A stretch of DNA of 64,000 nt, taken from assembly GCF_006715095.1 (NCBI RefSeq), contig NZ_VFMO01000001.1, forward strand, positions 992,001-1,056,000. Direction: 5' to 3'. Positions 1 through 64,000 of the stretch are shown here, piece after piece. Under the pieces are notes generated by a model. The model was not told the DNA's origin. It did not search any database and was given only the letters and a program-made list of their open reading frames with translations. This DNA is from Yimella lutea. Its GTDB lineage: Bacteria > Actinomycetota > Actinomycetes > Actinomycetales > Dermatophilaceae. The stretch's first letter is position 1. Every line of letters begins with the position of its first letter. The position numbers and the translations under genes were made by a program.

Positions 1-269
1 GCGAGGATCAGCACGAGGGCGGCGTAGCCGAGTACCTCGGTCATCAGCGGGTCGGAGAACTCCAGGCCGAAGCCGGAGCTGCCGAGCATGAGGCCCATCG
101 CGAGATACAGCAGCAGCGTGGGCAGCCCGGACCGGTTGGCCAGACGCACCGCGGCGACCGCGACCAGCAGGACGGCGCTGCCGATGAGCAGTGAGCGGGC
201 CAGGTCGTCGAGGTCGTACGCGCCCGACTTCGGCACGGCCGCCAGCGTGGCGAAGCCCGAAAGGTGCAC
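1..269 (-). CDS. Cation:proton antiporter, CPA2 type (N-terminal part only)
   Basis: The gene runs off the left edge, so only about 89 N-terminal residues are seen. I chose the GTG at 269 because a GGAGGGGG stretch lies just upstream. After a short polar N-terminus comes a first hydrophobic helix (about residues 29-43) and then the segment ANRSGLPTLLLYLAMGLMLG, which is typical of helix 2 in CPA2 potassium/proton antiporters (CvrA/KefB-like). Those proteins exchange Na+ or K+ for H+ at the cytoplasmic membrane. The substrate and any C-terminal regulatory domain lie outside the window. It is transcribed in the same direction as the neighbouring cyclo-ligase gene. Family assignment is fairly safe; the ion specificity is unknown. 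Confidence 0.7.
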   Translation of the reverse strand, partial: MHLSGFATLAAVPKSGAYDLDDLARSLLIGSAVLLVAVAAVRLANRSGLPTLLLYLAMGLMLGSSGFGLEFSDPLMTEVLGYAALVLIL

Positions 270-290
270 TTCGCCCCCTCCCGCCGTCGG

Positions 291-869
291 CTACGGGGCG
301 ATTCTTCCAGTACCCCTGTCGCGCATGCGAACACCCTCGGTCGTCAGGACGCCGTCGACCCGGGCGTCATGTGTTTCTCTCGGGACGGATGCGACGAGTT
401 CATCCGGGAAGATCATCGCGATCACCGGTACTCCGGGGCGCAGCAGTCCGAGGGTGCGGTCGTAACAGCCGCCGCCCTGGCCCAAGCGGTAGCCGTCCAG
501 GTCGATCGCCAGGCCGGGGATGAGCGCGACGTCGGCCGCTACGACCCCGCCGATGCCGAGGTCGACGTCCGGTCGCATGGCGTCGTGCCAGGACAGGCGC
601 AGGTCGGCGAGCGTGTCCGGCACGATCACCCGCCAACCCGCCTCCTGCAACGCGCAGATGAGGACCTCGGTGGGCGGTTCGGTGGCCCACGACTCGTACG
701 CGGTGATGGTGCCGGGTTCGAACCCGGCGAGGTGCTGCAGCAGACCGTCCCGGTAGGCCGCAGCGAGGGCGGCCCGGTCGGTCGCCGGGTCGTCGCGACG
801 CGCACGGCGGGCGGCGCGCACCTGTGCCCGCGCGGCGGGCTTGTCCTCGGGCAGGGTGAGCACGCTCAT
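291..869 (-). CDS. 5-formyltetrahydrofolate cyclo-ligase
   Basis: This 192-residue protein matches 5-formyl-THF cyclo-ligase (MTHFS/FAU1/YgfA family), which uses ATP to convert 5-formyl-THF to 5,10-methenyl-THF and salvages stored folate. The family landmarks are visible: an N-terminal basic helix (ARAQVRAARRARRDD), the ATWATEP-like segment as YESWATEPPTE, and the substrate and nucleotide loop RLGQGGGCYDRTLGLL near residue 140. The length is normal. The ATG at 869 begins MSVLTLPEDK; a much longer frame extends upstream but is only antisense to galU, so it was cut here. It is divergent from galU with about 90 bp between them. Confidence 0.93.
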   Translation of the reverse strand: MSVLTLPEDKPAARAQVRAARRARRDDPATDRAALAAAYRDGLLQHLAGFEPGTITAYESWATEPPTEVLICALQEAGWRVIVPDTLADLRLSWHDAMRPDVDLGIGGVVAADVALIPGLAIDLDGYRLGQGGGCYDRTLGLLRPGVPVIAMIFPDELVASVPRETHDARVDGVLTTEGVRMRDRGTGRIAP

Positions 870-959
870 GGGTCCAGTCTGAACCCGGCGAGCGGCGTGT
901 GCACGGACGCCTCGGGCGCCTGACCCGACGCGCGGCGCTGCTCCATTAGCCTTGCGCCC

Positions 960-1904
960 ATGAGTGCGTCCCGCAACGACCCGGTCCTGAAGGCCGTCAT
1001 CCCGGCCGCCGGTCTCGGCACCCGGTTCCTGCCCGCCAGCAAGGCGATCCCGAAGGAGATGCTGCCGGTCGTCGACAAGCCGGCCATCCAGTACGTGGTC
1101 GAGGAAGCCGCACGCGCCGGCATCGACGACGTCCTGATGATCACCGGGCGCAACAAGGCCTCGCTCGAGGACCACTTCGACCGCCACTGGGAACTCGAGG
1201 CGGCGCTGGAGCGCAAGCTGGACGACGAGAAGCTGCGCCGGGTGCGCAAGTCGGCCGATCTGGGCAATGTCCATTTCGTCCGTCAGGGCGAACCGCTCGG
1301 GCTCGGCCACGCGGTGCTGCAGGCCAAGGCGCACGTCGGTGACGCACCGTTCGCCGTCCTGCTCGGTGACGACCTGATCGACGAGACCGAGCACCTGCTC
1401 GAGGACATGATCGCCGCGCGCGGTCGTCATGGTGGCTCCGTCGTGGCGTTGATGGAGGTGCCGGCCGACCAGATCCACATGTACGGCTGCGCCGCCGTCG
1501 AGTCGATCGACGGAGAGACAGACGTCGTGCGGGTCACCTCGATGGTGGAGAAGCCCAAAGCCGAGGACGCACCGTCGAATCTCGCGATCATCGGGCGGTA
1601 CGTGCTCGACCCCTCGATCTTCGCGGTGCTGGAGCAGACCGCGCCCGGACGCGGGGGCGAGATCCAGTTGACGGACGCACTGCTCGCCCAGGCCCAGAGC
1701 AGGAACGACGGCGGCGGTGTGCTCGGCGTCGTCTTCCGCGGCAACCGCTATGACACCGGAGACCGTCTGGACTACCTGAAGGCGGTCGTCCGGCTGGCGG
1801 TTCGCCACCGCGAGATCGGCGACGATTTCCGTTCGTGGCTCGGCGAGTGGGTCGAGACCGACGAGGGCTCGGGAGCGGCCGAGGGCCAGCAGCTGAAGCA
1901 CTGA
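960..1904 (+). CDS. galU: UTP-glucose-1-phosphate uridylyltransferase
   Basis: This 314-residue enzyme makes UDP-glucose from UTP and glucose-1-phosphate in the cytoplasm, feeding cell-wall polysaccharides and glycolipids. The nucleotide-binding signature AAGLGTRFLPASKAIPKEML lies at residues about 16-35. Further family blocks are DKPAIQYVVEEA, VRQGEPLGLGHAVL and LLGDDLIDE, and GNRYDTGDRLDYLKA near the C-terminus. The length is typical for bacterial GalU. The stop codon overlaps the ATG of the next gene (ATGA-type overlap), so galU starts a tightly packed run of six genes. Confidence 0.97.
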   Translation: MSASRNDPVLKAVIPAAGLGTRFLPASKAIPKEMLPVVDKPAIQYVVEEAARAGIDDVLMITGRNKASLEDHFDRHWELEAALERKLDDEKLRRVRKSADLGNVHFVRQGEPLGLGHAVLQAKAHVGDAPFAVLLGDDLIDETEHLLEDMIAARGRHGGSVVALMEVPADQIHMYGCAAVESIDGETDVVRVTSMVEKPKAEDAPSNLAIIGRYVLDPSIFAVLEQTAPGRGGEIQLTDALLAQAQSRNDGGGVLGVVFRGNRYDTGDRLDYLKAVVRLAVRHREIGDDFRSWLGEWVETDEGSGAAEGQQLKH

Positions 1905-3118
1905 TGGAACTGCTTGCGCCGTCCGACTACTCCGCACGCCTCACCGAGGCCGTTGCGGCCCTGCCGGCGGTCGACGTGGCGGTGACCGACTGTCTCGGTC
2001 TGGTGCTCGCCGAACCGGTGATCGCCCGAGCCTCGCTTCCGGGCTTCGACAACTCCGCGATGGACGGTTACGCCGTGCGCGCGCAGGACGTCCCCGACGC
2101 GGGCACCGTGCTGCCGGTCGCCGGCGTTGTACCGGCCGGCGACACCCGCCGCAACCGCCTCGAGCCGGGTACGGCGTGGCAGATCATGACGGGCGCGCCG
2201 GTGCCGGACGGCGCCGACACTGTCGTCCAGGTCGAGTTGACCGACGGCGGTACGGACGAGGTTCGTTTCGAGCGGGCGGCCGAGCCGGGTGTGTCGATCC
2301 GGCGGGCCGGTGAGGACGTGTCTGCGGGTGACGAGGTGCTCGCTGCTGGCACCCGGATCGCGGCCAGGCACGTGCCGGTCCTGGTCGCAGCGGGCTCGGC
2401 GACGGTGCGGGTCATTCCGCGCCCGAAGGTGGCGGTCATCAGCACCGGCGATGAATTGCGTTCTGTCGGAGACGAACTGGCTTACGGGCAGATCATCGAC
2501 ACCAACGCGCCCATGCTTGCCGCACTTGCGCGTCAGGCCGGCTTCGAGGTCGTACACATCGGACGCAGTGGCGACACCGCCGAGGCCGTCCTGGCCGCCG
2601 TGGAGCAGGCGTCCGACGCCGGCGCAGACGCGATCATCACCACGGGCGGGGTGAGCGCGGGAGCGTTCGAGCCGCTCAAGGCGGCGTTCGAGGGCGGCAG
2701 CGAGATCACGTTCAGCAAGGTCGCGATGCAACCCGGCAAGCCGCAGGGTTTCGGAATCATCGGTGACCGGATGCCGCTGTTCGCGCTGCCCGGCAACCCG
2801 GTGTCGTCCCTGGTGTCGTTCGTGATGTTCGTCGCGCCCGCGCTGCGCACCATGGCCGGGAGGACAACCGACATCGCCTGGCTGTCCGCACGGGTCACGA
2901 AGGGATGGCGTACCTCGCCCGGCCGGGCGCAGATCGCGCGGGTTCGCCTGTCGCAGAACGACCACGGACTCGGCGTCGCACCCAGCGGCGGCCCGGGATC
3001 ACACCTGATGGGTGGTCTCGCCCACGCCGATGCACTCGCCTGGATCGACGCCTCCGTGGACGAAGTCACCGCAGGCGACGAGGTGCGCGTCGTCTCGCTG
3101 GAAGGGGAATTCGCATGA
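1904..3118 (+). CDS. moeA: MoeA family molybdotransferase, probable Glp divisome protein
   Basis: This 404-residue protein has the full MoeA/gephyrin-E architecture. The DNSAMDGYA motif is near residue 48, a MoeA-type beta domain follows, then the molybdopterin-binding fold with STGDEL and TTGGVSAGA, then PGKPQGFG and LPGNPVSSLVSF, and a C-terminal MoeA domain IV. MoeA inserts molybdate into molybdopterin-AMP. The active-site loop reads GVSAGA rather than the common GVSVGD. I associate that variant with the actinobacterial MoeA paralogue Glp, which binds the cell-division membrane protein GlpR. The presence of a SepX/GlpR gene five genes downstream supports that reading. It starts inside the galU stop and overlaps moaC by 4 bp. 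Enzymatic and division roles are not exclusive. Confidence 0.93.
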   Translation: MELLAPSDYSARLTEAVAALPAVDVAVTDCLGLVLAEPVIARASLPGFDNSAMDGYAVRAQDVPDAGTVLPVAGVVPAGDTRRNRLEPGTAWQIMTGAPVPDGADTVVQVELTDGGTDEVRFERAAEPGVSIRRAGEDVSAGDEVLAAGTRIAARHVPVLVAAGSATVRVIPRPKVAVISTGDELRSVGDELAYGQIIDTNAPMLAALARQAGFEVVHIGRSGDTAEAVLAAVEQASDAGADAIITTGGVSAGAFEPLKAAFEGGSEITFSKVAMQPGKPQGFGIIGDRMPLFALPGNPVSSLVSFVMFVAPALRTMAGRTTDIAWLSARVTKGWRTSPGRAQIARVRLSQNDHGLGVAPSGGPGSHLMGGLAHADALAWIDASVDEVTAGDEVRVVSLEGEFA

Positions 3119-3597
3119 CCGACAAAGGTTCTGGTCTGACCCATGTGCGATCGGACGGTTCGGCGCACATGGTCGACGTCAGCGCCAAGCAGATCACTGC
3201 TCGCGAGGCGAAAGCGCGCGGGTCGGTGTTGCTGTCGGACGCCGCCATCGACGCGCTGCGCTCGGACAACGTGCCGAAGGGAGACGCGCTCGCGGTCGCC
3301 CGCATCGCCGGCATCCAGGCCGCCAAACGGACCCCCGAGCTCGTCCCGCTCGCCCACCCGGTCGCGATCCACGCGGTCGCAGTCGACTTGCGAGTCGAGG
3401 ACGACCGGGTCGAGATCGAGGCGACCGTCCGCACTGCCGACCGCACCGGCATCGAGATGGAGGCGCTCACCTGCGTCACCGTCGCGGCGCTCGCGCTGGT
3501 CGACATGGTCAAGGCGGTCGACAAGCATGCGCGGATCACCGACGTCCGGGTCACCGCCAAGTCCGGTGGGCGCTCGGGCGACTGGACCGAGGCGTAA
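3115..3597 (+). CDS. moaC: Cyclic pyranopterin monophosphate synthase MoaC
   Basis: This 160-residue protein is the second enzyme of molybdenum cofactor synthesis. It converts the MoaA product to cyclic pyranopterin monophosphate. Recognisable family blocks are HMVDVSAKQITAREAKARG at the N-terminus, GIQAAKRTPELVPLAHP in the middle, and the catalytic GIEMEALTCVTVAALALVD segment, followed by the DMVKAVDK motif with its conserved lysine. The length is normal. The start ATG overlaps the moeA stop, so the two are translationally coupled. MoaA, MoaD and MoaE are not in this window. Confidence 0.96.
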   Translation: MTDKGSGLTHVRSDGSAHMVDVSAKQITAREAKARGSVLLSDAAIDALRSDNVPKGDALAVARIAGIQAAKRTPELVPLAHPVAIHAVAVDLRVEDDRVEIEATVRTADRTGIEMEALTCVTVAALALVDMVKAVDKHARITDVRVTAKSGGRSGDWTEA

Positions 3598-3601
3598 CGC
3601 C

Positions 3602-4084
3602 GTGCGAACGGCGGTGGTCATCACGGCCTCGACCCGCGCTGCGGCCGGTGTCTACGACGACCGGTCCGGTCCGATTGCGGCGCAAGCGTTGCGGCAGTGG
3701 GGTTTTCACGTCGACGAACCCGTGGTCGTTGCTGACGGTCCGCCGGTGGGTGAAGCCCTCCGCGCCGCTATTTCTTCGGGCGCCGACCTGGTGCTGACCA
3801 CCGGTGGCACCGGACTCAACCCCACCGACAGCACCCCCGAACAGACCTCGCCGTTGCTCGACCGGCAGGTGCCGGGCATTCCCGAGGCGCTGCGAGCAGC
3901 CGGTGTTGCAAACGGAGTGGCCGGCGCGATCCTGTCGAGAGGTCTCGCCGGCGTCGCCGGACGGACGCTGGTGGTCAACCTGCCCGGTTCGACCGGGGGA
4001 GTGCGCGACGCGATCGACGTATTGCATCCGGTGGTCGAACACGCCCTCGATCAGATCGCCGGCGGAGACCATCGGCGTGAGTGA
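3602..4084 (+). CDS. mog: Molybdopterin adenylyltransferase (MogA/MoaB family)
   Basis: This 160-residue protein belongs to the MogA/MoaB group, which adenylylates molybdopterin before MoeA inserts molybdenum. Visible motifs are ITASTRAAAGVYDDRSG at the N-terminus, the substrate-binding LVLTTGGTGLNPTDSTPE near residues 62-79, and NLPGSTGGVRDA near residue 130. The GTG start at 3602 lies 4 bp after the moaC stop. The 3' end overlaps the acetyltransferase start by 8 bp. Its position between moaC and the divisome-linked genes means both cofactor synthesis and division genes share this transcript. Confidence 0.93.
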   Translation: MRTAVVITASTRAAAGVYDDRSGPIAAQALRQWGFHVDEPVVVADGPPVGEALRAAISSGADLVLTTGGTGLNPTDSTPEQTSPLLDRQVPGIPEALRAAGVANGVAGAILSRGLAGVAGRTLVVNLPGSTGGVRDAIDVLHPVVEHALDQIAGGDHRRE

Positions 4085-4715
4085 CCGCCCGTGGCCGGTT
4101 GCGGTCGAAGCAGTACACCTCGGTCGGCGAATCAAGCTGCGACCGTTGCGAACTCGGGCTGATCGCAACGAGTACCTGCAGTTGCGGCGTGACAATTCCG
4201 ACTGGAACCGTCCCTGGGACTCCTCTCCGCCGGTGCCGCTACCCACGGGGATGTCGTTCGCGCAGATGGTGCGCCAGCAGGATCGCGAGGCGAAGGCCGG
4301 GCGCCTGCTCCCGTTCGTGCTCGAGGTCGACGGTGCGATGGCCGGTCAGGTGCACCTGTTCGGCATCTCCCGAGGTGCGCTGCTGTCCGGCTCCGCCGGT
4401 TACTGGATTGCCGAATCCCTTGCCGGACAGGGGATCATGCCGTTCGCGCTGGCGATGACGATGGACCACGGTTTCGAGCGCGAAGGGTTGCACCGGGTCG
4501 AGGTCAACATCCGTCCGGACAACCCACGCAGCCTGCGCGTGGTCCAGAAGCTGGGCCTGCGGGACGAGGGTCTGCGAGAGCGGTACCTGCACATCGACGG
4601 GAAGTGGCGCGACCACCGCACCTTCGCGCTGACGACCGAGGATTTGGACGGCGAGAGCGTCGTCGACCGTCTCAATCGGCTTTCACGGCAGTCACTTCCG
4701 CGACACACCGAGTAG
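4077..4715 (+). CDS. GNAT acetyltransferase, RimJ/RimL type
   Basis: This 212-residue protein has the GNAT fold of ribosomal-protein alanine N-acetyltransferases, which acetylate a protein N-terminus or a small amine using acetyl-CoA. The RimJ-like N-terminal segment IKLRPLRTRADRNEYLQLRR is followed by a SWIAESLAGQGIMPFALAM-like acetyl-CoA loop (here YWIAESLAGQGIMPFA) and VEVNIRPDNPRSLRVVQKLG, the typical C-terminal GNAT strand. I start it at GTG 4077, inside the last codons of mog; longer upstream frames are out of phase with mog. RimJ-type genes also sit next to glp/glpR in Corynebacterium, so the synteny is informative, although the substrate is not known. Confidence 0.9.
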   Translation: MSDRPWPVAVEAVHLGRRIKLRPLRTRADRNEYLQLRRDNSDWNRPWDSSPPVPLPTGMSFAQMVRQQDREAKAGRLLPFVLEVDGAMAGQVHLFGISRGALLSGSAGYWIAESLAGQGIMPFALAMTMDHGFEREGLHRVEVNIRPDNPRSLRVVQKLGLRDEGLRERYLHIDGKWRDHRTFALTTEDLDGESVVDRLNRLSRQSLPRHTE

Positions 4716-4755
4716 GTCCGCTGCTGCTGCGGTTCGCACAACTACCGTCGGGTTC

Positions 4756-5709
4756 GTGCCGACCACAAGCTTGCTCATCCTCCTCGTCGTCGCAATCTGG
4801 GCTGCCTATCTGCTGCAGCATTGGATCCGCCGACGGGAAGCGATGGCGACCGCTCGTTCGGTCGACCGGTTCTCCGAAGCGATGCGGGTGCTCGCCAAGC
4901 GCGACCCGCTGCCGCAGGGGATCGCACCGATGGTGCGCCGACGCTCCGCCGCCGAGCAGGCACCGCAGGTCAGTGTCAAGGCAGCCCGCACCTCCTTGCG
5001 CGCCGGACAACCCACCGTGGGAGACAAGATGAACGACGAAAAGCATGTGCCGCAGCACGATTCGCGGCGTGACCGGTTCGAGGGCATCACCACCGGTGGC
5101 AAGCAGGCACTCGCCAAGGTGCGCGGTCTCGACGGACGTCAGGTTCGCGGCATCTCGCTGCTGACCGCGCTCGGGTTCACCGCACTGATGCTCGTGCTCG
5201 CTCCCTTCGGAGTCGTCTCCTGGTTGGCTCCGCTCGCCGGAGTGATGATCACCGCCGGTGTCGTGCTGTGGCTGCGCAACACCGCGATCGCCGAGCGTCG
5301 GGCTCGCGAGCAGGCCCGCCCGACCCGTGCGCCGCGTCGTACTGTCCGCACCGAGTCGTTCGCGGCACCGGCCGAGCCGATGGCCGACACGATGAACGAG
5401 CCCGTCGCAGTCGAGGAATCGCGCATCGTCATCGAGACCACCCCGAGCCCGGCGCCGTTCGGGTTCGAGGAGCAGCCGCAGGAAGCGCCTGTTGTGCAAA
5501 CCGCAGTTGCCGAGCAGATCTTCGACGCCGAGGGCTGGCAGCCCACCTCCGTCCCGCGTCCGACGTACGCGATGAAGGAGCGGGCGCCGCAGACTCAGGT
5601 CGCACCGGCCGCCACTGTTGCCGACACCCCGGTCGAGGACCTTCCGTTCGACGGCCTGGCCCTGGACGAGGAACTCGAGGAACTGCCTGCGGTCTACCGC
5701 GCCGGCTGA
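4756..5709 (+). CDS. sepX: Divisome-associated membrane protein SepX/GlpR
   Basis: This 317-residue protein starts at GTG 4756 and has an N-terminal membrane helix (residues about 4-21, LLILLVVAIWAAYLLQHW). A basic cytoplasmic segment RRREAMATARSVDRFSEAMRVLA follows, then a helical hairpin in the membrane (about residues 135-175), and a long acidic, proline-rich tail of about 140 residues. This layout, plus its place after a MoeA/Glp and a RimJ-type gene, matches actinobacterial SepX (Streptomyces) and GlpR (Corynebacterium). Those proteins act at the Z-ring, and GlpR binds the MoeA-like protein Glp. The residue-level match is not strong, so synteny and topology carry most of the weight. The low-complexity tail is expected to be disordered. 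Confidence 0.78.
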   Translation: MPTTSLLILLVVAIWAAYLLQHWIRRREAMATARSVDRFSEAMRVLAKRDPLPQGIAPMVRRRSAAEQAPQVSVKAARTSLRAGQPTVGDKMNDEKHVPQHDSRRDRFEGITTGGKQALAKVRGLDGRQVRGISLLTALGFTALMLVLAPFGVVSWLAPLAGVMITAGVVLWLRNTAIAERRAREQARPTRAPRRTVRTESFAAPAEPMADTMNEPVAVEESRIVIETTPSPAPFGFEEQPQEAPVVQTAVAEQIFDAEGWQPTSVPRPTYAMKERAPQTQVAPAATVADTPVEDLPFDGLALDEELEELPAVYRAG

Positions 5710-5729
5710 TCTCAACAGCACCACAAAGC

Positions 5730-5791
5730 GCGACGGTCGCGCCTTACGCCCCGGTACGACGCGGTACTCCGGCGTAAGGCGCGACCGTCGC
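5730..5791. repeat. 21-bp perfect inverted repeat with 20-bp loop
   Basis: The arm GCGACGGTCGCGCCTTACGC(C) at 5730-5750 is repeated exactly in inverse at 5771-5791. The 20-bp centre also carries two copies of GGTAC. It follows the sepX stop by 20 bp and precedes tRNA-Ala. It could form a strong RNA hairpin that ends the galU-sepX transcript, but no T-tract follows. It could equally be a member of a dispersed palindromic family. No second copy is seen in this window. Confidence 0.6.
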
Positions 5792-5895
5792 ACTGTGTGC
5801 CGGCTCGGGTGCGAAGTGCATGCGCTGAAGCCTACGAGCGAGTCCCGCTCCGATTGGTGAGCTCGCGGCGGCTGGTGTTATCGTTTCCTCGCTCT

Positions 5896-5971
5896 GGGGC
5901 TATGGCGCAGTTGGTAGCGCGTCTCGTTCGCAATGAGAAGGTCAGGGGTTCGAATCCCCTTAGCTCCACCA
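5896..5971 (+). tRNA. tRNA-Ala (anticodon CGC), CCA encoded
   Basis: A complete cloverleaf can be drawn. The 7-bp acceptor GGGGCTA/TAGCTCC contains one G-U pair. The D arm is GCGC-AGTTGGTA-GCGC. The anticodon stem TCTCG/TGAGA encloses loop TTCGCAA with anticodon CGC, and the T arm is AGGGG-TTCGAAT-CCCCT. The discriminator A at 5968 is followed by an encoded CCA. The anticodon reads GCG alanine codons, which are heavily used in this GC-rich genome. Confidence 0.95.
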
Positions 5972-5975
5972 CATT

Positions 5976-6014
5976 GAGAGGGAGCTCAGGCACACAGTGT
6001 CTGAGCTCCCTCTC
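5976..6014 (+). terminator. Intrinsic terminator of tRNA-Ala
   Basis: A 14-bp perfect stem, GAGAGGGAGCTCAG at 5976-5989 and its inverse at 6001-6014, encloses an 11-base loop and is followed by GCTTTC. It begins 4 bp after the CCA end of the tRNA, the expected position for a tRNA terminator. Confidence 0.85.
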
Positions 6015-6076
6015 GCTTTCTCCGGCACAGGGGAGACCGTCATCTGGCGGACCAGAGACCTCGTCTGGACATCCAG

Positions 6077-6112
6077 ATCTCAACTGGTGCGGCCGGCGCT
6101 GGCAGATGTAAC
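6077..6112. repeat. Degenerate copy of the CAACTGG…CCAGTTG palindromic element
   Basis: The sequence CAACTGGTGCGGCCGGCGCT (6081-6100) followed by GGCAGATGTAAC is a decayed copy of the palindrome found intact at 31270-31305 and 33931-33966. The right arm no longer pairs fully. It lies in the 210-bp gap between the tRNA terminator and ppa, where I see no gene. Confidence 0.5.
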
Positions 6113-6226
6113 CCGGACCGCCAGTCGCGATCAGGATGGCAAGACGAAACGCCGGACCAGCCGGTTGATAGGCTCCCAACGCACAATTGGGCACGATTCC
6201 GCGCGATTCCAGGAGCAGATCGAACA

Positions 6227-6757
6227 GTGGTGGACTTCAATGAGGCCTTCGGCCCGGGAGACGTCGACGGTGGCCTCATCAACGTCGTCATCGAGATCGG
6301 CAAGGGCAGCACCCTGAAGATCGAATGGGACCGCGAGAACAAGGTGATGAAGCTCGACCGCGTCGAGCCGCAGGTGTTCACCAAACCCACCAGCTACGGA
6401 TTCATACCGCAGACACTGGACGAGGACGGCGACGAACTCGACGTGCTGGTGCTGACCGAGGAACCGCTGCCGACCGGGCTGGTCATGGAGGGCCGTGTCG
6501 TCGGCATCATGAAGTTCATCGACGACGGTGAGGTCGACGACAAGGTCGTCGTGGTCCCGTCCGATGACCGCAACACCGGCGACGGCATCACCAGCCTCGA
6601 CGACGTGAACCCGCAGCTGATCAAGCAGATCGAGTTCCACTTCAACAACTACAAGGCGCTGAAGAAGCCCGGTTCGACGAAGGTCGACCACTGGGGTGAC
6701 GCCGCGGAGGCCATCGAGGTCATCCACGAGTGCATCGAGCGCTGGAACACCAAGTAG
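6227..6757 (+). CDS. ppa: Inorganic pyrophosphatase
   Basis: This 176-residue cytoplasmic family I pyrophosphatase hydrolyses PPi to two phosphates and drives biosynthetic reactions forward. The family core is present: IEIGKGSTLKIEWDREN, the active-site stretch YGFIPQTLDEDGDELDVLVL with its metal-binding aspartates, and EVDDKVVVVPSDD. The length is close to other actinobacterial enzymes. The GTG at 6227 gives MVDFNEAFGPGDVDGGL. The N-terminus is slightly divergent (VDGGLINVVIEI rather than FDVTIEI). The next gene begins 3 bp after the stop, so co-transcription is likely. Confidence 0.95.
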   Translation: MVDFNEAFGPGDVDGGLINVVIEIGKGSTLKIEWDRENKVMKLDRVEPQVFTKPTSYGFIPQTLDEDGDELDVLVLTEEPLPTGLVMEGRVVGIMKFIDDGEVDDKVVVVPSDDRNTGDGITSLDDVNPQLIKQIEFHFNNYKALKKPGSTKVDHWGDAAEAIEVIHECIERWNTK

Positions 6758-6759
6758 TC

Positions 6760-7269
6760 GTGTCACAGGTCGAGGGGGCGGCCGCACTGCTCGGGCGAGA
6801 GCCCGCTCACCGCGTTTCGCCGCGCGCGAAATGGATGTGGCTGTGCTCGGAGGCGATCTCCTCGGTCGTCGTGATCGGCATTCTCATCTGGGTCTGGACC
6901 AAGGACTGGATCCCGGGTCCATGGGACACGACCCTGCTCGTCCTGGCGATCGTCGAGGCGATCGTCAGCATGATCGTTCAGCCGCAATGGCGTTACCGGG
7001 TGCACCGGTACGAGGTCACCGACCAGGCTGTCTACACCCAGCACGGCTGGCTGAACCAGGAGCGCCGGATCGCCCCGATCCCGCGCATCCAGACCGTCGA
7101 CACCGAACGCGGGCCGCTGGCCCAGCTGTTCAAGCTGTCCACTGTGACGGTCACGACGGCGTCCGCGAAGGGGGCACTGCGGATCGTCGGCCTCGACCGC
7201 ACCGAGGCCGACCGGATCGCAGCCGACCTCACCCGCATCGCTGCGGCGGACGGTGGGGACGGCACCTGA
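6760..7269 (+). CDS. PH domain membrane protein (YdbS-like)
   Basis: This 169-residue protein has two membrane helices (about residues 28-44 and 55-73). A bacterial PH domain (DUF304/bPH2) follows, containing WRYRVHRYEVTDQAVYTQHG and RRIAPIPRIQTVDTERGPLA, the characteristic core of YdbS-type proteins. It starts at GTG 6760, 2 bp after the ppa stop, and ends 1 bp before the next PH-domain gene. In Bacillus the YdbS/YdbT pair affects tolerance to certain bacteriocins; the same paired arrangement is seen here. The exact function is unknown. Confidence 0.88.
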   Translation: MSQVEGAAALLGREPAHRVSPRAKWMWLCSEAISSVVVIGILIWVWTKDWIPGPWDTTLLVLAIVEAIVSMIVQPQWRYRVHRYEVTDQAVYTQHGWLNQERRIAPIPRIQTVDTERGPLAQLFKLSTVTVTTASAKGALRIVGLDRTEADRIAADLTRIAAADGGDGT

Positions 7270-7270
7270 G

Positions 7271-8878
7271 ATGAGCGACGATCAGCAGCCCGATGCCGGT
7301 CTGGACGATACGGCGCGACAGGACCACCAGAGCCTGCCACCTACGCCGCCGCAGAACGATGCCGGCGAATGGAGCCGCCTCGACCCGCGGATGCTGCTGA
7401 TCCACCCGTTCCGCGAGATCGGTCGGGCCATCCCGCTGCTGGTCGGTGCACTGTTCGCCGGACGCAACCTCGGCGGCGGCACCGGCTGGTTGTGGCCGGT
7501 CGTGGGCACCGTACTGGTCGTGTTGTTCGGTGTGCTGCGCTGGTTCACCACCACCTACCGCTTCACGCCCGAGCACATTCAGTTGCGCACCGGACTGTTC
7601 GAGAGGTCCACCCTGGCGGCCGCCACCGACAAGGTCCGGACGGTCGACGTCACCGCGCCGCTGCTGCACCGGCTGGTCGGGTTGGCGACGGTCGAGATCG
7701 GCACCGGCGCGGGGGACAAGCCGGTCAAGCTCGACGGTCTTCCTGCGTCCGAGGCAGCCCGTCTGCGCGCCGACCTGCTGCAACGCCGCCGGACGCCGGC
7801 GCCGAACTCACTCGAGCACGAAGGCGCGGGCAGCGACACCGACGAGAACGCCGAAGGTGCTGTCCCGCAATGGGTTTCGAAGGATGAAGCCGATGAGGTG
7901 CTCTACCGCTTCGAACCCAAGTGGTTGCTGTACGCGCCGCTGGGACTCGCCGGCTTCGCGACCGCCGGTGCGGTGCTGGGCGTCCTGTTCCAGACGGTCG
8001 ACCAGCTGAACTTGTGGCCCTCGGACGATTCCGCCGTCAACGACTCATGGACCCGCGCCGAGAACCTCGGTGTGTTCGCGATCATCGCCGTTGCTGGACT
8101 GCTCTTCCTCGCCGTCGTTTCACTGCTGGCCGTCGTGGGCGCTGCGATCAGCAACTTCGGTTTCACGCTCGGTCGCGATGTGCACGGCCGCACCCTGCAC
8201 CTGCAGCGTGGTTTGTTCACCACCCGCTCCACCTCGTTGGAGACTCAGCGGTTGCGCGGCGTCGAGGTGCAGCGTCCGATCCTGTTGCGCCGCTTCGGTG
8301 GTGCGCGGCTGACGGCCATCGTCACCGGCTTCTCTCTGGACGCCGACGCGGGTCAGCGGGCGGTGCTCGCGCCGTCGTCGCCCTACGAACGCATCGTGCA
8401 GACCGGCAACACCGTCCTGCGCGGTGACATCCTGGGCGGCCCGCTTCGCCGGCACGGCAGCGCCGCGACCCGACGTCGTTACATCCGCTCGATCGTCCCG
8501 GCCTCGGTGCTGGCCGTGGGTCTGGTCGTCGGCGGTCACTTCCTCGGCCGCATCGTGCCCGCGATCGTGCTGGCTGTGTTGCTCGTGCTCGCCTCGATCC
8601 TGCTCGGACGGTCCCGCGCACACTGGCTCGGCCACGCCGTCGTCGACGACCACCTGGTGACCCGCAGCGGATCGCTCGCGATGAGCACCGCGGCACTCGA
8701 CCTCGACGCCACTGCCGCAGTCACTGTGCGGCGCAGCTTCTTCCAGCGTCGGGCCGGCTTGGCCTCTGTGGAGGTCGCTCTGGGCGCGGGGCGCCAGGGC
8801 TATCGGGTCACCGACCTGGCGGACCACAGCGCCGAGGAACTCACCGCCTTCGTCGTGAACCGGGCGATGCGCCGCTGA
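7271..8878 (+). CDS. Multi-PH-domain membrane protein (YdbT-like)
   Basis: This 535-residue membrane protein carries three bPH2 units separated by paired transmembrane helices. Unit one contains YRFTPEHIQLRTGLFERSTLAAA (about residues 97-119). Unit two contains TLGRDVHGRTLHLQRGLFTTRSTSLETQ, and unit three lies near the C-terminus around LVTRSGSLAMSTAALD. I start it at ATG 7271; an upstream in-frame GTG overlaps the previous gene. It forms a two-gene unit with the YdbS-like protein. Such pairs are thought to form a membrane complex, but the ligand of the PH domains is not established. Confidence 0.88.
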   Translation: MSDDQQPDAGLDDTARQDHQSLPPTPPQNDAGEWSRLDPRMLLIHPFREIGRAIPLLVGALFAGRNLGGGTGWLWPVVGTVLVVLFGVLRWFTTTYRFTPEHIQLRTGLFERSTLAAATDKVRTVDVTAPLLHRLVGLATVEIGTGAGDKPVKLDGLPASEAARLRADLLQRRRTPAPNSLEHEGAGSDTDENAEGAVPQWVSKDEADEVLYRFEPKWLLYAPLGLAGFATAGAVLGVLFQTVDQLNLWPSDDSAVNDSWTRAENLGVFAIIAVAGLLFLAVVSLLAVVGAAISNFGFTLGRDVHGRTLHLQRGLFTTRSTSLETQRLRGVEVQRPILLRRFGGARLTAIVTGFSLDADAGQRAVLAPSSPYERIVQTGNTVLRGDILGGPLRRHGSAATRRRYIRSIVPASVLAVGLVVGGHFLGRIVPAIVLAVLLVLASILLGRSRAHWLGHAVVDDHLVTRSGSLAMSTAALDLDATAAVTVRRSFFQRRAGLASVEVALGAGRQGYRVTDLADHSAEELTAFVVNRAMRR

Positions 8879-8898
8879 CCAGCGGAGCAACTACCGGA

Positions 8899-10533
8899 TC
8901 AGGACCAGCTGGGCAGCCACATCCGCGCCTGCCAGTGGCTGTGCGGGATGACCTGCGCGGTGTAGATCGGCCAGAAGAAGACGAACATCGCCACGCAGGC
9001 GACGACGATGGCGCCGACCGCGATCATGCCCCGTTTACGGCGCTGCGCGGACGCGTCCGGCGCCCCGAGCAACAGCCCGAGCACGAACACGACGGCAAGC
9101 ACGACGTACGGGGCGAACGCCACCGAGTAGAACGTGAAGATCGTCCGCTCCTGATAGGAGAACCAGGGCAGCCAAGCGGCCGCGATTCCGGCCAGGATCG
9201 CCGGTGCGCGCCAGTCACGTTTGAGCACCCAGTGGAAGATCAACACCACGAGCGCGATCGTGCCCAACCACCAGATCAGCGGCGTGCCGATCGGGTTGAT
9301 CACCTTCGCGCACTTGGCCACCTCGCAGCCCTCGGCGCCGCGGTTCGGCCACTCGGCGAAGAAGAGCGTCGGGCGCGACTGGATCATCCACGACCAGGGG
9401 TTCGACTCCCAGTTGTGCGGGCTGACGATGCTCGCGGCCGAGGTGTACATCTCCTGGTGGTAGTGCCACAGCGACCGCATCGAGTCAGGCATCCAGCCGA
9501 ACAGCGAGCTGTCCGCAGACAGCCCGGAGTCCTTGTCGGCCGGGTTGTTCGCGGCCCAGTTGCGGCCCCACGCGTCCTTCGACGCGAACCAGCCCCACCA
9601 GGTCGCGAGGTAGGTCGCGAGTGCCACCGGGATCATGAAGACCATCGCCGGGAGCGCGTCCTTGAAGATCGTGCCGCTGATCCAGTGGCGGCTGCCGACC
9701 GCGCGTCGCGCGCCGAGATCCCACCACACGGTCATCAGACCGAAGAAGACCAGGAAGAAGCCACCCGACCATTTCGTGGCCAGGTCGAGTCCGATGCACA
9801 GGCCCGCGACCCAGCGCCAGGGACGCAGCCCGAGGAACGGCCCCGACCACGCGGCCTTGTCCTCGGTCCAGGTGCCCTCAATCTTCATTCGAGCGACCTT
9901 GTCGGCGAGGATCCCGCGGGTACGTTCACGATCGGCCAGCAGCGCGACGAACGCGGCCAGCGCCCAGAACATCACGATGATGTCGAGGATCCCGGTGCGC
10001 GACATCACGAACTCCTGGCCCTCGAAGGCCATGAGTAGGGAGGCGATGATCGCCAGCAACGGAGAACGGAACAGGTGCCAGGCGGCGCGTCCGGTCAGGT
10101 AGATCGCGAGCGTGCCCATCAGGGCGACCGCGAAGCGCCAGCCGATGCTGTTGTCGATGCCGAAGATCCACTCGCCGGCGCCGATCAGCCATTTCCCAAG
10201 TGGTGGGTGGACGATGAAGTCGGCCTCGGTGCCGTAGACACCCTGCTGCCAGTTGCCCATCGTGAACAACGAGTCGGCGGCCTTGCCGTCCTGCACCGCT
10301 TGGGTCGGCTTCATCTCGTAGCCGTACTGCATCATCGACCAGCCCTGCTTGACGTAGTACGTCTCGTCGAAGACCAGTTGATGCGGGCGTCCGAGTTCCC
10401 AGAAGCGAAGGACTCCACCGATCACGGTGATGATGGCCGGTCCGAGCCAGGCCCACAGCTTCTCCTGCGCCGTACGGGGTCGACCGAGCAATCGTCGTCG
10501 CAGCGCCTCGCGCTCGGCGGTCAGGGAAGACAC
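8899..10533 (-). CDS. pmt: Dolichyl-phosphate-mannose protein mannosyltransferase
   Basis: This 544-residue polytopic membrane protein of the GT39 family transfers mannose from polyprenyl-phosphate-mannose to Ser/Thr of secreted proteins. The catalytic acidic pair lies in the first extracytoplasmic loop, LVFDETYYVKQGWSMMQYGYE (about residues 54-74). The PMT landmark VHPPLGKWLIGAGEWIFG follows. About ten membrane helices are visible, and WFSYQERTIFTFYSVAFAPY near the C-terminus is typical of actinobacterial Pmt. The GTG start at 10533 is divergent from rsmI with 44 bp between, a usual arrangement in Actinobacteria. Several Ser/Thr-rich lipoproteins in this window are plausible substrates, which is inference. 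Confidence 0.94.
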   Translation of the reverse strand: MSSLTAEREALRRRLLGRPRTAQEKLWAWLGPAIITVIGGVLRFWELGRPHQLVFDETYYVKQGWSMMQYGYEMKPTQAVQDGKAADSLFTMGNWQQGVYGTEADFIVHPPLGKWLIGAGEWIFGIDNSIGWRFAVALMGTLAIYLTGRAAWHLFRSPLLAIIASLLMAFEGQEFVMSRTGILDIIVMFWALAAFVALLADRERTRGILADKVARMKIEGTWTEDKAAWSGPFLGLRPWRWVAGLCIGLDLATKWSGGFFLVFFGLMTVWWDLGARRAVGSRHWISGTIFKDALPAMVFMIPVALATYLATWWGWFASKDAWGRNWAANNPADKDSGLSADSSLFGWMPDSMRSLWHYHQEMYTSAASIVSPHNWESNPWSWMIQSRPTLFFAEWPNRGAEGCEVAKCAKVINPIGTPLIWWLGTIALVVLIFHWVLKRDWRAPAILAGIAAAWLPWFSYQERTIFTFYSVAFAPYVVLAVVFVLGLLLGAPDASAQRRKRGMIAVGAIVVACVAMFVFFWPIYTAQVIPHSHWQARMWLPSWS

Positions 10534-10577
10534 CCGGCGAGCGTAATACCCGGGCGAGGGAAACTACGCTGCGACTC

Positions 10578-11408
10578 ATGGCTGAAGGTGTGCTGGTGCT
10601 GGCTGCGACTCCGATCGGCGACCCGAGGGACGCCGCGCCCCGGCTCGCCCAGGAATTGCGGGAGGCCGACGTCGTCGCCGCGGAGGACACCCGGCGGCTG
10701 CGTCGGCTGATGGACGCGCTCGAAATCACCACGTCGGCGAAGATCATCAGCTACCACGAACACAACGAGGCGTCCCGCTCCACCGAGCTCGTCGACACCG
10801 TTGCCCGCGGCGGACGCGTGGTGGTGGTGACGGACGCCGGCATGCCGTCGGTGTCCGACCCGGGTTACCGCGTCGTGGCGGACGCGGTCACGCGCGACCT
10901 GCGGATCACCTGCGTCCCCGGGCCGTCCGCCGTCCTGATGGCGCTCGCGGTCTCAGGTCTGCCGGTCGACCGGTTCTGCTTCGAGGGGTTCCTGTCCCGC
11001 AAAGCGGGGGAGCGGTCGCGACAGATCTCCGACCTCGCTGCCGAACGCCGAACGATGGTCTTCTTCGAAGCGCCCCACCGATTGGCCGACATGTTGGAGG
11101 CGCTCGCCGACGGTCTGGGCGCCGACCGGCGGGCGGCGGTCTGTCGCGAACTCACCAAGACCTACGAGGAGATCAAGCGCGGCGGCCTGGCCGATCTCGC
11201 GCAGTGGGCGGTCGAGCACGCCCGTGGCGAGATCACGGTCGTCGTCGAAGGCGCCCCGGCCGTCCGGACGACGGTCGAGGACGCCGTCCCGCAGGTGCTC
11301 GAACTCGTCGCCGAGGGCGACCGCCTCAAGGACGCCGCCGCCGCCATCGCCCAGGAGACCGGGTTGTCCAAGAAGGCCCTCTACGACGCGGCCCTCGCCG
11401 CCCGCTGA
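10578..11408 (+). CDS. rsmI: 16S rRNA (cytidine1402-2'-O)-methyltransferase
   Basis: This 276-residue SAM-dependent methyltransferase modifies C1402 of 16S rRNA and aids decoding fidelity. The tetrapyrrole-methylase fold is clear: LVLAATPIGDPRDAAPRL at the N-terminus, the VVAAEDTRRLRRL motif, SYHEHNE, VVVVTDAGMPSVSDPG and VPGPSAVLMALAVSGLP, then FFEAPHRL and CRELTKTYEE. The length is normal. It is divergent from pmt. Its 3' end runs directly into a repeat cluster. Confidence 0.95.
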   Translation: MAEGVLVLAATPIGDPRDAAPRLAQELREADVVAAEDTRRLRRLMDALEITTSAKIISYHEHNEASRSTELVDTVARGGRVVVVTDAGMPSVSDPGYRVVADAVTRDLRITCVPGPSAVLMALAVSGLPVDRFCFEGFLSRKAGERSRQISDLAAERRTMVFFEAPHRLADMLEALADGLGADRRAAVCRELTKTYEEIKRGGLADLAQWAVEHARGEITVVVEGAPAVRTTVEDAVPQVLELVAEGDRLKDAAAAIAQETGLSKKALYDAALAAR

Positions 11409-11416
11409 ACCCACGG

Positions 11417-11722
11417 TGGTCGAGTAGGTGCGGAGCGTTAGCGGACTCTCGCGCTTGTCCTGAGCCGACGCGAGGGACGAGCGTCGTGTCGAAGGGATCG
11501 AGACCACGCAAGAACGCTGGTCGAGTAGGTGCGGAGCGTTAGCGGAGTGCCGCGATCGAGACCAGGTGAGGACGACGTGAACCTGCCCGATGTGGTTGTC
11601 TTCCAGCGGATCTCGCGTGGTCTCGACCGCGCTCGGTCGCTCACGCTCCCTCGCTACTCGACCAGCGTTTGGGGGTCTCGATCGCGGCACTCGCCCTTCG
11701 GGGCCCCGTACCGACTCGACCA
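11417..11722. repeat. Cluster of four dispersed GGTCGAGTAGG/CTACTCGACC repeats
   Basis: This 325-bp gap between rsmI and the next gene holds four copies of a roughly 45-bp element whose ends read GGTCGAGTAGGTGCGG and CGATCGAGACC. Copies at about 11417-11507 (enlarged) and 11518-11564 point one way. Copies at about 11619-11664 and 11674-11722 point the other way and are more degenerate. The element is partly self-complementary, so opposed copies can form long hairpins. The same family occurs at 26431-26577, 27106-27663 and inside the APS kinase gene. No coding potential is seen here. Confidence 0.8.
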
Positions 11723-11733
11723 GCGTTTTCCGG

Positions 11734-12087
11734 CTACTTGACGTTGCAGAGCGGGTCGTAGGGCAGTCGAATCGTGGCTTCGTCCGGGTCGTCGGTGACG
11801 TAACAGACCCACACCTTGGAGCCCTGCCACTCGAACGCGTCCTTGTCCACACGTCCCTCGACCGTGTGCGTCGATCCACCGGCCCGGAACCTGACCTCGA
11901 GAGCGAGGTTGTCCCCGTCGGCCGCGCGCGAGGTGACGGTGCCCTCGGTCATCGACCGCAGGGTCGGTTGCCGGGACTGCTGCCACCACCAGTAACCGGC
12001 CAGCAGCACCAGCACGAGCCCGGCCGCCATCAGACCGAGCGGCAGTCGAACCGACGGACGCCCGGACGGGGCCGGCCGGCTAGACAA
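11734..12087 (-). CDS. Small single-pass membrane protein of unknown function
   Basis: This 117-residue protein has one N-terminal membrane helix (LGLMAAGLVLVLLAGYWWW, about residues 17-35). About 80 extracytoplasmic residues follow, rich in strand-forming segments and with two cysteines (WVCYVT and DPLCNVK) that could form a disulfide. I see no family signature. The apparent start is TTG at 12087, overlapping the stop of the DUF4126 gene by 8 bp, which suggests translational coupling. An internal ATG at residue 19 would place the start inside the helix and is less likely. It ends next to the repeat cluster. Confidence 0.6.
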   Translation of the reverse strand: MSSRPAPSGRPSVRLPLGLMAAGLVLVLLAGYWWWQQSRQPTLRSMTEGTVTSRAADGDNLALEVRFRAGGSTHTVEGRVDKDAFEWQGSKVWVCYVTDDPDEATIRLPYDPLCNVK

Positions 12088-12679
12088 GTGCTTCGGCGTC
12101 GCGCCGCCGCCGTCCGTACCGCCGCACCCGACGGATCAGGCGCCACATCACCCACGCCAGGACGGCGAGCGCGACGATGACGAGCACCGGGATGAAGATC
12201 GCGATCAACGACAGACCGATGGAACTGACGTCCTCGGCGGTCGACACGATCGGGGCGCCCAGACCGACGGACGCGGTGTTGATCAACGGGCGGGCACTCG
12301 CCTTGCCGGCGTGCACGACGGCCGCGATGAGGCCACCGCCGATCGCGGAGATCCAGGGGTTCTCGGTCATGAACGTGGAGTTGTCCAGCGTGCCCGCCGA
12401 CGAGGTGGCCGCCGCGACCACACCACCGATGGTCGGCCGCACGGCGGTGCCGACGATGTCGTTGAGACTGTCGACCGCCGGGATCTTGTCGAGCACCACC
12501 TCGGTCAGCAGCAGCAGCGTGGCGCCACCGATCGCCCACGGCGACTCGATCCACTCGAAACTCGCCGGCAACGTGATCACGTCGCTGAACCGCGCCACGA
12601 TCGCGACGAGCAAGAACGGGACGTAGGCGTTCAACCCGGCTGCGGCGGACAGGCCGGCACCGGTCAAGGCTGCGAACAT
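12080..12679 (-). CDS. DUF4126 family membrane protein
   Basis: This 199-residue protein is mostly hydrophobic, with about five membrane helices, and ends in an arginine-rich tail ([17 protein letters not shown]). The N-terminal sequence [20 protein letters not shown] and the later [25 protein letters not shown], which gives glycine-rich helices, are typical of DUF4126 proteins. Their function is unknown. The ATG at 12679 has GAGGATGCGGA just upstream; a longer frame upstream overlaps metG and is an antisense shadow. It is divergent from metG, with about 136 bp between them. Confidence 0.82.
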
Positions 12680-12815
12680 TCCGCATCCTCCTGCAAACTT
12701 CGGCGACCATCCTGGCGGCGGTCGAACAACCGATGCAACCAACGTAGCGGCGCGACTTCGCATTCCGGGAAAGCCCGCGCGGAGCACGCCGATCGCACTC
12801 CTAGGATGGGTGACC

Positions 12816-14606
12816 ATGAAGGTTTTGTCCGCAGTTGCCTGGCCGTACACCAACGGTCCCCGCCACATCGGCCACGTCGCCGGTTTCGGGGTGCCCTCCG
12901 ACGTGTTCAGCCGGTACATGCGGATGGCCGGCCACGACGTCCTGATGGTCAGCGGCACCGACGAGCACGGCACGCCGATCCTGGTGCTGGCCGACAAGGA
13001 GGGCGTCGGCGTCCAGGAGATCGTCGACAAGTACAACGCGGTCATCGCCCAGGACCTCACCGACCTCGGGTTGTCCTACGACCTGTTCACGCGCACGACC
13101 ACACGCAACCACTACGCGGTCGTGCAGGAACTCTTCCGCGGCATCCACGACAACGGATACATGATCGAGCAGACCACGCAGACCGCGGTCAGTTCGGTCA
13201 ACGGACGCACCCTGCCCGACCGGTACATCGAGGGCACCTGCCCGATCTGCAAATACCCCGAAGCGCGCGGCGACCAGTGCGACAACTGTGGCAACCAACT
13301 CGACCCGATCGACCTGATCGACCCGATCAGCAAGGTCGACGGGCAGCCGCCGAAGTTCGTCGACTCCAAGCATTTCTTCCTCGACCTGCCGGCCTTGGCG
13401 GACGCGTTGCAGCAGTGGCTGGACGAGGTCGACTCCGCCGGCACCTGGCGTCCGGGCGTCATCAATTTCGCCAAGAACATCGCCAAGGACATGCACCCGC
13501 GCGCGATGACCCGCGACATCGACTGGGGCATTCCGATCCCGGTCGAGGGCTGGGACGACAAGCGGCTGTACGTCTGGTTCGACGCGGTCATCGGCTACCT
13601 GTCGGCGTCCATCGAATGGGCGCGGCGCCTGGGCGAGCCGCAGAAGTGGCGCGAGTGGTGGAACAACGCCGAGATGAAGTCCTACTACTTCCAGGGCAAG
13701 GACAACATCACCTTCCACGCCCAGATCTGGCCGGCCGAACTGCTGGCCTACATGGGCAAGGGGGACAAGGGCGGAGAGCCCGGCGGCTACGGCGACCTGC
13801 AGTTGCCGACCGAGGTGGTCGCGTCCGGCTTCCTCAACCTCGGCGCCGGCCAGTTCTCGACCAGCCGCGGCAACGTGATCTACGTACAGGACATGGTGGC
13901 CCGCTACGGCCCGGACGCGCTGCGCTACTTCATCTGCGCCGCCGGCCCGGAGCAGCAGGACTCCACCTTCACCTGGGAGGAGTTCGTGCAGCGCAACAAC
14001 TCCGAACTCGTCGCCGGGTGGGGCAACCTGGTCAACCGCACCGCCGCGATGATCGCCAAGAACTTCGGTGAGGTGCCCGCACCCGGCTCGCTCGAGCCGA
14101 TCGACGAAGCGCTGCTGGCGCAGATCACCGGTGGCTTCGCGACGGTCGGCGACATGCTGGCCGAGCAGCGCCAGAAGCCGGCCATCGCCGAAGTGATGCG
14201 CCTGGTGCGCGAGGCCAACAAGTACGTGTCCGACACCGAGCCGTTCAAGCTCAAGGGCGACGACCAGCGCGAACGCCTGGCCACCGTCCTGCACACGCTC
14301 GCGCAGGCGGTGCTCGATCTCAACACGATGATGGCGCCGTTCCTGCCGCACTCCTCCAACAAGGTCGCCGAGGTGTTCGGCATCACCGAGTTCATGCCGA
14401 TGCCCCGCCTGGAGCAGGTGCGCGACCTGGACGACGAGTCGCGCGGCTACCCGATCATCACCGGCGAGTACACCTCGACCCCGCGCTGGGAGTCGCGCCC
14501 GGTGACCGTCGGCACGCCGATCGCGAAGCCGACGCCGATCTTCACCAAGCTCGACCCGTCCGTGGTCGAGGAGGAGAACGCGCGGCTGGGGCAGCCGCAA
14601 GCATGA
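12816..14606 (+). CDS. metG: Methionyl-tRNA synthetase
   Basis: This 596-residue class I aminoacyl-tRNA synthetase charges tRNA-Met. The HIGH motif appears as HIGH in [11 protein letters not shown] (about residues 14-17). The zinc knuckle is [20 protein letters not shown], with four cysteines. The signature loop that is KMSKS in other enzymes is FSTSRGNV here, as in several actinobacterial MetRS. The anticodon-binding helical domain follows. I chose ATG 12816 rather than the GTG six bases upstream because [14 protein letters not shown] is the usual N-terminus. Its stop overlaps the tatD start. Confidence 0.96.
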
Positions 14607-15457
14607 GCGGCACGCAGGGTTCCTCACACTCGACGCCGCCGGCGGCGCCGGATCCCTTGCCCCTGCCGATCGTCGACAACCACACCCATCTCGACATCAG
14701 CCGGGAGGGTCAGGGCCCCGTCGACGTCGCGGACGCGATCGCCGCGGCCAAGCGGGTCGGGGTCAACCGCATGGTGCAGGTCGGTTGCGATCTGGACGGG
14801 GCCCGCTGGACGGTCGAGGTCATCGACCGGCATGCGGAGTTGTTGGGCGGCATCGCGATCCACCCGAACGAGGCGCCCAAGCACGAGGCGCGCGGCGACC
14901 TGCGCCAGGCGTGGGACGAGATCGAACGGCTGGCCGCGCACCCGCGCGTCCGAGCGATCGGGGAGACAGGCCTCGACTACTTCCGTACGGGTCCGGACGG
15001 CGTTGCGGCGCAACAGGATTCGTTCCGATGGCATATCGACCTGGCGAAGCGCACCGGTAAGGCGCTACAGATCCACGACCGCGACTCCCACGACGACGTG
15101 CTGCGGATCCTGGCCGAGGAGGGCGCGCCGCAGAAGGTGGTGCTGCACTGCTTCTCCGGCGACGTCGCGATGGCCCGTGAGTGTGTCGACCGCGGTTACT
15201 TCCTCAGCTACTCGGGCACGGTCACCTTCAAGAACGCGCGACCGTTGCGCAACGCGCTCGCGGTGACCCCGCTGGAGCAGGTCCTGGTCGAGACCGACGC
15301 ACCGTATCTCACTCCGGCACCCCACCGCGGAGCCCCGAACTCGCCCTATCTGACGCCGATCACGGTCCGTCTGATGGCGGACGTCCTCAATGTCTCCGTG
15401 CCCGCGCTGTGCCAGGCGGTCTCGGACAACAGTGAGGCCATCTACGGACCGTGGTGA
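14603..15457 (+). CDS. tatD: TatD family metal-dependent deoxyribonuclease
   Basis: This 284-residue TatD/YcfH-type hydrolase contains the first metal motif as DNHTHLD (about residues 26-32). The Glu of GETGLDYFR, the H of [11 protein letters not shown], and the closing [19 protein letters not shown] complete the metal-binding set. TatD proteins are 3'-5' exonucleases linked to DNA repair and processing of oxidised DNA. The ATG lies within the metG stop (ATGA overlap). The metG-tatD-rpf-rsmA-ispE order is conserved in many Actinobacteria. Confidence 0.94.
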
Positions 15458-15511
15458 CGCACACCTCGTTACCAAAATTTGACCTTTTGTCGGTCCATGA
15501 GTCACGGTTGA

Positions 15512-16534
<1,023 letters not shown>

Positions 16535-16561
16535 TCGAGGCATCGTCACTACAGCGGTAGT

Positions 16562-16601
16562 ACAGGAAAGTGGGCGCAACAGCGTCCACTTTCCTGTTGT
16601 C
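16562..16601 (+). terminator. Intrinsic terminator after rpf
   Basis: A 12-bp perfect stem, ACAGGAAAGTGG at 16562-16573 and CCACTTTCCTGT at 16586-16597, with a 12-base loop, is followed by TGTCGTT. It lies between rpf and rsmA and separates the two transcripts. Confidence 0.8.
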
Positions 16602-16615
16602 GTTAGGCTCGCGGA

Positions 16616-17494
16616 GTGACTGACCAGCCTGCCGCCGACGAGGCCTTGCTCGGGCCTGCCGAGATCCGTGAACTCGCGGCCGGGCTCGACATCCGCCCGA
16701 CCAAGCAGTGGGGACAGAACTTCGTCATCGACAAGGGCACGGTCCGCAAGATCGTCCGGCTGGCCGGTGTCGGCGCCGACGACGTCGTGGTGGAGGTGGG
16801 TCCCGGACTCGGTTCGCTGACCCTGGCGCTGCTGCCGCAGGTACGTCAGGTCGTCGCCGTCGAGATCGACCGGCGCCTGGCCGAACAACTGCCCAAGACC
16901 GTCGAGACGATGGCGCCCGCCGTGCTCGACCGGTTGCGCGTCGTCCAGCAGGACGCCTTGACGGTCACCGAACTGCCCGACCCCCAGCCCACCGCGCTCG
17001 TCGCGAACCTGCCCTACAACGTCTCGGTGCCGGTGGTGCTGTCGATGCTGCAGCGCTTCCCGAGCATCGAGAAGGTGCTGGTGATGGTGCAACTCGAGGT
17101 CGCCGAGCGGCTCGCGGCCGGGCCCGGCAGCAAGGTGTACGGAGTGCCGAGCGTGAAGGCCGCCTGGTACGCCGACGTGCGCCTCGCCGACAAGGTCGGG
17201 CGCAATGTCTTCTGGCCCGCGCCGAACGTCGACTCCGGTCTGGTCTCGATGGTTCGCCGGGAGCCGCCGCGCACCGATGTGCCGGCGGCGCAGGTGTTCG
17301 CGTGCGTCGACGCCGCGTTCGCGCAACGCCGAAAGACCCTGCGTGCGGCGCTCGCCGGATGGGCCGGATCGCCTGCCGCAGCCGAAGAGGCACTCGTCCG
17401 GGCCGGCATCGACCCGACCCTGCGCGGGGAGCGCCTGTCGGTGCATGACTTCGCTGCGCTCGCGGCGGCTCGCGCCGCCCCGTCGAACGCATAG
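16616..17494 (+). CDS. rsmA: 16S rRNA dimethyladenosine methyltransferase RsmA (KsgA)
   Basis: This 292-residue SAM-dependent enzyme dimethylates A1518 and A1519 of 16S rRNA late in small-subunit assembly. The SAM loop is [16 protein letters not shown] (about residues 61-76). The catalytic NLPY motif appears as [13 protein letters not shown] near residue 130, and [12 protein letters not shown] is a further family block. The start is GTG 16616 ([13 protein letters not shown]). Loss of KsgA gives kasugamycin resistance in other bacteria, and nothing here suggests inactivation. It ends 9 bp before ispE. Confidence 0.95.
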
Positions 17495-17503
17495 GGTGCA
17501 GAC

Positions 17504-18430
17504 ATGGCCGCCAAACAACCAGGGGTGACGGTTCGCGCACCCGCGAAGGTGAACCTGTGCCTCGGCGTGGGCCCGGTGCAGGGCGACGGCTACCACCCGC
17601 TCGCGACGGTGTTCCACGCCGTCGACCTGACCGACACCGTGACGGTGCGTCCGTCCAAGCGCTGGGAGTGCACGGTCACCGGCCCGTACGCCGACCGCGT
17701 ACCGACCGGCGGTTCGAACCTCGCGATGCGCGTGGCGCAGCGGCTCGCCGACGAGTGCTTCGAGGCCGGTCCGGTCTCGATGACGATCGACAAGTCGATC
17801 CCGGTCGCCGGTGGAATGGCCGGCGGATCGGCCGACGCGGCCGCTGCGATCATCGCGATCGACCAGTTGTTCGACCTGCAGCTCACCAAACTCGACCACC
17901 AAGAGCTGGCCACCGACATCGGCGCCGACGTGCCGTTCATCCTCGCCGGCGGCACCGCGCTCGGCACCGGCCGCGGTGACCAGTTGGCTCCGGTGCTGAC
18001 CACCGGTCGCTACGAATGGGTCTTCGCCCTGCAGGACGACGGGCTGTCGACGCCCGCGGTGTACGCGGAGTTCGACCGACTCAACAAGGGACGCAAGGTG
18101 CCGCTCCCGCAGGCTCCGGAGGAGATGATCGCGGCGCTGCGCAGCGGCGACCCCCGCGAGCTCGCGGGGGCCCTGTCCAACGATCTGCAGGAGGCGGCGA
18201 TCTCCCTCATGCCGAAACTGCAGAAGACGATCGACACCGGTTTGGCCGAAGGCGCGCTCGGTGCGATCGTGTCCGGCTCCGGCCCGACCGTGGCTTTCCT
18301 GTGTGCCGACCGTGCGGCTGCTCTCGACCTGATGGTGGGGCTCACGGCCAGCGGGGTCGCGGACGACGTGGTGTCGGCCGGTGGCCCGCACCCGGGTGCG
18401 CGGGTCGTTTCGAATATCCGAACTGTCTGA
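17504..18430 (+). CDS. ispE: 4-(cytidine 5'-diphospho)-2-C-methyl-D-erythritol kinase
   Basis: This 308-residue GHMP kinase phosphorylates CDP-methylerythritol in the MEP isoprenoid pathway. The substrate-binding N-terminus VRAPAKVNLCLGVG includes the catalytic lysine region. The ATP loop is PVAGGMAGGSADAAAAI (about residues 100-116), GADVPFILAGGTALGTGRGD carries the catalytic Asp, and the C-terminal GHMP motif is IVSGSGPTVAFL. The length is typical. ATG 17504 follows the rsmA stop closely, and the ABC-F gene starts 7 bp after its stop. Confidence 0.95.
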   Translation: MAAKQPGVTVRAPAKVNLCLGVGPVQGDGYHPLATVFHAVDLTDTVTVRPSKRWECTVTGPYADRVPTGGSNLAMRVAQRLADECFEAGPVSMTIDKSIPVAGGMAGGSADAAAAIIAIDQLFDLQLTKLDHQELATDIGADVPFILAGGTALGTGRGDQLAPVLTTGRYEWVFALQDDGLSTPAVYAEFDRLNKGRKVPLPQAPEEMIAALRSGDPRELAGALSNDLQEAAISLMPKLQKTIDTGLAEGALGAIVSGSGPTVAFLCADRAAALDLMVGLTASGVADDVVSAGGPHPGARVVSNIRTV

Positions 18431-18437
18431 AGGATCG

Positions 18438-20249
<1,812 letters not shown>

Positions 20250-20314
20250 CGCGTCCCGAAGGGCTACCTTTGGGGGAGTGCTCGGCAGGGGGTCGAGCGC
20301 CCGGAGGGGGAGCC

Positions 20315-21289
20315 ATGCGAAAGATCGCAGTCACGGTCACATTGGCGAGTGCGTTGGCGCTCACGGGATGTCAGGACAACAAGGTCAATCCGGCTCCGAC
20401 GTCCGGCACGAGCAGCGCGACCACCTCATCGAGCACCAGCACGAGTTCGGGTGTGGCACCGACGTCCACGTCGAGCACGAGCAGCAGCGAATCGTCCTCT
20501 GCGGCACAGGCGGTGGGCAGCAAGGTCCCGGGAGCGACCCTGGCGCAGCAGATCCACGCGGCGCTCACGGACGCCAAGACGGTGAAGTACTACTCCGGCA
20601 ACCTCGGTTCTGCGCAAAGTTCGTCCCCGAGCTCGGACAGCCTCACCGACACGGTGCAGCTGAAGCTGGACGACCCGATGACGGCCGCCTTCACCGACGG
20701 CGGTTCGAGCAAGCGGGACGTCATCGCGGTCGACGGTGTGGTCTACGGGTATGACCGCCGGTCGAAGAACTGGGTGAAGCAGTCCCAGACACCGAGCCCG
20801 CTGGAGCAACAGTTCGTCGCCACGTACACCTCGCAGATCGCAGAGCTCGACCCGCGCGTGGCCGCCGACATGCTCAGTGCGGGCGAGGCCGTGGTCAAGG
20901 GGCAGACCACCATCGGCGGCGTCCAGGCCACCCACTATGCGGTCACCGCCACCGGTGCTGCACTGATGGACAAGCAGGTCGCCTCGATGAAGGCGCACGG
21001 TTGCGACCTGCTCGCGGTGCCGGAGATCAAGAAGTCGTTCGACAAGGCGAAGGCGAAGGATGGCGCCACGCAGTACACGCTCGAGGTCTTCCTCGACCCG
21101 CAGAACCGGCCGTTGGTGTACCTCGAGCCGACGAAGGGGGGCGGCTCGAAGTCGGGTCGCGACTACGCGAAGTACACCGGGTACGGCGACGAGTTGAGTA
21201 TCGAGGCGCCCTCGTCGTGGAAGACCTTCGCCGAGGTGGAGAAGCTGTCCCCGACGGCGTCTGCCCGCACATCCAGCTCGTCCTCCTGA
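20315..21289 (+). CDS. Lipoprotein 1 of 3, LppX/LprG-like fold suspected
   Basis: This 324-residue lipoprotein has a short signal peptide ending in the lipobox LTGC (cysteine about residue 18). A Ser/Thr-rich linker of about 45 residues follows, then a folded region beginning LAQQIHAALTDAKTVKYYSGNLG. It shares a pattern with the next two genes: a helix with sodium-like AWxAxDxAKS, a VDGVVYGYD-type beta segment, QATHYAVTATG, and YTLEVFLDPQNRPLVYLEP. That order resembles LolA-like or LppX/LprG lipid-carrier lipoproteins, but the identity is weak. The ATG at 20315 has GGAGGGGGAGCC upstream. It is an outer-membrane-facing or wall-associated protein by inference. Confidence 0.75.
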   Translation: MRKIAVTVTLASALALTGCQDNKVNPAPTSGTSSATTSSSTSTSSGVAPTSTSSTSSSESSSAAQAVGSKVPGATLAQQIHAALTDAKTVKYYSGNLGSAQSSSPSSDSLTDTVQLKLDDPMTAAFTDGGSSKRDVIAVDGVVYGYDRRSKNWVKQSQTPSPLEQQFVATYTSQIAELDPRVAADMLSAGEAVVKGQTTIGGVQATHYAVTATGAALMDKQVASMKAHGCDLLAVPEIKKSFDKAKAKDGATQYTLEVFLDPQNRPLVYLEPTKGGGSKSGRDYAKYTGYGDELSIEAPSSWKTFAEVEKLSPTASARTSSSSS

Positions 21290-21400
21290 GGTTCGGGTCA
21301 CGGTTGCGTGACAACGGCATCCGAATGGAGTGTGCCGTCGTAATCTGATCAGGCACGGTCGTCGCCCGTCGCCCGTCGCAACGTCAGCAAGGGGAGAGTC

Positions 21401-22447
21401 ATGCGCACCATCGCTGCCGCCGCAGTCGCCGCCATCACCGTCGTGTCGCTCGCGGGCTGCGGCCAGCAGCCGACCGAACAGCCCGCCGCCTCCTCGCCGG
21501 CGAGCACGAGTGCGCCGTCGTCGACGTCGTCCCTGAAAACCACCTCGTCGACTGCTGCGAGTGCCACCTCGTCGAGTTCGACGACGGCATCGTCGTTCAC
21601 CAAGCCGGCTGCCGGTGGGAAGGTCGACGCGGCTGCGTTCACCGACACGGTGTGGGGTGCGGTCGATGCGGCGAAGTCGGTGAAGCTGGCGCTGTCGGTG
21701 CCCGGCGAGGAGACGATGAAGATGGCCGTGGCCAAGCCCGGCCCGAACCGCACCGACCTCGAGATGAGCGACAGCGAGAGCGGTTCCATGCGGATCGTCG
21801 ACGGCTCGCTCTATTTCCCGATCCCGCCGCAGGAGCGCCAGAACGGCAAGTCCTGGGTCGTTGTCGACAAGAACACCGAGTCTCCGATGGGCAAGATGAT
21901 GAGCATGGCGCTGTCGTCGATGACCTCGATGGCGCAAGGGGATCTGCAGCGTGGCGCCATGGCCAAGGCCGCGGTGACCTTCGTGGGTGACGAGAAGGAC
22001 GGCGCTCACTACCGGGTGGCAGTGCCGGCGACCGCGATGCTCGATGCCATGCAGAAGATGTTCGACACCGTCGTCTCCGGCGCAGGTGCCTCCGCGTCCT
22101 CGTCGATGGCCAAGGAGATGAAGCAGGCACGCACCAGGCTCGCCGGAAAGACGGTCAGCTACGACTACTGGCTGGACGCCTCCGAACGGCCGGTCGTGGT
22201 CGTCGCCGACCTGTCGTCGTTCCAGGGCGCGATGGCCGATGGCGAACTACCCAAGGACGCGATGGGGCCGGCGAAGATGACCGTTCGCTATTCCGAATGG
22301 AACGTCCCGGTGCGGGTGGTCGCTCCGCCGGCCGCGCAGACGATGTCCTTCGACGAGGCGATGAAGAGCATGGGCGACGCGGGCATGTTCGGCCCGGGTG
22401 GCACCGGCGAAGAGACCGCGTCCAGCAGCGCGTCCTCGCCGGCCTGA
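21401..22447 (+). CDS. Lipoprotein 2 of 3, LppX/LprG-like fold suspected
   Basis: This 348-residue lipoprotein has lipobox LAGC (cysteine about residue 24) followed by a Ser/Thr-rich linker. The folded part starts near residue 70 with FTDTVWGAVDAAKSVKLALS and includes MRIVDGSLYFPIP, VTFVGDEKDGAHYRVAVPATAM and SYDYWLDASERPVVVVADL. These blocks line up with lipoprotein 3 and less closely with lipoprotein 1. A methionine-rich stretch (MGKMMSMALSSMTSMA) is unusual. The ATG at 21401 has AGGGGAG upstream. The family resembles LolA/LppX-type carriers, and ligand and partner are unknown. Confidence 0.78.
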   Translation: MRTIAAAAVAAITVVSLAGCGQQPTEQPAASSPASTSAPSSTSSLKTTSSTAASATSSSSTTASSFTKPAAGGKVDAAAFTDTVWGAVDAAKSVKLALSVPGEETMKMAVAKPGPNRTDLEMSDSESGSMRIVDGSLYFPIPPQERQNGKSWVVVDKNTESPMGKMMSMALSSMTSMAQGDLQRGAMAKAAVTFVGDEKDGAHYRVAVPATAMLDAMQKMFDTVVSGAGASASSSMAKEMKQARTRLAGKTVSYDYWLDASERPVVVVADLSSFQGAMADGELPKDAMGPAKMTVRYSEWNVPVRVVAPPAAQTMSFDEAMKSMGDAGMFGPGGTGEETASSSASSPA

Positions 22448-22706
22448 TCGCTCAACCGCTCACCGCAGCCGGCGTCTCCTGCAGCAGATCGTCCGCGTCG
22501 ATCCTGTTCGGTCGAGTTCGTGCTCGATTCCGGTGGTGTCGTGGTCGGTGTGCGTGGCGGGCCCCCTTGGTCGTCAATGATCCTTCATCATTCGAGGACG
22601 CGGCCACACCTGCGTTTCGTCAACACAGGCTCGTCGCACCTGGGTCGCCCGTACGATTGGTCGACGGTCGACCCCTCGTCGGCCGCTGCGACACAAGGGA
22701 ACTTAC

Positions 22707-23600
22707 ATGCGAAACATCTTCGGATCGGCGCTTCTCGCGGCCGGCCTGACCGCCACTCTGACCGCGTGCGGCGGCAGCGACGACGGCGCGTCCTCCACCA
22801 CGTCCTCGACCATGTCTTCGAAGACGGCGTCCGCCTCGTCCTCGTCGACCAGCAGCAAGCCGACCCCGACCGGACCGACCCCAGGGGCCACCGTTGACGC
22901 GAAGGCATGGGCCGACACGTCCGACAAGGCACTCAAAGCAGAGAAGTCGTATCGGATCAGCGAGGTGAGCACGGCCGATTCGGGCACGACCACCGGCGCG
23001 ATGGTGCGTGGTGCAGGTGATCGCGTCGACCTGATGGCCGAGATGCCCGGCGAGGGCGGCCTTCGCTACATCGACGGGAACGCCTACATCCAGTCGCCGG
23101 AACTGCCGGGCAAGTGGATCAAGTTCGACAAGACGAGCACGAACCCCGAGGTGAAGGACTTCCTGGAGGGAGTGCGGCGCGACGTCGACGGCGACGAAGA
23201 CATCAACGTCCTGGCTGCGGGCAAGGTCACCTTCGTCGGTGACGAGGCCGAAGGCAAGCACTACAAGGCCCAGGCACCGGCTGACCAGTTCTACGAGGAC
23301 GAGGTGGACGAGGACTCCGAGACCGAGCAGGGCGGCCCGGTCGACCGCAAGGCGGACAAGGCCAAGCTGAAGGACAGGACGGTCGACATCGATGTCTGGC
23401 TCGACGCCAAGAACCGCCCGGTGAAGGTGAAGACCGACTCGACCGGCTTGAGCGGTCTGGGCTTGTCGGCGAAGACGTCCGACGTCGTGTTCGTCTCCAC
23501 GACGACCTACTCCGGCTGGGGCGAATCCGTGAAGATCGAGGTGCCGCCGGCAGCCGCCACGGTCAGCGCGGACGCGCTGTCCGGCCAGGGTCAGGCCTGA
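22707..23600 (+). CDS. Lipoprotein 3 of 3, LppX/LprG-like fold suspected
   Basis: This 297-residue lipoprotein has lipobox LTAC (cysteine about residue 22) and a Ser/Thr-rich linker. Its folded region contains VDAKAWADTSDKALKAEKSY, LRYIDGNAYIQSPELPGKW, VTFVGDEAEGKHYKAQAPAD and VDIDVWLDAKNRPVKVKTD. The middle and C-terminal blocks clearly match lipoprotein 2 (VTFVGDE…HY and a YDYWLDAxxRPV-like strand), so these are tandem paralogues. A hairpin terminator follows. In other Actinobacteria lipoprotein genes of this kind also sit just before rplJ, so the location is ancestral rather than acquired. Confidence 0.78.
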   Translation: MRNIFGSALLAAGLTATLTACGGSDDGASSTTSSTMSSKTASASSSSTSSKPTPTGPTPGATVDAKAWADTSDKALKAEKSYRISEVSTADSGTTTGAMVRGAGDRVDLMAEMPGEGGLRYIDGNAYIQSPELPGKWIKFDKTSTNPEVKDFLEGVRRDVDGDEDINVLAAGKVTFVGDEAEGKHYKAQAPADQFYEDEVDEDSETEQGGPVDRKADKAKLKDRTVDIDVWLDAKNRPVKVKTDSTGLSGLGLSAKTSDVVFVSTTTYSGWGESVKIEVPPAAATVSADALSGQGQA

Positions 23601-23604
23601 CACC

Positions 23605-23640
23605 GGACGCGGACGGGTTCGCGCCCGTCCGCGTCCACCG
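23605..23640 (+). terminator. Hairpin terminator after the lipoprotein genes
   Basis: A 13-bp perfect stem, GGACGCGGACGGG at 23605-23617 and its inverse at 23624-23636, has a 6-base loop. It begins 4 bp after the lipoprotein 3 stop. The tail ACCGGCTTCTCTCC is only weakly T-rich. Confidence 0.7.
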
Positions 23641-23664
23641 GCTTCTCTCCCTGCTCCGGGCGAT

Positions 23665-25047
23665 CATGTTGACTCACGTCAAGATGCCCGCGTGGAGTGA
23701 GTCGTTGACTCATCTGAATTTGCCCGCTTGGTGGGGTGGATTTTCTTGCGGCTGAGGTAGGTCGCGTTGCGCTTGGGTCGTTGTTCGACTTTGCCTCTGC
23801 GGCGGGCGAGTTCGATGAGACTGGCTTGGATCGCGTGGATCTGACGGCGTAGTTCGGCGGGGTTGATCTGGGTGGCTCGTGTGCTCAGGTCAGCGGCGTC
23901 TTGATCGGTGAGGTACTGCGGGTGGTCCCGGGTCAGGCGGTGCAGCGGGGTCGCGGCGGTGTCGTAGGTTTTGGTGACCTTGGCGCCGTTGCGAGACTTG
24001 CTGCGCAGCTTTTGTTGGGGCAGGTAGAGGTTGTCGAGTGCTGCTTGCAGGGGCCACAGTTGGTTGAGCAGGTCGAGCTCGTGGCGGGTGTCGTACCGGT
24101 AGTAACCGACCGCGCGGCGGACGCTGGACCAGTTCTTCTGCTCGACGTAGGCCTGGTCGTTGCTGTGGTGGGCCCGGCCGCGGGTCAGGGTGATACGTCG
24201 CGCGTCGCACCACTTCGCGAGGTGGTGGTTGATGAACTCGCCCCCGTTGTCGGAGTGGATTCCGTTGATGCCGAACGGGAATCGCAGGATCAGGTCGGTC
24301 AGGCCGGCGGCGACGATTCGTTCGCCTTTGGAGCGGACACTGATCGCTTCGGTCCAACCGGTCGCGATGTCGGTGGCGTCCAGGGTGTAGTGGAAGGCTC
24401 CGTTGTTGTCGCCGCCTTCGTGTGCGACCAGGTCGATCTGGAGGAAGCCGGGGACGGTTTCGTTCCATTCGTGCCAGGTCTTCATCGGGATGCTGGCCTT
24501 GAGGAGGCTGCCGGGTTTGGTCATCGACCGGCCCTTGGTCGCGATCAGGCCGGTGCGGTGTGGTTTGAGGCGGCGGTCGATCGTGGCGGGTGACATTCGT
24601 AGCAGCGCGGCCAACGTGTCAGGGGTGCAGTGCAGTTCGCCGTGGGCGATCAGCGCGGTGGTCAGGTCGGGCAGCGCAGGGTGCAGTCGCTTCCCGGTGG
24701 GGCCGTCCAGGACCACCCAGCAGGTCACCAGGGCATCGATCACGGCAGGGTCGTAGCGGTAGACCGGATCACGCTGTGCTCGGGGACGATTCGGGTCATG
24801 ACCGGCGACCGCGCGGCGGAGCATCTTGCGGGCGTGGTCCCTGTGCCACCCGTTGACCGCGACCAGATGGTCCAGGATCGCTGTCTTCTCCGCCTTCGTC
24901 GCCTTCGGCCACGCCTTCACCTGCGAGACCAGGACCGCCTTGCGCTGACCCACCGTGAGCTCCATCCATCGAGGCTGCACCCCACGCGGGCATTCTGGGA
25001 TGAGTCAATGACTCCACCCACGCGGGCATTTAGCGTGAGTCAACGCG
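23665..25047. mobile_element. Insertion sequence of about 1.38 kb with doubled terminal repeats
   Basis: The ends carry inverted repeats. The left begins GTTGACTCACGTCAAGATGC (23668) and the right, read inward, begins GTTGACTCACGCTAAATGCC (from 25044). Each end has a second, inner copy of the same type of sequence, GTTGACTCATCTGAATTTGC on the left and ATTGACTCATCCCAGAATGC on the right, so each terminus has two probable transposase-binding sites. The 5-bp sequence GCGAT at 23660-23664 recurs at 25048-25052 and is a candidate target duplication. One transposase gene fills the interior. The element sits between the lipoprotein terminator and the rplJ promoter region. Confidence 0.85.
23679..24965 (-). 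CDS. DDE (rve-type) transposase of the insertion sequence
   Basis: This 428-residue transposase has an N-terminal helix-turn-helix region starting MELTVGQRKAV and including LVAVNGWHRDHARKML. A retroviral-integrase-like core follows. Candidate catalytic acidic residues are the D of LQIDLVAHEGG, the D in GIHSDNGGEFINHHL, and the E of NDQAYVEQKNW, giving a D-D-E pattern. The C-terminal third is basic. Homologues start at MELT, so I chose ATG 24965 over an upstream GTG at 24980. The ORF looks intact, so the element may still be active. The family is IS481/ISNCY-like; exact family is not certain. Confidence 0.88.
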   Translation of the reverse strand: MELTVGQRKAVLVSQVKAWPKATKAEKTAILDHLVAVNGWHRDHARKMLRRAVAGHDPNRPRAQRDPVYRYDPAVIDALVTCWVVLDGPTGKRLHPALPDLTTALIAHGELHCTPDTLAALLRMSPATIDRRLKPHRTGLIATKGRSMTKPGSLLKASIPMKTWHEWNETVPGFLQIDLVAHEGGDNNGAFHYTLDATDIATGWTEAISVRSKGERIVAAGLTDLILRFPFGINGIHSDNGGEFINHHLAKWCDARRITLTRGRAHHSNDQAYVEQKNWSSVRRAVGYYRYDTRHELDLLNQLWPLQAALDNLYLPQQKLRSKSRNGAKVTKTYDTAATPLHRLTRDHPQYLTDQDAADLSTRATQINPAELRRQIHAIQASLIELARRRGKVEQRPKRNATYLSRKKIHPTKRANSDESTTHSTRAS

Positions 25048-25052
25048 GCGAT

Positions 25053-25082
25053 TTGGTCGGATGCGACATTCGCCCGTAGCAT
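25053..25082 (+). promoter_or_regulatory. Candidate promoter of rplJ-rplL
   Basis: TTGGTC at 25053-25058 and TAGCAT at 25077-25082 are separated by 18 bp and precede a long structured leader. The -35 box begins 9 bp inside the right end of the IS junction, so the insertion has just spared the promoter but replaced everything upstream of it. Confidence 0.45.
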
Positions 25083-25185
25083 TGAGTTACCAATGACCGC
25101 CGGTCGGTGCGATCCCGCAAGGGAAAGCGTCCGAAGGTCCCGCCGAAACGGGCGACCAGCGTAGGTGAGCACAAGGTAATTCCAC

Positions 25186-25248
25186 GAACGTACGGATGCC
25201 GTACGTTCCTGCGAGCCCTGAGCGCATCTGCGCCGGGGCTCTTTTCGT
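25186..25248 (+). promoter_or_regulatory. rplJ leader hairpins, probable L10 autoregulation/attenuator
   Basis: Two hairpins lie in the 5' leader of rplJ. GAACGTACGG/CCGTACGTTC forms a 10-bp stem at 25186-25208 with a 3-base loop. GAGCCC…GGGGCTC at 25213-25241 is followed by TTTT and looks like an intrinsic terminator. In many bacteria the L10(L12) complex binds the rplJ leader to repress its own synthesis. The terminator-like hairpin here fits attenuation of rplJL. The rest of the leader (25083-25185) contains no ORF I can support. Confidence 0.55.
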
Positions 25249-25290
25249 TGTGGCCACGGCGATCGGCAACCACGATCGAAGGAGGTCCGC

Positions 25291-25896
25291 ATGGCGAAGT
25301 CCGACAAGAACGCCGCCATTGCCGAACTTACGGACAAGTTCCGTGAGTCGGGTGCGGCCGTGTTGACGGAGTACCGCGGTCTGACCGTGGCGCAGCTGAC
25401 CCAGCTGCGTACTGATCTCCGCGAGCACGCGACCTACGCCGTGGTGAAGAACACGCTCACCGAGCGTGCTGCCAGCGAAGCCGGTGTCACCGCCTTCGAC
25501 GGTCAGCTCGTCGGTCCTTCCGCAATCGCTTTCGTCACCGGTGACCCGGTCGAGGCGGCCAAGAAGTTGCGCGACTTCGCCAAGGCGAACCCGCTCCTCG
25601 TGATCAAGGGTGGCGTGCTTGACGGCAAGCCGCTCTCGGCCGAGGAGATCACCAAGCTCGCGAGCTTGGAGTCCCGCGAGGTGCTTCTGGCCAAGCTGGC
25701 CGGCGCGATGAACGCGTCGCTCAGCCAGGCTGTGTACCTCTTTGCTGCCCCGCTGTCGCAGACCGCCCGTGTGGTGGACGCGCTGCGTGCCAAGGTCGAG
25801 ACCGAGGGCCCCGCGTCCCCGGCTGCCGACGAGGCACCGGCTGCTGCAGACGAGGCCGGCACCACTGACGTCGCCGAGGGTGGCGACGAGAACTGA
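25291..25896 (+). CDS. rplJ: 50S ribosomal protein L10
   Basis: This 201-residue protein anchors the L7/L12 stalk on the large ribosomal subunit. The N-terminal rRNA/L11-side domain contains [20 protein letters not shown] and [15 protein letters not shown], both standard L10 blocks. The C-terminal helix that binds L12 dimers follows, and the tail is Ala/Pro/Glu-rich, longer than in E. coli, as in other Actinobacteria. ATG 25291 has a perfect GAAGGAGGT ribosome binding site. It is 63 bp from rplL. Confidence 0.97.
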
Positions 25897-25959
25897 GCAC
25901 CCGCTCGGTTCGCACTTTTCACACACAGCCACTCACGGCATTAACGAAAGGAAGCCATC

Positions 25960-26349
<390 letters not shown>

Positions 26350-26379
26350 GCCTCGCTGCCTAGGCAGCAACTCTCGCGA

Positions 26380-26415
26380 AGCGGGTCGGACCGAAAGGTC
26401 CGGCCCGCTTTGTCG
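26380..26415 (+). terminator. Intrinsic terminator of rplJ-rplL
   Basis: A 13-bp stem AGCGGGTCGGACC/GGTCCGGCCCGCT (one G-U pair) has a GAAA tetraloop and is followed by TTGTCGTT. It is a strong Rho-independent terminator. Confidence 0.9.
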
Positions 26416-26430
26416 TTGGACGGTGATCAA

Positions 26431-26577
26431 CGGTGCTCGAGTAGGTGCGGATCACGGTGGTCGAGTAGGTGCGGATCACGGTGGTCGAGTAGGTGCGGAT
26501 CACGGTGGTCGAGTAGGTGCCGATCACGGTGGTCGAGTAGGTGCGGAGCGTTAGCGGAGTGCCGCGATCGAGACCAC
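26431..26577 (+). repeat. 24-bp tandem repeats ending in a full dispersed repeat
   Basis: Four contiguous 24-bp units start at 26431, 26455, 26479 and 26503; the core is GGTCGAGTAGGTGCGGATCA. A fifth begins at 26527 and runs on into a complete dispersed element ending CGATCGAGACC at about 26575. The 24-bp unit is the first half of the 45-bp dispersed repeat, so the array looks like slippage expansion of one end. It lies directly after the rplL terminator. Confidence 0.88.
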
Positions 26578-26590
26578 TCCGCGGTGAGCG

Positions 26591-27001
26591 TCAACGTTCC
26601 CGCGGACGCCGCGGACGCCGTGGTCTCTTGAGCGGGTATGCCCACGGGTCGTCTGGCTCCGGCGGACGCTCGACGCGACCTTTCACCGGTCGGCCCGGAT
26701 CACCGTCCGGCCGCGGTCGACGATCGGTCCGACGCGCGAGCTGCGGCAGCACCTCGTACTCGCCCCTGATCAACGCCTCGCGTTTCGCGCGTCCCCAGTT
26801 CTGCACCTGCTTCTCGAACTCGAACGCCGCCGCGATGCTGTCGAACTCGACGGCCCACACAAGCTGCACCGGACGGCGATGGCGAGTGTAGGCAGCACCG
26901 TTCGGGGAATGGTTGTGTTCCCAGATGCGCCGGTCCAGCTGCCACGTGCTTCCGCAGTAGTAGGAGCCGTCAGAGCACTCCACAATGTATGTGTACGGCA
27001 T
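26591..27001 (-). CDS. GIY-YIG nuclease domain protein
   Basis: This 136-residue protein begins MPYTYIVECSDGSYYCGST, in which the GIY and YIG motifs appear as TYI and YYCG. RRIWEHNHSPNGAAYTRHR and EFEKQVQNWGRAKREALIRG follow and are typical of the small YhbQ/UPF0213 GIY-YIG group. Such proteins are single-domain nucleases of uncertain role. The C-terminal 40 residues are Arg/Pro-rich (PDGDPGRPVKGRVERPPEPD) and extend beyond the core domain. ATG 27001 has no clear ribosome binding site. The gene sits between two oppositely oriented arrays of the dispersed repeat. Confidence 0.85.
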   Translation of the reverse strand: MPYTYIVECSDGSYYCGSTWQLDRRIWEHNHSPNGAAYTRHRRPVQLVWAVEFDSIAAAFEFEKQVQNWGRAKREALIRGEYEVLPQLARRTDRRPRPDGDPGRPVKGRVERPPEPDDPWAYPLKRPRRPRRPRER

Positions 27002-27105
27002 GGGGACAACTGTGCGGCTGGGGCTCCTGCGGGGCCAGCTTCGTTTACGCAGTTGTGGATGACGCGCTGGTGAGGGAGGCGCTGTGGACAGCCGTCGTGG
27101 GATGT

Positions 27106-27663
27106 GGTCTCGATCGCGGCACTCCGCTAACGCTCCGCACCTACTCGACCGCCGTTGGGGATGTGGTCTCGATCGCGGCACTCCGCTAACGCTCCGCACC
27201 TACTCGACCACCGTTGGGTGTGTGGTCTCGATCGCGGCACTCCGCTAACGCTCCGCACCTACTCGACCACCGTTGGGTGTGTGGTCTCGATGGCGGCACT
27301 CCGCTAACGCTCCGCACCTACTCGACCACCGTTGGGGATGTGATCTCGATCGCGCGCGGTCGCTGGCGCTCCGCACCTACTTGACCACCGTTGGGTGTGT
27401 GGTCTCGATGGCGGCACTCCGCTAACGCTCCGCACCTACTCGACCACCGTTGGGGATGTGATCTCGATCGCGCGCGGTCGCTGGCGCTCCGCACCTACTT
27501 GACCACCGTTGGGTGTGTGATCTCGATCGCGCGCGGTCGCTAGCGCTCCGCACCTACTCGACCACCGTTGGGTGTGCGATTTCCGTCCCTTCGACACGAC
27601 GCTCGTACCTCGCATCGGCTCAGACAAGGCGCGAGAGTCCGCTGACGCTCCGCACCTACTCGA
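27106..27663 (-). repeat. 59-bp tandem repeat array (nine units)
   Basis: Units begin at 27106, 27165, 27224, 27283, 27342, 27401, 27460, 27519 and 27578, an exact 59-bp period. Each unit is the 45-bp dispersed element, from GGTCTCGATCGCGGCACTCC to CACCTACTCGACC, plus a 14-bp joint such as ACCGTTGGGTGTGT. Units 5, 7 and 8 share a variant start (GATCTCGATCGCGCGCGGTC). The last unit is enlarged and diverged, like the copy at 11417. Orientation is opposite to the 24-bp array on the other side of the GIY-YIG gene. The 718 bp between 27002 and 27719 hold nothing else I can support. Confidence 0.93.
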
Positions 27664-27719
27664 CGGGGCCGAAAATGATTCGCTCCTTGACAGTGGTCGG
27701 GCATAGCCTGAACCACGCC

Positions 27720-30700
27720 ATGACGACAACCCTGACGCCGACGAAGATCCAAGAGTCTGCCGCTGCCGAGACGATGAAATCACCGGAGCGCCAGGTGAAT
27801 TGGCGTCGCCTGAAGCACCCGCTGACCGTGGTGGCAATCATTGCGCTCACGATCGCAGCGCTGGGAGCGACCGCCGGCACGGTCGTCGCTGGGCGATTGG
27901 CGCAAAGCCCGACCGCATCCCTGGTCTGGTGGCTTGCTGCATGCGTCATCGGCGGGGCGGTTCTCGACACCGCCGGACGCATCCTGTGGGCGACCGTCGT
28001 CGACCGCGCCGAGGGCAAACTGCGTGACGACCTGCTGGACGCAGCCCTCCACCAACCGCTGGAGGCACTGTCCGAGCAGGCGGTGGGCGAGGTGCTCGAC
28101 CGCGTCGACGACGACACCCACGAGGTCGGCTCACTCGTCCGGATGCAGGTCTGGATGGTGCTGCGCGCGGTGCTCTCGCTCATCCCGATGTGGCTGGTGG
28201 CCGGTTTCACCTGGTGGCCGGCCTGGCTGCTGTTCCCGGTCTTCGCCGGGCTGACGCTGCTGGTGATGCGTCCGCTGATGGGCCAGATCGCCGAGCGCAA
28301 GGTGGTCGAGGAAGCCGCCTGGACCGACCACGCCGCCGCCCTCGAGGAGGGCATCGCCGGACGCGACGACCTGCGCACCAGCCTCGGCCAGTCGTTCGCG
28401 ATCCGCCGGCTCGCGCAGCTGTCGTCCAGGGTCCACGAACTCTTCTACAACGTCATCCTGCTCGAACGTCGCATCACGCTGCGCGCCGTCCTGCTGTTGC
28501 ACGGTTTGCTGGCGATCATCGCGGTCGCCGGTGTCTTGCTCGCCGACCGCGGATCTTTGTCGGTCGCGCAGATCGTGACGCTGTTCCTGATCACCAGCAC
28601 CTTCGTGGGCGTCATCGGCAACGTCGCTCAGCAACTTCCCGACCTGCAGGCGGGCATGGGTGCCGTGATCCGTCTGCGTCAGATGCTCGCCGTCGCGCCC
28701 GAACCGACCGGCGGTCTGCACCTCGGCGACCAGACCCCCGACCTCGACTTCCGCGACCTGCACTTCTCCTACACCGAGGGCAAGTTCGCGCTCGAGGGCA
28801 TCGACATCCACGTTCCCGCCGGCCAGACGCTCGCGCTCGTCGGACGCACCGGATCGGGCAAGTCGACGCTCGCGTCTCTGGTCTCCCGTGCCGTCGAACC
28901 CGAACGTGGCTCGGTGCTCATCGGGGGAATCGACGTGCTCGACCTCGACCTGCATGCATTGCGCCGCCAGGTCGGCGTCGTCACCCAACGCACCGAGATC
29001 ATCGCCGGCACTCTGGCCGAGAACATTACGCTCTTCGCCGACAACCCGCGCACCCAGGTCGAGGCCGTCGTCGACGAACTCGGCCTCACCGACTGGGTCG
29101 CCGGTCTGGACGACGGACTCGACACGCTCCTCGGTCCGGGCGGCACGCTGCTCTCGGCCGGTGAGGAACAGCTGGTTGCGTTCGCACGACTGCTGATCCG
29201 CGACGTCCACGTCGTCGTGCTCGACGAGGCCACCGCTCGCATGGACCCGCTCACCGAGTCCCGGGTCGTCGCCGCGTCCGATCGCCTGTTGCACGGACGT
29301 ACCGGAATCCTTGTCGCACACCGCCTTTCGACGATCGAGCGCGCCGACCTCGTGGCGGTCCTCGACCGTGGACGGGTCGCGCAGTTCGGCAGTCGCAGCG
29401 AGTTGGCGTCGTCCGAGGGACGCTTCCGCGACCTGCTCACGGCGGCCGACCTCGGGGACGGTGGGGCAGAGCCTGAGATCGTCGACGAAGTGACCACGGT
29501 GGGCGGTCAGCGCCGTCGCACCGACCCGCCGGTGCGTCCCGACACCGGCAACGGCCCGAGCCTGGCGAAGGGCATCTGGTCGGCACTATGGGTGCGTCCG
29601 CGCTGGGGCATGCTCTCGGTCGGACTCTTCCTGATCTTCTCCCTGACCGGCGCGGTCGGCGCGGTCACCGGATACACCTGGGGCCAGACGATCGAGCGGC
29701 TGCAGGACGGTTCGCTGTCCTGGCCGTGGTTGGTCGCAGTGGTCGCCAGCGTGATGATCGGGCCGATCATGCTCGCCGAGGCGATTTCGCGGTACCCGCG
29801 CTGGTGGGTCGAGGTGCTGCTGCGGGTGCGGATGGCCGTGCTCGTCGGCCAGACCGCGCAGCGCCGACTGCACAAGGACCCCGCCGGCGAGGTCGTGGCC
29901 CGTGCGATGGACGCCGACCGCTACGCGCGCTACGCCGACCGCTGGGTCGACTTCTGCAACGGCTTGGCGATCGCGCTGTTCACCGCGGTTGCCGCAAGTA
30001 CCCCGTTGGCCGGACTCGTCCTCGCCGCCGTGATGCTCTCGGCCGCGCTCGCGTCGGCAGTGGGACGCCCGATCGCCGGACGCTCGGCGACCCAGGCGTC
30101 CGCCGCCCGAGCCCGTTTCGGCCGTGCGCTGGTATCGACGCTGGAGTCGGCGCGCACTGTCAAACTCGCCGGCCGCACCCCCGAACTGCACCGCCACCTG
30201 CGCAAGGTCGACGCCGGACGGGTGGATGCTGCCGTCCGCGAACACCGAGTGCAGTCCTTCCTGGACGGCGTCCCGATGGTGATGGTGCAGACCGGTGCCG
30301 TCGTCGCGTGGGCCGCAGTGCTCTGGGACGTCTGGGGTCTGGCGACGGCGCTGCTCGTGGTCAACGCGGTCAACGGTTTCGACTGGTTCGGACGCGTCGC
30401 CGGTGCCGTGGTCACCGAGGCGCCGGGCACGCGTTCATGGCAGACCGCCACCAGTCGGATGGCAGGCGGCCAGGACCTGATGCGCCTTCCCGACGGCGTC
30501 GACCTGCTTACAGGGCAGGCGCCGCAGGCTCCGGTTGCTCCGCGAACTGCGTTGCAGGAGCTGGGGGTTCACGGCCTCACCGCGATTCACGAGGACGGCA
30601 CGGTCGGCGTCGAGGATGTGCAGCTCGACATCCGACGCGGCGAACTGGTGCTGCTGCTCGGCCAGGTCGGTTCGGGCAAGTCGAGTCTGCTGCGTGCGCT

Positions 30701-31232
30701 CGCCGGCCTGATCGACTACGACGGCTCGCTCACCTGGAACGGCGAGGAGATCGACGACGCCGAGGTGTTCATGCGTCCGGGGCAGGTGGCGTACGTCGCG
30801 CAGGTGCCGCGCGTCCTGTCGGGCACCTTCGCCGACAACGTCCAGCTCGGATTCACCCGGGCGTTCGATCAGCCGGTCGCCGACGCCCGTCTGACTCCTG
30901 ACGTCGAGACCGCCGGTGGACCGAACGCATTGGTCGGGCACCGCGGAGTTCGCCTGTCCGGTGGGCAGGTTCAGCGCCTCGCACTGGCCCGGGCGCTCGC
31001 CGCGGACGCCGAACTGCTGCTGGCCGACGACGTCTCCAGCGCGCTCGACGCCACCACCGAGATCGAGTTGTGGAAGGCGCTGCGTGATCGTTCGGCGACC
31101 GTCGTAGGAGCCACTTCGAAGCGGGCCGCGTTGGCCCAGGCCGACCGCGTCGTGGTCCTGGTCGACGGGCGCGTCGCCGCCGACGGTCGGTGGCGCGACC
31201 TCGCGGACGACTGGGGCCACCTGGCCGGCTGA
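27720..31232 (+). CDS. Fused ABC exporter, TMD-NBD-TMD-NBD
   Basis: This 1170-residue protein fuses two ABC exporter halves. The first membrane domain spans about residues 30-310 and the first ATPase about 345-570 (Walker A GRTGSGKSTL, signature LSAGEEQ, Walker B VVVLDEATARMD, H-loop AHRLST). The second membrane domain spans about 625-880 and the second ATPase about 950-1165 (Walker A GQVGSGKSSLL, signature LSGGQVQ). In the second ATPase the catalytic Glu is Asp (LLLADDVSSALD) and the H-loop His is missing (GATSKRAAL). Only one ATP site should therefore be fully active, as in asymmetric exporters. Substrate is unknown. The ATG at 27720 lacks a clear ribosome binding site; ATG 27675 is an alternative. 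Confidence 0.9.
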   Translation: MTTTLTPTKIQESAAAETMKSPERQVNWRRLKHPLTVVAIIALTIAALGATAGTVVAGRLAQSPTASLVWWLAACVIGGAVLDTAGRILWATVVDRAEGKLRDDLLDAALHQPLEALSEQAVGEVLDRVDDDTHEVGSLVRMQVWMVLRAVLSLIPMWLVAGFTWWPAWLLFPVFAGLTLLVMRPLMGQIAERKVVEEAAWTDHAAALEEGIAGRDDLRTSLGQSFAIRRLAQLSSRVHELFYNVILLERRITLRAVLLLHGLLAIIAVAGVLLADRGSLSVAQIVTLFLITSTFVGVIGNVAQQLPDLQAGMGAVIRLRQMLAVAPEPTGGLHLGDQTPDLDFRDLHFSYTEGKFALEGIDIHVPAGQTLALVGRTGSGKSTLASLVSRAVEPERGSVLIGGIDVLDLDLHALRRQVGVVTQRTEIIAGTLAENITLFADNPRTQVEAVVDELGLTDWVAGLDDGLDTLLGPGGTLLSAGEEQLVAFARLLIRDVHVVVLDEATARMDPLTESRVVAASDRLLHGRTGILVAHRLSTIERADLVAVLDRGRVAQFGSRSELASSEGRFRDLLTAADLGDGGAEPEIVDEVTTVGGQRRRTDPPVRPDTGNGPSLAKGIWSALWVRPRWGMLSVGLFLIFSLTGAVGAVTGYTWGQTIERLQDGSLSWPWLVAVVASVMIGPIMLAEAISRYPRWWVEVLLRVRMAVLVGQTAQRRLHKDPAGEVVARAMDADRYARYADRWVDFCNGLAIALFTAVAASTPLAGLVLAAVMLSAALASAVGRPIAGRSATQASAARARFGRALVSTLESARTVKLAGRTPELHRHLRKVDAGRVDAAVREHRVQSFLDGVPMVMVQTGAVVAWAAVLWDVWGLATALLVVNAVNGFDWFGRVAGAVVTEAPGTRSWQTATSRMAGGQDLMRLPDGVDLLTGQAPQAPVAPRTALQELGVHGLTAIHEDGTVGVEDVQLDIRRGELVLLLGQVGSGKSSLLRALAGLIDYDGSLTWNGEEIDDAEVFMRPGQVAYVAQVPRVLSGTFADNVQLGFTRAFDQPVADARLTPDVETAGGPNALVGHRGVRLSGGQVQRLALARALAADAELLLADDVSSALDATTEIELWKALRDRSATVVGATSKRAALAQADRVVVLVDGRVAADGRWRDLADDWGHLAG

Positions 31233-31269
31233 CCACAACTGGCGATCCAGCTCGCTTCTTGACTTCCCG

Positions 31270-31305
31270 ATCGCAACTGGTGCCGCCGGCGCTGCCAGTT
31301 GCGAT
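31270..31305. repeat. 36-bp palindromic element, copy A
   Basis: Arms ATCGCAACTGG (31270-31280) and CCAGTTGCGAT (31295-31305) pair perfectly around the centre TGCCGCCGGCGCTG. An identical 36-bp copy lies at 33931-33966. It lies between the convergent ends of the ABC exporter gene and the secreted protein gene, where it could terminate transcription in both directions. A partial half-site (TCCAGTTGCA) follows at about 31313. Confidence 0.85.
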
Positions 31306-31351
31306 CTGGGTGTCCAGTTGCAGTCCGGATGGCCAGTCGTCGTCCGGACCG

Positions 31352-32692
31352 CTAGCGCGAACCGACGTACCTCCACGAACGCTTCGCCATGGCGGCACCC
31401 GCAGCGGGGGAGGCCTCGAAGCGGCCGGAGATATCGAACAGCACATGGGCCGCGGCGCCCGACCCGTTGTGGACACCCAGCAGGTTGTTCTGCGCGGTTG
31501 TCGGGTCGTACCCGAGGACGACGGCAGCGCCGGAGGCACGGTTCTGCCCGGCCATGGTGTTGGTGGTCGAAGCGATCGGCCGCGGAAGCCCCCCGCTCCA
31601 GAACAACGAGTGCCCCGAGGACGATCCGGCGATCATCGTCGCGTTGCCGACCATCGCCCAGGTGTTCGCGGTGCGCGCGTTCGCCGCTGACGGCACGGCG
31701 ATCGAAAGCGTCGACCGCGCCTTCAACGCGCTGGTTCTGCGGGTGTCGAGGAATCGCCACGGCGTGATCGGACGGTAGGTGGCGGCGTTGAATCGTCCCG
31801 CGTCCCCGACCGAATCGATGACGATGTGGGTCGGGCCACCGGTGGCACGGACGGTGAACTCGAAGACGCCGGCCGCGACCTTGCGTACCGGCACGGCGAC
31901 GAACGAGGCGATGTTCTCGCCCCGACGGAAGTTCAGCACGGATGTGGGCGGCGGCGTGGTCGTCCGGCCGTCCCAGGCCTGCAGGTAGCCGTTGCCGGTG
32001 GGCGAGGCTGCGGTCATCTGCACGAGGGCGGTGTTGATGTCGGCGTCCGAGAACGGCGTCTCGAAGCGAATCGCTCGTGTCCTGTCGCCACCGAGCGGCC
32101 CGTCACCGTTGAAACGGGAGTCGTAGAACCGCGCCGGGTCGGTGATGTCGACCTGGGAGGTGACCACATCGGCCGGCAATGTGGCGCCGCTGGTGAACCA
32201 GCCGACGACGTCCAGGATCACGTTGCTCGACCCGGCACCCTCGGTGACGTCGAGCGTTCCGTCGGCTGCAACGGGCACGATCGTCGTGTTCGCCAGTTGA
32301 TGGTTGTCGGCGGGGAAGTTCACCGTCGACACCGCAGGAGACCGACCGGTGTTCTTTTGCTGCGTCGTGACGTAACCGGCAGCCGAGGTGTTGGCGACGG
32401 TCGTCGTGACCATCACGGCCGACACCTGGTCGGGCGCCACGGTGGCGCCGGACGCGGTTCGAAGGCGGGAGACGACGTCGACGGTGCGCGATTCGTCGGT
32501 CCGCATCGGTCGCGCCTCACCGGCCGCCAATGACGCGGAGCGGGTGTCGAACACACGGGTCGGGGAGGGCAGGGGGACGTACTCACCCGGTGTGGCAGCC
32601 GCCCGAGCGGCAGGGGCGGCAACGCCACCCGACAGGGCGAGGGCAGCGGTGCAGGCGACGGCGGAGCAGAACCGAGCGGGGCTGAGCTTCAT
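31352..32692 (-). CDS. Secreted protein with repeated VFDTR / DVVGWF type domains
   Basis: This 446-residue protein has a Sec signal peptide (about residues 1-33, ending APAARAAA). Three similar beta-rich repeats follow. Each starts with a (V/R)FDTR-type motif, PTRVFDTRSASLAAGEARP, ARFYDSRFNGDGPLGG and WRFLDTRRTSALKA, and ends near a VILDVVGWF, HIVIDSVGDAG or VLFDISGRF strand. This repeat occurs as an accessory module in actinobacterial wall-bound hydrolases and adhesins. No catalytic motif is seen. I cut the long frame at ATG 32692, which gives the signal peptide. It lies directly downstream of the C39-like peptidase gene on the same strand. Confidence 0.8.
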   Translation of the reverse strand: MKLSPARFCSAVACTAALALSGGVAAPAARAAATPGEYVPLPSPTRVFDTRSASLAAGEARPMRTDESRTVDVVSRLRTASGATVAPDQVSAVMVTTTVANTSAAGYVTTQQKNTGRSPAVSTVNFPADNHQLANTTIVPVAADGTLDVTEGAGSSNVILDVVGWFTSGATLPADVVTSQVDITDPARFYDSRFNGDGPLGGDRTRAIRFETPFSDADINTALVQMTAASPTGNGYLQAWDGRTTTPPPTSVLNFRRGENIASFVAVPVRKVAAGVFEFTVRATGGPTHIVIDSVGDAGRFNAATYRPITPWRFLDTRRTSALKARSTLSIAVPSAANARTANTWAMVGNATMIAGSSSGHSLFWSGGLPRPIASTTNTMAGQNRASGAAVVLGYDPTTAQNNLLGVHNGSGAAAHVLFDISGRFEASPAAGAAMAKRSWRYVGSR

Positions 32693-32714
32693 GGCAATCC
32701 TGACGTGGTGTCGA

Positions 32715-33815
32715 TCAGTTGATGACGACGCTGTTGCGGTCCGGCGGCTGCACACGGGGGTGCCCGACCCGGTATCCGGGGTTCGTGGATGCGTACAGCC
32801 GAAGACCGGCCTCGGTGATGCGTCGCGCGTAGGCGTTGGAGCCGGACAGGTAGGGGTCGACGACGACGAAATCGCCGTTCGATGCGGTGCCGAGCACAGC
32901 GATCCAGTGCGATGCGTCGCCGGAGAAGGTCGTTCTCCACCATGGCAGCTGCCTGATGTTCCCGCCGCATATCGTCGCGCGTCCGGCCCGGCCGAGGGAG
33001 ATGGTATCGGCGATCCCGCCTTGGCGCCCGGTGAGGCCGTAGGTGGCGAAGCCTCTGAGCAGTTCCCAGTATTCGGTGCCGATCTTGTTCCGGTCGGTGA
33101 CCCCGGCCACGGCGTCCAGAGTGCAGGAGCGCCGGAAATCATCGATCGCGGCGCCGGCACCGGCAGTCGTGTAAGCCCAATTGCGCGGAAGTTTTCCACG
33201 GGACGCCAGAATCGCGACCGCGCTCGCGGGCCCGCAGTTGGTGCCTTTCACCGACGAGGAAAATTGACTCACCGGGTAGAGCCCCCCGATTCTCGGGGCG
33301 CCGAAGAGTCTGGTCCAGATGACGGCATCAGGGTTGGACTGTGTGTGGCCGTAACCGGCCGAGACGCGGAAGTTGCCGAGATCGAGCATCGTCTGCGCGA
33401 ACGCGAGCGACGATCCGGTCAGGTAGGGCGTCGCGTCCGCGCCGGTGGAGAAGACGTACCCGTGCTTGTGCAACAGCACCTTGAGGGCGCCGGCGTGCCA
33501 CGAGGTGGTGTCAACCGCGACCGTGCGTCGCGATGCGAGGAAACGGACGGTTGCTTCGTCGCCGAGGCCGGTGACAGGCAAGCCGTTTCGCCGCTGGAAC
33601 GTGCGGACGAAGTCATAGAAGGTGCGTGTGTACGTGGTGTCCACCGCGGTGCGCCAACCCAGCCCGTTCAGCAGCAACTTGAACGCCCGGATGTTCCTGG
33701 GATCAGACGTGGAGGTGACAGCGGCGAACGTGGCGGCGGACGAAGCCTGCACCGAGGTGCCGAACAGGATGCCGGCGCCGGCGGAACCGAGTACGAAGCG
33801 ACGAGAAACGGTCAT
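32715..33815 (-). CDS. Tat-exported C39-like cysteine peptidase with wall-binding repeats
   Basis: This 366-residue protein begins MTVSRRFVLGSAGAGILFG, a twin-arginine signal. Two peptidoglycan-binding-like segments follow (TYTRTFYDFVRTFQRRNGLP, then KVLLHKHGYVFSTGADATPY). The C-terminal half has a papain-like C39 layout: Cys in KGTNCGPASAVAIL, His in DASHWIAVLG, and Asp in FVVVDPYLSGSN. It probably acts outside the cell, perhaps on peptides or wall stem peptides. It is a different protein from the exporter-linked C39 domain in the lantibiotic operon. The start ATG 33815 has AAAGGG upstream. It is divergent from rpoB. Confidence 0.78.
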   Translation of the reverse strand: MTVSRRFVLGSAGAGILFGTSVQASSAATFAAVTSTSDPRNIRAFKLLLNGLGWRTAVDTTYTRTFYDFVRTFQRRNGLPVTGLGDEATVRFLASRRTVAVDTTSWHAGALKVLLHKHGYVFSTGADATPYLTGSSLAFAQTMLDLGNFRVSAGYGHTQSNPDAVIWTRLFGAPRIGGLYPVSQFSSSVKGTNCGPASAVAILASRGKLPRNWAYTTAGAGAAIDDFRRSCTLDAVAGVTDRNKIGTEYWELLRGFATYGLTGRQGGIADTISLGRAGRATICGGNIRQLPWWRTTFSGDASHWIAVLGTASNGDFVVVDPYLSGSNAYARRITEAGLRLYASTNPGYRVGHPRVQPPDRNSVVIN

Positions 33816-33930
33816 GACAAACCCTTTGGACGTGACGATGCACCTACCGCCTGCGCGGACCCCGCGGTGCTCCGGCCAACGCAAGGGTAGTCGAACGGTT
33901 GTCATGGTCGAGCCCGCTTCTGACATCCGA

Positions 33931-33966
33931 ATCGCAACTGGTGCCGCCGGCGCTGCCAGTTGCGAT
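33931..33966. repeat. 36-bp palindromic element, copy B
   Basis: This is an exact repeat of the palindrome at 31270-31305, with arms ATCGCAACTGG and CCAGTTGCGAT. It lies in the 510-bp region between the C39-like gene and rpoB. Apart from this element and the rpoB promoter, I see no gene in that region. Confidence 0.85.
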
Positions 33967-34109
33967 CTCGAAGGGCAGCCGCGGTCCGCACACCGCCAGA
34001 AGCGACCACCTGCGACACGCGCATCGAAAGCTCTTGACCCCGGCACCCACCCCGGTGCACCCTTTTCGCAGTTGAATGTCGCCCGGGGTAGGGGGTCTTG
34101 TGCCCGCGG

Positions 34110-34139
34110 TTGGACATTTCCGCATGGCGTGTCTATAGT
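34110..34139 (+). promoter_or_regulatory. rpoB-rpoC promoter
   Basis: TTGGAC at 34110-34115 and TATAGT at 34134-34139 with 18-bp spacing form a strong sigma-A type promoter. The following TGACCTTTGCGCTGCCC resembles the conserved start region of actinobacterial rpoB transcripts. The 5' leader would be about 180 nt long. Confidence 0.8.
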
Positions 34140-34325
34140 TGACCTTTGCGCTGCCCTCTTCAGCAACCCATTTTCGATCCGGCGACAACATTCGGCCGAT
34201 CTCCGCTCCACGGCGGGACGATCTCCGATTTGCGAAGCCGCGGTTGTCCTGCCCACCGGTAGGGATGGATTCGCCGCTTGAGTGTGGCCACAAACCGCCC
34301 GTCCCGGCCTGTGGAAGGACCCTCC

Positions 34326-37811
<3,486 letters not shown>

Positions 37812-37898
37812 TCCGGACGCGGGGGCGCACCACGCGCCCCCGCACTCCGCGATCACTGAGACAAAACTTCCAGAAAGAACGAAAGAAGGAAGCACCAA

Positions 37899-41807
<3,909 letters not shown>

Positions 41808-41823
41808 CCCACGGTGCTCGAGT

Positions 41824-41856
41824 AGGCCCCGGTTCCTCGTGGACCGGGGCCTTTCG
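41824..41856 (+). terminator. Intrinsic terminator of rpoB-rpoC
   Basis: A 10-bp stem AGGCCCCGGT/ACCGGGGCCT with a 9-base loop is followed by TTCGGC. Just before it, GGTGCTCGAGTAGG is a remnant of the dispersed repeat. Confidence 0.8.
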
Positions 41857-41882
41857 GCGTCCCTCGACGTCGAGGTGACGCC

Positions 41883-41926
41883 AAGTGCACGAGGGCACTC
41901 CGTATACGGAGTGCCCTCGTGCACTT
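41883..41926. terminator. 44-bp perfect palindrome, probable bidirectional terminator
   Basis: The sequence from AAGTGCACGAGGGCACTCCG through its exact inverse is a gapless palindrome centred at 41904/41905, with 22-bp arms. A further partial copy GAGTGCCCTC follows at 41929. It lies between the convergent ends of rpoC and the minus-strand gene, 10 bp from the latter's stop, so it can act on both strands. Confidence 0.75.
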
Positions 41927-41935
41927 CGAGTGCCC

Positions 41936-42850
41936 TCACGCGATCCACTGCTGACCCGGACGCGGACGTACGCCCTTGTCGGCCAGGATCCGCAGCATCG
42001 GACCCTCCGCGTACGCGTCGTCCCAGCACCATCTGGCCAGGTCTGTCACTCGGCGGATCCGGTCCTCGCGCTGCTTCTCGCGCCACACGGCCGCGGACGG
42101 GTCGTCGGTCAGGTCCGCGCCGTACTTCATCTTCCCGTCGCACTCGCCCAGCAGACCGTCCCAGCCGAAGTCGCAGCGTCCGATGAACCCGCGGCCGTCG
42201 CGCACGACGACCTGGAGCTCGGGACGGGGGAGCCTGGCCTGGAACATCACCGCGCGGCTCATCGACTCAAGCGGGGACTCCGCCCTTTCGTCGGCGAGCT
42301 GGGCGACGAGCAGCGCAGTCTGCTTGCCGCGGACGCCGGTCGGGAGCTCGCTCACTGCCTGCCGTAGGGCCTCGATGGCGAACATCTTCTTCCGCAGCGC
42401 TGCGTCCGCGGTGGCGAGCGCACTGCGCAGCGATGTGCACCGGGCCAGGTCGACGACCGTACGCAACGGATCGGTCACGCGAATACCGTTGATCTGCACA
42501 GGGGTCGGAAGTTCCTTGACCCGGTGAAAGCGCTGGACGTGTTGAGAGGTGCGGCCGCGTCCGGCGACCATCACGTCGACGCGGTTCGGCCACCTGCCGA
42601 TGGTCGGCAGGCCGTGCAGCGCTGCCGCAGACCAGTGTGAGACGAGCCGATCCTCCGCCCACTTCGGGACGCCGGCGTGTACCAGCAGTGCGTGCCGCTC
42701 ACCGGCGTCCAGCGCTTCCCACTCGGATGCCGGGTAGAACGCCCCGTGCCGCACCTGCGTCCACGCGTCCTGGTCGAGCGCTTCAGCGCGCAGCGTGCGT
42801 GGTCCGGTGAACTGCAGGAGGGCGGGGTTCATGGCGTCAGCGTGCTCCAT
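41936..42850 (-). CDS. AbiEi-like/DUF559-like protein of unknown role
   Basis: This protein of about 304 residues matches a common actinobacterial family often labelled AbiEi antitoxin-domain or DUF559-like. The N-terminal half looks like a winged-helix unit (WTQVRHGAFYPASEWEALDA, then WSAAALHGLPTIG and TDPLRTVVDLARC). The C-terminal half has a Vsr-like nuclease pattern (VRDGRGFIGRCDFGWDGLLG, then ECDGKMKYG and VWREKQREDRIRR). No toxin partner gene is adjacent, so a toxin-antitoxin role is doubtful. The start is uncertain: TTG 42883, ATG 42850 and ATG 42832 are in frame. It borders the lantibiotic island and is divergent from it. Confidence 0.75.
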   Translation of the reverse strand: MEHADAMNPALLQFTGPRTLRAEALDQDAWTQVRHGAFYPASEWEALDAGERHALLVHAGVPKWAEDRLVSHWSAAALHGLPTIGRWPNRVDVMVAGRGRTSQHVQRFHRVKELPTPVQINGIRVTDPLRTVVDLARCTSLRSALATADAALRKKMFAIEALRQAVSELPTGVRGKQTALLVAQLADERAESPLESMSRAVMFQARLPRPELQVVVRDGRGFIGRCDFGWDGLLGECDGKMKYGADLTDDPSAAVWREKQREDRIRRVTDLARWCWDDAYAEGPMLRILADKGVRPRPGQQWIA

Positions 42851-42939
42851 CTCGGGCGAACGCGCAGGCGGCGCTGTGGACAACCTGGACGATCTTCACC
42901 GGGTCGCGCCATACGGAGCTGCTTCGCGAGCGCCGGACG

Positions 42940-42968
42940 TATGACACCTGTCACCACCATCAGGTGTC
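42940..42968 (+). promoter_or_regulatory. Candidate operator upstream of lanA1
   Basis: TATGACACCTGTCA at 42940-42953 is followed by CAGGTGTC at 42961-42968, an inverse of GACACCTG. The inner edge is 107 bp upstream of the lanA1 start. The same motif with one change (TATGACACCCGTCA) lies upstream of the peptide gene in the opposing operon, at a similar distance. It is a plausible binding site for the cluster response regulator. No strong -35/-10 pair is seen downstream, consistent with an activated promoter. Confidence 0.5.
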
Positions 42969-43075
42969 TTTCGGCCCTGCCGAGTGCGCTGCGGCCGAAG
43001 CAACGATGGGTATGGCTCGAGCGAAAGAGCTCGGCCCGGAAGCAGAAGGCTTCCGCCCATCAGAAGGAGAGCCAG

Positions 43076-43249
43076 ATGAACAACTCCCAGGACACCAGCC
43101 TCGACTGGATCGAGGAGATCAGCGAGCAGTCGTTCGATGCGCAGGCGTTCGGTGCGTGCACGACGAACACCTTCTCGCTGAGCGACCACTACGGCAACAC
43201 CGGCAACTGGTGCACCGCGACCGTCGAGTGCATGGGCTGGTGCAACTGA
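43076..43249 (+). CDS. lanA1: Two-peptide lantibiotic alpha precursor, lacticin 3147 A1-like
   Basis: This 57-residue precursor has a leader of 27 residues ending DAQAFGA and a core of 30 residues starting CTTNTFSLSD and ending CTATVECMGWCN. The core keeps the CTxTxEC lipid II-binding ring of mersacidin-type alpha peptides. From memory of lacticin 3147 A1 (CSTNTFSLSD … CTLTHECMAWCK), about 21 of 30 core positions agree, and the leader also matches (WIEEISEQSFD versus WLEEVSDQNFD). It has four Cys and many Ser/Thr for ring formation. Core Ser7, which is converted to D-Ala in lacticin 3147, is conserved. AGAAGGAGAG precedes the ATG. It is the first gene of the operon. Confidence 0.95.
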   Translation: MNNSQDTSLDWIEEISEQSFDAQAFGACTTNTFSLSDHYGNTGNWCTATVECMGWCN

Positions 43250-43335
43250 TCCGTAGCTGAGGCTGCGGACTCGTCATCCGAAACACGCCGCCGGCCGACC
43301 GGTCCGGCGGAGAACAGATCGAAAGGAACAAGAAG

Positions 43336-43491
43336 ATGCACGACGACCTCGAACTCGGCCGCTACAGCGACGAGGAACTGTTCGAACTCGCCGAAGGGGA
43401 TGTCCACGGCGGCACCACCTGGTCCTGCGCGATCACCACGCTCATCTCGTCGCAGACCTGCCCGACCACGGCATGCACGGACAGCTGCTGA
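43336..43491 (+). CDS. lanA2: Two-peptide lantibiotic beta precursor
   Basis: This 51-residue precursor has a 26-residue leader ending GDVHGG, a double-glycine cleavage site, and a 25-residue core starting TTWSCAITTL and ending CPTTACTDSC. The core ending CPTTxCTxxC is the hallmark of beta peptides (haloduracin beta, lacticin 3147 A2, lichenicidin beta), and the TTWxCA start is haloduracin-like. The leader ELGRYSDEELFELAEGD resembles that of LtnA2. The beta peptide normally binds the alpha-lipid II complex and forms pores. GAAAGGAAC precedes the ATG. It is too short for many gene callers. It lies 86 bp after lanA1. Confidence 0.95.
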   Translation: MHDDLELGRYSDEELFELAEGDVHGGTTWSCAITTLISSQTCPTTACTDSC

Positions 43492-43508
43492 GCAGCGTGA
43501 ACCCCTGA

Positions 43509-43561
43509 GTGTGTCGGTGGGTTGCGGGCGTGAAGAGGACGCCCGCAACCCACCGGTACAC
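43509..43561 (+). terminator. Attenuator hairpin between lanA2 and lanM1
   Basis: A 17-bp perfect stem, CGGTGGGTTGCGGGCGT at 43515-43531 and its inverse at 43539-43555, has a 7-base loop GAAGAGG and extends outward by about five more pairs with wobbles. No T-tract follows. Such hairpins in lantibiotic operons let precursor mRNA greatly exceed enzyme mRNA. Confidence 0.7.
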
Positions 43562-43595
43562 ACCGATCATCGCAGACCCACGGACAAGGAGAGAC

Positions 43596-46508
43596 ATGCG
43601 CACGCAGGATCTGTATCCCGAACTCACCGCATCCGAGGTGGCCGAGATCATCGATCCGGTGCACTTCGGCGACGCGACCGAACGACGTGGCGTCCTGGAC
43701 GTGCCCTCCTTCGCCGCCACGCCGGACGACTTCGGTCCCGGAAACGAGCGATACACCTTCGAGCGAGTTTGCCGGCACATCGCGGATGCCGCGATCGCCG
43801 CTCACCCCGCCACCTTCGACACCGGCGTCCAGGACCTGGATGCGTTCGGTCTGGACCTGTCGCGGACGCTCACCGATGACATAGCCGAGCTCCTGATCCG
43901 TCCGCTCGCCGACAGTGTCCGACCCTGCGACGGTGTCCCGGACGACCTGACGTACCGCACCTTCTGCGCGGATCTGTGTGCGCACGGCCTCGCCGCCTTC
44001 GCCGGCGAGTTCCCGGTGTTGTGGGAACGCCTGCAGGTGCGCCTGGTCGGCCGTCTGGACGCTTTGCGGGAAACCCTCGATCGTCTGGCGGCCGATCGCC
44101 GCGACCTGCAGCAGGAACTCGGGTTGAACGCCGACGCGCAGATCGTGTCCATCGGCATGGCCGGCGACACCCACTGTGGTGGACGCACGGTCTCGGTCAT
44201 CGAGTACGACGACGGATTCAAACTGGTTCACAAGCCGCGCCCGGTTGACTGCGAAGCCGGCTACTCCCGCCTCGTCGAAGAGTTGCGTAGTGATCTCGAT
44301 CTCGACCTTCCGGCCGCGAAGGTGCTTGCCCGCACCGGCTACGGATACGTCGAATTCGTCGAGGTGGATGACGATGCCGACATCGACCTGCGGGACGTGG
44401 GCCGGCTCGGTGCCCTGATGTACGCGCTGAACGCCCGCGACATGCACTTCACCAACATCCTCAACACCGCACGCGGTCCGGTGCCCGTCGATCTCGAAAC
44501 GCTGCTGCACCCGCTGCGGCAGAAGTCGCAGGGCACGATCGAGACCCCCGACAGCGGTTACCAGAAGCTCGCTGTCTCGGTCTTCGGCATCGGCATTCTG
44601 CCGATGATCGTCACCCGGGAGGGACACGACGGATACGCCGACGTGGGTTACCTCGGCGGTGGGGAAGTGCACGGGTCCGGACCGTTCCGCCAGTTCCGTG
44701 TCGAGGACCCCTTCAGCGCACGGGTGCGAGTGTCGTGGGCTCCTGAGCAGCGAACGGCGGTCCAGGCTCTTGACGGTCTGGACACCACGGCCGCCGTCGT
44801 GCGCCACTCGTGTGCACGCATGGTCAATGGCTTCACCCAGGTGTACCGGCTCATCGCTGAGCACAAAGCGGCGTTTGCGGCTGCCGTGCGGCGTTGCTTC
44901 GCCGGCGCCGAACTGCGCTACGTCCACAACGCCACCGTCCAGTACGCCCAGTGCCTGCGCGTCCTGACCGCCAGTTCACCCAGCAGGGACGCCGAGTTGG
45001 CAAAGGGACTGATCAAGCGGATCGGCATCGCCAGCCGTGGCGCCGACCGTCGGTTGATCGACGCCGAGTGCCAGCAGTTGTGGAAGACCGACATCCCGTA
45101 CTTCCTCGTGCGTGCGGACAGCGATGTGATGACCGACGGCGTCGAGCGCCGCCCCGTCGCGCAGTTCGATCGCAGCCCGCTGGCTCAGTGCGTCGCGAAG
45201 GTGGATGCGATGGATGAGCATGATCTGCAGGCACAGGTCCGGTTGATCAGGGTTGCGTTCAACGCCAAGCTCGCTGATCCGCACACGATGGCACCGGCTG
45301 CTGAGGTGCTCAGTGGCGCTGCGGCACCAGAGGATTCGAGCGGCGAAGCGCAACTCGACCTCGCCCGGTACGTGGGCGAGGGACTCGTGCGCGACATGGT
45401 TCAGGATCGTTACGCGCATCTGCCGCAGACGTGGATCGGGCCGGTCGCGACGGCCGTGGCGAACCGTCCGTGGCCGCCGGGGGTGCTCGGCTACGACCTG
45501 TACACCGGACGCGTCGGGCCGGCCCTGACGCTCGCTGCTCTCGGGCGCGCCCTGTCGGACGAGTCGATGCAGGCCGCGTCCCTCGCCGTGTTCGAGCCCT
45601 CGGCACGCATCCTCGACGCAGGGTCGTACGAGGCTCGCAGCATCGCTCGGTCGGGCAACGGCGCGTACGCCGGTTTTCCCGGTGCGCTCTGGGCGATGGC
45701 GTTGGCCGGCCGCCACCTCGACCGTCCCGACCTGACGGTGTCGGCGATCGACGCGCTGGAGTTCCTTCGTCCGGCAAAGCCTGGGCAGGACGACGGTTGG
45801 TTCGACCTGATCACCGGTGACGTCGGCGTGCTGCTCGTGCGAATGGCGCTCGGTCGAGACTGCGCGGCGGAGGCAGTCCACGCATGTGACGTCGCGCTCT
45901 CGACGGGCCTGATCCAGCGGATGGAGTACTCGGGCCTGGCCCACGGACTCGCCGGGTTGCTGCAGTTGGCAGCGCGAACCCATGCGATCACCACTGACCC
46001 GGTCGCCGCCGAACTCGCGGCTGGGGTGATCGACGAGCTCGACACCGTGTTCGGCCGCGGCGCCGGGGCGCCCCGGACAGCGCGCACCGGACCCGCCAAC
46101 GAGAGCGACAGCTGGTGCAACGGCTCGGCCGGGGTGCTGATCGCGATGAGTTCGGCTGCAACAGCCGGTCTGGTCACTGCCGATCGAGTGCAGTCGATGG
46201 TGGCCGGTCTGGCTGATGCTTCGATCGCCACATCGGCAACGTTGTGCCACGGCGCCCTGGGTTTGTACGGAGCACTCGGCATCGCCGCGGCGCACGCCCC
46301 CGAACAAGCACGCCCGTTGCAGGATCGACTGGCCGGCTACCTGGCTCCCGAACGACTACGGCGCTTCCTGGATTCACCGGACAGCCGGTACAGCCAGGGA
46401 CCGTGCCTCATGGTCGGGCGTGCCGGTGTCGGTTGGCACATGTTGTCGCGGACCGGTCACGAACTGGCCTCGCCGCTCGACATGGGCGAGGTGATCCTCG
46501 ATGCCTAA
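43596..46508 (+). CDS. lanM1: Class II lanthipeptide synthetase LanM (1 of 2)
   Basis: This 970-residue bifunctional enzyme dehydrates Ser/Thr and cyclises with Cys. The N-terminal dehydratase (DUF4135, about residues 130-530) has a kinase-like active site: GDTHCGGRTVSVIEYDDGFK, LVHKPRPVDCEAGY, and LNARDMHFTNILNTARGPVP followed by VDLETLLHP. The LanC-like cyclase occupies about residues 630-970. Its zinc ligands are visible at about C841 (DSWCNGSAG) and C884-H885 (TLCHGALGL). CAAGGAGAG precedes ATG 43596. Its place next to the precursors suggests it modifies the alpha peptide, as LtnM1 does, but the pairing is inference. The 3' end overlaps lanT by 8 bp. Confidence 0.95.
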   Translation: MRTQDLYPELTASEVAEIIDPVHFGDATERRGVLDVPSFAATPDDFGPGNERYTFERVCRHIADAAIAAHPATFDTGVQDLDAFGLDLSRTLTDDIAELLIRPLADSVRPCDGVPDDLTYRTFCADLCAHGLAAFAGEFPVLWERLQVRLVGRLDALRETLDRLAADRRDLQQELGLNADAQIVSIGMAGDTHCGGRTVSVIEYDDGFKLVHKPRPVDCEAGYSRLVEELRSDLDLDLPAAKVLARTGYGYVEFVEVDDDADIDLRDVGRLGALMYALNARDMHFTNILNTARGPVPVDLETLLHPLRQKSQGTIETPDSGYQKLAVSVFGIGILPMIVTREGHDGYADVGYLGGGEVHGSGPFRQFRVEDPFSARVRVSWAPEQRTAVQALDGLDTTAAVVRHSCARMVNGFTQVYRLIAEHKAAFAAAVRRCFAGAELRYVHNATVQYAQCLRVLTASSPSRDAELAKGLIKRIGIASRGADRRLIDAECQQLWKTDIPYFLVRADSDVMTDGVERRPVAQFDRSPLAQCVAKVDAMDEHDLQAQVRLIRVAFNAKLADPHTMAPAAEVLSGAAAPEDSSGEAQLDLARYVGEGLVRDMVQDRYAHLPQTWIGPVATAVANRPWPPGVLGYDLYTGRVGPALTLAALGRALSDESMQAASLAVFEPSARILDAGSYEARSIARSGNGAYAGFPGALWAMALAGRHLDRPDLTVSAIDALEFLRPAKPGQDDGWFDLITGDVGVLLVRMALGRDCAAEAVHACDVALSTGLIQRMEYSGLAHGLAGLLQLAARTHAITTDPVAAELAAGVIDELDTVFGRGAGAPRTARTGPANESDSWCNGSAGVLIAMSSAATAGLVTADRVQSMVAGLADASIATSATLCHGALGLYGALGIAAAHAPEQARPLQDRLAGYLAPERLRRFLDSPDSRYSQGPCLMVGRAGVGWHMLSRTGHELASPLDMGEVILDA

Positions 46509-48639
46509 GGTTCCTGTCACCCTGCAGGTGGCACAGACCGAATGTGGTCTGGCGTGTGCGCGTTCGCTGCTCGCCTTCTACGACCATGACGTATCCACGT
46601 CGGAATTGCGGACCGTCCTCGAACCCGGGCGTGATGGCCTGAGCCTGCGGCAGATCTCGCAGCTGCTGAGGGTGCGGGGGATGGACGTCAAGATCTACCG
46701 GATCAAAGCGGCAGCAGCGCTGGAGATCATCGACACGCCCTTCATCGCGCACTGGAAGGGGTACCACTTCGTCGTGGTGGAGAAGGTGACTGCGTCCCAT
46801 GCCGTGATCATGGACCCGATGGTGGGCCGCACCCGCGTGACCCGCACCGAGCTCGCGGAGCAGTTCTCCGGTCACGTACTGGTCGCGCGACCCAGTGAGC
46901 AACTGGTGCGCCGGGTGCGCCCGCGCTTCGCCGCCTGGCGGGGCAAGCCGATCTGGCCGGAAGCCCAGCGCCGGTTGTACGGCGGGCTCGTCGGACTCAG
47001 CCTTCTGCTGTTCGGCTTCACGCTCGCCATCCCGTTGCTGACCCAGCGACTGGTCGATCGAGCCGTGCGCGACCGGATCGACCTGTGGGAAGCACTGGGG
47101 TTGATCGGGCTGGTGGCCGTGGGCTTCTTCCTGGTGCACGTGATGCGCACCTTCGTCGCGACCCGGTTGGTGCAGGCGGTGAGTTGGCGATTGCTCAACG
47201 GCGTCTTCGAACACCTCATCAGACTCCCGCTCAAGTACTTCATGAGCCGTCCGCCGGGCGAGCTGATGTATCGGCTGAACAGCATGAACCAGGTGCGCGA
47301 CATCATCGCCACCAAGATGGTTCAGGGGATTCTGGACGGTCTGACCGCGTTGGTGCTCCTCGGGTACGTGTTCTGGGTGTCGCTCCCGCTCGGGCTGGCC
47401 ATCACGGCCCTCACCGCGACGGTGCTCACCCTGCTGATCCTGAGCCAGCGCCTGGTGCGCGAGACGGTCGACAACGAGGTGCACCACAACGGCCGCACCC
47501 AGAGCGTCCAGATGGACGCCGTCGTCTCGATCACCAACCTGCGCATCGGTGGGTACGCGTCCACCTACCTGGACGACTGGCGGGAGAACTACCGCGAGGC
47601 GCTCGCCGCGATGGGCCGTCGGATGCGCATCCAGCAGGGGTGGGTCGGCGGGCTGATCGGTGCGGTGCAGGCGTTCGCGCCGGTGGCCGTGCTGATCACC
47701 GGGCTGACATGGTCGCGCGACGGGTGGATCAGCGTCGGTGAGGCCGTTGCCGTGCAGGGCGTGGCGGCGTTGTTGTTCGGGCTGAGCTCGTCGGTCTTCC
47801 AGAGCTACACCGAGGCGACGGTCGCGGGGCGCTACCTGGAGCGGGCCGACGACATCTTCGCCTGCCCGGTGGAGGACACCTCCGGCGCGGTCACCCGCCT
47901 CGCCGACAGCGGCATCGACCTGTACGACGTCGGGTTCAGCTACACCGACCACTCGGCGCAGGTACTGGAAGGCATCAGCGTCTCGATCGCTCCCGGCTCC
48001 GTGGTCGCCCTGGTCGGCGAGTCCGGCTCGGGCAAGACGACGCTCGGCAAACTGATCTGTTCGCTGTACCGCCCCACATCGGGGGAGATCCGGTTCGGCG
48101 GCGTGCCACTGGACTCCTACGACCTGGACGCGTTGCGGCAGCGCATCGGGTACATACCGCAGGAGGGCTACCTGCACAACCGGACGCTGGTGGACAACCT
48201 CGTCCTGGGCACCGGTGCGGGCGAGCACGAGGCGATCGCCTTCTGCCGGGAGCTGCCGTTCATGGACTTCGTGGACGCCCTGCCGATGGGATACCAGACG
48301 GTGATCTCGGAGATGGGCGCCAACTTCAGCGGCGGTCAGCGGCAACGGGTCGCGATCGCGAAGGCGTTGCTGCGCCGGCCGAGCATCCTGGTGCTGGACG
48401 AGGCCACCTCGGCCCTGGACAACGCCAACCAGCGCCGGGTGCACGAGTGCATCGCCGAGTTGGAGTGCACGCAGATCATCATCGCCCACCGTTTGTCGAC
48501 CGTCCTGGCTGCCGACCAGATCCTGGTGCTCGCCAACGGGCGGGTCGAGGAGTTCGGCACCCACGAGCAGCTGTCCCGTCAGGAGGGTGCGTACGCGCGC
48601 CTGTTCGGGTCGGCGCAGAAGGAGTTGTCCCATGGATAA
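46501..48639 (+). CDS. lanT: Peptidase-containing lantibiotic ABC exporter LanT
   Basis: This 712-residue exporter has an N-terminal C39 peptidase (about residues 1-135) that cuts leaders after GG/GA. The catalytic Cys is in QTECGLACARSLL, the His in GYHFVVVEKV, and the Asp in IMDPMVG. A six-helix membrane domain (about 155-430) follows. The ATPase has Walker A GESGSGKTTLGKLI, signature FSGGQRQRVAIAKALL, Walker B ILVLDEATSALD and the H-loop AHRLST. It should cleave and export both lantibiotic peptides. It overlaps the genes on both sides by 8 bp, which indicates coupled translation. Confidence 0.96.
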   Translation: MPKVPVTLQVAQTECGLACARSLLAFYDHDVSTSELRTVLEPGRDGLSLRQISQLLRVRGMDVKIYRIKAAAALEIIDTPFIAHWKGYHFVVVEKVTASHAVIMDPMVGRTRVTRTELAEQFSGHVLVARPSEQLVRRVRPRFAAWRGKPIWPEAQRRLYGGLVGLSLLLFGFTLAIPLLTQRLVDRAVRDRIDLWEALGLIGLVAVGFFLVHVMRTFVATRLVQAVSWRLLNGVFEHLIRLPLKYFMSRPPGELMYRLNSMNQVRDIIATKMVQGILDGLTALVLLGYVFWVSLPLGLAITALTATVLTLLILSQRLVRETVDNEVHHNGRTQSVQMDAVVSITNLRIGGYASTYLDDWRENYREALAAMGRRMRIQQGWVGGLIGAVQAFAPVAVLITGLTWSRDGWISVGEAVAVQGVAALLFGLSSSVFQSYTEATVAGRYLERADDIFACPVEDTSGAVTRLADSGIDLYDVGFSYTDHSAQVLEGISVSIAPGSVVALVGESGSGKTTLGKLICSLYRPTSGEIRFGGVPLDSYDLDALRQRIGYIPQEGYLHNRTLVDNLVLGTGAGEHEAIAFCRELPFMDFVDALPMGYQTVISEMGANFSGGQRQRVAIAKALLRRPSILVLDEATSALDNANQRRVHECIAELECTQIIIAHRLSTVLAADQILVLANGRVEEFGTHEQLSRQEGAYARLFGSAQKELSHG

Positions 48640-51331
48640 GGTGACCCGCGCCGTGGTGGACCACTACCGCGCACGCATCGAGGAACGCCAGCACGACATC
48701 GGTGGCATCGACGCGAGCCTGCTGGTCGACGCCGTGATCGACGGCCTCGCGCAGCGGCTGCAACTGCTGATCCCGCGGGTGTACGTGGTGGAGTTCCACC
48801 GTGCCCGTCACGAGTGGGGCTACCCGGTGGACGCCTCCTCGAGCGTCGCTGTCGATCGCTACCTGGAGCAGTTCGGCGCCCACACGATCGTGGAATGGTT
48901 CGAGCGTTACCCAGCTCTGAGCACGCTGCTGGACGGGGTCGTCGACGCCCTCGGCGACCACGTCGCGGAGATCGCGCAGCGTTGGCAGATCGACCGCGAA
49001 GAGATTGCGGCACAAGGGCTTTGCGTACCCGGGCTTTCCCTCACGGGCATCGACCATCTCGGATCGGACGCCCACCAGAACGGCCGCACGGTCGCTGCGG
49101 TTCGGCTGTCGGACGGTTCGCGAGTGATCTACAAACCGCGCAGCCTGGGTGCGGAGGAGTTCACCCGCACGGCGTTGGGAATCGTCAGTGGTGCTCTCGA
49201 GATCGATGTGTCGATGTGCGCCCCGACCTCCCTGGACCGCGGCGTGTACGGCTGGCAGAAGGAGATACACCCCACGCCGGCCGCGGACGCCGACCAGGTC
49301 GCGGTCTTCTACCGCCGGATGGGTGTGCTGTGCGCGGTGCTCGGCGCCTTGGGTGCGATGGACATGCATCACGAAAACGTGCTGGCCGTCGGCGACCACC
49401 CGGTGGCGCTCGACCTGGAGACCGTGCTGCACGCGTCCGCGTCGTTGCGGGCGCATGACCTTTCGGCTGCGATCAGCAACCGTCTCAAGTTGTCGCTTGC
49501 CAACACCCTGCTGCTTCCGCAACGCCTGCCGAGCGGCCCGTACAGCGTGCTGCTCGGCGGGATCGGTGTGCCGTACGAGCAGCAGTCGTCCCGCACCGAG
49601 TACGTCATGGTCAATCGCGACACCGATGCGGTCGACCTGGCTCAGCGCACCTTCGGTTTCGCGCAGACGCACAACGTGCTGCACGACAGTGACGGCGAGG
49701 TGACCGACCTGCTCGACCACCGCGAACACCTGTTGCGCGGACTGCGGGAGGGATGGGCCGCCGTGCGCGCCCGTCGCGAGCAGATCATCGACCACCTGGA
49801 CCACAACCCGATCGAGTTGCGGCAGATCTTCCGGTCGACGGCGGTGTACGGGCGGGTGCTCGACGCGGCCACCCATCCCGACAACCTGGGCCGGCAGGAC
49901 GACTTCGACCGCATCGTCGGGATGCTGCGTGCGCCGCAGGGTCTGCACAGTGGGTTCGTCGCCTCGTTCGTGGTCGACGCCGAACGAAAGGCCTTGGCAC
50001 GCGGCGATGTCCCGTACTTCACCGTTCGTTCCGATGAGTTGCGGGCCCGGTCCGAGAGGGGCCTTTCCGCCCCCATCGCGCACCTGTCGCCGCGGGACCG
50101 CGCAGCCTTCGGTCTGCGCAGTGTGGACGACACCTCGACGATCTTCGAGGAGTTGCTCGTCGAGGAGGGTTTCGCCGAGCTGCGAGCCGTGCGCCGCACG
50201 CACGAACCGTCGTACACCCCTGGCGCGCAAGCCGATTGGGGCAGCCGCCTGCTCACCGACGAGGGCGTCGACCCGGACGCGGTGCTGCACCGGCTGGTGG
50301 ACGTGTCGGTCTGTGTGCAGGGCATCGACGGCACCGAACGCGGGTGGGTGCCTGGTGCGTTCGCTCCCACCCTGGCGACGTTCGATCCCGGTAGCAGCAT
50401 CTCCTTCCACGACGGCGGCGGCATCGTGGTGCCGTTCGCCCGCGCCGGTGGGCCCTGGGACGAGGTGGCCCGTGAGGCCGAGCGCGGCGTCCTGGGACTG
50501 GCACGCGTCTACCAGGAGCGGCTCGAGTCGTTGCCGTGGTCGATCGCGTCCGGCACCCTGTCGTTGCGGTACGCGCTGGGACACGACCGCACCGGTCTTC
50601 GGGTCAGCCCGCTGTGCGACGACGAGGACAAACTCGGCCGGTCGGACACGATGAAGGGCATGCCCGGAGCCGCCGCGCTGCTGTCGACCTTCCCGGACGT
50701 GTCGCGCATCGACCTGGCGGAGGTCGCCGCGCGGATGGGAACGACGGCCGAAGGGTCCGGACCGCTCGACCTCGCACACGGCCCGCTCGGACTCACCTGG
50801 GCGGCCCATCGGGTCGGCCGGGCGCTCGACCGGGAACAGGACGTGCGGGCGGCCGAGGCCGACTTCGCGACCACCCTGGCGGGGCGGGCACAGGCACCTG
50901 TGGGGTGGTGTCACGGTCACGCCGCGGCGTGCCTGGTCGCCGCCGAGATCGAAGCCGACGAGGACGATGTGCGCTGGCACGCGCGGCGAGCTGTCGCGCT
51001 GCCCGAACCCGGTCGGCCGGTCGACCTGTCGGTCTGCCACGGGGCGGCCGGGGTGGTGCAGTCCCTGGTGCACCTGGGACAGGAACGAGGGTTGGGCTGG
51101 GCGACCGAACTCGCCGCCGAGCACTGGGCCCGGGCGGCCCGTCACGCCCGCACCCATGGCTACGTCACCGGCGACCCGGCTCGCCAGGGGCTGCTCGGCT
51201 ACTTCCTGGGGTGGTCCGGCATCGCCGACACGGGACTGCTGCTGCGCGATGCGCTGGCGGGTCACCGAGTGTGGGTGCCGGTCGCCTTCGCCCACTCGCG
51301 CCGCGACGACGGCATGGAGGTGGCGGCGTGA
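48632..51331 (+). CDS. lanM2: Class II lanthipeptide synthetase LanM (2 of 2)
   Basis: This 899-residue LanM is only distantly similar to LanM1. The dehydratase part includes GSDAHQNGRTVAAVRLSDGS, RVIYKPRSLG, and MDMHHENVLAVGDHPVALDL followed by ETVLH. The cyclase has zinc ligands at about C760 (GWCHGHAA) and C802-H803 (SVCHGAAG). Two-peptide lantibiotics usually have one LanM per precursor, so this one probably handles the beta peptide. I start it at ATG 48632, inside the lanT stop; the longer frame upstream is the lanT shadow. The last codons overlap the oxidoreductase start. Confidence 0.94.
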   Translation: MDKVTRAVVDHYRARIEERQHDIGGIDASLLVDAVIDGLAQRLQLLIPRVYVVEFHRARHEWGYPVDASSSVAVDRYLEQFGAHTIVEWFERYPALSTLLDGVVDALGDHVAEIAQRWQIDREEIAAQGLCVPGLSLTGIDHLGSDAHQNGRTVAAVRLSDGSRVIYKPRSLGAEEFTRTALGIVSGALEIDVSMCAPTSLDRGVYGWQKEIHPTPAADADQVAVFYRRMGVLCAVLGALGAMDMHHENVLAVGDHPVALDLETVLHASASLRAHDLSAAISNRLKLSLANTLLLPQRLPSGPYSVLLGGIGVPYEQQSSRTEYVMVNRDTDAVDLAQRTFGFAQTHNVLHDSDGEVTDLLDHREHLLRGLREGWAAVRARREQIIDHLDHNPIELRQIFRSTAVYGRVLDAATHPDNLGRQDDFDRIVGMLRAPQGLHSGFVASFVVDAERKALARGDVPYFTVRSDELRARSERGLSAPIAHLSPRDRAAFGLRSVDDTSTIFEELLVEEGFAELRAVRRTHEPSYTPGAQADWGSRLLTDEGVDPDAVLHRLVDVSVCVQGIDGTERGWVPGAFAPTLATFDPGSSISFHDGGGIVVPFARAGGPWDEVAREAERGVLGLARVYQERLESLPWSIASGTLSLRYALGHDRTGLRVSPLCDDEDKLGRSDTMKGMPGAAALLSTFPDVSRIDLAEVAARMGTTAEGSGPLDLAHGPLGLTWAAHRVGRALDREQDVRAAEADFATTLAGRAQAPVGWCHGHAAACLVAAEIEADEDDVRWHARRAVALPEPGRPVDLSVCHGAAGVVQSLVHLGQERGLGWATELAAEHWARAARHARTHGYVTGDPARQGLLGYFLGWSGIADTGLLLRDALAGHRVWVPVAFAHSRRDDGMEVAA

Positions 51332-52314
51332 GTACCGGACGTCTGTCGTTGCTGTTCGGCCTCCAGGTCGAATGCCTCGACGTGCTCGAGCAGTACGGAC
51401 GATGGTGCGAGCAGGACGACCGTCGCCTGTGGCTCGGTCAGTCGACGATGATCGAGACCCACGTCGCGCTCGCGGGCATCGCCGGACGCGGGGTACGCAT
51501 CGAGACCGGCCTCGCCGTCGCGGTAGCACCCCTGTTCACGCCGACGCTGGCGTGGGTGCAGGCGCGCTCGGTCGCGCACCTGATGGAGCGTCCGGTCTGT
51601 GCGGGGTACGGCATCGGCACGATGGCCACGGCGCAGGCGCTGCTCGGGCATCCGTTGTCCGCCCCGGCCGGTTACGTGCGCGACTTCGTGTCGGAAATCG
51701 GCGACTTCCGCGCCGAGGAGGACGAGGGCTCGATGGGCAGCCGGGTCTCGCTCGGCGCAGGCGTCCTGCGTCCGGGCATGGCACGGCGTAGTGCCACCGT
51801 CTGCGACTTCGCCGTCACCTGGCTGACCCCGCTGGGCTACCTGAGCAGCACGTTGATGGACGCGTTCGACGCCGGGGCCGAGCAGGCGGCGCGGCCGCGG
51901 CCACGCGTGGTCAGCATCGTTCCCGCCGCCGTCCGGCGGGCCGATCACCCGCCCATCCCGATGGCCGCGATCAGCTGTGGCCAGCACATGCAACTTCCGC
52001 ACTATGCGCAGATGCTGCGCGGCGCCGGCGTCGACATCACCGGCGACGTACCGCACGACCTGCGCGAAACGGTGCGAGCCGGACTGTTCCTGTACGGCTC
52101 GCCCGACGAGATCGCCGCCCGGATCCTGGAGTACTTCCGATCCGGCGTGGACGAGGTGGTGCTCAACGTCGGCAGTGTTCATCTGCTGCACGGCCTCGAC
52201 GCCGCCTTGTCGGACGCCCAGGAGATCGCGGACGCGGTCGCCCGGGCGACCGGTGAGCAGGACCTGACAGAAAACCGACAGCAAGAGAGGAACCGGACAT
52301 GTTCGCTCGTATGA
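51328..52314 (+). CDS. Luciferase-like flavin/F420 oxidoreductase, candidate dehydroalanine reductase
   Basis: This 328-residue protein has the TIM-barrel LLM pattern (LSLLFGLQVECLDVLEQYG, VRIETGLAVAVAPLFTPTLA, GYGIGTMATAQALLG, and GSPDEIAARILEYFRSGVDE near the C-terminus). These enzymes use FMN or F420. LLM enzymes in lanthipeptide clusters (LanJC, such as LxmJ of lexapeptide) reduce dehydroalanine to D-Ala. Lacticin 3147 gets its D-Ala from an unrelated zinc enzyme, LtnJ, which is absent here. That makes this a likely non-homologous replacement. The GTG start overlaps the lanM2 stop (GTGA). The substrate assignment is inference. Confidence 0.85.
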   Translation: MSTGRLSLLFGLQVECLDVLEQYGRWCEQDDRRLWLGQSTMIETHVALAGIAGRGVRIETGLAVAVAPLFTPTLAWVQARSVAHLMERPVCAGYGIGTMATAQALLGHPLSAPAGYVRDFVSEIGDFRAEEDEGSMGSRVSLGAGVLRPGMARRSATVCDFAVTWLTPLGYLSSTLMDAFDAGAEQAARPRPRVVSIVPAAVRRADHPPIPMAAISCGQHMQLPHYAQMLRGAGVDITGDVPHDLRETVRAGLFLYGSPDEIAARILEYFRSGVDEVVLNVGSVHLLHGLDAALSDAQEIADAVARATGEQDLTENRQQERNRTCSLV

Positions 52315-52502
52315 AGTACTTCTTCTTCCAGGCACGGTACGGATGGGTCCTCACCCTCGGCGTGATCTTCACCGCAGCGCTGGTGGGCCAGGACAAGGTC
52401 CCGATGGCCGTGTTCGCGGCGCTCGTGACACTCGTCGCGTGCACCGTGGTCTTCCTGCGGGTCGATCGTTCTCGGATGCGGGAACTGGGCCGACAGGGGT
52501 GA
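52299..52502 (+). CDS. Small two-helix membrane protein, possible immunity factor
   Basis: This 67-residue protein has a basic aromatic N-terminus (MFARMKYFFFQARYGW), two membrane helices (about residues 16-29 and 34-53), and a charged tail (RVDRSRMRELGRQG). AGAGAGGAACC precedes ATG 52299, which lies inside the 3' end of the oxidoreductase gene. No family is recognised. Small membrane peptides of this kind next to LanFEG transporters often provide producer immunity (LtnI-like or LanH-like), so an immunity role is a reasonable guess only. Confidence 0.7.
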   Translation: MFARMKYFFFQARYGWVLTLGVIFTAALVGQDKVPMAVFAALVTLVACTVVFLRVDRSRMRELGRQG

Positions 52503-52506
52503 TGAC

Positions 52507-53451
52507 ATGACTGCCGGTTCGACGAACGAATCGCGCATCACCTTCGAGGCACTGACCAAGCGCTACGGCGCTCGCACCGTCCTCGACGGTTTCGACGTCG
52601 GGGTCCGGCCCGGTTCGGTGACGGCCTTGCTCGGCCCGAACGGGTCGGGCAAGACCACCGCGCTGCGCGTGCTGCTCGGTCTCGAGCGGGCCACCAGCGG
52701 CCGCGCGCTGATCGGCGGTCGCGAGTACCGCACGCTCGACCATCCGGTACAACGGATCGGAGCCCTGCTGGACGCGTCCTGGGTGCACCCCAGGCGGTCG
52801 GCCGGCGATCACCTGGCCTGGATCGCCCGGGCGTCCGGCATCGCGACCGACAACGTCACCCGAGCGCTCGCCGAGGTGGGCCTGAGCGGTGTCGCCGACC
52901 AGTCGGCCGGCACTTTCTCCCTGGGCATGCGGCAACGGTTGGGCATCGCCGCGACCATTCTCGGCGACCCGCGAGTGCTCGTCTTCGACGAACCGCTCAA
53001 CGGCCTCGACCAGGAGGGGGTGCACTGGGTGCGCGACTTCTTCGCGCGGCAGACCGAGCAGGGACGCACCGTGCTGCTGTCGACCCACATGCTGCAGGAG
53101 GTGGAGCACACTGCCGACCGCATCATCGTGCTCGGCCAGGGCACGGTGCTGTACGAGGGACCGACCGACGGTCTGGAGTCGGGCGAATCGGCCGTCGAGA
53201 TCGGGGTGCGCGAGCATCCGGACGCCGACGAGTTGGTCCACCGCCTGGCCGCCGACCACGGCTGGCGCGTCGAGCCGTTGCCCGCCGGCACGGGTGGACC
53301 CGGCTACCTGCTGCGCGGCGCGCAGGTCGAGCAGGTCACCACCGCCCTGGCCGACACCCCGCTGATCCTGCGCCGAGTGCAGGAGAGCGGTTCGTTGGAG
53401 CAGTTGTACGGACGACTCACCGCCACTCGAGCCGACTACATCGGCCGCTGA
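52507..53451 (+). CDS. lanF: ABC transporter ATPase, LanF-type immunity
   Basis: This 314-residue ATPase of the BcrA/NatA type has Walker A LLGPNGSGKTTALRVL (about residues 38-53), signature FSLGMRQRLGIAATIL, Walker B VLVFDEPLNGLD and the H-loop STHMLQEVE. A C-terminal domain of about 90 residues follows. Together with the next gene it forms a LanFE-like pump, which expels the lantibiotic from the membrane of the producer. The gene starts 4 bp after the small membrane protein stop. The whole operon from lanA1 therefore includes its own self-protection. Confidence 0.92.
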   Translation: MTAGSTNESRITFEALTKRYGARTVLDGFDVGVRPGSVTALLGPNGSGKTTALRVLLGLERATSGRALIGGREYRTLDHPVQRIGALLDASWVHPRRSAGDHLAWIARASGIATDNVTRALAEVGLSGVADQSAGTFSLGMRQRLGIAATILGDPRVLVFDEPLNGLDQEGVHWVRDFFARQTEQGRTVLLSTHMLQEVEHTADRIIVLGQGTVLYEGPTDGLESGESAVEIGVREHPDADELVHRLAADHGWRVEPLPAGTGGPGYLLRGAQVEQVTTALADTPLILRRVQESGSLEQLYGRLTATRADYIGR

Positions 53452-53466
53452 GGAAGGAGCGAGCAG

Positions 53467-54297
53467 ATGAACACCGTGTTCTCGAACGCCGCGAACATCG
53501 CCCGCGCGGAGTGGACCAAGTGGCGCAGCATCGGGATCCCGTTGCGTTACGGGTCCGCCGCGGTGGGGTTGTCGATTCTCATCACCACCCTGATCGGCCT
53601 GGCGATGAACCAGGCCAACACCTATTGCGAGCAGCCCGGCAAGAGTTGTTCGAAACCGCCGATGGCGCCCTCGGAGAGCATCGTCACCGCCGGCATCCTC
53701 GGCGACGGGACGCCGGGTGCCGGTCTGATCACGTTGATGCTGCTCGGTGCCACCACCGTGCTGGTCGAGTACCGCTACGGGACGCTGGGCACGGCCTTCC
53801 TGGCGACCCCGCACCGCGGCCGGCTGATGGCGGTCAAGTCGTTGCTGGTCGGCGCACTGGCGTTCGTGCTGGCGTTCGTCAGCGCGGTGACCTCCGGGCT
53901 GGTGTTCGTCGCTGTGTCCGGCAGCGCGGGAGACAAGATCTCGCCCCTGTCGGCGCAGACTCTCGCGATCTGCCTGCGGACGGCGCTGGTGGTCGGTCTG
54001 GCCGCCGCGGCCGCGGTGGCGCTGGCCACCGTGGTGCGCAACGCAATGGCGGTGGTCGCGGTGATCGTCCTGTGGCCGCTGGTGCTGGAGCCGTTGCTGC
54101 CCTCGATGCTACCTGGTGGCAGTGAGCGGATCGCCGCGCTGCTGCCGTTCGCGAACGCTCGGCATTACGTCGGGCTGAGCGACCAGGGCATCGACTTCAC
54201 TTGGGGCGCAAGCGGTTCGGGGATCTACTTCACCGCTTTGATGCTCGCCGCCGCGATGGTGGGCACCTGGTACGTGCGCCGGGTCAACATCAGGTGA
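53467..54297 (+). CDS. lanE: ABC transporter permease, LanE-type immunity
   Basis: This 276-residue membrane protein has about six helices. The N-terminal amphipathic IARAEWTKWRSIGIPLRYG precedes the first helix, and an extracytoplasmic loop carries two cysteines (NQANTYCEQPGKSCSKPPMA). It is typical of ABC-2 permeases in immunity or natural-product export. Only one permease gene is present, so the pump would be a homodimer rather than a LanFEG trio. AAGGAGCGAGCAG precedes the ATG. It is the last gene of the operon and converges with the response regulator gene 25 bp away. Confidence 0.9.
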   Translation: MNTVFSNAANIARAEWTKWRSIGIPLRYGSAAVGLSILITTLIGLAMNQANTYCEQPGKSCSKPPMAPSESIVTAGILGDGTPGAGLITLMLLGATTVLVEYRYGTLGTAFLATPHRGRLMAVKSLLVGALAFVLAFVSAVTSGLVFVAVSGSAGDKISPLSAQTLAICLRTALVVGLAAAAAVALATVVRNAMAVVAVIVLWPLVLEPLLPSMLPGGSERIAALLPFANARHYVGLSDQGIDFTWGASGSGIYFTALMLAAAMVGTWYVRRVNIR

Positions 54298-54322
54298 GCG
54301 GTCGGACGCAGGCGACGCGCGC

Positions 54323-54928
54323 TCAGATGAAGCCGCGTCGCCTGGCCGCTCGTGCCGCCTCGGTGCGCGAGGTCGCCTGCATCTTGGTCATCGCACTGGA
54401 CAGGTAGTTGCGGACGGTGCCGCTGGACAGGAACAGCTCCTCGGCGATCTGCGTGGTTCGCAGCCCTTGGTGCACCAGGCGAAGCGTGTCGCGCTCCCGG
54501 TCGGTGAGCGGGTTGGGGCCGGCGACCAGCGCCTCGGCCGCGATCGCCGGGTCGAGCACCACTCCGCCGCCGGCCACCGTGTGGATCGCCTCAACGAGTT
54601 GCTCGGCGGTAGAGGTCTTGGGCAGGTAGGCCGAGCTCCCGGCCGCCAGCGCCGTCGCCAGGTGTCCGCTGCGGGGGATCGAGGTCAGCAGCATCACCTT
54701 GCAGTCGGGCAGCGCCTGACGCAGTTGCCTGCAGGCCTCGATGCCGGTCAGGCCGGGCATCACGACGTCGAGCAGCGCGATGTCGGGGCGATGCTCGCGA
54801 GCCGCTTCGACGACTCGGTCGCCGCGGTTGACGCGGGCCACCACTTCGAACTCCGGCTCGGTGTTGAGCAGCGCGACGAACGCCTCTGCAACCAGATCCA
54901 GGTCCTCGGCGATCAACAGTTTCAACAC
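54323..54928 (-). CDS. NarL/LuxR-family response regulator
   Basis: This 201-residue regulator has an N-terminal receiver domain with the acidic pocket (LLIAEDLDLV), the phospho-acceptor Asp in IALLDVVMPG (about residue 54), the Thr of MLLTSI and the Lys of YLPKTS. The C-terminal LuxR helix-turn-helix reads LTDRERDTLRLVHQGLRTTQ followed by IAEELFLSSGTVRNYL. It resembles DesR and the AmfR/RamR group that controls SapB-type peptides. GTG 54928 is the start. It is the last gene of the minus-strand operon, 83 bp after kinase 2. It probably activates the promoters carrying the TATGACACC motif. Confidence 0.93.
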   Translation of the reverse strand: MLKLLIAEDLDLVAEAFVALLNTEPEFEVVARVNRGDRVVEAAREHRPDIALLDVVMPGLTGIEACRQLRQALPDCKVMLLTSIPRSGHLATALAAGSSAYLPKTSTAEQLVEAIHTVAGGGVVLDPAIAAEALVAGPNPLTDRERDTLRLVHQGLRTTQIAEELFLSSGTVRNYLSSAMTKMQATSRTEAARAARRRGFI

Positions 54929-55011
54929 GGCATGCCCTTCTCAGCAAGGTCCGACCCGGTCCGACCCGTCGATTATCGGGGGTCGGACGCGCTCGCCGCC
55001 GTCACGGGTCC

Positions 55012-56127
55012 CTACCCGCCGGTCGGGAAGCGAACCGTCACGCGATACCGGCCATCGGACAGAGGACCGGCGTCCAGGTGAGCACCCATGGGCCTCAGCG
55101 ATTCTCGCCACCGCCGGTGACCGGTGCCGGCGTCCGACGCCGGAGCGGATGCACGCACCCCGTCGTTGGTGATCGCCAGCACCGTCTCACTGTCCGAACG
55201 ACGCACCGCGATGACGCAGCGGGTCGGGTCGGCGTGCTTGAGCAGGTTCGTCATCGCCTCGCGCAGCACGAGCGCGGCCGCGTCGGATATCTCGCGTTCG
55301 GGGATGTCGTCGATGCTGAGGATGAGGTTGACCCCGAGCCGGTCACACACCTCCCGCACCGCCAGCAGTTCCTCGGGGAACGAGGTCTGCTGCGCCTCGA
55401 AGGTGAGCCGTCCCAGTTGCTCCCGGCCGTCGCCGAGGATGCCGCCGACCTCCTGCAACTCGCCATCGAGGGCGGCGTCCCGCACGTGGGTACGGGCGGC
55501 ATCGAGGTGATGCTGGGCGGTGGCGAACGTGCGGCCGAGCAGGGAACGCACCTGATGACCCAGCCGCAGGCGTTCCTCCTGCATGCGCTCCTCGAGCAGT
55601 TCGCCGCGGGCGTCGTGCAACTCCTCGGTGGTCTGCGCGGTGAGTTCCAACAGGCACAGCACCACGGCGACCAGCAGCGATTGACCGATCGCGATGATGA
55701 TCGCGAACGGACCCTCGTCCCCGGCCCGGCCGGTGGTGCTCAGGATCCACCCGATCACGATGAGCGTGAACGACCAACGGGCGGGCAGGGACAGCAGCAG
55801 CACCGTGGTGCCGGTGATCGTGCGGACGTCGACGGACTCGGGGGAGGCCAGGATGCCGAAACCCAGCAACGCGACACCGAGCACCGGACCCACCCAGGCC
55901 GGGCACCGGCGGCGCAGCATCAGCCACGCGCCGAACGCCACCGCGCACAGGCCGTTGATCGCCAGATCGGCACCGACCGGGCTGAGCCGAGCGGCCAGCA
56001 GGCCGACGATGAGGATGGCCAGCACCCGCGGCACGAGCGGACCGTCGAGGACGGTGCGTTCGTCCGCCCGGGCCATCGCGGCGGTCAGGTGCCCGGCGCC
56101 GGTGGACTGTCCGGGGGTCGGGGTCAC
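55012..56127 (-). CDS. Histidine-kinase-like protein lacking the phospho-acceptor His (kinase 2)
   Basis: This 371-residue protein has about five membrane helices (residues about 38-155), then a DesK-like dimerisation helix and an ATP-binding domain. The dimerisation motif reads EERLRLGHQVRSLLGRTF. Aligned with DesK (RDLHD) and kinase 1 (RDLHDIMG), the acceptor His is Arg and the next Asp is Ser. The ATP-binding domain keeps the N-box (LREAMTNLLKHA), the NDG of AITNDG and a partial glycine loop (GTGHRRW). It can probably bind ATP but not autophosphorylate on the normal residue. GTG 56127 overlaps the kinase 1 stop. Confidence 0.85.
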   Translation of the reverse strand: MTPTPGQSTGAGHLTAAMARADERTVLDGPLVPRVLAILIVGLLAARLSPVGADLAINGLCAVAFGAWLMLRRRCPAWVGPVLGVALLGFGILASPESVDVRTITGTTVLLLSLPARWSFTLIVIGWILSTTGRAGDEGPFAIIIAIGQSLLVAVVLCLLELTAQTTEELHDARGELLEERMQEERLRLGHQVRSLLGRTFATAQHHLDAARTHVRDAALDGELQEVGGILGDGREQLGRLTFEAQQTSFPEELLAVREVCDRLGVNLILSIDDIPEREISDAAALVLREAMTNLLKHADPTRCVIAVRRSDSETVLAITNDGVRASAPASDAGTGHRRWRESLRPMGAHLDAGPLSDGRYRVTVRFPTGG

Positions 56128-57260
56128 GACGTGCCCTCCCGCCGGTCGGGCAACTCGAGTCGCAGTTCGCGGTACGCGCCGTCGTCGATCACCGTGGCCC
56201 GCGCGTCCGACCGGCGCAGGGCCTCCCGGACCCGCGCCGGCAGTGCCTGATCCTGCTCCAGGGGGGCGGTGCCGTCGTGCCGGATCGTGATGATCGTCGC
56301 GTCGTCCTGCCGGGTGCCGGTGACCTCGATGAAACCCGCCCGGCTGTGCGCCAGGGCGAAGGTCACCGTCTCGCGCACCACCAGCCCGGCAGTCGTCGCG
56401 TGCTCGGGGCCAGGGGTCACCCGCGGATCGATCAGGAAGCGGATGCCGACCCGGTCGCACAGCACCCGGGCGACCTCGATCTCGTCGTGCCAGTCGGACA
56501 GCGTCGCAGACGCGGTCAGCGCCCGCACCTGTTCCTGCCCGCTGCGCAACGCGTCCTGGACGGCGAGGAGTTCGCGCCGGGCGTGTGACTGTGCAAGTGA
56601 TGGTGAGTCCGTTTGGGTGTCCGGCAATGTCCGCAGCATGGTCTGGGTGCGCAGCGCCGCCGTGACCAGGGTGCGTCCCATGATGTCGTGCAGATCGCGA
56701 TTGACGCGCTCGCGTTCCTGGTCGATGCGGTGCCGCGCGAGCTGCTCGCGGGCCCGCTCGAGTCGGTCGAGCGTGACGGCGAAGTGGGTGAGGGTGGCGA
56801 AGATGACGGCCATCACGACAATCTCGGCGAGCGCGTTGGTCACCGGCACCTGCGAAGAGCGGCCACCGCTGCGGTACAGCGCCACGAACAGTGCTGCGCC
56901 CCACACCCACACGATCGCCGCGCGCGCTCGTCCGAAGGCGGCGAGTGCGGCTGCGAGGCCGAAGGCCGGTGCGGCGTTCGGGGTGGCCCAGGCGGCGGGC
57001 AGCAGGCCGAGGCCGAGCAGTGTGTAAATGAAGCCGCTGCGGGTGATCCCGCGGAACAACAGCCACTGGGTGCGCGCGAAGCCGGCCGCGCAGGCCGCCA
57101 GCGCGATCAGGCCACCGATCTGTCCGGCCAGCGCCGTTCCACCGGACGGCGGGTTGTCGGACAGACGCTGGACGGCGGTGAACACCACGAGCGCGGCGGA
57201 CGCCACCCAACTGCCGAGCAGCACGTTGCGTCCGCTCAGGCGCAGGGCCCCGACGTGCAA
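56124..57260 (-). CDS. Histidine kinase with intact His but degenerate ATP domain (kinase 1)
   Basis: This sensor of about 378 residues has five or six membrane helices in its first 160 residues, then ERERVNRDLHDIMGRTLVTA, an intact HisKA_3 phospho-acceptor motif. In the ATP-binding domain the N-box is VRETVTFALAHSRA, where the usual Asn is Phe. HDG is kept but no glycine-rich G2 loop can be found. It can receive phosphate but probably cannot bind ATP properly. The start is uncertain: I use TTG 57260 with AGGGG upstream; GTG 57398 overlaps the peptide gene. It follows the peptide gene and overlaps kinase 2 by 4 bp. Confidence 0.83.
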   Translation of the reverse strand: MHVGALRLSGRNVLLGSWVASAALVVFTAVQRLSDNPPSGGTALAGQIGGLIALAACAAGFARTQWLLFRGITRSGFIYTLLGLGLLPAAWATPNAAPAFGLAAALAAFGRARAAIVWVWGAALFVALYRSGGRSSQVPVTNALAEIVVMAVIFATLTHFAVTLDRLERAREQLARHRIDQERERVNRDLHDIMGRTLVTAALRTQTMLRTLPDTQTDSPSLAQSHARRELLAVQDALRSGQEQVRALTASATLSDWHDEIEVARVLCDRVGIRFLIDPRVTPGPEHATTAGLVVRETVTFALAHSRAGFIEVTGTRQDDATIITIRHDGTAPLEQDQALPARVREALRRSDARATVIDDGAYRELRLELPDRREGTS

Positions 57261-57336
57261 ACGGTCGGTCGCCCCTGCGGGATCCGCAGCGGCGACCGAC
57301 GGTGTGGTCGAGGAGGTGCTCAGTGGTCCCTCGCGG

Positions 57337-57441
57337 TCAGCACCCGAAGATGAACAACGACAAAGACCCCACGGGAGCCGTGAGATCGGTGTCGCCACTC
57401 TCGTCGTCGGTGTGCAGCTGTCGCATGTCCTGAACGTTCAT
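57337..57441 (-). CDS. Putative class III lanthipeptide precursor (SapB/AmfS-like leader, one Cys)
   Basis: This 34-residue peptide starts MNVQDMRQLHTDDESGDTDL and ends APVGSLSLFIFGC. The ATG at 57441 has a strong GAGAGGAAGAACC ribosome binding site. The leader aligns with the SapB precursor RamS (MNLFDLQSMETPKEE): MN, D5 and T11 are identical and hydrophobic positions 3, 6 and 9 are conserved in type. The GD and the Ser-Leu-rich hydrophobic end also match. It has only one Cys, the last residue, with Ser26 and Ser28 as possible ring partners. It lies between LanKC and kinase 1, so it is the likely LanKC substrate and perhaps the signal for the kinases. Confidence 0.7.
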   Translation of the reverse strand: MNVQDMRQLHTDDESGDTDLTAPVGSLSLFIFGC

Positions 57442-57543
57442 CAGGTTCTTCCTCTCGGTGTGGCGGTGCCGACCCTCCCGGTCGGTACCCGCCTGTGGAA
57501 AGTGCGTGTCTCGATTCAACCCGAGGCCGGGCCCGTGCGGGGA

Positions 57544-57579
57544 GTGTCAGGTCGCACTATTGCGATATGACACCCGTCA
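57544..57579 (-). promoter_or_regulatory. Candidate operator upstream of the class III peptide gene
   Basis: GTGTCA at 57544-57549 and TGACAC at 57568-57573 form an inverted repeat with 18-bp spacing. The plus strand reads TATGACACCCGTCA at 57566-57579, 13 of 14 bases identical to the lanA1 upstream motif, and GTATGACA recurs at 57587. The inner edge is 102 bp upstream of the peptide start codon. It overlaps the last codon of the LanKC gene. Confidence 0.5.
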
Positions 57580-59946
57580 TGGGCCGGTATGACAGTCCGC
57601 GTCGGTGGCTCGGGGCAGGTGCAACACGCGGCGCAGTCCGGCAAGACCGTCCTGGTCACTACCGAGCGCCAGGGCCAGTCCGGCGCTGCCCGAGGCGAGG
57701 TCGTCGCTGCAGCGCAGCCGGCCGGCGCCGAGCACCGACCAGCCGGCCGATGTGGGGGTGCAGTGCCAGGTGGCACGCCCGGCGGCCTGCCGGGACGACG
57801 TCAGGTCGCCGGCGATGGACAACGCCAGCACGTGGCCGGCCAGCCCGTCCATCAGTCCCGCCACCGGCGAGGCCACCCTGGTCATGCCCCGGACGATCTG
57901 CTCGAACGCCGGACGCTCGATGTCCTGTGCCGCGGCTGCGGCGAGTGCGTCCAGCGCCACCGCGGCCGCTGCCGAGCCGTGACCCAGGCCGGTGCGAACC
58001 CGTCCGGCGGGCAACGCGATCCGGCACCCGTCCTGCTCGACCAGGAGGCTGAGTTCGCGGGAGATCGCGAGGTCGGCCGCGGTCGTGAGATCGCGGCCGA
58101 GCAGTTCACCGATCCGCAGCATCGCCAACGCCGCACCCGCCCAGCCGGTGAGCAGGCCGGTCGTCCGGAGGTCGGCGTCGGGCAGGTCGCGCAGCACACC
58201 GTCCAGCACGACGTTCGCCTGTGCTCGCAGCCGGGCATCGTCGGTCAGGTGGGCCGTTTCCGCTGCGGCCAGGGCGATTCCGGCACGTCCGCGCGCCCAG
58301 GACAGCCCGCGCGGCAGGTCGCCGATGGACGCCAGCCGGACGGCCTCGTCGGGGCGTCCGAGGCGTGCCAGGGTCGCCGCGACCCCGTCGACCCCTTCCC
58401 ACAATCCCCGGCACGATCGGGCGTGAGCGGGCACGTCGGCGAGCCAGGTGAGGTGTTGCTCGGTGGGGGCGTGGCCGAGGGCGTTCAGCGCGCTCAGCAC
58501 GCCGGCCGCCCCACTGGCCAGGCTGTGCCCACCCAGCGGCGTCGTGAAGGTCTCGATGCCACCGGGAAACAGTCGATCCTCCCGGGCGGGAGTCGCCCGC
58601 CGGATGATCCCTTCGATGAGCCGTGCGCGCCACAGCGGCAGCCGGGACGTGTCGGGTGTGCCGGTGCGTAGTTCGTCCTCGATATCCGGGCGGCGTTGTG
58701 CCAGAGGCGAATCAGGTTCATGCAGAGTCAGTGCGATGCGTTCGAGAGCGAACGCGTCCCGCTCGAACGGGTCGCCGCCGCCGCCGACGTAGCCGCTCGT
58801 GCCCACCGCGGTGGTCGCGGTGCGGCCCGCCACCGACGCACTCTCCAGGTCGACCACGCGGACCCCGTCCGCCCCTACCACGACGTTGGCCGGTTGCAGG
58901 TCGAGGTGAGCGACATCGTGGCGGTGCATGACGGCGACTGCCTCGTGCAGTCCACGCATGACGGTCGTTGCCAGCGCGTCGAATTCAGCCGGTGACGCAT
59001 CGATATGTCCGGCCGGATGGTGACGACTGATCAGCGTGGCGAGATTCTCGCCGGCGACGTGTTCGAGCACCAGGAACTCGGCGTCGGCGCGCTGCCAATG
59101 ATCGAGCACTCGGGGTGTGACGCCGGTCTGCTGCAGGTGCCGCAGCACGAGCAGTTCGTGCCGCAGACGGGTTACAGCGTCGACACCGTCCGCGTCCAGC
59201 CCGGTGTGCCGGCGGGCCTCCTTGAGCACGACCGGCGTGCCGTCGGCGAGCGTCGCGGTGTAGACCCCTCCGGCGTTGGTGCGGTGCAGCAGTCGCACCT
59301 GCTCGATGGGCAGGGGATCCTCCGGGCGGGGCGCGAACACGTCCGCCAGTTCGGGCGGGACGGGGGTGTCGCGGCCACGTTCGCGGTCGTCGTGTTCGGC
59401 GCCGTCGCCGGCCGGTCTGCCGGGCACGCTGCGGCCGTCGGCAGCCTCCACCCAGGTCGCTTCGAAAGCGCCATGGCGTAGGCCGATCGGCGCCGTCCGG
59501 TGCTGGTGCTCACCCACGAACGTCGGCCCGGTGACACCGTCCAGCGACCGCGCCAGATGGTGGACGAAGTCGGTCAGGTTGCCGGACGGGTAGGCCGTGC
59601 CGAGTTTGGTGCTGATGCTGCTCGGCGTGTACTTCAGGTGTGCCGCGCGAACCGACCGAGGACCGCGCAGGATCTTGAACGGCACGTCGTGTTCGATGCA
59701 CATCTGCGCGAATCGGCGAAGCGCCAGCTCCGCCTCGGTTTCGGACGCAGTGACGTGAACCTTCCAGCCGCTCGCCGGGATCCGCGCGTCGGCCGGGGCG
59801 AAGGTCTGCCAGGCGTGTCGGTGCGCAGCGACCCAGCCCGGCGGCAGCATCGGGCCGAGGTCGTAGCACTCCTGTGCGACCGGCCACGGCACGTCGAAGA
59901 AATCGGGATCGCTGAGTGCGAAGTACAGGAACCGGTCGTCCATCAT
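57577..59946 (-). CDS. Class III lanthipeptide synthetase LanKC
   Basis: This 789-residue enzyme has the three LanKC parts. The N-terminal phospho-Ser lyase region (about residues 1-200) includes ASGWKVHVTASETEAELALR and VPFKILRGPRSVRAAHLKY. The Ser/Thr-kinase domain (about 225-440) has GGVYTATLADGTPVVLKEA, catalytic HDVAHLDLQPANVVV and metal-binding VRVVDLES. The LanC-like cyclase (about 475-780) lacks zinc ligands (GLGHGSAAA replaces CHG), as expected for class III. It should phosphorylate, eliminate and cyclise the small peptide encoded 135 bp downstream. Two adjacent ATG codons (59946, 59943) are possible starts. No dedicated class III exporter is present, so LanT or the LanFE pump may be shared. 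Confidence 0.92.
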   Translation of the reverse strand: MMDDRFLYFALSDPDFFDVPWPVAQECYDLGPMLPPGWVAAHRHAWQTFAPADARIPASGWKVHVTASETEAELALRRFAQMCIEHDVPFKILRGPRSVRAAHLKYTPSSISTKLGTAYPSGNLTDFVHHLARSLDGVTGPTFVGEHQHRTAPIGLRHGAFEATWVEAADGRSVPGRPAGDGAEHDDRERGRDTPVPPELADVFAPRPEDPLPIEQVRLLHRTNAGGVYTATLADGTPVVLKEARRHTGLDADGVDAVTRLRHELLVLRHLQQTGVTPRVLDHWQRADAEFLVLEHVAGENLATLISRHHPAGHIDASPAEFDALATTVMRGLHEAVAVMHRHDVAHLDLQPANVVVGADGVRVVDLESASVAGRTATTAVGTSGYVGGGGDPFERDAFALERIALTLHEPDSPLAQRRPDIEDELRTGTPDTSRLPLWRARLIEGIIRRATPAREDRLFPGGIETFTTPLGGHSLASGAAGVLSALNALGHAPTEQHLTWLADVPAHARSCRGLWEGVDGVAATLARLGRPDEAVRLASIGDLPRGLSWARGRAGIALAAAETAHLTDDARLRAQANVVLDGVLRDLPDADLRTTGLLTGWAGAALAMLRIGELLGRDLTTAADLAISRELSLLVEQDGCRIALPAGRVRTGLGHGSAAAAVALDALAAAAAQDIERPAFEQIVRGMTRVASPVAGLMDGLAGHVLALSIAGDLTSSRQAAGRATWHCTPTSAGWSVLGAGRLRCSDDLASGSAGLALALGSDQDGLAGLRRVLHLPRATDADCHTGP

Positions 59947-60067
59947 TCAGCCGTCCGATCGGTGTGGACGGCACCCCTGCTCCGAGTCTGCACGACCGAA
60001 CGGTCGGCGTCCCGCGCGGGCAGCGGGCGTGATGTTGGTGCGTGGACCCGTGCTCGACTGCTCGGGG

Positions 60068-60095
60068 TTGTTGCACCGCGGCAACTGGTTAGTCT
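60068..60095 (+). promoter_or_regulatory. Promoter of the LMW phosphatase gene, leaderless
   Basis: TTGTTG at 60068-60073 and TAGTCT at 60090-60095 are 16 bp apart. Only 7 bp separate the -10 box from the GTG start at 60103, so the mRNA should be leaderless, which is common in Actinobacteria. No ribosome binding site is seen. Confidence 0.5.
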
Positions 60096-60102
60096 CTCCT
60101 AC

Positions 60103-60684
60103 GTGAGCAACGCGCGGATCCTGGTCGTCTGCACCGGCAACATCTGCCGGTCCCCGTACATCGAGCGGGTGCTGGCGACCCATCTCGCCGGACGCGGGTA
60201 CGACGTCGAGAGCGCGGGCACCCGGGCCCTGATCAACCACCCGATCGAGCCGCAGAGCCTGGCCCACCTGCAGGCACTCGGGATCGACGACGGCGGGTTT
60301 CGGTCGCGTCAGCTCACCCCGCAGATCGCGGCGGACGCCGACCTCATCCTGACCGCGACCCGTGACCACCGAGCGGACGTCGTGACGCTGCAGCCGAAGG
60401 CGCTGAAGTACACGTTCGCGCTGGCCGACTTCAGCCACATGGTCGACGGCATCGCCGCGGTGCCGCCGGCGGAACGGGGCTTCTTCGGTCCCGCGGACGA
60501 CTCGTTCGTCGGCCGGTTGGTCGACCACGTCGGCAAGCGCCGCACCGACATCCACCCGATCTCGGAGGAGGAGTCGGTGATCGTCGACCCCTTCCGCCGC
60601 GATCCCGAGGTGTTCGCCCAGATGGCGGCTCACATCAACCGCGTGATGCCCCCGGTCATCCGCGCCCTCACCCTCGAAAGCTGA
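60103..60684 (+). CDS. Low-molecular-weight protein tyrosine phosphatase
   Basis: This 193-residue cytoplasmic phosphatase has the active-site loop VCTGNICRSPYIERVLA, with Cys and Arg in the CX5R pattern near residue 10. The Asp general acid is probably in the IVDPFRRDPEVF segment, a variant of the usual DP motif near the C-terminus. LMW-PTPs act on phosphotyrosine of BY-kinases in polysaccharide export, or, in arsenate reductase variants, on arsenate. The protein is about 40 residues longer than minimal LMW-PTPs. It is divergent from LanKC and probably not part of the cluster. Confidence 0.9.
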   Translation: MSNARILVVCTGNICRSPYIERVLATHLAGRGYDVESAGTRALINHPIEPQSLAHLQALGIDDGGFRSRQLTPQIAADADLILTATRDHRADVVTLQPKALKYTFALADFSHMVDGIAAVPPAERGFFGPADDSFVGRLVDHVGKRRTDIHPISEEESVIVDPFRRDPEVFAQMAAHINRVMPPVIRALTLES

Positions 60685-60768
60685 CCGTCCGAGCTCTCGC
60701 CCAACGCCGCGCGGGTCCTCACCTCACAACGGTGACGGCGACGAAGAGCCAACCACAGGCCGCACGGC

Positions 60769-61704
60769 TCAGATCGTGTAGCTGTGCTCGGTCTCCAGCG
60801 CCGACCTCGCTCGTCGTTCGTGCCGCTGCTTGAGCAACGCCCACACGAGCGGACACAGAATGACGGCCGCGCACCCGAGGATCCCGACGACGACCGGCGG
60901 CACCTTCAGCATGGTGAGTCCAGTGAGGCTGAGGACGATGACGATGCCGCCGCGCAGCACGGACGGCGCGACCCGGCGGGCGAGCTTGGCACCGAGGTAG
61001 GTGCCGGGCGTCCCACCGATGATCAACGGGATCAGCACGCTCCAGTCGATGCCCTGAGCGATGACGTGACTGATCGCCGCGGCCAGCACCAGCGGGACGG
61101 CCTGGACGAGGTCGGTGCCGACCAGCTTGCGGGCCGACAGCGTCGGGTAGAGCAGGACGAGCGCGACCATGATCAACGAACCGCTGCCGACGCTGGTGAT
61201 GCCGACGAGCAGCCCACCGAACGCGCCGACCGCGATCGTGGGTAGTGGACGGATGACGGTCTCGGCGCCGAGGCGGCGTCCGATGTGGCCGGTCATGTCG
61301 AGGTAGATGCGGGTGCCGTAACTGATCGCCGCGATGAGCAGCGTGATGCCGATGATCAGCTTGAGCGCGGACTGTTGTGCTTCGTCCTCGCCGAGGAGTC
61401 CGACGATCCAGCCGCCCATCAATGCCGTTGGTACTGATCCGATGACGAGGAACTTCACCAGGCGCAGGTCTGGCGATCCGGTGCGCCAATGGACGCCGGC
61501 GCCGACGCTCTTGTTCACGGCGGCGGCGACGAGGTCGTTCGCGACGGCGGTGGTCGGGGGCACGCCGAGGAAGATCAGCGCGGGCGTCATCAGCGCGCCG
61601 CCGCCCATACCGGTGAGGCCGACGACGATGCCGACGAGGAAGGCCACGGTGAGCAGCTCGGGGAACTGACCACCGAACAGGTCTGTGAGCACCGGACCGG
61701 TCAC
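60769..61704 (-). CDS. TauE/SafE family sulfite/organosulfonate permease
   Basis: This 311-residue membrane protein has about nine helices with the two TauE/SafE half-repeats. The first is marked by GIVVGLTGMGGGALMTPALI and the second by GGLLVGITSVGSGSLIMVAL, followed by IIGGTPGTYLGAKLARRV. These proteins move sulfite, sulfonates or related anions across the membrane. Its GTG start overlaps the APS-kinase stop (GTGA), so the two are co-transcribed, which fits a role in sulfur assimilation. The direction of transport is not known. Confidence 0.92.
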   Translation of the reverse strand: MTGPVLTDLFGGQFPELLTVAFLVGIVVGLTGMGGGALMTPALIFLGVPPTTAVANDLVAAAVNKSVGAGVHWRTGSPDLRLVKFLVIGSVPTALMGGWIVGLLGEDEAQQSALKLIIGITLLIAAISYGTRIYLDMTGHIGRRLGAETVIRPLPTIAVGAFGGLLVGITSVGSGSLIMVALVLLYPTLSARKLVGTDLVQAVPLVLAAAISHVIAQGIDWSVLIPLIIGGTPGTYLGAKLARRVAPSVLRGGIVIVLSLTGLTMLKVPPVVVGILGCAAVILCPLVWALLKQRHERRARSALETEHSYTI

Positions 61705-62930
61705 CGATCCAGTTCGGTGACGATGCGCGCGACGGCGTCCGCGACCGCAACCTCACTGGTGTCGATCACCAGGTCGGCGTCCTCGGGTGCTTCGTAGGGA
61801 GCGCTGATGCCGGTGAAATCCGGTAGCTCGCCGGCACGAGCCTTGGCGTACAGACCCTTTCGGTCGCGGCGCTCGCATTCGGCCAGGGGAGTGGCGACGT
61901 GCACGAGCACCATTCGTGCGCCTGCGTGTTCGACCTTCTGGCGCACCGCCTTGCGGGTGGCGTCGTACGGCGCGATCGGGCACGCGACAACCGCTCCGCC
62001 GTGTGCTGCGATTTCGGCGCCGACCCAGCCGATGCGGCGGACGTTGGTGTCGCGGTCCTCGGGGGAGAAGCCGAGTCCCGCGGAGAGTTCGCGGCGCACC
62101 TGGTCGCCGTCGAGCAGCGTGACCGACCGGCCGCGGATGATGAGTTCTTCGCGAAGTGCGCGGGCGATGGTCGACTTGCCCGAGCCGGAAAGTCCTGTGA
62201 GCAGGATGAATACGCCTGCAGCGGAGGAGGCTTCGTGGTCGCTGATGGTCGACGACGAGTCGGCGTCGAGCGCGCGTTCGAGGAGTTCGCGCCGTTCGGG
62301 GTGAGCGTCGAGGTCGACCGGGACGGCGAGGACGCGCAGGTCTTCGCGTTCGCGCGCAGCGGCAATCGCTGATCGGAGAGCGGCGAGCGCGCGGTGTCCC
62401 GGCTGGTGGCTCGGCGACATGGGCACGACGAGGAGCGCGCCCGGTTCGGCGAGTTCAGCGATCCGCTCCGAGGCCCCGTCGATCCACCACACGCTGGTCA
62501 AGCCCCGCACCGCACCGCTGGTTGAGCCCCGCACCGCACCGCCGGTTGGGCCCTGCGCCGCACCGCTGGTTGAGCCCTGCGAATGAGGAACGAATTCGCA
62601 GGTGCCGAAACCAACGGGAGAGTCGACGAGATCCCGACCACCCGTGCTTGCGTTTGCGGCGGGCGTCACCTGGTCTCGATCGCGCTCGGTCGCTAGCGCT
62701 CCCTCACTACTCGACCGGCGTTGACCGTACAGCCACGCGAACGGCCGCGAGTCCCCGTCCGCGAACTCGAACTCGCCCTCGACGAACCGAGCAACCACGG
62801 CTCCTTCGAGATCGACGACCTCGTCGTCCTGAGCAAAGGAGGGCAACGACACCTCGGACACCGAGCAGAAGCCGTCCCGCACCAACATCAGCTCATCGAG
62901 TTCCTCGGCACTCAACCGAACAGCGGTCAC
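61701..62930 (-). CDS. cysC: Adenylylsulfate kinase with ATP-sulfurylase-like N-terminal part
   Basis: This 409-residue protein ends in a complete APS kinase domain (about residues 225-409): Walker A LTGLSGSGKSTIARAL, LLDGDQVRRELSAGLGFS, PEDRDTNVRRIGWV, and YEAPEDADLVIDTSEVAV. It makes PAPS from APS and ATP. The N-terminal 220 residues resemble a reduced ATP-sulfurylase PUA-like domain (LSAEELDELMLVRDGFCSVS). A linker (about residues 70-140) is encoded by two kinds of repetitive DNA and is low complexity. GTG 62930 has AAAGGA upstream. It is divergent from cysD. Confidence 0.9.
   Translation of the reverse strand: MTAVRLSAEELDELMLVRDGFCSVSEVSLPSFAQDDEVVDLEGAVVARFVEGEFEFADGDSRPFAWLYGQRRSSSEGALATERDRDQVTPAANASTGGRDLVDSPVGFGTCEFVPHSQGSTSGAAQGPTGGAVRGSTSGAVRGLTSVWWIDGASERIAELAEPGALLVVPMSPSHQPGHRALAALRSAIAAAREREDLRVLAVPVDLDAHPERRELLERALDADSSSTISDHEASSAAGVFILLTGLSGSGKSTIARALREELIIRGRSVTLLDGDQVRRELSAGLGFSPEDRDTNVRRIGWVGAEIAAHGGAVVACPIAPYDATRKAVRQKVEHAGARMVLVHVATPLAECERRDRKGLYAKARAGELPDFTGISAPYEAPEDADLVIDTSEVAVADAVARIVTELDR
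62492..62716. repeat. Two repeat types inside the cysC coding region
   Basis: Three 24-bp tandem units begin at 62492, 62516 and 62540, with a partial fourth at 62564; the core is CGCTGGTTGAGCC. They encode 8-residue repeats such as GAVRGSTS. A separate copy of the dispersed element lies at 62672-62716, running GGTCTCGATCGCGCTCGG to CTACTCGACC. A short IR, TGCGAAT…ATTCGCA, sits between them at 62578. All are read through in frame by the APS kinase gene. Confidence 0.85.
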
Positions 62931-62986
62931 GTGGGAAGTCCTTTCGCGGCGGGTCTGCGATGTGGACGCCCCGAGCATCCATCAAA

Positions 62987-62998
62987 GTTACCGATAAC
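62987..62998. promoter_or_regulatory. Near-palindrome GTTACCGATAAC in the cysC-cysD divergent promoter
   Basis: The 114-bp gap between cysC (minus) and cysD (plus) contains GTTACCGATAAC, an inverted repeat with one mismatched pair, in an AT-rich stretch that also provides AACATAACG. It could be an operator for a sulfur or redox regulator. No specific regulator site is recognised. Confidence 0.3.
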
Positions 62999-63044
62999 AT
63001 AACGCGAAGTTTTGGAAGCAAAGTCCAGCACCGAGGAGTGAGAC

Positions 63045-63983
63045 GTGACCGTCGATGCCGAGGCCGCCCGCGCCGCCACCGGTTCGCCAAACCGGCTGAC
63101 CGAGCTCGACCTGCTCGAGGCGGAGTCGATCCACATCATCCGAGAGGTCGCTGCGGAGTTCGAGAAGCCGGTGTTGTTGTTCTCCGGTGGCAAGGACTCG
63201 ATCGTCATGCTGCGTTTGGCGGAGAAGGCTTTCTATCCGGCGAAGATCCCGTTCCCGGTGATGCAGGTCGACACCGGTTACGACTTCCCCGAGGTGCTGG
63301 CCACCCGCGACCATTGGGTCGACCGCCTCGGCGTCCGGCTGATCGTCGCCTCGGTCGAGCAGGCGATCGCCGACGGCGTCGTGGTCGACGACGGCAAGAC
63401 CAGTCGCAACCGCCTGCAGATCGGCACGCTGCTCAACGCGATCGAGGAGAACGGCTTCACCGCGGCCTTCGGTGGCGGACGCCGCGACGAGGAGAAGGCC
63501 CGTGCGAAGGAACGCATCTACTCCCACCGTGACGACTTCGGCCAGTGGGACCCCAAGAACCAGCGTCCGGAACTCTGGTCGCTCTACAACGGCCGCATCC
63601 AGCCGGGGGAGCACATGCGCATCTTCCCGCTGTCCAACTGGACCGAACTCGACATCTGGCACTACATCGCCCGCGAGCAGATCGAGATCCCGTCGATCTA
63701 CTTCAGCCACCGGCGCCGCGTGTTCGAGCGCGACGGGATGTTGCTGAGCGAGTCGGAGTTCAACCCGTGCAGTGACGGCGAGACGGCGGCCGAGCGCACC
63801 GTCCGCTTCCGCACCGTCGGCGACCTGACACTGACCGGGTGTGTCGAGAGCGCGGCGTCCACGCTGGACGAGGTGATCGAGGAGGTCGCGATCGCGCGCG
63901 TCACCGAGCGTGGCGCCACCCGGGGAGACGACCGCTTCTCCGAGGCTGCGATGGAAGACCGCAAGAAAGAGGGCTACTTCTGA
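63045..63983 (+). CDS. cysD: Sulfate adenylyltransferase subunit 2
   Basis: This 312-residue protein is the ATP-pyrophosphatase subunit of ATP sulfurylase, which with CysN makes APS from sulfate. The PP-loop is LLFSGGKDSIVMLRL (about residues 44-58). The blocks VMQVDTGYDFPEVLATRDHW, FGGGRRDEEKARAKERIYS, FPLSNWTELDIWHYIARE and the C-terminal RKKEGYF are all standard. GTG 63045 has GAGGAGTGAGAC upstream. The stop overlaps the next ATG. Confidence 0.97.
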   Translation: MTVDAEAARAATGSPNRLTELDLLEAESIHIIREVAAEFEKPVLLFSGGKDSIVMLRLAEKAFYPAKIPFPVMQVDTGYDFPEVLATRDHWVDRLGVRLIVASVEQAIADGVVVDDGKTSRNRLQIGTLLNAIEENGFTAAFGGGRRDEEKARAKERIYSHRDDFGQWDPKNQRPELWSLYNGRIQPGEHMRIFPLSNWTELDIWHYIAREQIEIPSIYFSHRRRVFERDGMLLSESEFNPCSDGETAAERTVRFRTVGDLTLTGCVESAASTLDEVIEEVAIARVTERGATRGDDRFSEAAMEDRKKEGYF

Positions 63984-64000
63984 TGGATCTGCTTCGTTTC
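63983..64000 (+). CDS. cysN: Start of sulfate adenylyltransferase subunit 1 (partial)
   Basis: The ATG at 63983 overlaps the cysD stop (TGATG) and encodes MDLLRF before the window ends. CysN, the GTPase subunit of ATP sulfurylase, is almost always encoded here and commonly begins with this hydrophobic LLRF segment. The call rests on position and six residues only. Confidence 0.6.

Follow-up and report, generated by a model that had tools for sequence, protein, structure and literature searches.

A birimositide-type lantibiotic operon in Yimella lutea and a linked class III lanthipeptide cassette that may control it

How does a complete operon resembling that of lacticin 3147 fit into a high-GC actinobacterium, and what switches it on? 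The window that we analysed is a 64,000-nt stretch of Yimella lutea (contig NZ_VFMO01000001.1, positions 992,001-1,056,000, forward strand). A first-pass annotation had placed a two-peptide lantibiotic operon at 43076..54297, and our analysis found the operon to be real, its coordinates right and every named gene present. The operon is of the two-peptide class II, birimositide type, that is, a fresh member of a kind already known. Its genes are:

43076..43249, plus strand: LanA1, alpha precursor; the leader ends in FGA and the core is CTTNTFSLSDHYGNTGNWCTATVECMGWCN
43336..43491, plus strand: LanA2, beta precursor; the leader ends in GDVHGG and the core is TTWSCAITTLISSQTCPTTACTDSC
43596..46508, plus strand: LanM1 lanthipeptide synthetase (PF13575, PF05147, TIGR03897)
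46501..48639, plus strand: LanT, C39 peptidase-ABC exporter (PF03412, PF00664, PF00005)
48632..51331, plus strand: LanM2 lanthipeptide synthetase (PF13575, PF05147)
51328..52314, plus strand: LanJC-type luciferase-like reductase (PF00296, over cut-off)
52299..52502, plus strand: 67-residue protein, hydrophobic by eye, with no family match
52507..53451, plus strand: ABC ATPase (PF00005)
53467..54297, plus strand: ABC permease, named from its position and hydrophobic sequence

The PF00296 reductase and the 67-residue protein had been missed in the first-pass annotation. LanA1 scores above the cut-offs of PF14867 (28.1 bits, cut-off 27) and NF000539 (40.4 bits, cut-off 29), and both family models and alignments locate a mersacidin-like CTxTxEC ring in it, in line with the mersacidin/LtnA1 type originally proposed for the alpha core. 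LanA2 matches the LchA2/BrtA2 model NF038161 (68.8 bits, cut-off 26) and no Pfam family; in the alignment, both its GG leader and its CPTTxCTxxC end are present. LanM1 starts at an ATG at 43596, with a further in-frame GTG at 43509, and reaches 410.7 bits against TIGR03897 (cut-off 304), while LanM2, at 300.4 bits, lies 3.6 below this cut-off. Of the columns showing no variation among 23 other clusters, LanM1 retains 105 of 106 and LanM2 all 70, and the WC[NH]G...CHG zinc motifs are intact in both. The best NCBIfam model for the ABC ATPase is the lantibiotic protection ABC model TIGR03740 (163.7 bits, under the cut-off of 309.75), and the permease matches nothing in Pfam or NCBIfam; the pair probably serves in producer self-protection. 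Searches of the same two collections with the 67-residue protein were also negative, and its position suggests a possible immunity part.

LtnJ is the enzyme that makes D-Ala. An LtnJ-type gene at 51328 was considered and rejected, since the product has no detectable similarity to LtnJ. Instead, LanJC is the actinobacterial stand-in for this enzyme, with a predicted conversion of Dha to D-Ala. It holds the slot after LanM2 in all 17 actinobacterial loci compared, an LtnJ homologue is found in five of seven Firmicutes loci, and the two occur together in none of the 24. The window supports a pattern in which the place of LtnJ in Firmicutes clusters is taken by LanJC in actinobacterial ones. LanJC has a luciferase-like fold; F420-dependent enzymes rank best among its PDB matches, all at 11-18% identity, with FMN-type monooxygenases close behind (E-values of 6.5e-12 versus 3.0e-11 at rank 15). 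The genome of Y. lutea encodes FbiA (334.4 bits) and CofE (190.4 bits), both over cut-off, as well as FbiB, and its importer-like ABC genes score below their cut-offs. A profile search returned no CofH over cut-off in this genome; the match at 609848 was discarded, being weak (33.9 bits) and inside a radical SAM gene that resembles biotin synthase. Hence FO synthesis was not found in the genome, and LanJC may be left without a supply of F420. According to the accessible text of their descriptions, the class V enzymes LxmJ (lexapeptide) and RosJ (rosin) are F420H2-dependent luciferase-like or LanJ reductases that act on Dha, the reaction predicted for LanJC (PMC8498797, PMC12291118). Their substrates are class V, whereas those of LanJC in the window would be class II peptides, and F420H2 is a putative cofactor of the latter enzyme.

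The likeness to lacticin 3147 holds up in detail. Alpha core and LtnA1 have 21 of 30 positions in common, in agreement with the first-pass annotation; across the whole alpha precursors, 32 of 56 aligned positions agree, and between the beta precursors 28 of 53 aligned columns. The lacticin 3147 cluster (pMRC01, NC_001949) has the same gene order, A1-A2-M1-T-M2-J, but its J gene is annotated as a medium-chain dehydrogenase without similarity to that of the window, and LanM identity is 25-28%. An HTH regulator is annotated there, and no kinase is annotated within the 20 kb of NC_001949 examined. Of the earlier interpretation, the part that stands is a complete class II operon in a high-GC actinobacterium, closely related to that of lacticin 3147. 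The surprise at finding it outside the Firmicutes and the simple old transfer are not supported as worded. The former is at odds with birimositide (brt), described in 2020 from Streptomyces rimosus WC3908 (PMC7268733), and with three putative two-component lantibiotic clusters in Streptomyces (PMC3951391), as far as the accessible text of both reports goes. Compared by its description, birimositide shares with the window a lacticin 3147-like alpha peptide and a luciferase-like LanJC, and the masses of both its peptides are reported as consistent with one Ser to D-Ala conversion; unlike in the window, no class III cassette is mentioned in the accessible part of that description (PMC7268733). 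The beta peptide of the window fits NCBI's LchA2/BrtA2 family. In a midpoint-rooted tree of LanM1, LanT and LanM2 of 24 clusters, the window is joined first by Nocardioides (UFBoot 100) and next by Aeromicrobium (99); the Firmicutes clusters make up a group of their own (UFBoot 100). This tree, and a LanJC without similarity to LtnJ, do not support a plain old transfer of the lacticin 3147 cluster, although an old transfer may lie behind the deep split between Firmicutes and Actinobacteria. The lantibiotic adds a member from another actinobacterial family to the birimositide group.

The operon lies in a stretch that the congeners lack:

41808..60102, no strand: extra stretch, approximate extent, between rpoC (end at 41807) and a low-molecular-weight phosphatase gene (GTG at 60103)

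These 18 kb or so carry both the lantibiotic operon and a cassette on the opposite strand. In two congeners, the interval between rpoC and the phosphatase gene measures about 3.9 and 1.2 kb and is occupied by other genes, with no match to any of 11 cluster genes searched there; the phosphatase, TauE-like, CysC and CysD genes follow downstream in the same order. LanM1 has no match in these two congeners nor in any of 33 other same-family genomes searched. On these grounds, acquisition of the cluster by the Yimella lineage looks recent. Near-identical copies of the alpha peptide on seven contigs and an alpha-peptide relative labelled as a Dermatophilaceae MAG count against a purely local event. 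A search of plasmids for the alpha peptide gave 15 records; Staphylococcus aureus accounts for 13, and Lactococcus and Streptomyces are also represented. No relatives of LanJC or the alpha peptide were found among viral contigs, and scans for tandem repeats, tRNAs and Rfam families over 41-61 kb added nothing.

On the opposite strand, positions 54323-59946 encode the following:

54323..54928, minus strand: NarL/LuxR-type response regulator (PF00072, PF00196)
55012..56127, minus strand: histidine kinase 2, GTG start, recognised by similarity to the kinases of other cassettes and by alignment
56124..57398, minus strand: histidine kinase 1, approximate start (PF07730, 29 bits, cut-off 24)
57337..57441, minus strand: 34-residue candidate pheromone precursor MNVQDMRQLHTDDESGDTDLTAPVGSLSLFIFGC, ATG at 57441 within the frame 57337-57519
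57577..59946, minus strand: LanKC, class III lanthipeptide synthetase (PF25816, PF00069, PF05147)

The possibility that LanKC is a decayed stray gene was rejected, since its RamC N-terminal, kinase and LanC-like parts are all present (three Pfam models over cut-off); against NF038151 it scores 470.1 bits, under the cut-off of 575. Class III clusters of the SapB/AmfS type have a LanKC of this composition with a LuxR-type regulator nearby, as in the window. The window differs from them in a precursor with a single short C-terminal ring motif and in the one or two kinases of the cassette. Kinase 2 lacks His at the phospho-acceptor column of the alignment and retains the N-box; its longer frame (55015-57210) gave no Pfam match. 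Kinase 1 has the H-box RDLHD and Phe in place of the N-box Asn. Labionin-type precursors carry the motif (S/T)xxS x(2-5) C, which the peptides of all eight other cassettes fit and that of the window fails: it reads GSLS, so that Gly stands where the other eight begin the motif with Ser or Thr. Consequently, we do not claim labionin for this peptide, in which a lanthionine is possible. This Gly and the lost Asn of kinase 1 are possible signs of decay. None of the five genes between 54323 and 59946 is an exporter or protease for a signal peptide. We therefore describe the cassette as working like a peptide-pheromone system rather than filing it as a member of one; LanT or the ABC pair might serve as exporter for the tiny peptide.

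Defining the cassette as LanKC, tiny peptide, kinase and regulator at no less than 49.5% identity, we found it in 8 of 19 other genome regions examined, next to varied product clusters (two-peptide lantibiotics, class V-like lanthipeptides and an aminohydroxybenzoate-type cluster); those of G027 and G336 have no obvious partner. The tiny peptide is present in all eight, downstream of LanKC, and a membrane kinase and a response regulator are encoded with it in all nine cassettes, window included. Hydropathy peaks number two to five per kinase, and every cassette has at least one kinase with at least four. In G353, from another family, a kinase-regulator-LanKC-peptide series runs into LanA1-LanA2-LanM1-LanT-LanM2-LanJC on one strand. 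Around the other seven cassettes, no two-peptide lantibiotic operon was seen in the DNA searched; for G105 and part of G336, the queries were LanT, LanJC and ABC only.

Two operator-like palindromes with the consensus TGACAcNyGTCA link the operons of the window:

42942..42953, no strand: palindrome TGACACCTGTCA, 134 bp upstream of the LanA1 start
57568..57579, no strand: palindrome TGACACCCGTCA, 127 bp upstream of the tiny precursor

The first overlaps an 8-bp inverted repeat, GACACCTG-N10-CAGGTGTC, at 42943-42968, and the second overlaps the stop codon of LanKC. Once noticed in the window and in G020 and G002, the box was scored by a matrix trained solely on cassette promoters of other genomes, with hand-picked training sites. 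Scanned with this matrix, the window yields the LanA1 promoter at rank 1 (19.65) and the tiny-peptide promoter at rank 2 (18.8), followed by 13.1 at rank 3; in 100 Markov-simulated windows, such sites occur on average 0.01 and 0.02 times per 64 kb. With G020, G002 and G353 withheld from training, the box at 42942 still ranks first (20.0) and that at 57568 second (18.3). With the own genome excluded from training, the tiny-peptide site reaches at least 15 in seven of the eight other cassettes, G336 being the exception. G353 has three sites of at least 15, one each before the tiny peptide, before LanA1 and before another LanM operon. The box allowing one mismatch is not enriched (14 versus 13.4 in shuffles), so the case for it rests on the matrix. 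It is not unique to cassettes, as 41 cassette-free loci (728.3 kb) contain 4 sites of at least 18 and 11 of at least 15; this count includes the Firmicutes loci and L058, where a LanKC gene with no cassette around it has a box at its end. Matches in L008 and L009 fall inside long kinase-like frames and were set aside as coding, yet remain in this background. Some strong sites in G076 and G127 (L108 14465, L109 18686) could be assigned no role. G020 has no box of at least 15 ahead of its azole-type genes, and two Nocardioides lantibiotic clusters have neither LanKC nor, with L014 left out of the box check, a box at LanA1. In the window, the matrix scans place a shared operator at the promoters of both putative signal and target, and the predicted shared control of the lantibiotic and tiny-peptide operons is well supported.

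The best explanation, which we consider somewhat better than an even prospect, is that the locus joins two linked sets, with the class III tiny peptide as a pheromone, the kinases as its sensors and the regulator as activator of both operons. LanM1 and LanM2 would dehydrate and cyclise both precursors, LanJC would turn some dehydroalanines into D-Ala, LanT would remove the leaders and export the peptides, and the ABC pair would shield the producer; by analogy with lacticin 3147 and birimositide, alpha would bind lipid II and beta would make the pore. The calculated [M+H]+ of the alpha core is 3190.216 after 7 dehydrations and 3192.23 with one reduction in addition; for beta, 8 to 12 dehydrations give 2451.024 to 2378.981, each reduction adding 2.016, and lower numbers of dehydrations (18.011 per step) may also occur. 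LanKC would crosslink the C-terminal Ser-Leu-Ser-x5-Cys of the 34-residue precursor, giving a small hydrophobic peptide with a ring, a step that, like D-Ala formation, we infer. Once exported and trimmed, this peptide would presumably signal to the paired membrane histidine kinases, which would phosphorylate the response regulator. The cassette regulator is the likely protein to bind the boxes, both the one preceding the tiny-peptide operon (autoinduction) and the one preceding LanA1, and its presumed effect is activation, turning the lantibiotic on. Gene content, cassette recurrence and shared boxes are the direct basis of this scheme, to which the LanJC slot, the joined arrangement in G353 and the box ranks lend further support. 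Against it we counted the signs of decay, the missing dedicated exporter, the boxes outside cassettes, and the Nocardioides clusters without box or LanKC. The unenriched one-mismatch box, the choice of training sites by hand, the azole-type genes of G020 without a strong box, the two cassettes lacking an obvious partner, the strong sites without a role and the possible want of F420 for LanJC weigh on the same side.

The presence of a LuxR-type regulator in SapB-type class III clusters suits an alternative in which the class III peptide is itself the end product, a SapB-like surface peptide or third antimicrobial, while the kinases answer another cue and the lantibiotic is co-regulated. Boxes ahead of both operons would fit any shared regulator, and the one in L058 lies at a cassette-free LanKC gene. 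We regard this alternative as unlikely: the precursor has 34 residues and a single ring motif, short, hydrophobic and C-terminal, in contrast to the two-ring type of G349 and G275, and the regulator is conserved (49.5-66% identical between the window and the eight other cassettes) whereas peptides and neighbouring clusters vary, as expected of a signal. That the operon stands alone after an old transfer, beside unrelated opposite-strand neighbours, is very unlikely; operon and lacticin 3147 similarity are both real, and convergent orientation permits independent units, but both gene sets share one stretch missing from two congeners, are joined in G353 and have the box in common, and the D-Ala gene is LanJC, not LtnJ. 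Least probable of all is that the mature lantibiotic is the kinase signal and the class III pair incidental, for although nisin is known as both antimicrobial and pheromone (PMC10257480, accessible text), the tiny peptide accompanies all eight other cassettes and such a lantibiotic operon was seen beside only one of them in the stretches examined.

Returning to the tiny peptide as pheromone, its setting recalls agr-type quorum sensing, in which a small cyclic peptide, a membrane kinase and a response regulator control a neighbouring operon. In Clostridium, a lanthipeptide synthetase-like protein reportedly serves Agr quorum sensing as an effector (PMC10301443), the nearest case in the literature searched. 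Among the titles and abstract openings covered, mostly outside subscription journals, none described a class III lanthipeptide as a pheromone together with a kinase, which is weak evidence of absence. The cassette would work like agr and like nisin autoinduction, as far as the accessible text on the latter goes (PMC10257480), with cyclic peptide, kinase, regulator and neighbouring operon; it differs in that a class III lanthipeptide synthetase would make the ring and that signal and controlled product would be distinct. More broadly, and with confidence a little short of even, we propose that Actinobacteria own a transferable quorum-sensing cassette of a minimal class III lanthipeptide signal with a single crosslinked ring at its C terminus, one or two membrane kinases and a conserved regulator, serving unrelated product clusters. 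If so, production of one lanthipeptide class would be governed by another, which would give class III lanthipeptides a new role, and a ring peptide of about 10 residues would offer a chemical handle to activate silent actinobacterial antibiotic clusters. The TGACAcNyGTCA box, together with LanKC, peptide, kinase and regulator, would then be a tag for locating the clusters under such control.

A two-peptide lantibiotic operon had been reported on the plus strand in the first-pass annotation, and we found it there with every named gene in place. The proposed identity of the alpha core to LtnA1 at 21 of 30 positions was confirmed by alignment, and the beta precursor agrees with LtnA2 in 28 of 53 aligned columns. 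LanM1 retains 105 of the 106 columns that are invariant across 23 other aligned clusters and LanM2 70 of 70, with LanM2 scoring 300.4 bits against TIGR03897, under the cut-off of 304. The earlier gene list had, however, overlooked a luciferase-like gene, LanJC. The operon is convergent with a cassette on the minus strand:

43076-54297, plus strand: lantibiotic operon, in the order LanA1, LanA2, LanM1, C39-ABC exporter, LanM2, the missed gene, small hydrophobic protein, ABC ATPase, permease
51328-52314, plus strand: LanJC, luciferase-like protein (PF00296, 40.4 bits)
54323-54928, minus strand: response regulator
Between the regulator and the tiny peptide, minus strand: kinase 2, then kinase 1
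57337-57441, minus strand: 34-residue (tiny) peptide
57577-59946, minus strand: LanKC, with RamC-type N-terminal, kinase and LanC-like parts

LanKC was searched for in 149 family, 396 order and 394 class genomes (overlapping samples), and regions from 19 other genomes, a subset of the matches, were examined. The same cassette occurs in 8 of these 19: downstream of LanKC lies a peptide of 31-34 residues, accompanied by one or more kinases and by a regulator sharing 49.5-66% identity with that of the window; it was not seen in the other 11 (G856 and G754 being covered for kinase and regulator only). The C-terminal motif of the peptide is (S/T)xxS-x(3-5)-C in 8/8 other cassettes, followed by no more than one residue. 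The corresponding stretch of the window peptide is GSLSLFIFGC, where Gly occupies the first motif position. Leaders are alike near the start in an alignment of six, and presumably resemble class III leaders. A simple hydropathy scan gave two to five N-terminal peaks per kinase. In the two-kinase cassettes (the window, the congener G002 and the genome G020), kinase 2 lacks the phospho-acceptor His and retains the N-box. Kinase 1 of the window has the His and has lost the N-box Asn, and its kinase 2 gave no Pfam match. The two kinases may depend on each other to function; alternatively, the window's copy may be decaying.

The cassette most likely controls the lantibiotic operon. The operator-like palindrome TGACNNNNGTCA was found three times in the window, at 23670, at 42942 (134 bp upstream of LanA1) and at 57568 (127 bp upstream of the tiny peptide). 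We scored this box with a matrix of 16 hand-picked sites, all of them from genomes other than that of the window and lying upstream of LanKC or the tiny peptide. The site at 42942 ranks first (19.65) and that at 57568 second (18.8), the third match (13.1) lying inside kinase 1. Both ranks were unchanged after removing G020, G002 and G353, a genome of another family, from training (20.0 and 18.3 vs 13.2). Across 100 first-order Markov windows, sites as good as these two averaged 0.01 and 0.02, with best scores having a median of 14.2 and a maximum of 24.3.

Leaving out one genome at a time, a site scoring at least 15 precedes the tiny peptide in 7 of the 8 other cassettes, the exception being G336. 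G353 has three sites, ahead of the tiny peptide, LanA1 and a third LanM operon. The ABC operons of G076, G127 and G105 are preceded by sites as well, as is one ABC gene of G002. As a control, 33 cassette-free loci (590.8 kb) gave three sites of at least 18: two in Nocardioides, within frames resembling kinases, and one in S. daqingensis, about 200 bp upstream of LanA1. Enlarging the control by L058 and seven Firmicutes loci (41 loci, 728.3 kb) gave 4 sites of at least 18 and 11 of at least 15; the added site (18.9, position 8167 of L058, from G118) lies at the end of a LanKC gene without the kinase-regulator cassette. Three Streptomyces relatives of S. daqingensis carry matches of 14.9-15.7 in the corresponding position before LanA1, each the best in its locus, and the remaining 19 of 23 loci (L014 left out) have no match above 7.7 there. 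Four points count against a shared control site: the motif had been spotted in the window before being tested, a loose box pattern showed no enrichment, no box precedes the azole genes of G020, and no role could be assigned to a number of strong sites close to the G076 and G127 cassettes. In four Streptomyces loci (L016, L021, L027 and L028), a related palindrome is the top matrix match, about 190-200 bp before the alpha match, with no LanKC within the fetched stretch. Another LanC-like match in the own genome (G000:C1:1962463-1963515, locus L051) lies in an open frame of 1024 residues, and its 18-kb stretch holds no box of at least 11.

The clusters beside the other cassettes differ. In G353, the cassette leads straight into LanA1-LanA2-LanM1-LanT-LanM2-LanJC on one strand, with LanT 62% and LanJC 46% identical to the window's. 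Downstream of this operon lie a third LanM that has a C39 exporter of its own, and an ABC ATPase:

L097 / G353:C1, about 3266200-3271400 (17224-22352 counted from 3249000): third LanM set, with a strong box ahead at 16956

In G002, a gene set resembling the class V cluster in PMC12291118 comes after the cassette (L055, L104); it comprises an APH-type kinase, a LanJ-like reductase (34%), a flavoprotein, an M16 peptidase and ABC genes. G020 has YcaO and nitroreductase genes about 12 kb from the cassette. The G127 neighbours (ABC, multicopper oxidase, AMP-ligase and 3-dehydroquinate synthase II genes) form, in our reading, an aminohydroxybenzoate-type cluster. Partner clusters of G076 and G105 were judged from layout alone, and G027 and G336 have no clear one beside the cassette. 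A putative signalling role of the class III peptide would best explain its short ring motif, the constant presence of kinase and regulator and the varied partner clusters. Upstream of the two Nocardioides clusters (L008, about 4600-8900; L009, 4700-8950) lie a LanM-like gene, a precursor-like small peptide with SIST[VI]HC, a frame resembling a kinase, and a regulator with 31-32% identity to that of the window; this may be a similar arrangement that uses another synthetase.

The best NCBIfam matches of LanJC are F420-dependent families, at scores far under their cut-offs. Its predicted structure (pLDDT 89.5) has as top-ranked PDB neighbours the F420-dependent Mer and the F420-dependent oxidoreductase KvPepI, followed at similar E-values by monooxygenases of the same fold. 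The comparison covered 24 loci encoding this alpha peptide: two on plasmids, namely that of lacticin 3147 and one from Streptomyces, and 22 from the search. LanJC follows LanM2 in 17/17 actinobacterial loci, and a LtnJ homologue occupies the same slot in 5 of the 7 Firmicutes loci; among the two exceptions, L012 stops just past LanM2 and L017 has no LanM match on its 10.7-kb contig. None of the 24 loci has both. The window alpha peptide retains Ser7, the residue turned into D-Ala in lacticin 3147. The window lantibiotic is a new member of the birimositide type; for birimositide, PMC7268733 proposes that a gene of this family, named LanJC, converts Ser-derived Dha to D-Ala. Within the comparison set, the beta precursor gene is in two copies in three Streptomyces loci (L019, L023 and L025), and the alpha gene of Pontibacillus litoralis (L017, 4534-4716) diverges from the family at the core end.

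Regarding cofactor supply, the own genome encodes FbiA (TIGR01819, 334.4 bits; cut-off 257.45) and a CofE-type ligase (TIGR01916, 190.4 bits; cut-off 180.65); at G000:C1:3093391-3095441 (L048, 7392-9442), FbiA lies with a short FbiB of 347 aa that has the CofE part only. CofH, required for FO, is above cut-off in 10 of 58 genomes, and in neither the own genome, itself among the 58, nor the two congeners. TIGR03868, TIGR03869 and TIGR03873 are the best matches, each under its cut-off, of an ABC set similar to the importer proposed for F420-0. The window LanJC may use salvaged F420 or FMN.

In a midpoint-rooted tree of LanM1, LanT and LanM2 from 24 clusters, the window joins two Nocardioides clusters (UFBoot 100), with Aeromicrobium next (99), and the Firmicutes clusters form a separate group. 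A LanM1 search of 58 genomes gave two matches, the own genome and a weak one (30% identity) in another family, with no match in the two congeners or 33 other same-family genomes. The interval between rpoC and the phosphatase gene spans 18.3 kb in the window vs about 3.9 kb in G001 and 1.2 kb in G002, the two congeners. None of 11 cluster genes tested has a match in either congener interval (L060, L061); these contain other genes, different in each. TauE-like, CysC and CysD genes come next, as in the window. The simplest reading is that both gene sets were gained together; alternatively, both may have been lost in the congeners. Since gene content differs between the two congeners, the interval may be a frequent site of gain and loss. 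Close copies exist elsewhere, with the alpha peptide on 7 contigs and one LanKC at 97%.
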